Shown: positions 1 through 22,524 of the stretch, in pieces
Layout: each line of letters begins with the position of its first letter
Position numbering within the stretch: position 1 is the first letter of the stretch
Source of the DNA: a virus
IMG/VR virus record: IMGVR_UViG_3300004242_000018
Location: 1-22,524 of that record
Length of the DNA: 22,524 nt
Direction: 5' to 3' (one strand)
Program-made: the position numbers and the translations under genes
The notes under the pieces: model-generated
Told to the model about the DNA's origin: nothing
Databases searched by the model: none
Seen by the model: the letters and a program-made list of their open reading frames with translations, nothing else

Positions 1-276
1 AACGGCGCCCCGGACGAGGCACCGACCAAAAGCGATTTGAACATAAAAGAGGATATACCCGTAGCCAAGCCACCGGTGGACCCGACGGAAACATCGATAC
101 AACCAAAAGTGGTATTGGGTACCAAAACGCCCCCGGACCTTGCCGGCATGCGTGCCGCCCTCAAACCCAAGACGATTGAGGAAATACAAAAAGCGGTCAA
201 AGATATGGGGAAAAAAGTGCCAACAATTGAAATGATACAAGAGGAAAAAGAGAAAAACACCGTTGGACCTTATTAA
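1..276 (+). CDS. C-terminal part of a hypothetical phage protein (5' truncated by window edge)
   Basis: The reading frame is open from base 1 to the TAA at 274-276, so this is most likely the end of a gene that begins upstream. The only nearby start is a TTG at 37, which has no convincing ribosome binding site. The visible product (at least 79 residues) is Pro-, Lys- and Glu-rich and hydrophilic. It reads like a disordered linker followed by a short charged helix (around IEEIQKAVKDMGKK). I do not recognise a family. A 24-bp gap containing a -10 box separates it from the next gene. Confidence 0.6.
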   Translation, partial: NGAPDEAPTKSDLNIKEDIPVAKPPVDPTETSIQPKVVLGTKTPPDLAGMRAALKPKTIEEIQKAVKDMGKKVPTIEMIQEEKEKNTVGPY

Positions 277-286
277 CAATATCATT

Positions 287-292
287 TATAAT
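287..292 (+). promoter_or_regulatory. -10 box TATAAT before the gene at 301
   Basis: A perfect TATAAT lies 8 bases before the ATG at 301, which predicts a start of transcription about 2 bases before the start codon. No Shine-Dalgarno sequence fits between them. It resembles the exact 6-base arrangement seen elsewhere in the window but is 2 bases longer. Confidence 0.6.
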
Positions 293-300
293 ACAATCAT

Positions 301-744
301 ATGGCACAAATAGACATTGAACAATTAGGCGAATTAGTCATAAAAAGCGACGAGATATTTTTGACCGCCAAGGGTGAGCAAGTATTGGTTGACCTCTTGG
401 TAATACAAGGCCAAGTTGAGGCCGCCATTGACGAGGCCAAGGCCAAATTGGAAGCCACGGCGCTAAAAGTAAACCCCAATTTTACCTCAATACAGGGCGA
501 TAAAATAAAAGTGTATTACCGGGCGTTTGGGTCCAAATACTACATTGACGAGGCCAACATAAATTTGGCACCAAAAGAGTTTTACACCGTGGAAAGCAAA
601 GTGACGTACAAAATTGACACCAAGGCGCTTGAAAAGAGCATTGACCAAACGGGCAAGGTCCCGGCCGGTATTTTGGAAGTTGACCGAAAAAAAGCAATTT
701 CAATTTCACTCAAAAAAAACAAGGGGGTAAACAATGACGCTTGA
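301..744 (+). CDS. Hypothetical phage protein, 147 aa
   Basis: The start ATG at 301 follows a TATAAT box with almost no leader. The soluble 147-residue product has a helical N-terminal part (about residues 1-60, Ala/Glu/Lys-rich, probably coiled coil: LVIQGQVEAAIDEAKAKLEA). A more beta-rich middle and a Lys-rich C-terminus follow. I do not recognise a family and see no catalytic motif. It sits two genes before a PD-(D/E)XK nuclease, so a role in early DNA metabolism is possible but only inferred from position. Its last codons contain the AAGGGGGT ribosome binding site of the next small gene, which it overlaps by 11 bases. Confidence 0.7.
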   Translation: MAQIDIEQLGELVIKSDEIFLTAKGEQVLVDLLVIQGQVEAAIDEAKAKLEATALKVNPNFTSIQGDKIKVYYRAFGSKYYIDEANINLAPKEFYTVESKVTYKIDTKALEKSIDQTGKVPAGILEVDRKKAISISLKKNKGVNNDA

Positions 745-871
745 GCGTGAATTAGCCCGAGAGTTTGTTAAGCGGTTGGTACACCGCATACGCACCAAGT
801 ATTTTATTTTTGGATTTGCGGCCGGAGTAATGATTACATGCGTAATTTTTCTACTCACAAATATTATATGA
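734..871 (+). CDS. Small single-span membrane protein, 45 aa
   Basis: This short gene starts at ATG 734 with a strong AAGGGGGT ribosome binding site at 721-728. It overlaps the preceding gene by 11 bases, and its TGA (869-871) overlaps the ATG of the nuclease gene at 868 (ATGA). Both junctions argue that it is truly translated. The N-terminal half is basic (RELAREFVKRLVHRIRTKY) and would face the cytoplasm. Residues about 24-45 form one hydrophobic segment (FIFGFAAGVMITCVIFLLTNII). No family is recognised. A holin-like or membrane-anchor role is possible, but the position beside a nuclease does not support lysis in particular. Confidence 0.65.
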   Translation: MTLERELAREFVKRLVHRIRTKYFIFGFAAGVMITCVIFLLTNII

Positions 872-1449
872 ACAACCCAAAATTTAGGGCGTCATATTCA
901 GTATTGGACCAATGGAATAACGGCAATTGGGAAATGGCCGTAAAAATGTATTTTAAACTTGAAAAGTTTGTGACACCACAAATGCAAGACGGCCGGGATT
1001 GGCACCAAAAGTGGGCCGAGCATATCACCAAGACCAAGACCATGCCGATTGAGTTTGGCGGCGCAAAACTGATTAACCCATTTGCCGAGCAAAAAACGGT
1101 GGTGCCGATTTACGATTGGTTGGACCTTGTGGGTGTTATTGACTGTTACGATAGCCCGGTGATTTACGAGTGGAAAACCGGCAAACAATCAAGTGAGGTT
1201 TACGCCGGGTCACAACAGGGCGGCATATATGCCGTGTTGGGTACCTATTCCAAAAAATACGTTGAAAAAGTGGAAATACACCATTTTGACCAATACAGTA
1301 AAAAAGCGGATATGAGCATTGTTTGGGTTACCGACCAATTACTAAAAGATACATACAATTGGATTATTACAACCGCCGGCGAAATGCACGATTACTTTTT
1401 GAAAAACGATTTGTATAACCGATTTGTTAGGAATTTACCGACACAATAA
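868..1449 (+). CDS. PD-(D/E)XK family nuclease (RecB/Cas4-like exonuclease)
   Basis: The 193-residue product shows the core of the PD-(D/E)XK nuclease fold. Asp92 lies in VGVID, Glu101 and Lys103 in IYEWKTGK (the D...ExK metal and catalytic residues), and Gln117/Tyr121 form the QxxxY motif typical of the RecB/Cas4-like branch. No Cas4 iron-sulphur cysteine cluster is present, so this is better viewed as a phage recombination or end-resection nuclease. I chose ATG 868 because it overlaps the upstream stop as ATGA, giving translational coupling; an in-frame ATG at 838 would add ten residues. The likely substrate is DNA ends in phage recombination or replication, inferred from the family. Confidence 0.8.
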   Translation: MNNPKFRASYSVLDQWNNGNWEMAVKMYFKLEKFVTPQMQDGRDWHQKWAEHITKTKTMPIEFGGAKLINPFAEQKTVVPIYDWLDLVGVIDCYDSPVIYEWKTGKQSSEVYAGSQQGGIYAVLGTYSKKYVEKVEIHHFDQYSKKADMSIVWVTDQLLKDTYNWIITTAGEMHDYFLKNDLYNRFVRNLPTQ

Positions 1450-1450
1450 T

Positions 1451-1858
1451 ATGCAATCACTGATGATAAAAGGCATTAAAGTATACTGTTTCGACCCATT
1501 TAAGAAAAAACTCATGCTCATGGGCAATAAGATTGGCAACTTTTTTTTCAAAACGGTTGAGGCCAATCACTTTATGCGTGTTGTTGGCGGCTACGGATTG
1601 CAGTACGACGCATTTGCCTGTTTCGAACAACAGGGGATAAAAGACATTGAGATACTGGAACGACATACCGGCGAAACGTGGCAGTCAAAACCGAACGATT
1701 GGTTTACACACGGAAAAATTGCGGATTACGGCCGGGGAAAACAGATATTTTTGAGCCTCAAATACATGGTGCGTAAAAATAAAGAGAAAATAAAACAAGA
1801 ACAAGCCCGGACCGAACAGGTGCGAGCAGAAACATTTGTGCAAAGGGGGTTGGTATAA
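1451..1858 (+). CDS. Hypothetical phage protein, 135 aa
   Basis: The start ATG at 1451 is 1 base after the TAA of the nuclease gene; ATG 1463 in the same frame is an alternative. No clear Shine-Dalgarno site precedes either, so expression probably depends on coupling. The product begins with a beta-rich segment (IKGIKVYCFDPFKKKLMLMG), has an aromatic-rich middle, and ends in a long Lys/Glu/Gln helix (about residues 100-130). No family is recognised. The 3' end holds an AAAGGGGG motif at 1842-1849 that fits as the ribosome binding site of the aminopeptidase gene. It also contains TGGTATAAA at 1851-1859, which resembles an extended -10 box. Confidence 0.7.
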   Translation: MQSLMIKGIKVYCFDPFKKKLMLMGNKIGNFFFKTVEANHFMRVVGGYGLQYDAFACFEQQGIKDIEILERHTGETWQSKPNDWFTHGKIADYGRGKQIFLSLKYMVRKNKEKIKQEQARTEQVRAETFVQRGLV

Positions 1859-2616
1859 AACCATACGAGGTAATCAGCATCATACTCAAGGATATGGCGG
1901 CGATGGCCAAGCCCGGCGTCACCACGATGGCGATAAACGACATGGCAGAGAAGCGCATCAAGGAATTGGGCGCAACAAGCATCAACAAAGGATACAAGCA
2001 CGAAACCGCCAAAGCCCCATGGCCATATGCAACATGTATAAACGTCAATAACTGTATTGCCCATGGGTACCCCAACGATTACCAATTAACCGAGGGCGAT
2101 ATTGTGAGTTTTGATTTGGGCATACGCATGGACGGCCAATGTGCCGATGCCGCATTGACCGTTGGTGTGGGCGAGATTAGCAATCAACGTCAACGACTGC
2201 TATATTACGCCAAGCAAACGGTTTACGAGGCAATCCGGTATATGCGGTCGGGAGCAAAAACACAGGACATTGCCAAAGTTATTGAAACGCACGCATTAGC
2301 CCGGGGGTATTTGGTCAACCAGCGGTTTGCCGGTCACCGGATTGGCAAACAAATGCACATGAAACCGAACATATACAACACATTGGACGACCAACAGCCA
2401 TACCACGGCGTACTCAAAGCCGGTGAGGTATATTGTGTTGAGCCTATGTTGACCGTGGGCAATGACAATTTGGGCCTATTTATAGACCCGGCCGGGTGGT
2501 GTTGTGTTACGGCAGACGGTAAGGATAGCGCATTTTTTGAGCATATGGTTGAAATAACCGACGGCGACCCAAAAATATTGACGACACATTTTACATACAC
2601 AAAAGGGGGTGAGTAA
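1855..2616 (+). CDS. map: Type I methionine aminopeptidase
   Basis: The protein belongs to the M24 methionine aminopeptidases, which remove the initiator Met in the cytoplasm. Counting from the internal ATG at 1894, the metal ligands are all present: Asp74 (SFDLG), Asp85 (CADAA), His148 (AGHRIG), Glu183 (CVEPM) and Glu216 (FFEHM). His57 in AHGYP is the substrate-side histidine. Homology appears to extend upstream of 1894: the in-frame residues KPYEVISIILKD look like the N-terminal helix that precedes KPGVTT in the family. The best upstream start is ATA 1855, which overlaps the previous stop (ATAA) and has AAAGGGGG five bases before it. ATG 1894 and ATG 1903 (AAGGA at 1888-1892) remain alternatives. 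Function is near certain; the start is not. Confidence 0.9.
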   Translation: MKPYEVISIILKDMAAMAKPGVTTMAINDMAEKRIKELGATSINKGYKHETAKAPWPYATCINVNNCIAHGYPNDYQLTEGDIVSFDLGIRMDGQCADAALTVGVGEISNQRQRLLYYAKQTVYEAIRYMRSGAKTQDIAKVIETHALARGYLVNQRFAGHRIGKQMHMKPNIYNTLDDQQPYHGVLKAGEVYCVEPMLTVGNDNLGLFIDPAGWCCVTADGKDSAFFEHMVEITDGDPKILTTHFTYTKGGE

Positions 2617-2618
2617 TT

Positions 2619-2789
2619 ATGGCAGTCAATCTAAACAAAATGGCCCGTGAAATTACGCTTGCAGAGGGTTTGAAAAAAAGCGTATCAATCGCACAGGTTA
2701 AAGAAGTAATGAAATTAGTATTTACGGAAGTTGGAAAAATGACCACACTTGAAATTGCTGGAATAGTAAAAAAATATAAAACGGGGTAA
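2619..2789 (+). CDS. Small conserved-looking phage protein, 56 aa
   Basis: The gene starts at ATG 2619 behind AAAAGGGGGTG (2601-2611), directly after the aminopeptidase stop. The 56-residue product begins MAVNLNKMAREITLAEGLKK and continues SVSIAQVKEVMKLVFTEVGK. It is almost entirely helical and amphipathic, with a conserved-looking SIAQVKEV core. I recall similar short proteins in other phages but cannot name a function. The size and helix content would suit a DNA-binding or scaffolding accessory protein. It runs straight into the next gene, whose ATG is 2 bases after its TAA. Confidence 0.7.
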   Translation: MAVNLNKMAREITLAEGLKKSVSIAQVKEVMKLVFTEVGKMTTLEIAGIVKKYKTG

Positions 2790-2791
2790 GT

Positions 2792-2974
2792 ATGAAACAA
2801 GCACCAACAAACGGACAAATTGCATATATATTTTTTATGGGACTTGGTTTATTAAGTATAGGTGTATTGTTGTTTTGGGTCCCTTATATCGGGCCGGTAA
2901 TTGGTATCACCGGCGCCATTTTTATGGTATTGGCAGTAACGACAATTATTGTGAAAATTACTACCAAACAATAG
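2792..2974 (+). CDS. Small two-span membrane protein, 60 aa
   Basis: ATG 2792 follows ACGGGGTAAGT, so a GGGG ribosome binding site sits 5 bases upstream and overlaps the end of the previous gene. Residues about 9-28 (QIAYIFFMGLGLLSIGVLLF) and about 31-55 (PYIGPVIGITGAIFMVLAVT onward) form two hydrophobic segments joined by a short Pro/Gly turn. The charged tail KITTKQ ends the protein. The two-helix hairpin topology and size match some phage holins. However, no endolysin is seen nearby, so this is a membrane protein of unknown function. It ends with TAG, 1 base before the next ATG. Confidence 0.7.
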   Translation: MKQAPTNGQIAYIFFMGLGLLSIGVLLFWVPYIGPVIGITGAIFMVLAVTTIIVKITTKQ

Positions 2975-2975
2975 C

Positions 2976-3188
2976 ATGATAACAAGAACATTGGTCAAGG
3001 CCATATACAAGGTCAATGACAGTAAAACAAAAAATGAAATACGGATTGAGTACACCGACGAGCATTTACACATATTACCGAAAAACGGACGGCGTGAGTT
3101 TGTGTTTATGAGCGTAAACACACCAAAAACAAAAGAGCGCTGGCGAAATATAGCCAAACTGATAATCAAAGCTGTTGAAATGGTATAA
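2976..3188 (+). CDS. Hypothetical basic phage protein, 70 aa
   Basis: ATG 2976 lies 1 base after the preceding stop, with no evident Shine-Dalgarno sequence. The 70-residue product is basic and looks like a small beta-strand domain (about residues 1-48, including EIRIEYTDEHLHILP and REFVFMSVN) followed by a basic helix (KERWRNIAKLIIKAVEMV). No family is recognised. The last codons, ATG GTA TAA T, form part of the TGGTATAAT promoter for the next gene, so the stop codon and the -10 box share bases. Confidence 0.65.
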   Translation: MITRTLVKAIYKVNDSKTKNEIRIEYTDEHLHILPKNGRREFVFMSVNTPKTKERWRNIAKLIIKAVEMV

Positions 3189-3189
3189 T
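3181..3189 (+). promoter_or_regulatory. Extended -10 promoter TGGTATAAT for leaderless gene at 3196
   Basis: A perfect extended -10 element (TGG plus TATAAT 3184-3189) lies exactly 6 bases before ATG 3196, so the predicted first base of the transcript is the A of the start codon. The hexamer contains the stop codon (TAA 3186-3188) of the preceding gene. There is no convincing -35 box. Confidence 0.75.
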
Positions 3190-3195
3190 ATTATT

Positions 3196-3417
3196 ATGGC
3201 CGACACTCAAGCACATACAGAGGTGACCACATACACCATTGAGGGACAGACCGGGAAAAATTCCGGGGTATTTGTTAAAATACCAATTGATGTGTCACCC
3301 AAGGGATTACAAACATTTACCATTGACCTTGATGAGTTTTCAATAAACGAAACCGGCACCAAAATGAAACATAATAAGCCGGTGCAGTACATGACATTTA
3401 AGATTTCAAAAAAATAA
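3196..3417 (+). CDS. Hypothetical phage protein, 73 aa
   Basis: I place the start at ATG 3196, where the TATAAT-N6-ATG arrangement predicts a leaderless mRNA; an in-frame TTG at 3175 lies upstream of that promoter. The product is Thr- and Lys-rich and seems mostly beta-strand (TYTIEGQTGKNSGVFVKIPI, then LQTFTIDLDEF, then VQYMTFKISKK). It ends 1 base before the small terminase gene, so it heads the packaging operon. No family is recognised. It could be a small single-domain DNA-binding or regulatory protein, but nothing seen proves this. Confidence 0.7.
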   Translation: MADTQAHTEVTTYTIEGQTGKNSGVFVKIPIDVSPKGLQTFTIDLDEFSINETGTKMKHNKPVQYMTFKISKK

Positions 3418-3418
3418 T

Positions 3419-3907
3419 ATGGCAGAAACCGGACGACCCGCATACACAGACGACCAATACAAAGCATGGTTGCAAGACCTTGAGCCGTTTTTGAAAAAAG
3501 GCAACAGTATTTATTACGCATGCAACCGAGCCGGGTTGGGGTCACAGTATTGGACCGTTTTGGAAAAGTACAAATTGGGCGATTGGTTTTCCAAAAAAAT
3601 AGACGCATATAGGGCATACCCCGGAGAACTTATAAACGATACGTTGGCAACGTTATGTATGACTATTGCCGAAAAGGTAAAAAGCGGCGTCCCATGCACA
3701 AAGGACGAATTGGATACGCTCAAGTTTATGGCCGAAAAGCACCGGACGGCACAACCGTTTTTTGTGACACGTCAGGAAACGGCCGTTGCAGACGAAACCA
3801 AGGTGGGAAAAATACTTGATACAATAGAAACAGATTATGACGACGTTAGACAACAGGCTCAAAAACAAATGGTGGCGGTTGACCCACTTATACAAGATAA
3901 AGGATAA
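3419..3907 (+). CDS. terS: Putative terminase small subunit, 162 aa
   Basis: The gene lies directly before, and overlaps, the large terminase gene, which is the usual place for the small subunit. Residues about 8-70 fit the helical DNA-binding N-terminal domain of such proteins (AWLQDLEPFLKKGNSIYYAC, then a helix-turn-helix-like stretch ending in WFSKKIDAYRA). A further helical, Lys/Glu-rich region follows and the tail is acidic. In known systems the small subunit recognises the packaging site and regulates the large subunit. The call rests on position and fold pattern rather than a signature motif. ATG 3419 is 1 base after the previous TAA. The last 71 bases overlap the large subunit gene in another frame. 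Confidence 0.7.
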   Translation: MAETGRPAYTDDQYKAWLQDLEPFLKKGNSIYYACNRAGLGSQYWTVLEKYKLGDWFSKKIDAYRAYPGELINDTLATLCMTIAEKVKSGVPCTKDELDTLKFMAEKHRTAQPFFVTRQETAVADETKVGKILDTIETDYDDVRQQAQKQMVAVDPLIQDKG

Positions 3908-5441
3908 ACAGGGCCGCTTAGTCACATTTACCCCAAATTACCCACAGTTAAAACACCTTGCAGAGCGAGGTACCCATAGATATAACCTCACACTCAAAGC
4001 CCGGCAATTTGGATTTACCACGTTATATTGTATTGATTTACTTGATGAGGCGCTATGGGTCCCGGGCATGAGTTGTGCTATATTGGGCCATGAGCGCGAA
4101 GCGGTTGATATGATTTTTGAAATAGTAAAACGAGCATATATAAATTTGCCGGACGCAATCAAACCTGTTACCAAAACCGATACGGCCCGCATGTTACGTT
4201 TTGTTGCTATGTATACCGGTGACCTATTGGACAACATGATATATGTTGCACTCAAATTGCGGTCCGGTACAGTACAACGTTTGCATGTTACAGAGAGCGC
4301 GTACATAAAAGACCGGCAAGAGTTAGTAGCAGGGAGTAAACAGGCGGTACCAATGACAGGTTCAATATCAGAAGAAACAACAGGCAACGGATTTAACGAT
4401 TTTTACGATTTTTTTACGGAAGCGCAAAACCGAACTAACCCGGGACCACTAGAATACAAAGCATATTTTTATCCGTGGCATGACAACCCGGAGTATACAT
4501 TGCCCGGAGCCTTGGACCGAGAGGATAAGACAACCAAGGAGGTTGAATTGCAGACGTCCTACGGCATTACAGACGGTCAATTATTGTGGCGCCGGTGGAA
4601 AATGGACGACCTCAAGCGTAACCAAACAGGTTTAGGACTTACAGGCGACCAATTATTTAAACAAGAATACCCCATTACGGCCCTTGAGGCGTTTCAGAGT
4701 GGTGCCGGACATGTATTTGACCCGGAAAGGTTGAATAGTACACAGCCGGATGACCCATTGACCGAGCAAGAGTTGACCGAGCAAATATACAACAGTTGGT
4801 CTGGGTCACTTGCCGATAAGCAAATAACCGGTATGCACAAGTTATCCACATTGGGTGTGGATATGTGGAAAATACCGGTGCCGGGTCATAAGTACGTTAT
4901 TGGTGTTGACCCGTCCGACGGAGAGGGGGCAGATTACGCCGATATTGACGTATGGGATGATGATAAATTAGAGCAAGTTGCGCAATATTACGGGAAATTA
5001 CGCCCGGACGAATTGGCAGAATTAACAGCCGAGATTGGTAATTATTATAAGGACGACCGGGGCGACGGTGCATTTGCCGGTGTTGAAAATAACATGCTTA
5101 CTACCATATTATTTTTGTCCAAAATATACCCTCGGTACTATTACGACACAAAAATTGACGAGCGCACACAGAAAAAAACCAAAAAAATAGGGTGGAATAC
5201 CAACACCAAGACCCGGGACGTGATGATTGACGATTTCAATATACTTTTCGATGATGGCAATTTAATAATACACAGCCGGCGCACTCTTGGTGAAATGAAA
5301 ACTTTTGTTAAAAAGGATAATGGAAAACGGGAGCATGCCGACGGAAAGCACGACGACGCATTATTTGGTGGCTTCATTGCCATACAAATGCGCAAGTTTA
5401 ACCGGCCCGCCGCCCGGGTGTTTACAACCAAGCCATTTTAA
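3837..5441 (+). CDS. terL: Terminase large subunit (ATPase and nuclease), 534 aa
   Basis: This is the DNA-packaging motor, which cuts concatemers and pumps DNA through the portal. The ATPase domain begins with LKARQFGFTT (residues 53-62), the degenerate Walker A seen in many phage terminases. A Walker B-like VTESAYI follows near residues 151-157. The RNase H-like nuclease domain has Asp358 (GVDPSDG), Glu417 (GVENN) and Asp506/Asp507 (KHDDALF) as metal ligands. The start at ATG 3837 overlaps the small subunit by 71 bases. It is supported by family-like N-terminal sequence (WWRLTHLYKIKDKQGRLVTF) encoded partly inside the overlap, so the overlap seems real. No frameshift or missing catalytic residue is seen. 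Confidence 0.95.
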   Translation: MTTLDNRLKNKWWRLTHLYKIKDKQGRLVTFTPNYPQLKHLAERGTHRYNLTLKARQFGFTTLYCIDLLDEALWVPGMSCAILGHEREAVDMIFEIVKRAYINLPDAIKPVTKTDTARMLRFVAMYTGDLLDNMIYVALKLRSGTVQRLHVTESAYIKDRQELVAGSKQAVPMTGSISEETTGNGFNDFYDFFTEAQNRTNPGPLEYKAYFYPWHDNPEYTLPGALDREDKTTKEVELQTSYGITDGQLLWRRWKMDDLKRNQTGLGLTGDQLFKQEYPITALEAFQSGAGHVFDPERLNSTQPDDPLTEQELTEQIYNSWSGSLADKQITGMHKLSTLGVDMWKIPVPGHKYVIGVDPSDGEGADYADIDVWDDDKLEQVAQYYGKLRPDELAELTAEIGNYYKDDRGDGAFAGVENNMLTTILFLSKIYPRYYYDTKIDERTQKKTKKIGWNTNTKTRDVMIDDFNILFDDGNLIIHSRRTLGEMKTFVKKDNGKREHADGKHDDALFGGFIAIQMRKFNRPAARVFTTKPF

Positions 5442-5464
5442 TATTTGTACCGTATGGGGTAAAA

Positions 5465-5502
5465 TATAATCAAGGTACACAAACCGGCATATGGTATATA
5501 AT
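5465..5502 (+). promoter_or_regulatory. Tandem -10 boxes before the portal gene
   Basis: The 67-bp gap after the terminase gene holds two perfect TATAAT hexamers, at 5465-5470 and 5497-5502. The second is exactly 6 bases before ATG 5509 and predicts a leaderless portal mRNA. The first would start near 5477 and give a leader of about 32 bases without a good Shine-Dalgarno site. No strong -35 box is visible for either. Confidence 0.7.
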
Positions 5503-5508
5503 TGATAT

Positions 5509-7068
5509 ATGGCAAAAGATAATTACCCGCAGTCACCCACCGTTGGTATTGGCGTTGCGTCAATAATGACACAAAACCAGACGACCGAGCATGTGGACGC
5601 CACCCCGGCGCCGACGGCCATTGGAATATTTCCGAACGATAAAGAAAAACAGCGCCTTGACGATTACGAGTATTACCGGCGGTTATTTTTGGGTAAACAT
5701 TTTGAGGCATTTAGAATTAAGATTGACGACCAACGATACAACCGGGCATATGCGCAATTACGGTATGTGGTGGTCAATTTTGCCGGCTTACTATCAAAAA
5801 TCATGGCCGACATGCTATTTTCAGAGCCGCCGACAATTAAGGTGCCGGATGGTGACCAAGATTGGGTTGACGCATTTGTACGGGAAAACAAACTTGACGT
5901 GCAGTTTTACGAAAGCGCATTGGGTAACAGTTACGCCGGTGACGCCGTGTTTAAGCTACGGGCCGGACCCCGACACAAAGCAGACACGCAAAGCACCGTT
6001 ATTGCCGAGGATATAACCCCACGTATTTATTTTCCGAAAATTAACGGGTTTAACGTCCGGGCAGAACCGGAGCAAATTGACCTCAAGTGGACGTTTAGGG
6101 TGGGCGACAAAATGTATTTGCGTGTTGAAACGCACGAACCGGGCAAAATAACCAATAGGGTATACGAAATGCAGGGTGACAAAATAATCCAAGAGGTTGG
6201 CCCGGCAATTGCCGGATTGGACGACCTACAATCAGAGGTGGCCACAAACGTTGATTTTCTCTTGATTACCCACGTTGCCAATTGGAAAACCGGCGACCGG
6301 CATTTTGGATTATCTGATTATCACGACCTTGATTACCTATTTTATGCGCTCAACAACCGCATGAGCAAAATTGACAACATTTTGGATAAACACGGTGACC
6401 CAATACTTATGGTCCCAAGCGGTATTTTGGACGAAAAGGGACAGGTCAAAAAGGGGTCATTGGGTGTTATTGAAGTTGAAAATGGCGAGGATGGCAAACC
6501 CGAGTATATTGTGTGGGACGCCTCGTTAGACAGCGCATTTAAGGAAGTTGAAAAATTGGTTGATTTCCTATACTTGACCGCCGAGATTTCCCCGGACCTA
6601 TTGGGATTGGGTGAGGGTGTAACCGAAAGCGGCCGGGCGCTCAAATTCAAACTTATGCGTACTTTAGCCAAAACACAGCGCAAACGCCTATATTACGACC
6701 AAGCAATCAAGGAATTGATTTATAATGCACAAGTATTTGCCAAGGCAAATAACCTTATGGTTGATGGTAAACCGTTAAAAGGTGAGCCGGTAAAGCCAGA
6801 AATTGAGTGGCAAGACGGATTACCGATTGACGATACCGAACTACAAGCCGATTTGATAGCGGCCATTGATGCCGGTATCAAGAGCAAAAAAGACGCAATC
6901 ATGGAATTGGACGCCGTTGATGAGCAAACGGCAGAGGATAAAATAAAGGAAATTGAGGAAGAAAAGCCAAAAATTGAAATACCACCCATGAAAATAAAAG
7001 ACGGCGAAAGCATAGTTGACCCAAAAACCGGAAAACCGCCGTTTTCACCAAAAGACCCCGTAAAATGA
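5509..7068 (+). CDS. Portal protein (SPP1 gp6-like family), 519 aa
   Basis: The 519-residue length, the position between the terminase and the MuF-type protein, and the sequence style fit the SPP1-type portal family. Such portals form a dodecameric channel at one head vertex for DNA entry and exit. Family-like stretches include the N-terminal wing region (RYNRAYAQLRYVVVNFAGLL) and a central region around LNNRMSKIDNILDKHGDPIL. The segment EISPDLLGLGEGVTESGRAL (near residues 361-380) is typical, as is the C-terminal crown region ending in a Glu/Lys/Pro-rich tail. It starts at ATG 5509 with no Shine-Dalgarno site and exactly 6 bases after TATAAT. Confidence 0.9.
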   Translation: MAKDNYPQSPTVGIGVASIMTQNQTTEHVDATPAPTAIGIFPNDKEKQRLDDYEYYRRLFLGKHFEAFRIKIDDQRYNRAYAQLRYVVVNFAGLLSKIMADMLFSEPPTIKVPDGDQDWVDAFVRENKLDVQFYESALGNSYAGDAVFKLRAGPRHKADTQSTVIAEDITPRIYFPKINGFNVRAEPEQIDLKWTFRVGDKMYLRVETHEPGKITNRVYEMQGDKIIQEVGPAIAGLDDLQSEVATNVDFLLITHVANWKTGDRHFGLSDYHDLDYLFYALNNRMSKIDNILDKHGDPILMVPSGILDEKGQVKKGSLGVIEVENGEDGKPEYIVWDASLDSAFKEVEKLVDFLYLTAEISPDLLGLGEGVTESGRALKFKLMRTLAKTQRKRLYYDQAIKELIYNAQVFAKANNLMVDGKPLKGEPVKPEIEWQDGLPIDDTELQADLIAAIDAGIKSKKDAIMELDAVDEQTAEDKIKEIEEEKPKIEIPPMKIKDGESIVDPKTGKPPFSPKDPVK

Positions 7069-7074
7069 TAAAAT
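7066..7074 (+). promoter_or_regulatory. Extended -10 promoter TGATAAAAT for leaderless gene at 7081
   Basis: TGA followed by TAAAAT (7069-7074) lies exactly 6 bases before ATG 7081. The TGA at 7066-7068 is the stop codon of the portal gene, so the stop doubles as the TGN part of an extended -10 element. No Shine-Dalgarno sequence is present. Confidence 0.65.
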
Positions 7075-7080
7075 GGGTAT

Positions 7081-8628
7081 ATGTACCCAAACCAAGTACC
7101 AATTGACCCCGCACATGTTGAGCGGTTGACCCGGATTTTCAAAACCGCATACGCCGATATTGTCAAACAAATGACCACCGCAACCGATTGGGGCGTACAA
7201 AACCGCAAGCAAATATTAGCCCAAGTTGAAAAGATATTATCTGACATTGGCGTGGACGTGCAAAAGTTTATTGAGGACGATTTAAGCGAATATTATAAAC
7301 AAGGGGCAAATGACGCCGTGGCCCAACTCACCAACATTGGTGCCGACGTTTCCGTGGCCGAAGGGTACAACCGGGTACATATGGAAGCCATAAAAGCATT
7401 GGTTGACGATACGGCGAAGGCATTTGGCGAAAGTATGACCGGTGTTTTACGTAGCGCCGACCTTATGTTAGGCCGGGCCACCCGGGAAGCAATCACCCAA
7501 AAGATAGCCACCGGGGTAATTGGCGGCGAGGCATTGCGGCAAGTCAAAAAACAAATTATCGGGACCATTGCCGAGCAAGGATTGGACGCCCTCAAGGACA
7601 AAGCCGGCCACGCATGGTCATTGGACCGGTACGCCGAAATGCTATATCGCACCAAAGTGGTTGAGGCCCGCAACCGAGGCCTTATCAACCGTATGGTGGA
7701 AAATGAGTATGATTTGGTCATGGTAAGCGCACACGCCGGCTCATGTGACAAATGCGCCCCATGGCAAGGGCAAATTTTAAGCGCCACCGGGCAAACCAAG
7801 GGGTATCACACCGTTGCCCAAGCCGAGCAAGACGGGTTATTTCACCCCAATTGCCGCCACGCAATCAATATTATGATACCCTCACTTGCGAGGCTAACAC
7901 AGGCATACGAACCATCTAATAAAGCAATAAAGGCCGTCAAAGTCACTACAGCCCCCGCTGTTAAGTTGTTATTGTACGCCGGAGGGAAAAATAGCCATAC
8001 GATAACCAACGTGAGGCAATGGGAAAGCGATTTGATGAAAGCCCGTGGGTTGGAAATTGCCGGCAAGGGCGCACCCCGTAATTACGGTGTGTACAAGGAA
8101 CAGTGGATAATTACCAAAACGTCACCCCGCATTGAAATAAACACCACAGCCATTGCCAAGACATACAAGGGCAATCGGTCATTGTACGAAAAGCAAGTTG
8201 AGCGTACGTTTTACCATGAAACGGGCCATTTTATCGATTTTAGGTTGACCGACGATACCATCCGGCTTACCCAAAGTGCCGAGGTATTGGCCAAACTCAA
8301 ATCCGAGGCCAACGAAATAGTTGTAAACCGCTTGGCCCACTCATATTTGGGCGAGCTTCCGGGCGGCAACACATGGGTGGAAAAATGGGGCCTCACGTTT
8401 GACGATATGCAAAAATTGGCCAATGGCAGGTCCATACCGATAAAAAACAAGGTTACCGGATACGAAACGCAAATAAAATTGACCAGGAAGCAATATCAAT
8501 ATTATTGGTCCTCAAAAGAGGTATTTGCCGACGCATACGCCCAATACCGGACTAACCCCGTGGCGTTTAATAGTTACGCACCAAAAATGTTTGAATATTT
8601 TGAAAAGTTAGGGGGTGTGAAATTATGA
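7081..8628 (+). CDS. MuF-like minor head protein fused to a C-terminal HExxH metallopeptidase-like domain, 515 aa
   Basis: Residues about 1-275 look like a phage minor capsid/MuF head-morphogenesis domain. It is a long helical N-terminal region followed by a Cys/His module with CDKC (222-225) and HPNCRH (255-260), next to the portal gene as usual. After a linker (about 280-330) comes a second domain with HETGH at 379-383, a zinc-peptidase HExxH motif. EVFADAYAQY (Glu480) is a plausible third ligand, as in gluzincins related to the anthrax lethal factor type. MuF proteins carrying C-terminal toxin or enzyme domains are known from temperate phages, so this domain may act after ejection into the host. 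Start ATG 7081 follows TAAAAT by 6 bases. The 3' end overlaps the next gene (ATGA). Confidence 0.85.
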   Translation: MYPNQVPIDPAHVERLTRIFKTAYADIVKQMTTATDWGVQNRKQILAQVEKILSDIGVDVQKFIEDDLSEYYKQGANDAVAQLTNIGADVSVAEGYNRVHMEAIKALVDDTAKAFGESMTGVLRSADLMLGRATREAITQKIATGVIGGEALRQVKKQIIGTIAEQGLDALKDKAGHAWSLDRYAEMLYRTKVVEARNRGLINRMVENEYDLVMVSAHAGSCDKCAPWQGQILSATGQTKGYHTVAQAEQDGLFHPNCRHAINIMIPSLARLTQAYEPSNKAIKAVKVTTAPAVKLLLYAGGKNSHTITNVRQWESDLMKARGLEIAGKGAPRNYGVYKEQWIITKTSPRIEINTTAIAKTYKGNRSLYEKQVERTFYHETGHFIDFRLTDDTIRLTQSAEVLAKLKSEANEIVVNRLAHSYLGELPGGNTWVEKWGLTFDDMQKLANGRSIPIKNKVTGYETQIKLTRKQYQYYWSSKEVFADAYAQYRTNPVAFNSYAPKMFEYFEKLGGVKL

Positions 8629-8774
8629 GCGACCCAAAAGACGACAGAGAAAACAAATTACCGCCGGTATTTGACCCGGAACTTGGCGAGATTGACCCGG
8701 AAAACCCGGACGAAACCGACGAGCTTATTGACGATTACGAGGCCGGACAAGAGCCACCCAAAAACAATACTTGA
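8625..8774 (+). CDS. Very acidic small protein, 49 aa, coupled to the MuF fusion gene
   Basis: The start ATG 8625 overlaps the MuF stop as ATGA and has TAGGGGGTG (8609-8617) eight bases upstream, so it is a real coupled gene. The product has 17 acidic and only 4 basic residues in 49, with a repeated pattern (DPELGEIDPENPDETDELID), and is probably disordered. No family is recognised. Tight coupling to a MuF-peptidase fusion makes an immunity or chaperone role possible, but a small head-assembly factor is equally possible. Its TGA stop lies inside a TTGACA hexamer (8771-8776). Confidence 0.75.
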   Translation: MSDPKDDRENKLPPVFDPELGEIDPENPDETDELIDDYEAGQEPPKNNT

Positions 8775-8839
8775 CAATCACCCGAACGTTTGCAACAATG
8801 TTATTGTAAGGTTGTTTTGCGTGGACTTACCACGTAAAA
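8771..8839 (+). promoter_or_regulatory. Candidate promoter and 5'-leader hairpin before the scaffold gene
   Basis: The 84-bp gap contains a consensus TTGACA (8771-8776). Seventeen bases later comes a weak -10 (TGC then AACAAT, 8791-8799), the only place in the window where a good -35 box stands out. The leader then holds a stem of about 10 bp, TTTTGCGTGG (8815-8824) with CCACGTAAAA (8830-8839), around the loop ACTTA (one G-U pair). It is followed by A-rich sequence rather than T, so it is not a + strand terminator. No Shine-Dalgarno site precedes ATG 8859. A role in mRNA stability or control of scaffold translation is inferred. Confidence 0.45.
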
Positions 8840-8858
8840 AAACGAAACAAAAACAACT

Positions 8859-9542
8859 ATGACAGAAAATACAGGTGCCGGCGACGGTACCGAATCAAAT
8901 AAAGGCGGCGACGGAACCGGGGCAGACCCGAAAAAAACTGATAAAACCGTCAAAACCGACGTAAAGGACGCCAAAACCGGCGAGGACACGTTTGATGAAA
9001 GCGTGTTCGACAACCCGAAGTTGTGGACGCACCCACGTTTCAAGAGCCTAAACGAGAGAGCCAAAAGGGCCGACGCCTTGGAAAAGGCAGAAGCCGAAGC
9101 CGAGGAAAAACGGTTGAAAGAGGGCAAAAAGTTTGAGGAACTTGCAACGAAAGCTCAACAGGAGCGGGACACAATCAAAACTCAACTAATTGCCTCAAGA
9201 CAGGACAACCGCATTATTTCCGAAGCCTCAAAAGTTGGCGTTGTGGACATTGAAACAGTATTGAAATTGGTTGATAGAACCGGCATACATGTTGACGATA
9301 ACGGAAACGTTACCGGAGCAATTGAAGCCGTCCAATCATTGTTGGCCACCAAACCTTTTTTGAAAGGTAAGGCCGGGACAACAAAAATTGGGTCAGATAC
9401 CAACCCGGGCGACGGAAGCGACGCAGGGGCCAAACGATTTAAGTTGTCACAATTACAGGACCCGATATTTTACCGGGAAAATGAAAAGGACATAATGGCC
9501 GCTTATAAAGCCGGATTGATTGAAGATGATATAACCAAGTAA
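8859..9542 (+). CDS. Capsid scaffolding protein, 227 aa
   Basis: The gene sits between the minor head protein and the major capsid protein, the usual scaffold position. Residues 1-45 are a low-complexity Gly/Asp/Lys/Thr region. Residues about 65-125 form a strongly charged coiled coil (RAKRADALEKAEAEAEEKRL onward). The middle is helical (residues 130-170), and the C-terminus contains KRFKLSQLQDPIFYRENEKD, which resembles the basic/amphipathic capsid-binding end of scaffolds. Scaffolds guide procapsid assembly inside the head and then leave or are cleaved. No protease gene is seen in the window. The start is ATG 8859; no ribosome binding site is evident. Confidence 0.85.
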   Translation: MTENTGAGDGTESNKGGDGTGADPKKTDKTVKTDVKDAKTGEDTFDESVFDNPKLWTHPRFKSLNERAKRADALEKAEAEAEEKRLKEGKKFEELATKAQQERDTIKTQLIASRQDNRIISEASKVGVVDIETVLKLVDRTGIHVDDNGNVTGAIEAVQSLLATKPFLKGKAGTTKIGSDTNPGDGSDAGAKRFKLSQLQDPIFYRENEKDIMAAYKAGLIEDDITK

Positions 9543-9635
9543 AATACCCCGTTTCACCCCACAAAATACCCCTCGTTTATACTCAAAATTACGATATTTG
9601 GTGTATCCAAACATTAGTTTTTTTGAAAGGGGGTG
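9541..9635 (+). promoter_or_regulatory. Leader of the capsid gene: direct repeats, possible -10, strong ribosome binding site
   Basis: Two exact copies of AAAATACCCC lie at 9541-9550 and 9563-9572, 22 bases apart (about two helical turns), so a protein could bind both on one DNA face. A possible -10 box TATACT is at 9578-9583, without a clear -35. The best Shine-Dalgarno sequence of the window, AAAGGGGGTG (9626-9635), precedes ATG 9644 by 8 bases. This fits high-level translation of the capsid protein. The promoter and operator roles are inferred. Confidence 0.5.
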
Positions 9636-9643
9636 AAAAAATT

Positions 9644-10558
9644 ATGACCGAAAACGTACTCAACACAACGACTAATGCAGTGTTCATTCCGACTATCATT
9701 GCAAACAAGGTACTACAGCGTTTTCCGTCCTACCTCAATTTGGCACGTACCGTGTCAAGAGATAGCGATTGGACAACGGCAACCGTTGGCCAGACTATAC
9801 AGGTCCCTAAGACCGGCGCAGTATCAGCTAACGACAAAGCGGCAGGAGATGTTTACACAAAACAGAACCCAACCGGTACCAATGTTTCCGTGACCCTCAA
9901 CAAACACAAAGAGGTTACATTTACGATTGATGATGTAACCAAAGTGCTTGAAAATCAGGACACGCAGATGAGATATGCAGACGACGGCGCCATTGCGCTT
10001 GCGGAAGCAGTTGAAACCTCACTTGCAGATTTGCACCCGAGTGTAACAAGCACGATAACGTGGGACCGCACAAGCGCAACCACAATTGACGCCTCGTTAC
10101 TCAAATTGCGTAAGTTTTTTACGGACCAGAAGGTCCCAAAAACAGAGCAACGGTATTTGTATGTTGATGCCACAGTTTTTAACGACTTATTGGCACAACA
10201 GAAATATACCGACCAGTCATGGCGGGGAGCAAACAACACAGTTGCAGACGGACAGATGATAAAAACCTACGGGTTTGATATTACCGAAAGCCAGATGATT
10301 GCTGTATCCGGTTCACCGGTGGCATATCACAATTTGGCCTACACAAGAAACGCATTTGTGTTGGCGTCCAGACCATTACCAAGGCCGCAAGGTTTTGGTG
10401 GCAATTTTGCCGTGGTCAACGACTCAAGCATTGGTTTGTCACTACGTACTCTTTTTTGGTACAACGCCGACCTTGGCGCGCACCAATTAACAATTGACTT
10501 ACTTTACGGCGTCAATATTCTTGACGTTCGCAGAGTTTGTGAACTTGAGAGTTTTTAA
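9644..10558 (+). CDS. Major capsid protein (P22 coat-like HK97 fold), 304 aa
   Basis: This gene follows the scaffold and encodes the shell subunit. The N-terminal part (NAVFIPTIIANKVLQRFPSY, then TVGQTIQVPKTGAV) and the stretch VTFTIDDVTKVLENQDTQMR resemble the P22 coat-protein family. In that family an N-terminal arm and long spine helix are followed by a beta-rich A-domain. Residues about 255-304 (the sequence around SSIGLSLRTLFWYNADLGAH, to CELESF) form the conserved-looking C-terminal strand region. I chose ATG 9644 because AAAGGGGGTG is correctly spaced; an in-frame TTG at 9623 lies before that site. Codon choice differs slightly from neighbours, with more CAG for Gln, as expected for a highly expressed gene. 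Confidence 0.88.
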   Translation: MTENVLNTTTNAVFIPTIIANKVLQRFPSYLNLARTVSRDSDWTTATVGQTIQVPKTGAVSANDKAAGDVYTKQNPTGTNVSVTLNKHKEVTFTIDDVTKVLENQDTQMRYADDGAIALAEAVETSLADLHPSVTSTITWDRTSATTIDASLLKLRKFFTDQKVPKTEQRYLYVDATVFNDLLAQQKYTDQSWRGANNTVADGQMIKTYGFDITESQMIAVSGSPVAYHNLAYTRNAFVLASRPLPRPQGFGGNFAVVNDSSIGLSLRTLFWYNADLGAHQLTIDLLYGVNILDVRRVCELESF

Positions 10559-10572
10559 GCGACAAATTGAAA

Positions 10573-10602
10573 CCATAAAACCCGGGCAACCGGGTTTTAT
10601 GG
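10573..10602 (+). terminator. Perfect 13-bp hairpin with GCAA loop after the capsid gene
   Basis: CCATAAAACCCGG (10573-10585) pairs perfectly with CCGGGTTTTATGG (10590-10602) around a GCAA tetraloop, 14 bases after the capsid stop. The T-run is inside the stem rather than after it, so classical intrinsic termination is uncertain. It could be a terminator or a 3'-end stabiliser for the abundant capsid mRNA. A new promoter follows directly. Confidence 0.65.
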
Positions 10603-10627
10603 TGTGGTAAAAAACAAATGATTGTCA

Positions 10628-10633
10628 TATAAT
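10628..10633 (+). promoter_or_regulatory. -10 box TATAAT for leaderless gene at 10640
   Basis: A perfect TATAAT lies exactly 6 bases before ATG 10640 and just after the capsid-gene hairpin. This marks the start of a new transcription unit that leads the glycosyltransferase island. No -35 box is evident. Confidence 0.72.
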
Positions 10634-10639
10634 ATTTGC

Positions 10640-11848
10640 ATGCCATTGCTTGTTGGACCAACCGGAAAAATGACACCAATTGATGACCCCAAAAAATTTG
10701 CGGAGTGGTTACAACAACCCGGATTTAGTAAGGCAACAGAAGAACAAGAGCGGTTATATATAGAGGAAGCCCGGGCAAGGATAGCCAAGGTCAATAATCT
10801 CAATGCCGCACAAGCGGGTATTTATTTGGCTACAGTATCAGAAGGTGGCAAGGACGGATACAGTATAGCCAGTAAAAATTTGGTCCGGCAGTTTGAGGCC
10901 GCCGGTATTGTTGTTTCTACACATTACACAGGTCAAAAGGTGGCAATTTTATTTCATAACCCATACTCAATAGCCCGTATAGAGGCCCCATATAGAATTA
11001 TTTACACCATGTTTGAAAGTACAAAAATACCCGATGATTGGATTGACTATTTGAAAGCGGCCGACGAGGTGTGGGTACCGTCACAATTCAATCAGGTGGC
11101 GTTTGAGGCGGCCGGTATCAAAACTACAATTATGCACCTTGGATATGATAACGAAGTATATAAACCCATTGAACGTACCACGGCGCGAAAAGACCGCCGG
11201 CCGTTTACATTTTTGCATTATAACGCATTTAATATACGCAAAGGGTTTACCGAGGTTTGGAAAGCATTTACAGCCGAGTTTGAGAAAACCGAGCCGGTCA
11301 AATTGATACTCAAAACGACACAAAACAATAGCCCACTGCCTATTACCAAAGGCGAATATCCAAATGTTGAGATAATATACGGTAAGGTTACCGAGCGGGA
11401 AATGCACGACATAATGGCCCGGTCAGATTGTTTTGTATTTCCGTCCCGGGGTGAAGGGTTTGGTATGACGCCGCTTGAATGTATGGCTACCGGTATGCCG
11501 ACAATTATACCCAATGCCCATGGTATGAGTGAGTATTTCGATAGTAAATATATGTATGAGGTCAAAGTTAAGGAAACATGCCCGGCCTTGTATGCCCGAT
11601 ATAAAGATATGGACGTGGGGCAAATGTTTGTGAGTGACGTTGACGATTTGCGCAAAAAAATGCGTTGGGTGGTTGAGCATAACGACGAGGCATTAGATAT
11701 GGGACGCCGGGCGGCAGAATACGTCAAACCGTGGGCATACACACAGATATATCAAAAACACATTACCCGGGTACGTGAGATAATGGGTATGCAATTGGAA
11801 CCAAGGAAATTGCAAAACGTACTAACATTGGAACGTGTGAGGGGGTGA
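10640..11848 (+). CDS. GT4-type (GT-B fold) glycosyltransferase, 402 aa
   Basis: The C-terminal domain shows the GT4 retaining-glycosyltransferase signature RGEGFGMTPLE, the EX7E pair being Glu272 and Glu280 in the nucleotide-sugar site. LECMATGMPTIIP and the middle FTFLHYNAFNIRKGFTEVWK (the usual hR-KG region) also fit. The N-terminal 60 residues are a charged extension before the first Rossmann domain. Such enzymes transfer a sugar from a nucleotide donor; donor and acceptor cannot be read here. Start ATG 10640 lies 6 bases after TATAAT; an in-frame TTG at 10622 would place the promoter inside the gene. Its last codons contain the GGGGGTG ribosome binding site of the next gene. Confidence 0.9.
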   Translation: MPLLVGPTGKMTPIDDPKKFAEWLQQPGFSKATEEQERLYIEEARARIAKVNNLNAAQAGIYLATVSEGGKDGYSIASKNLVRQFEAAGIVVSTHYTGQKVAILFHNPYSIARIEAPYRIIYTMFESTKIPDDWIDYLKAADEVWVPSQFNQVAFEAAGIKTTIMHLGYDNEVYKPIERTTARKDRRPFTFLHYNAFNIRKGFTEVWKAFTAEFEKTEPVKLILKTTQNNSPLPITKGEYPNVEIIYGKVTEREMHDIMARSDCFVFPSRGEGFGMTPLECMATGMPTIIPNAHGMSEYFDSKYMYEVKVKETCPALYARYKDMDVGQMFVSDVDDLRKKMRWVVEHNDEALDMGRRAAEYVKPWAYTQIYQKHITRVREIMGMQLEPRKLQNVLTLERVRG

Positions 11849-11854
11849 TAATGT

Positions 11855-12100
11855 ATGGACAAGTCAAAATCACAAATGAAGCGTGAGGCCGTAATGGGTG
11901 CAGATGTAAACAAAACGGCACCAGTTGTTGCCATTGGGCAAACACATGTAAACAAACCGACGCACCGGTATTATTGTGACGCATGCACCGGGATTGCGTT
12001 TTTTGCAATTGAGGGTGAGTTTTTACCACGAACGGCAATTTGTCAGTCATGTGGTAAGGAATTGCGCAACCTCAAGAGAGAAAACCTTATAAGTTTGTAA
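11855..12100 (+). CDS. Small zinc-ribbon protein, 81 aa
   Basis: ATG 11855 has GGGGGTG (11841-11847) seven bases upstream, overlapping the end of the glycosyltransferase gene. After a basic N-terminus (MDKSKSQMKREAV), the protein has two Cys pairs, CDAC in YYCDACTGIAFF and CQSC in AICQSCGKELRN. These form a probable C4 zinc ribbon at about residues 40-70. Zinc ribbons often mediate protein or nucleic acid contacts; the partner is unknown. Its place inside the glycosyltransferase operon suggests an accessory or regulatory role, but only by position. Confidence 0.75.
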   Translation: MDKSKSQMKREAVMGADVNKTAPVVAIGQTHVNKPTHRYYCDACTGIAFFAIEGEFLPRTAICQSCGKELRNLKRENLISL

Positions 12101-12145
12101 TAGCAGTAGTTGTCACAAAAAGACACCAAGTTACGGTAAACATTT

Positions 12146-13276
12146 ATGAAGATAAAATATACGGGGCCTTGTCGTGATTATTCAGGGTACGGCGAAGCGT
12201 CCCGGCATGACATTGCCGCATTGGTCAAAGCCGGGGTTGAAGTAACCACACAAATACCGGTGTATTGCCCCGAATTGTCCGATTACGGACCGTTGGGTGA
12301 CCTTGCTTTATCATTACAAGGACGTGAATTAGGGTATAACGTCAAAATATTACACACGACCCCAAACGTGTATGGTCAATATGCAGAACCAAATAAATAC
12401 TTGATTGGCCGGGCATTTTGGGAAACAGACAAGGTGCCGTTGGATTTTGCGCTCAATTTACAAAAATGCCATGAAATTTGGACCGGGAGTGAATATAACA
12501 AAAAAGCCATGCACAATGCCGGAGTAACCCGGGATATTTACATAATACCAGAGGCGATTGACGCCAAAGTTACCCCGGACGAGTTTGACCCGTATTTAGT
12601 GGAAAACAAGGACGGATACCGGTTTTATTCAATATTTGAGTGGACAGAGCGGAAAAACCCAACCGCATTGCTTGAGGCATATTGGCGTGAGTTTGAAAAT
12701 ACCCCGGACGTATCATTGACCCTCAAAACATACCAAATATCATTTGGACCGGATAAGCGGGAACCGATAGACCAACAAATTAGAAAATTAAAAGCAAAAT
12801 TGAACCTCAAAGTTTATGCACCGGTATTTATGTACCGAAACCTCATGGATAGACGGCAAATATATCGTTTCCACCGGACATTTGATTGTTTTGTGAGCGC
12901 CCACCGGGGTGAGGGTTGGGGTATACCACAAATGGAAGCATTGACCATGGCAAAACCGATAATTTCAACCAATTTGGGCGGTATACATGAGTATTTGACG
13001 GATAAAAAGGACGCATTATTGATTGGATATACTATGACCCCGGTTGATAACAAGGGTTATAACGAACAATGGTATACACCGGACCAGAATTGGGCCAATG
13101 TGGACATTGCCCATTTACGTGAGGCAATGCGGTGGGTTTACGAGAATAGGGACAAAGCCGCAAACATGGGCAAACTTGCCCGTGAAACGGCCGTGAAACG
13201 GTTTGATTTGCCGATTGTGGGTAAGATTATGGCCGACCGGTTAAAATTGGTAAATGATAAGGTGTTGAATATATGA
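12146..13276 (+). CDS. GT4-type glycosyltransferase, 376 aa
   Basis: The N-terminus IKYTGPCRDYSGYGEASRHD is a typical acceptor-domain start for this family. The C-terminal domain has HRGEGWGIPQME with the EX7E glutamates at Glu256 and Glu264, followed by AKPIISTNLGGIHEYL. The middle FYSIFEWTERKNPTALLEAY is the donor-domain hinge region. It shares overall architecture with the enzyme at 10640, including an EGxG...E motif, but is divergent. A weak TTGTCA/TACGGT pair (12110-12115 and 12132-12137) may be a promoter just before ATG 12146. The 3' end overlaps the next gene (ATGA at 13273). Donor sugar unknown. Confidence 0.9.
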   Translation: MKIKYTGPCRDYSGYGEASRHDIAALVKAGVEVTTQIPVYCPELSDYGPLGDLALSLQGRELGYNVKILHTTPNVYGQYAEPNKYLIGRAFWETDKVPLDFALNLQKCHEIWTGSEYNKKAMHNAGVTRDIYIIPEAIDAKVTPDEFDPYLVENKDGYRFYSIFEWTERKNPTALLEAYWREFENTPDVSLTLKTYQISFGPDKREPIDQQIRKLKAKLNLKVYAPVFMYRNLMDRRQIYRFHRTFDCFVSAHRGEGWGIPQMEALTMAKPIISTNLGGIHEYLTDKKDALLIGYTMTPVDNKGYNEQWYTPDQNWANVDIAHLREAMRWVYENRDKAANMGKLARETAVKRFDLPIVGKIMADRLKLVNDKVLNI

Positions 13277-14271
13277 GATTACTATATTTCAGTTGTCACA
13301 GCATACTTGAATATGACGAGTTGCGGTTATTTGAGGATTTGGGTATCCAATATTTTAGTTTGGGCAGTTATGTGAGGCCGACAGCGCCGGTTGACCCAAT
13401 ACGTCCATCGCTCAAAAGTTACCCGGAAACATGGGTGCGTGGCAATGCCCCACCCCGAGATAATATACCCTTGGAATTTATAAGCCAATTTGACACGATA
13501 ATTGTAATGCACGTACCCGAATGGATTGAGCAAAATTGGGAAAAGTTTAGAGGTAAACGGGTTATTTGGCGTACCATAGGTCAGTCAACCCCGAATATTG
13601 AGGCTCGCATGGCTCAATATACAGGACGGGGGTTAGAAATTGTACGTTATAGCCCAAGAGAGGCAAATTTGCGTCCTACAGCCGGTTGTTCAAAAATTAT
13701 CAGATTTTATAAAGATGAGCGGGAGTTTAGCAATTGGAATGGTGCCGGCAGTGAAGTTATAACGTTTGCACAGGATATGCAACATCGTGGCGAGCATTGT
13801 AATTACAACGCGTTTATTGAAATTACCAAGGGTTTTAACGCTCACGTATATGGTCCGAAAAATGAAGGGTCAGGACCGCTCAATGGTGGTTTTTTAACAT
13901 ATGGCCAATTGCAACAAAAATTACGTGATGCCCGAGTTTACATATATACCGGGACCCAACCGGCATCGTATGTACTCAATTTAATTGAGGCCATGTTGAC
14001 TGGTGTACCTATTGTTGCCATAGGACCGAAACACGGAAATAGTTTGAATATAGGTAAGGGCGCTGAATTATATGAGGCACAGGATATAATCAAAAATGGG
14101 GTCAATGGTTTTATATCTGATGATATAAACGAATTACGGGGGCGTGTACAATCATTGTTGGACGATTTGAAATTAGCACGACGTATTGGGGAAATGGGAC
14201 GGCAAACTGCTATTGATTTGTTTGGTAAAAAAGTGATACAAGAGAAATGGAAACAATTTTTGGGTGTATAA
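13273..14271 (+). CDS. GT-B-like glycosyltransferase, 332 aa
   Basis: The start ATG 13273 overlaps the previous TGA (ATGA), and AAGGTG at 13259-13264 is a plausible ribosome binding site. The fold pattern is GT-B: an N-terminal Rossmann-like part (MRLLYFSCHS, then FDTIIVMHVPEWI and KRVIWRTIGQSTPN) and a C-terminal donor domain. The donor domain has YIYTGTQPASYVLNLIEAML (Glu239 near the usual donor-binding glutamate) and TGVPIVAIGPKHGN. The classical EX7E is not complete, so it is a divergent GT4-like or unclassified GT-B enzyme. It is probably part of the same glycan pathway as its neighbours. Its last codons GTA TAA T form a promoter for the methyltransferase gene. Confidence 0.82.
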   Translation: MRLLYFSCHSILEYDELRLFEDLGIQYFSLGSYVRPTAPVDPIRPSLKSYPETWVRGNAPPRDNIPLEFISQFDTIIVMHVPEWIEQNWEKFRGKRVIWRTIGQSTPNIEARMAQYTGRGLEIVRYSPREANLRPTAGCSKIIRFYKDEREFSNWNGAGSEVITFAQDMQHRGEHCNYNAFIEITKGFNAHVYGPKNEGSGPLNGGFLTYGQLQQKLRDARVYIYTGTQPASYVLNLIEAMLTGVPIVAIGPKHGNSLNIGKGAELYEAQDIIKNGVNGFISDDINELRGRVQSLLDDLKLARRIGEMGRQTAIDLFGKKVIQEKWKQFLGV

Positions 14272-14272
14272 T
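14267..14272 (+). promoter_or_regulatory. -10 box TATAAT overlapping a stop codon, before gene at 14282
   Basis: TATAAT 14267-14272 contains the TAA stop (14269-14271) of the upstream glycosyltransferase. The box ends 9 bases before ATG 14282, giving a predicted leader of about 3 bases. A second, weaker AATAAT at 14270-14275 has the exact 6-base spacing. Confidence 0.55.
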
Positions 14273-14281
14273 AATTGTATT

Positions 14282-14968
14282 ATGAATATTACAAAGCGAT
14301 TACAGGAAATTGACCCAACATTGATATTACACAATGAGGGCAATTGGTCCGAACCGCTTGACCCAACAAAACCCGGTTATACCTCATTTAACGATGCCGG
14401 CGTTGAAACCGAAACCGGCGAATTTTTATACAGCATGGTGCGTATACTCAAACCGGAGTTTGTGTTGGAAACAGGCACACACATTGGCGTTGGTGCCGCA
14501 TACATGGGCCAAGCGTTAAAAGATAACCGTAATGGGATATTGGAAACGGTGGAGTTTATACCGGAATTACGGGACCGGGCGAAAATACGCATACAACAAT
14601 TGCAACTTGAATTATTTGTATTTTGTCATTTGGGCGACGTAGCAAAATTTGAACCGTCCCACACATACAAAATGATTTTGCTTGATACAGAGCCACAAAC
14701 ACGATTTGCGGAGTTGATAAAATTTGAGCCATTTTTGGAACCCGGCGGGTTTGTTTTTATTCACGACCTACACCGGCACATGGCACAGGTAACACCATTA
14801 CACCCGGACCACCCGGGCCAACCATATTGGCCATGGGGTCCGTTACCGGAAGCGGTCAAGGAATTAGTACAAAATGACGAATTACGGCCATTTCATTTTG
14901 GAACGCCCCGAGGCCTTACGGGATTTTATAAACCCGACATGGGCGATTACAAAGCATGGGACGCATAA
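14282..14968 (+). CDS. SAM-dependent methyltransferase (class I, Methyltransf_24-like), 228 aa
   Basis: The Rossmann SAM-binding motif I is VLETGTHIGVG (about residues 61-71), preceded by the long helical N-terminus. A post-strand acidic position follows in TVEFIPELRD, then motif LLDTE (133-137) and the strand FVFIHDLH (157-164). These match class I methyltransferases of the type found in sugar and macrolide O-methylation clusters. In this island a glycan O-methyl cap is a reasonable role, but the substrate is inferred from context only. I place the start at ATG 14282 after the TATAAT at 14267; GTG 14264 upstream would put the promoter inside the gene. The end overlaps a small membrane peptide gene. 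Confidence 0.85.
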   Translation: MNITKRLQEIDPTLILHNEGNWSEPLDPTKPGYTSFNDAGVETETGEFLYSMVRILKPEFVLETGTHIGVGAAYMGQALKDNRNGILETVEFIPELRDRAKIRIQQLQLELFVFCHLGDVAKFEPSHTYKMILLDTEPQTRFAELIKFEPFLEPGGFVFIHDLHRHMAQVTPLHPDHPGQPYWPWGPLPEAVKELVQNDELRPFHFGTPRGLTGFYKPDMGDYKAWDA

Positions 14969-15072
14969 AAGCGATAATTAGTGGAATTGTTTTTATTGTG
15001 ATTATTTGGCCGCTTATGGTCATTTATTTATATGCAAGACGGCACGAATTACAAAAAAAAGTGGGCAATTGA
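14956..15072 (+). CDS. Putative small membrane peptide, 38 aa
   Basis: An ATG at 14956, inside the end of the methyltransferase gene, opens a 38-codon frame ending at TGA 15070-15072, inside the next gene. It has a basic start (MGRIKA), one clear hydrophobic segment (IISGIVFIVIIWPLMVIYLY, about residues 7-26) and a basic tail (ARRHELQKK). It fills the otherwise empty 63-bp gap, which supports it. No ribosome binding site is seen, however, so it may be untranslated. Its layout is similar to the membrane peptide at 734. Confidence 0.45.
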   Translation: MGRIKAIISGIVFIVIIWPLMVIYLYARRHELQKKVGN

Positions 15073-15424
15073 CCTTGACGGCGTAATTAGCGCCAACCCC
15101 CCCGCACTTGCATGGCTCACGTATCACTTACTCAAAAACGAAAACCACAACGAAATTTATATACTTACGTGGCGTGACGGGTCAAACCCGGACCGTAAAG
15201 CCGAAACTATAGCAGATTTGGCCCGGTTTGGCATATCGTATACCGAGTTAGTCATGGCCCCACGTAAATTTCCCACAATCAGAGGTGCCGCATATTGGAA
15301 AGTGGCCCAAGTCAATAAATTGGGCATACACATTTGGTTGGACGACGAAATAAAAAACTATACCCGGGATTTGGGCATGGACCTTGACCGGTTATTGCCA
15401 GACGTGGATAAAATATATATATGA
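15032..15424 (+). CDS. HAD-superfamily-like hydrolase, 130 aa
   Basis: The sequence begins with WAIDLDGVIS, the HAD motif I (Asp14 nucleophile, Asp16), followed by ILTWRDG with Thr46 as motif II. A lysine near 90 is a motif III candidate, and IWLDDEIKNY (Asp104/Asp105) is motif IV. The short 130-residue length means little or no cap domain, as in small phosphatases such as polynucleotide or heptose-phosphate phosphatases. In this glycan island a sugar-phosphate phosphatase or nucleotidase is plausible, by context only. The start ATG 15032 lacks a clear Shine-Dalgarno site. The stop overlaps the next ATG (ATGA). Confidence 0.78.
   Translation: MQDGTNYKKKWAIDLDGVISANPPALAWLTYHLLKNENHNEIYILTWRDGSNPDRKAETIADLARFGISYTELVMAPRKFPTIRGAAYWKVAQVNKLGIHIWLDDEIKNYTRDLGMDLDRLLPDVDKIYI
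15409..15414 (+). promoter_or_regulatory. -10 box TAAAAT for gene at 15421
   Basis: TAAAAT lies exactly 6 bases before ATG 15421, within the last codons of the HAD-like gene, and has TG two bases upstream. It follows the leaderless pattern, although ATGA coupling could also serve this gene. Confidence 0.55.
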
Positions 15425-16410
15425 GTAGAGCGGTTGTTACACATTTTGACGGTGACCCATTTACAATCAATGCGTGGTTGCGCCTATACCAAGACTATTG
15501 GCGGGGTGAGTGTGACGCCGTATATGGTACGTTATATTACAACCCGGCAGTTATACCCCCCGAGGTGGTAGCGTTTGACAAAACCCTATTTGCCGACTTT
15601 CCCGAAATACACATTGACGTGGTGGCCAAATATGCCCCCCCGGAAGCCGGAAACCAACAAACACTCAAAACGGTAAAAGAAGATTACGTGGGCCTTATTG
15701 AAAGTGACGGTTTGATATATGGTCGTGGTGTGGTTGACCAATGTTTTAGGTTATTAGAATATGAAGGGCAAGACATTATTGCACCCCCATGGTATTTAAT
15801 TGACGACCCATATTTTAACGGAGATTTACAAAGTAAGGGTTTTATGCGGTGTTTTACATTTGCCAAAATGGAATTACTACGCAAAACAGACCTTGATTTC
15901 ATGCCCCGGACTATACCGGTCAATTATCGGGTAACTGACGAGTACCAAACAGTACGTCCGGTACCGCTTGATTGTTTTGGTTGGTTATCATGGCAATTAT
16001 TGTTACTCACCAAAAAAATAACCTATACCCCGGCCAATATTTTGGGACCGGATAATATATTTGCGCCCTATTCAAATTTTAAGTGGGTGCATGTACGGCA
16101 AATGAGTAGTAGCGCCATAGGCATGGGTGGGGCCGAGTACGCATTGTGGCAACAGAACGACGCCAAATTACTTGAGCGGGTAATGAGGCTATTTACGGAG
16201 GATTGGCCCGGAGGCCCCGCAGAGTTTATCCACATAAAAGCGGTTGCATTTAAGTTACTATTTTGGGACATACTCAAGAGTAAGCAAACATTGGGTAATT
16301 TTGCCGACGATTACCGGCACATGCTTGAGGCGGTAATTGAGTATTATGCTATGCCCCGAATATATATATATGAAATAAAAGGTTTTTATAAGGGGTTATT
16401 TAATATATGA
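15421..16410 (+). CDS. Putative GT-A-like glycosyltransferase, 329 aa (paralogue of the next gene)
   Basis: The N-terminus (AVVTHFDGDPFTINAWLRLY) and the central GLIESDGLIYGRGVVDQCFR align by eye with the next gene (GDPFLLQYWLRNFYDKW and MLVEDDCYMIKSGIVDWCF). The E-S-D triplet at residues 94-96 sits where GT-A enzymes carry the metal-binding DXD motif. Later regions are rich in Trp, Tyr and Phe, and the protein ends with a basic aromatic helix (YEIKGFYKGLFNI). The GT-A assignment is inferred from this pattern and from the island context; no family is named with confidence. The gene overlaps both neighbours by ATGA. Confidence 0.6.
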   Translation: MSRAVVTHFDGDPFTINAWLRLYQDYWRGECDAVYGTLYYNPAVIPPEVVAFDKTLFADFPEIHIDVVAKYAPPEAGNQQTLKTVKEDYVGLIESDGLIYGRGVVDQCFRLLEYEGQDIIAPPWYLIDDPYFNGDLQSKGFMRCFTFAKMELLRKTDLDFMPRTIPVNYRVTDEYQTVRPVPLDCFGWLSWQLLLLTKKITYTPANILGPDNIFAPYSNFKWVHVRQMSSSAIGMGGAEYALWQQNDAKLLERVMRLFTEDWPGGPAEFIHIKAVAFKLLFWDILKSKQTLGNFADDYRHMLEAVIEYYAMPRIYIYEIKGFYKGLFNI

Positions 16411-17486
16411 GAACAACAAGAGCGGCTATATTACCGTATCCGGGCGACCCATTTTTATTACAATATTGGTTACGCAATTTTTACGATAAATGGGCCGCCG
16501 AAATTGACAAATTATATATCATTTGTAATACCCCAATTGAAAAACAGGTTGTTGAATATATTGAGTTTTTATGTACCGAAGGTGTTGAAACGGAAACGAA
16601 CCCCAAAATTGATTTCACATATATTGACCACCACATACAGCATGGTGATGCCATACTAATTGGATTGGAAAAGGCAACAGAAAAAAATATCATGTTGGTT
16701 GAGGATGATTGCTACATGATAAAAAGTGGCATAGTTGATTGGTGTTTTACTCAAATTGAGAGCGGATTATTTGACATAGTTGGCAGTAAACGAGGTAGTT
16801 GCCATGATGAAATTTTAGAAGCCGCCCGACGTATATATGGTATATGCTATGAGGGCGAGGGCGACCAAGGCCCCAATTTTTGGCCGAATTGCTTTTTTGC
16901 ATCCCGCCAATTATTGTTGGCCACGGACCGGGACTACAATTCTCGAGCGTGGACGCAAGGTGAGATAATCACCCCGTTGAATGACTATGAAGTTGTAGCC
17001 CCGGTCATATCGTCCGATACGTTTGTTTGGGCCTCATTACAATTACGAGCCATGGTACCAGAAAACCGGATTTGTTATTTTCCACAATATCACGCACACC
17101 CGGACGATTACAAACATTATGAACAAAAACGGTATTTATTTGACGGTCACGCCCCATGGTGCCATATAGGCAGTTTATCAAGCGGCGTATCCGGGGCAAT
17201 CATGGACGACCAAGGGAGGTCATTATCCAAAAGAACCCATGAAGAACCACATGGGCCTACCATATTGCCGGCGGCGTGGTGTGATATAACAAGTGAGTTT
17301 TCACAAATGGAATGGGAACGGCGGGTGCAATGGTGGCTTACATTTTGGGAACGGCGGGAAGTACAAGAAATACAAAAATTTGCTAATTTATACAAAGTTG
17401 GATTGGACCAGATTATCAATCAATATAAATTAAATATCAAACGTATCAGACAACGACAGGAAATATACAAAACATTAGGATTATAA
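16407..17486 (+). CDS. Putative GT-A-like glycosyltransferase, 359 aa
   Basis: ATG 16407 overlaps the previous stop (ATGA), with AAGGGG at 16390-16395 as a possible ribosome binding site. The protein opens with a Rossmann-like strand (RAAILPYPGDPFLLQYWLRN, then DKLYIICNTP). It carries IMLVEDDCYM with Glu99-Asp100-Asp101, a good DXD-type metal site for a nucleotide-sugar GT-A fold. A Cys/Trp-rich donor region (GPNFWPNCFFASRQLLLATD) follows, then a His-rich stretch (QYHAHPDDYKHYEQ). The C-terminal 60 residues are helical and basic. The reaction is presumably sugar transfer; donor and acceptor are unknown. Overall confidence comes from the DXD context and the paralogue next door. Confidence 0.68.
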   Translation: MRTTRAAILPYPGDPFLLQYWLRNFYDKWAAEIDKLYIICNTPIEKQVVEYIEFLCTEGVETETNPKIDFTYIDHHIQHGDAILIGLEKATEKNIMLVEDDCYMIKSGIVDWCFTQIESGLFDIVGSKRGSCHDEILEAARRIYGICYEGEGDQGPNFWPNCFFASRQLLLATDRDYNSRAWTQGEIITPLNDYEVVAPVISSDTFVWASLQLRAMVPENRICYFPQYHAHPDDYKHYEQKRYLFDGHAPWCHIGSLSSGVSGAIMDDQGRSLSKRTHEEPHGPTILPAAWCDITSEFSQMEWERRVQWWLTFWERREVQEIQKFANLYKVGLDQIINQYKLNIKRIRQRQEIYKTLGL

Positions 17487-17488
17487 CT

Positions 17489-18178
17489 ATGGTTACAGAT
17501 TTGATAATGACATGGCCCCGCAATTGTGATTATCCAAAGTGGCGGCAATTTTTACGTGACAACCGACCAAAATTTAATGAGGTATTGATTGCATTTATGG
17601 AAACCAACCAAGGTGAGGATTATCGGGGGTTTATTCAAAATGCCATGTTTGTCGATTACGTACATTTTGGTGACGCACCCCAACCAAAATCCGGTGAGGA
17701 TTGGCGTAACATTGCAATAAACGCCATGCTTTTGCACTCTTATAATGCGCCATGGGTTTGGTTTACCGAACAGGATTTTTACCCATTGCCCGGGTTTTGG
17801 GATGAGGTGCAACACCATGAAAATGAGGGGTGCGACGTAATAGCCGTTTATCAAGGCGACCGCATGCACCCATGTTGCATATTTGCCAAGCAACAGTCCA
17901 TACGACGGACCCGGCGCAATTTTGGCATAATACCGGACAAGGCAGACCATTTTTACATGTTTCAAGAGGACATAGAGGGCAACGATTTGAAAATTGGCGT
18001 CATAAACCCGGCGACTTATTACCACCACAACGGATTATCACATAACATGAACTTGCTTTATAACGGCGAGCAACCAAATTATAAAGTGGATAAATTTAAT
18101 GAATGGTTGAACGAGTGTCTACAGGTAAGCGTGCCAATTGACCAAAGGTTTATTGAACTTGTGGGAAAAATGCGGTAA
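17489..18178 (+). CDS. Putative GT-A-like glycosyltransferase, 229 aa
   Basis: ATG 17489 has AGGA at 17477-17480 as a ribosome binding site. The protein is shorter than its two upstream neighbours but has the same plan. A first strand and helix (DLIMTWPRNCDYPKWRQFLR) lead to NAPWVWFTEQDFYPLPGFWD, with Glu94-Gln95-Asp96 in the position of the metal-binding motif of the other two. DVIAVYQGDRMHPCCIFAKQ then resembles a donor-site strand and loop. It is most likely a third member of the same small GT-A-like set. It ends the operon before a structured 120-bp gap. Confidence 0.58.
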   Translation: MVTDLIMTWPRNCDYPKWRQFLRDNRPKFNEVLIAFMETNQGEDYRGFIQNAMFVDYVHFGDAPQPKSGEDWRNIAINAMLLHSYNAPWVWFTEQDFYPLPGFWDEVQHHENEGCDVIAVYQGDRMHPCCIFAKQQSIRRTRRNFGIIPDKADHFYMFQEDIEGNDLKIGVINPATYYHHNGLSHNMNLLYNGEQPNYKVDKFNEWLNECLQVSVPIDQRFIELVGKMR

Positions 18179-18181
18179 ATA

Positions 18182-18246
18182 CACTCCCCCACCGTCACTC
18201 CCCCACTATAGGCCGAGGCTAAAAACACGATTTTGGGCCGGGGGAG
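18182..18246 (+). promoter_or_regulatory. Structured intergenic element: tandem repeat plus nested foldback
   Basis: The 120-bp gap between 18179 and 18298 begins with two exact copies of CACTCCCCCAC (18182-18192 and 18196-18206). CTCCCCC (18198-18204) can pair with GGGGGAG (18240-18246). Inside it, GGCC (18211-18214) can pair with GGCC (18236-18239), and AAAA (18221-18225) with TTTT (18231-18234), giving a nested foldback. No T-run follows, so simple termination is not clear. G-runs continue at 18256-18270. It may separate two transcription units or act as a binding site. Confidence 0.5.
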
Positions 18247-18286
18247 CGAGAGAGTAGGGGATTGGGGCGGTATTACCGCATTATTG

Positions 18287-18292
18287 TATAAT
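18287..18292 (+). promoter_or_regulatory. -10 box TATAAT for leaderless gene at 18299
   Basis: A perfect TATAAT preceded by TTG lies exactly 6 bases before ATG 18299, downstream of the structured element. It predicts transcription starting at the A of the start codon. Confidence 0.75.
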
Positions 18293-18298
18293 GAGCCT

Positions 18299-19336
18299 AT
18301 GTACACAGTATTTGCGGACCAACATCATTTTGGACTATACAATTCGCTCAAGCTATTGTTTGAGGACCGATTGGGCGGTACCCTGTACCGGCCGATTGGC
18401 CGGGAATGGTTGGACGCCGGGTATTGGCGCATTGCCGAAATTTACAACAACCACCCCACCACAATTGCCCAATATTTAGGAATACACGACGATTACGTAA
18501 GCGAGGACGGCGTATATAATATTTGGGAAAACGGACACAAATTTTTTCAACACGCCATTACGCTTGACCGGTTTATGCGTGAGCCGATTGATATTGTTAT
18601 TGCATCCGTACCAGAGCATGTTGAGAGTTTTGCACGACTATGCGCCACTCACCCAAACCACCCAAAATTTATTTACCAAATTGGTAACTCATGGAATATT
18701 GACGGAAGTTTACCGGTAAAAAATATCATGGCAAGCGCACGTATGGGCGGTATGAGCATTGGATTACATACCATTGAATATCACCAAGAGTTTGACACCA
18801 AAATATTTAAGCCCCGGGTTGAGTTTTCTTACCCGGACAACAATATATTTTCATTTATCAATTGCCTCAACACCGCAAGCATATACGCCCATGATTGGCC
18901 GTTATTTACCGGACTTGAAAGCGCCATGCCCGATTGGAAATGGCAAACGTTTGGCGGCTCATGCCGTGACGGCGAAATGAACGGACAACAGGCGGTTGCA
19001 GACAAAATGCGTGAGGCAAAATTTGTGTGGCACGTCAAAGCCGGTGGCGACGGGTACGGCCATGTTTTGCATAGTGCCATTGCATGTGGGCGGCCCCTCA
19101 TTGTCAAAAAAAGTTATTACATGGGCAAATTGGCCGAGCCACTTTTGATAGACGGGGTAACGTGCATTGATATTGACGGGTTGAGTATTCCACAAATTGT
19201 CAACAAAATTGTGGATAACTCAAAATTGGATAGGTATTTGGCTATGTGCCAAGCCGCACACCAAACATTTGCCCATTATGTGGATTTCAACGCCGAGGGC
19301 GAAGCACTAAAACAATTTATGCAAAACTTGGTATAA
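18299..19336 (+). CDS. GT-B-like glycosyltransferase, 345 aa
   Basis: The start at ATG 18299 is set by the TATAAT 6 bases upstream; the frame stays open back to 18233 but that part contains the promoter. The N-terminal domain starts MYTVFADQHHFGLYNSLKLL. A middle Rossmann-like section includes IDIVIASVPEHVESFARLCA and KFIYQIGNSWNIDG. The C-terminal domain has VWHVKAGGDGYGHVLHSAIA and CGRPLIVKKSYYMG, the usual shape of a GT-B donor-binding domain, but without a clean EX7E. It is the last glycosyltransferase of the island, next to the collagen-like fibre gene. Its stop codon lies inside the next promoter. Confidence 0.75.
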   Translation: MYTVFADQHHFGLYNSLKLLFEDRLGGTLYRPIGREWLDAGYWRIAEIYNNHPTTIAQYLGIHDDYVSEDGVYNIWENGHKFFQHAITLDRFMREPIDIVIASVPEHVESFARLCATHPNHPKFIYQIGNSWNIDGSLPVKNIMASARMGGMSIGLHTIEYHQEFDTKIFKPRVEFSYPDNNIFSFINCLNTASIYAHDWPLFTGLESAMPDWKWQTFGGSCRDGEMNGQQAVADKMREAKFVWHVKAGGDGYGHVLHSAIACGRPLIVKKSYYMGKLAEPLLIDGVTCIDIDGLSIPQIVNKIVDNSKLDRYLAMCQAAHQTFAHYVDFNAEGEALKQFMQNLV

Positions 19337-19337
19337 T
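19329..19337 (+). promoter_or_regulatory. Extended -10 promoter TGGTATAAT for leaderless gene at 19344
   Basis: TGG plus TATAAT (19332-19337) lies exactly 6 bases before ATG 19344 and contains the TAA stop of the upstream gene, the same construction as at 3181-3189. It probably drives the small gene and the collagen-like fibre gene together. Confidence 0.75.
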
Positions 19338-19343
19338 TTAAGT

Positions 19344-22096
<2,753 letters not shown>

Positions 22097-22115
22097 GATA
22101 TACCGATAGATTGAT

Positions 22116-22524
22116 ATGGCACAATTCGGAAGACCAGAAGCTACCATCACATCAACCTATGTCGTTAGTGGCGACCATACATCGATAGACGAAACTTCTG
22201 CTAATGATACAGATAAGATAGTCGGAACAGAAAATCAAGCCACCACCTATGAGTGTCGCTTGTCAGATGTTACCGACCCCACAATCCATACAGGGCATAT
22301 TGTCAGGTACAGGATATGTAAATTAAACGGTACGAGTGTTGATACGGGGGGAAATGCTGTTTTATGTACAGTTTCCTTGTACCAAGGTTCTACCCTAATC
22401 AAAGCAGATACACAAAGGACTTGTGCTGGTCTGACAACGTACGAACTAACTTTAGCTGAAGGTGAAGCAGATGATATCACCGACTATACCGATTTACGCA
22501 TACGGTTCAAAGGTACGGATTCAG
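22116..22524 (+). CDS. N-terminal part of a putative virion structural protein (3' truncated)
   Basis: A frame opens at ATG 22116, 19 bases after the fibre stop, and runs off the window end (136 codons). The visible sequence is beta-rich (RPEATITSTYVVSGDHTSID at the start). It contains phrases seen in phage tail or surface proteins: YECRLSDVTDPTIHTGHIVR and EADDITDYTDLRIRFKG. I cannot name a family with certainty. There is no Shine-Dalgarno or exact TATAAT-N6 signal, so it is probably co-transcribed with the fibre gene. Codon choice (TCT, GCT, CTG, TGT) differs from the genes before it. Confidence 0.75.
   Translation, partial: MAQFGRPEATITSTYVVSGDHTSIDETSANDTDKIVGTENQATTYECRLSDVTDPTIHTGHIVRYRICKLNGTSVDTGGNAVLCTVSLYQGSTLIKADTQRTCAGLTTYELTLAEGEADDITDYTDLRIRFKGTDS

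Follow-up and report, generated by a model that had tools for sequence, protein, structure and literature searches.

The window, the whole stretch of 22,524 nucleotides of phage DNA that was analysed, contains three consecutive ORFs, termed A, B, and C, all with an ATG start codon; the A and B genes overlap by 4 bases and a 2-base gap separates B from C. They lie among further glycosyltransferase-like genes and a methyltransferase gene, ahead of a gene for a collagen-like protein (Table 1). The start of the neighboring gene D is given as TTG 18233 in the ORF list, and the starts of its relatives suggest the ATG used here.

Table 1. Features of the cassette and its surroundings, with the residues aligned among A, B, and C
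Feature	Position	Strand	Basis	Residues
GT4-like glycosyltransferase (GT-B type), first cassette gene	10622..11848	+	PF00534, 58.2 bits; phrog_2170	
GT4-like glycosyltransferase (GT-B type)	12146..13276	+	PF00534, 47.7 bits	
GT-B-like glycosyltransferase	13273..14271	+	PF00534, 22.8 bits, below the cut-off of 26.4	
Methyltransferase (Methyltransf_24)	14264..14968	+	32.9 bits (cut-off 26.3)	
Small protein, HAD-like by eye	15032..15424	+	PHROG polynucleotide kinase, E 2e-4	
Gene A, GT-A-type glycosyltransferase by homology (A/B family, A subclade)	15421..16410	+	homology; 329 aa	motif E94-S-D96; aligned D32, D184, H224
Gene B, predicted GT-A glycosyltransferase (A/B family)	16407..17486	+	AF2, Foldseek, VIA, conservation; 359 aa	E99-D-D101, D34, D204, H253
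Gene C, predicted compact GT-A glycosyltransferase	17489..18178	+	AF2, Foldseek, VIA, conservation; 229 aa	E94-Q-D96, D153, H179
Gene D, probable GT-B-like enzyme	18299..19336	+	no Pfam match; hhalign	
Collagen-like protein, candidate acceptor	19583..22096	+	Pfam Collagen, 212 bits; G 29%, T 27%	

An earlier sequence-only reading had singled out an acidic triad in each protein, and E-S-D, E-D-D, and E-Q-D do lie at exactly the positions it gave, in the contexts GLIE94-S-D96 (A), MLVE99-D-D101 (B), and WFTE94-Q-D96 (C). The GDPF..WLR stretch that it reported near the N-termini of A and B was found in both (A, ..DGDPFTINAWLR; B, ..PGDPFLLQYWLR). A pattern picked post hoc, with three hydrophobic or small residues followed by E-x-D at residues 90-105, occurred in 1.2% (A), 1.1% (B), and 0.8% (C) of shuffles. 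The E-x-D pattern also occurs in B itself (residue 32), the portal, the scaffold, and the 301 gene; the GT-B-type product of the 12146 gene has one too (residue 93), and the motif alone was rejected as proof. It is meaningful because A, B, and C are homologous.

That homology is evident at two levels. Pairwise comparison identifies A and B as paralogues (BLASTP E 6e-19, 25% identity over 371 columns), and matches to C are weak (E 0.018 from A and 0.18 from B). Profile-profile comparison of the A/B family with the C family gave a probability of 96.9 (E 1.9e-10), and a second comparison gave 97.2. Control comparisons reached at most 0.5% (A/B profile against nine other families), 2.1% (C against nine others), and 2.8% (A/B against 10 column-shuffled C profiles); the highest of all controls, 7.4%, came from the reversed search direction, in which one GT4-type family was compared with C. 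The A/B HMM retrieved six C ORFs (E 1e-4 to 4.5e-4) and the C HMM retrieved three A/B ORFs (E 3.6e-6 to 9e-4). C is thus a remote homologue of A and B, as judged from sequence profiles, by which alone it is recognisable. In the tree, the A-type enzymes from different phages group in a clade of their own (5 rows, support 100/100) and window B falls in a separate clade (20 rows, support 99/95); A shares 74-75% identity with its orthologues versus ~26% with its neighbor B. The A/B split is therefore older than these phages, and a recent tandem duplication is ruled out. Of the local duplication that had been proposed, the common ancestry of the three is supported and the duplication is old; the accompanying suggestion that each enzyme may make its own sugar linkage is a plausible one.

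Structure prediction and fold searching bore out the assignment of B and C as GT-A-like. AlphaFold2 models (pLDDT 94.7 for B and 95.9 for C) matched GT-A glycosyltransferases, with 575 (B) and 234 (C) PDB chains found by Foldseek at E≤1e-3 and best Z scores (VIA) of 17.0 and 13.8, so that a GT-A fold is well supported for both predicted structures. The same fold is attributed to A by full-length homology to B. The GT-A core of B spans approximately residues 1-264 and is followed by a C-terminal helical part; the fold matches scarcely cover the C-terminal helices (297-359). In both models E-x-D directly follows a strand. Three features line up across A, B, and C with almost no variation, namely the acidic motif, an Asp further along, and a His toward the C-terminus: E99 is conserved in 36/39 members of the A/B family and D34, D101, D204, and H253 in 39/39 (B numbering), and E94, D96, D153, and H179 are conserved in 32/32 members of the C family. 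The fold is shared with PF00535/GT2-like enzymes (SpsA 1h7l, TarP, TarS, WrtF, and K4 chondroitin polymerase; for SpsA, Z is 15.2 to B and 13.1 to C), but A, B, and C differ from these in having no Pfam match and low identity (~4-16% to the listed solved structures).

The view that these proteins belong to a poorly described group was upheld by database searches. No model matched window A, B, or C in Pfam (E up to 1) or NCBIfam (E up to 0.1), PHROG gave nothing better than E 0.024, and tblastn with the three proteins found no relative at E 0.01 in 50,697 annotated phage records. The Pfam PF00535 cut-off was not reached by the window proteins; one B orthologue (in L008) passes it (26.7 versus 23.3 bits), and at E≤0.1 the model was matched by 12/25 A/B rows and 4/21 C rows. 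PDB sequence searches with the family profiles found no convincing relative, and nothing relevant for C. The putative glycosyltransferase 3bcv appeared at E 0.2 with profile A1 and at E 0.077 with profile A3, where adhesin coiled coils matching the C-terminal helices ranked higher; a search with one further family member gave no match. A description of such a cassette was not found in open-licence papers, among the matches listed. The analysis adds two GT-A families that the searched libraries miss in this window.

Related loci were collected through their matches to A, B, or C, and their genes were labeled by tblastn at E≤1e-4 and HMMs. On this basis, an A/B gene lies upstream of C in 28/28 nonredundant C-holding loci, and D lies downstream of C in 26/28, the remaining two ending just after C. 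Contigs that were the same or apparently identical (L010, L020, L021, L025, and L035) were dropped before counting, as were L037 (a copy of L013) and L006 (a 5.7 kb piece that has the exact sequence of the window and ends inside A); L007 and L008 look nearly alike and were counted as two, and B of L015 is cut by the contig end. The capsid gene was recognised in 16/28 loci, where the first glycosyltransferase gene is the next listed gene. The slot, as the region separating the cassette from the head-tail adaptor genes is called here, is closed by a gene matching head-tail adaptors and followed by matches to connector, tail, and tape-measure families, which places the cassette within the structural block. 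Within the cassette, hhalign relates the family of the 13273 gene to two GT4-like families (probabilities 90.4 and 94.7) and D to the 13273 gene family (81.8, E 1.1e-5) and to the GT4-like pair (63.6 and 27.1). The small HAD-like protein occurs only in loci that also carry an A-type gene, and L004 carries an additional methyltransferase gene, placed between those for B and C, whose product matches rhamnosyl O-methyltransferase/CmcI above cut-off. No 19-residue window of A, B, or C exceeds a hydropathy of 1.26, giving no clear membrane segment; the third glycosyltransferase gene (1.66) is borderline.

Ser/Thr-rich ORFs occupy the slot in 10/14 resolvable loci, those in which both slot borders are present (L025 standing in for L005 in the slot analyses). 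In those 10 filled-slot loci, to which the comparison is confined, 16/29 slot ORFs of at least 180 aa have S+T of at least 20%, versus 3/110 elsewhere. Phage fibers are frequently Ser/Thr-rich in any case. The repeat type varies (GxT or GPS collagen, SPS, T-rich) and the Ser/Thr richness is constant; in the window, 85% of the 78 triplets counted carry Thr at position Y. Long collagen tracts were seen in only two other surveyed loci (L008 and L015). The L005 slot protein has an N-terminal stretch in common with the slot protein of the window and matches tail-fiber PHROGs, and the distant locus L036 encodes a SPSPSLSP protein ~7 kb from D. The slot is empty despite the cassette in 4/14 resolvable loci (L009, L011, L014, and L029). 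Of 12 loci whose slot is empty or could not be resolved, six (L014, L029, L018, L019, L022, and L034) contained, in the partial stretches covered, no ORF of at least 150 aa with S+T of at least 20% or G of at least 16%.

A related cassette is present on a Cohnella luojiensis contig, with C, two D genes, a methyltransferase, and GT4-like genes. This contig gave no collagen match, and no phage genes were noticed on it by eye; the two collagen matches of the genome are both on other contigs. At E≤1e-8, C was detected in 1/197 genomes of the Cohnella family, namely the Cohnella genome itself. An ORF at L038 1865-2305 was considered as a spore-coat protein, a guess that NCBIfam did not support.

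Taken at roughly even likelihood, A, B, and C would be the GT-A part of a phage glycan cassette acting on a virion protein, likeliest the one encoded in the slot. They would be three metal-dependent enzymes using nucleotide sugars, alongside four GT-B-like enzymes and a methyltransferase, and the product may be a short oligosaccharide, probably O-methylated. In each enzyme the role of E-x-D would be to bind the nucleotide diphosphate together with Mg/Mn; the later Asp (D204 in B, D153 in C) would serve as the base, and the conserved His (H253 in B, H179 in C) would complete the metal site; we infer this metal chemistry, as well as the donor sugars and the order of action. Since the cassette lies between capsid and head-tail adaptor genes and the enzymes have no clear membrane segment, they would probably act in the cytoplasm and, assuming late expression, late in infection. 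The likeliest acceptor would be the Ser/Thr-rich repeat protein just downstream, here with collagen-like Gly-X-Thr triplets. The predicted folds, the conserved residues and gene order, and the contents of the slot favor this reading; against it stand the empty slots, the six loci lacking a Ser/Thr-rich ORF in the stretches covered, the general Ser/Thr richness of phage fibers, the cassette on the Cohnella contig without a collagen match, and the borderline hydropathy of the third glycosyltransferase gene. By description, the arrangement resembles that of Clostridioides difficile, where, according to PMC7157674, the gene for the GT-A enzyme SgtA is immediately upstream of bclA3 and SgtA adds GlcNAc to Thr in a GPT-triplet collagen region; a collagen-like candidate with Thr-rich triplets is likewise present here, but BclA3 belongs to a spore surface rather than a phage, and a single initiating transferase was shown for it. 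The freshwater actinophages E7 and F5 are also described, in PMC10202952, as having both glycosyltransferases and collagen-like proteins, but no phage-collection record matched A, B, or C.

The cassette might instead glycosylate the major capsid or tail-tube protein, which we consider rather unlikely. Its start directly behind the capsid gene wherever that gene was recognised and its retention in empty-slot loci favor such a target, and PMC12619734 and PMC11256854 describe phage-encoded glycosyltransferases that decorate the particles of mycobacteriophages Che8 and Rita. The glycans there are on the capsid and tail tube, and in Maravista the genes are placed close to the 3' end of the genome, which distinguishes those systems from this one. 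Against a capsid target, four distant loci (L018, L019, L023, and L024) keep B-C-D with no capsid-gene relative in the upstream sequence examined (≤10 kb).

Modification of a host envelope polysaccharide, for superinfection exclusion or lysogenic conversion, is improbable. The fold matches include TarP, TarS, RmlT, and, for B, GtrB, and 4/14 related records carry a tyrosine recombinase; but GtrB-type systems of phage serotype conversion differ in that no GtrA flippase was found here (0/14 related records, many of them fragments), the hydropathy of A, B, and C and the location among structural genes argue against it, and one recombinase (L005/L025) lies inside the slot itself, so lysogeny is not necessarily implied. 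Glycosylation of hypermodified phage DNA, an activity known for phage glycosyltransferases and often suggested for them (PMC10202952, PMC12619734), is very improbable: a thymidylate-synthase-like base-modifying gene (PF00303) was found in 0/14 records (many fragments), the cassette sits among structural genes, and seven transferases are many for this purpose.

Returning to glycosylation of the slot protein, a broader and more tentative proposal, which we hold at somewhat less than even likelihood, is that these loci represent a phage system for protein O-glycosylation that has not been described before. In it, a transferable cassette with about seven glycosyltransferases (GT-B-like enzymes and two new GT-A families) together with methyltransferases would coat exchangeable collagen-like or serine-rich repeat fibers on the particles of tailed phages. 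Such a viral system would parallel the bacterial glycosylation of serine-rich repeats and exosporium collagen, and a relative of the cassette lies on a Cohnella chromosome. Glycosylated phage virions have, to our knowledge, been described in few cases, and a cassette of conserved order beside exchangeable Ser/Thr-rich proteins offers concrete candidate enzymes together with a concrete candidate acceptor. If the proposal is true, collagen-like and serine-rich fibers would be kept by phages as scaffolds for sugars.

The coordinates and acidic motifs that the sequence-only reading had assigned to three GT-A-like genes, A, B and C, were exact when checked against the ORFs. By BLASTP, A aligned with B at E 6e-19 over 371 columns, and E values were 0.018 for A and C and 0.18 for B and C. 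Family profiles were then built from IMG/VR, with 25 then 39 rows for the pooled relatives of A and B (the A/B family) and 21 then 32 rows for C. Profile comparison among the three genes, as that reading had proposed, related A/B to C in hhalign (probability 96.9–97.2, E 1.9e-10 to 4.6e-11), pairing E99-x-D101, D204 and H253 of B with E94-x-D96, D153 and H179 of C. Controls reached at most 0.5% (A/B versus nine other families), 2.1% (C versus nine other families) and 2.8% (A/B versus 10 column-shuffled C profiles); the highest, with query and target swapped, was 7.4% for one pair, GT1 (a GT4-type family) versus C.

GT-A enzymes that carry an acidic metal-binding motif move a sugar from a nucleotide donor. 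Confident AlphaFold2 models made from the family alignments (B, pLDDT 94.7, pTM 0.92; C, pLDDT 95.9, pTM 0.91) predict a GT-A fold for both proteins, in line with the earlier suggestion. Foldseek matched 575 PDB chains for B and 234 for C at E≤1e-3, and nearly all of the best 50 in each set were sugar or nucleotide transferases; annotated viral GT-A proteins also match B. VIA Z reached 17.0 for B (rmsd 3.0 over 184 residues) and 13.8 for C (rmsd 3.7 over 186 residues), and no single nearest enzyme is nameable for either because many GT-A enzymes were tied. The Pfam search gave no GT2 match for the window proteins A, B and C; the B protein of locus L008 scored above the cut-off, and 12 of 25 A/B rows and 4 of 21 C rows matched at E≤0.1.

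In the window, a 22,524-base virus record, the genes that follow the capsid gene, as far as the collagen-like gene, share the plus strand and overlap or lie apart by no more than 297 bases. First come two GT4-like glycosyltransferase genes and a GT-B-like gene with a weaker match, next Methyltransf_24 and a small HAD-like gene (by eye), and then A, B, C, the probable GT-B-like gene D and the collagen-like gene. Related loci (L numbers) are those retrieved with A, B or C as the query; therefore, co-occurrence is informative and frequency is not. Among 28 non-redundant loci holding C, all have an A/B gene upstream and 26 have D downstream (the sequence of the other two stops after C). The cassette's methyltransferase family is represented in 24 of 28 and a third GT gene in 25, several of the remainder being cut by contig ends; L023, L024 and L034 carry the third GT gene between C and D instead.

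Features and coordinates in the window and related loci
Feature	Sequence	Coordinates	Remarks
M24 metallopeptidase family gene	window	1894–2616	Methionine-aminopeptidase-like; 5' of terminase; Pfam 113.5 bits
Terminase, portal, minor head, scaffolding, major head	window	3837–10558	PHROGs
Minor head protein	window	7081–8628	Phage_min_cap2 at residues 14–274; extra C-terminal part with HETGH motif, zinc-metallopeptidase-like by eye
A	window	15421–16410	plus strand
B	window	16407–17486	plus strand
C	window	17489–18178	plus strand
D	window	18299–19336	
Collagen-like gene	window	19583–22096	
Extra gene between B and C	L004	9680–10285	202 codons; Methyltransf_24 and rhamnosyl O-methyltransferase/CmcI matches above cut-offs
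Extra gene between B and C	L005	12071	202 codons
A-type gene	L029	7369–8093	Spans two reading frames, through either gene breakage or a sequencing error
Tyrosine recombinase	L025 (same contig as L005)	13150–13854	Inside variable slot, adjoining fibre-like gene
SPSPSLSP repeat protein	L036	19114–20550	minus strand; 479 codons; 41% Ser+Thr; ~7 kb from D
Cohnella luojiensis scaffold	L038	1–20708	Related cassette

Local gene duplication, as proposed earlier, agrees with the paralogy of A and B, but their split appears from the tree to predate the divergence of these phages. In this tree of 44 A/B rows, two long branches of which are unsure, window A groups with four A-type rows (support 100/100) and window B falls in a separate 20-row clade (99/95). 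At least two A/B-family genes occur in 13 of 28 loci, some by weak matches (E 1.3e-4 for the extra one in L022). The HAD-like gene is present in 5 of 29 loci (L004, L005, L006, L029 and L036), the same loci that have an A-type gene.

One scan of a prokaryote genome collection, not exhaustive because a single 8-residue pattern was used, found two loci. L037, a phage contig laid out like L013, falls in the bin of a Patescibacteria MAG, which makes that bin a doubtful guide to its host. For the genes shared by the Cohnella scaffold, L038, identity is 39% for C, 56% for the methyltransferase, 44–45% for two D genes and 24–28% for GT4-like genes. The scaffold also has GDP-sugar, sulfotransferase-like and adenylylsulfate-kinase-like genes (by eye); neither an A/B gene nor a collagen tract was found on it. 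C occurred in 1 of 197 genomes of the Cohnella luojiensis family, that genome alone.

The interval between D and a gene that matches head-tail adaptors forms a slot; connector, Ig-domain/major tail and tail-assembly chaperone matches lie behind the adaptor, with tape-measure in L011. Among the 14 loci where both borders are visible, the slot holds a Ser/Thr-rich ORF in 10 and is empty in four. In the loci with a filled slot, at least 20% Ser+Thr was seen in 16 of 29 ORFs inside the slot and in 3 of 110 outside it (Fisher p 1.3e-10, with ORFs not independent, fibres generally Ser/Thr-rich and empty slots excluded). Empty-slot loci L009 and L011 have moderately Ser/Thr-rich ORFs (22–27%) farther downstream; no Ser/Thr-rich ORF was found within the partial stretches of empty-slot L014 and L029, nor within those of L018, L019, L022 and L034. 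By eye, a similar N-terminal stretch precedes differing repeats in the slot proteins from the window and from L004, L005, L008, L012 and L015; that of L005 matches tail-fibre PHROGs. The slot recombinase is possibly related to fibre exchange. Of the 78 triplets counted in the window collagen-like protein, 85% have Thr as the third residue; among L003–L024, long collagen tracts were found in L008 and L015 and a short one in L004.

The main rival to glycosylation of the slot protein is that the cassette glycosylates a capsid or tail-tube protein. Modification of the host envelope and glycosylation of phage DNA by these enzymes are each less likely, though many of the records behind this assessment are fragments. 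Glycosylation of the slot protein is preferred by analogy with SgtA, a GT-A enzyme encoded beside the Gly-Pro-Thr collagen-like protein BclA3; according to PMC7157674, SgtA can glycosylate BclA3 threonines. The seven putative transferases and the methyltransferase suggest that the cassette would build an oligosaccharide with methylated sugars.
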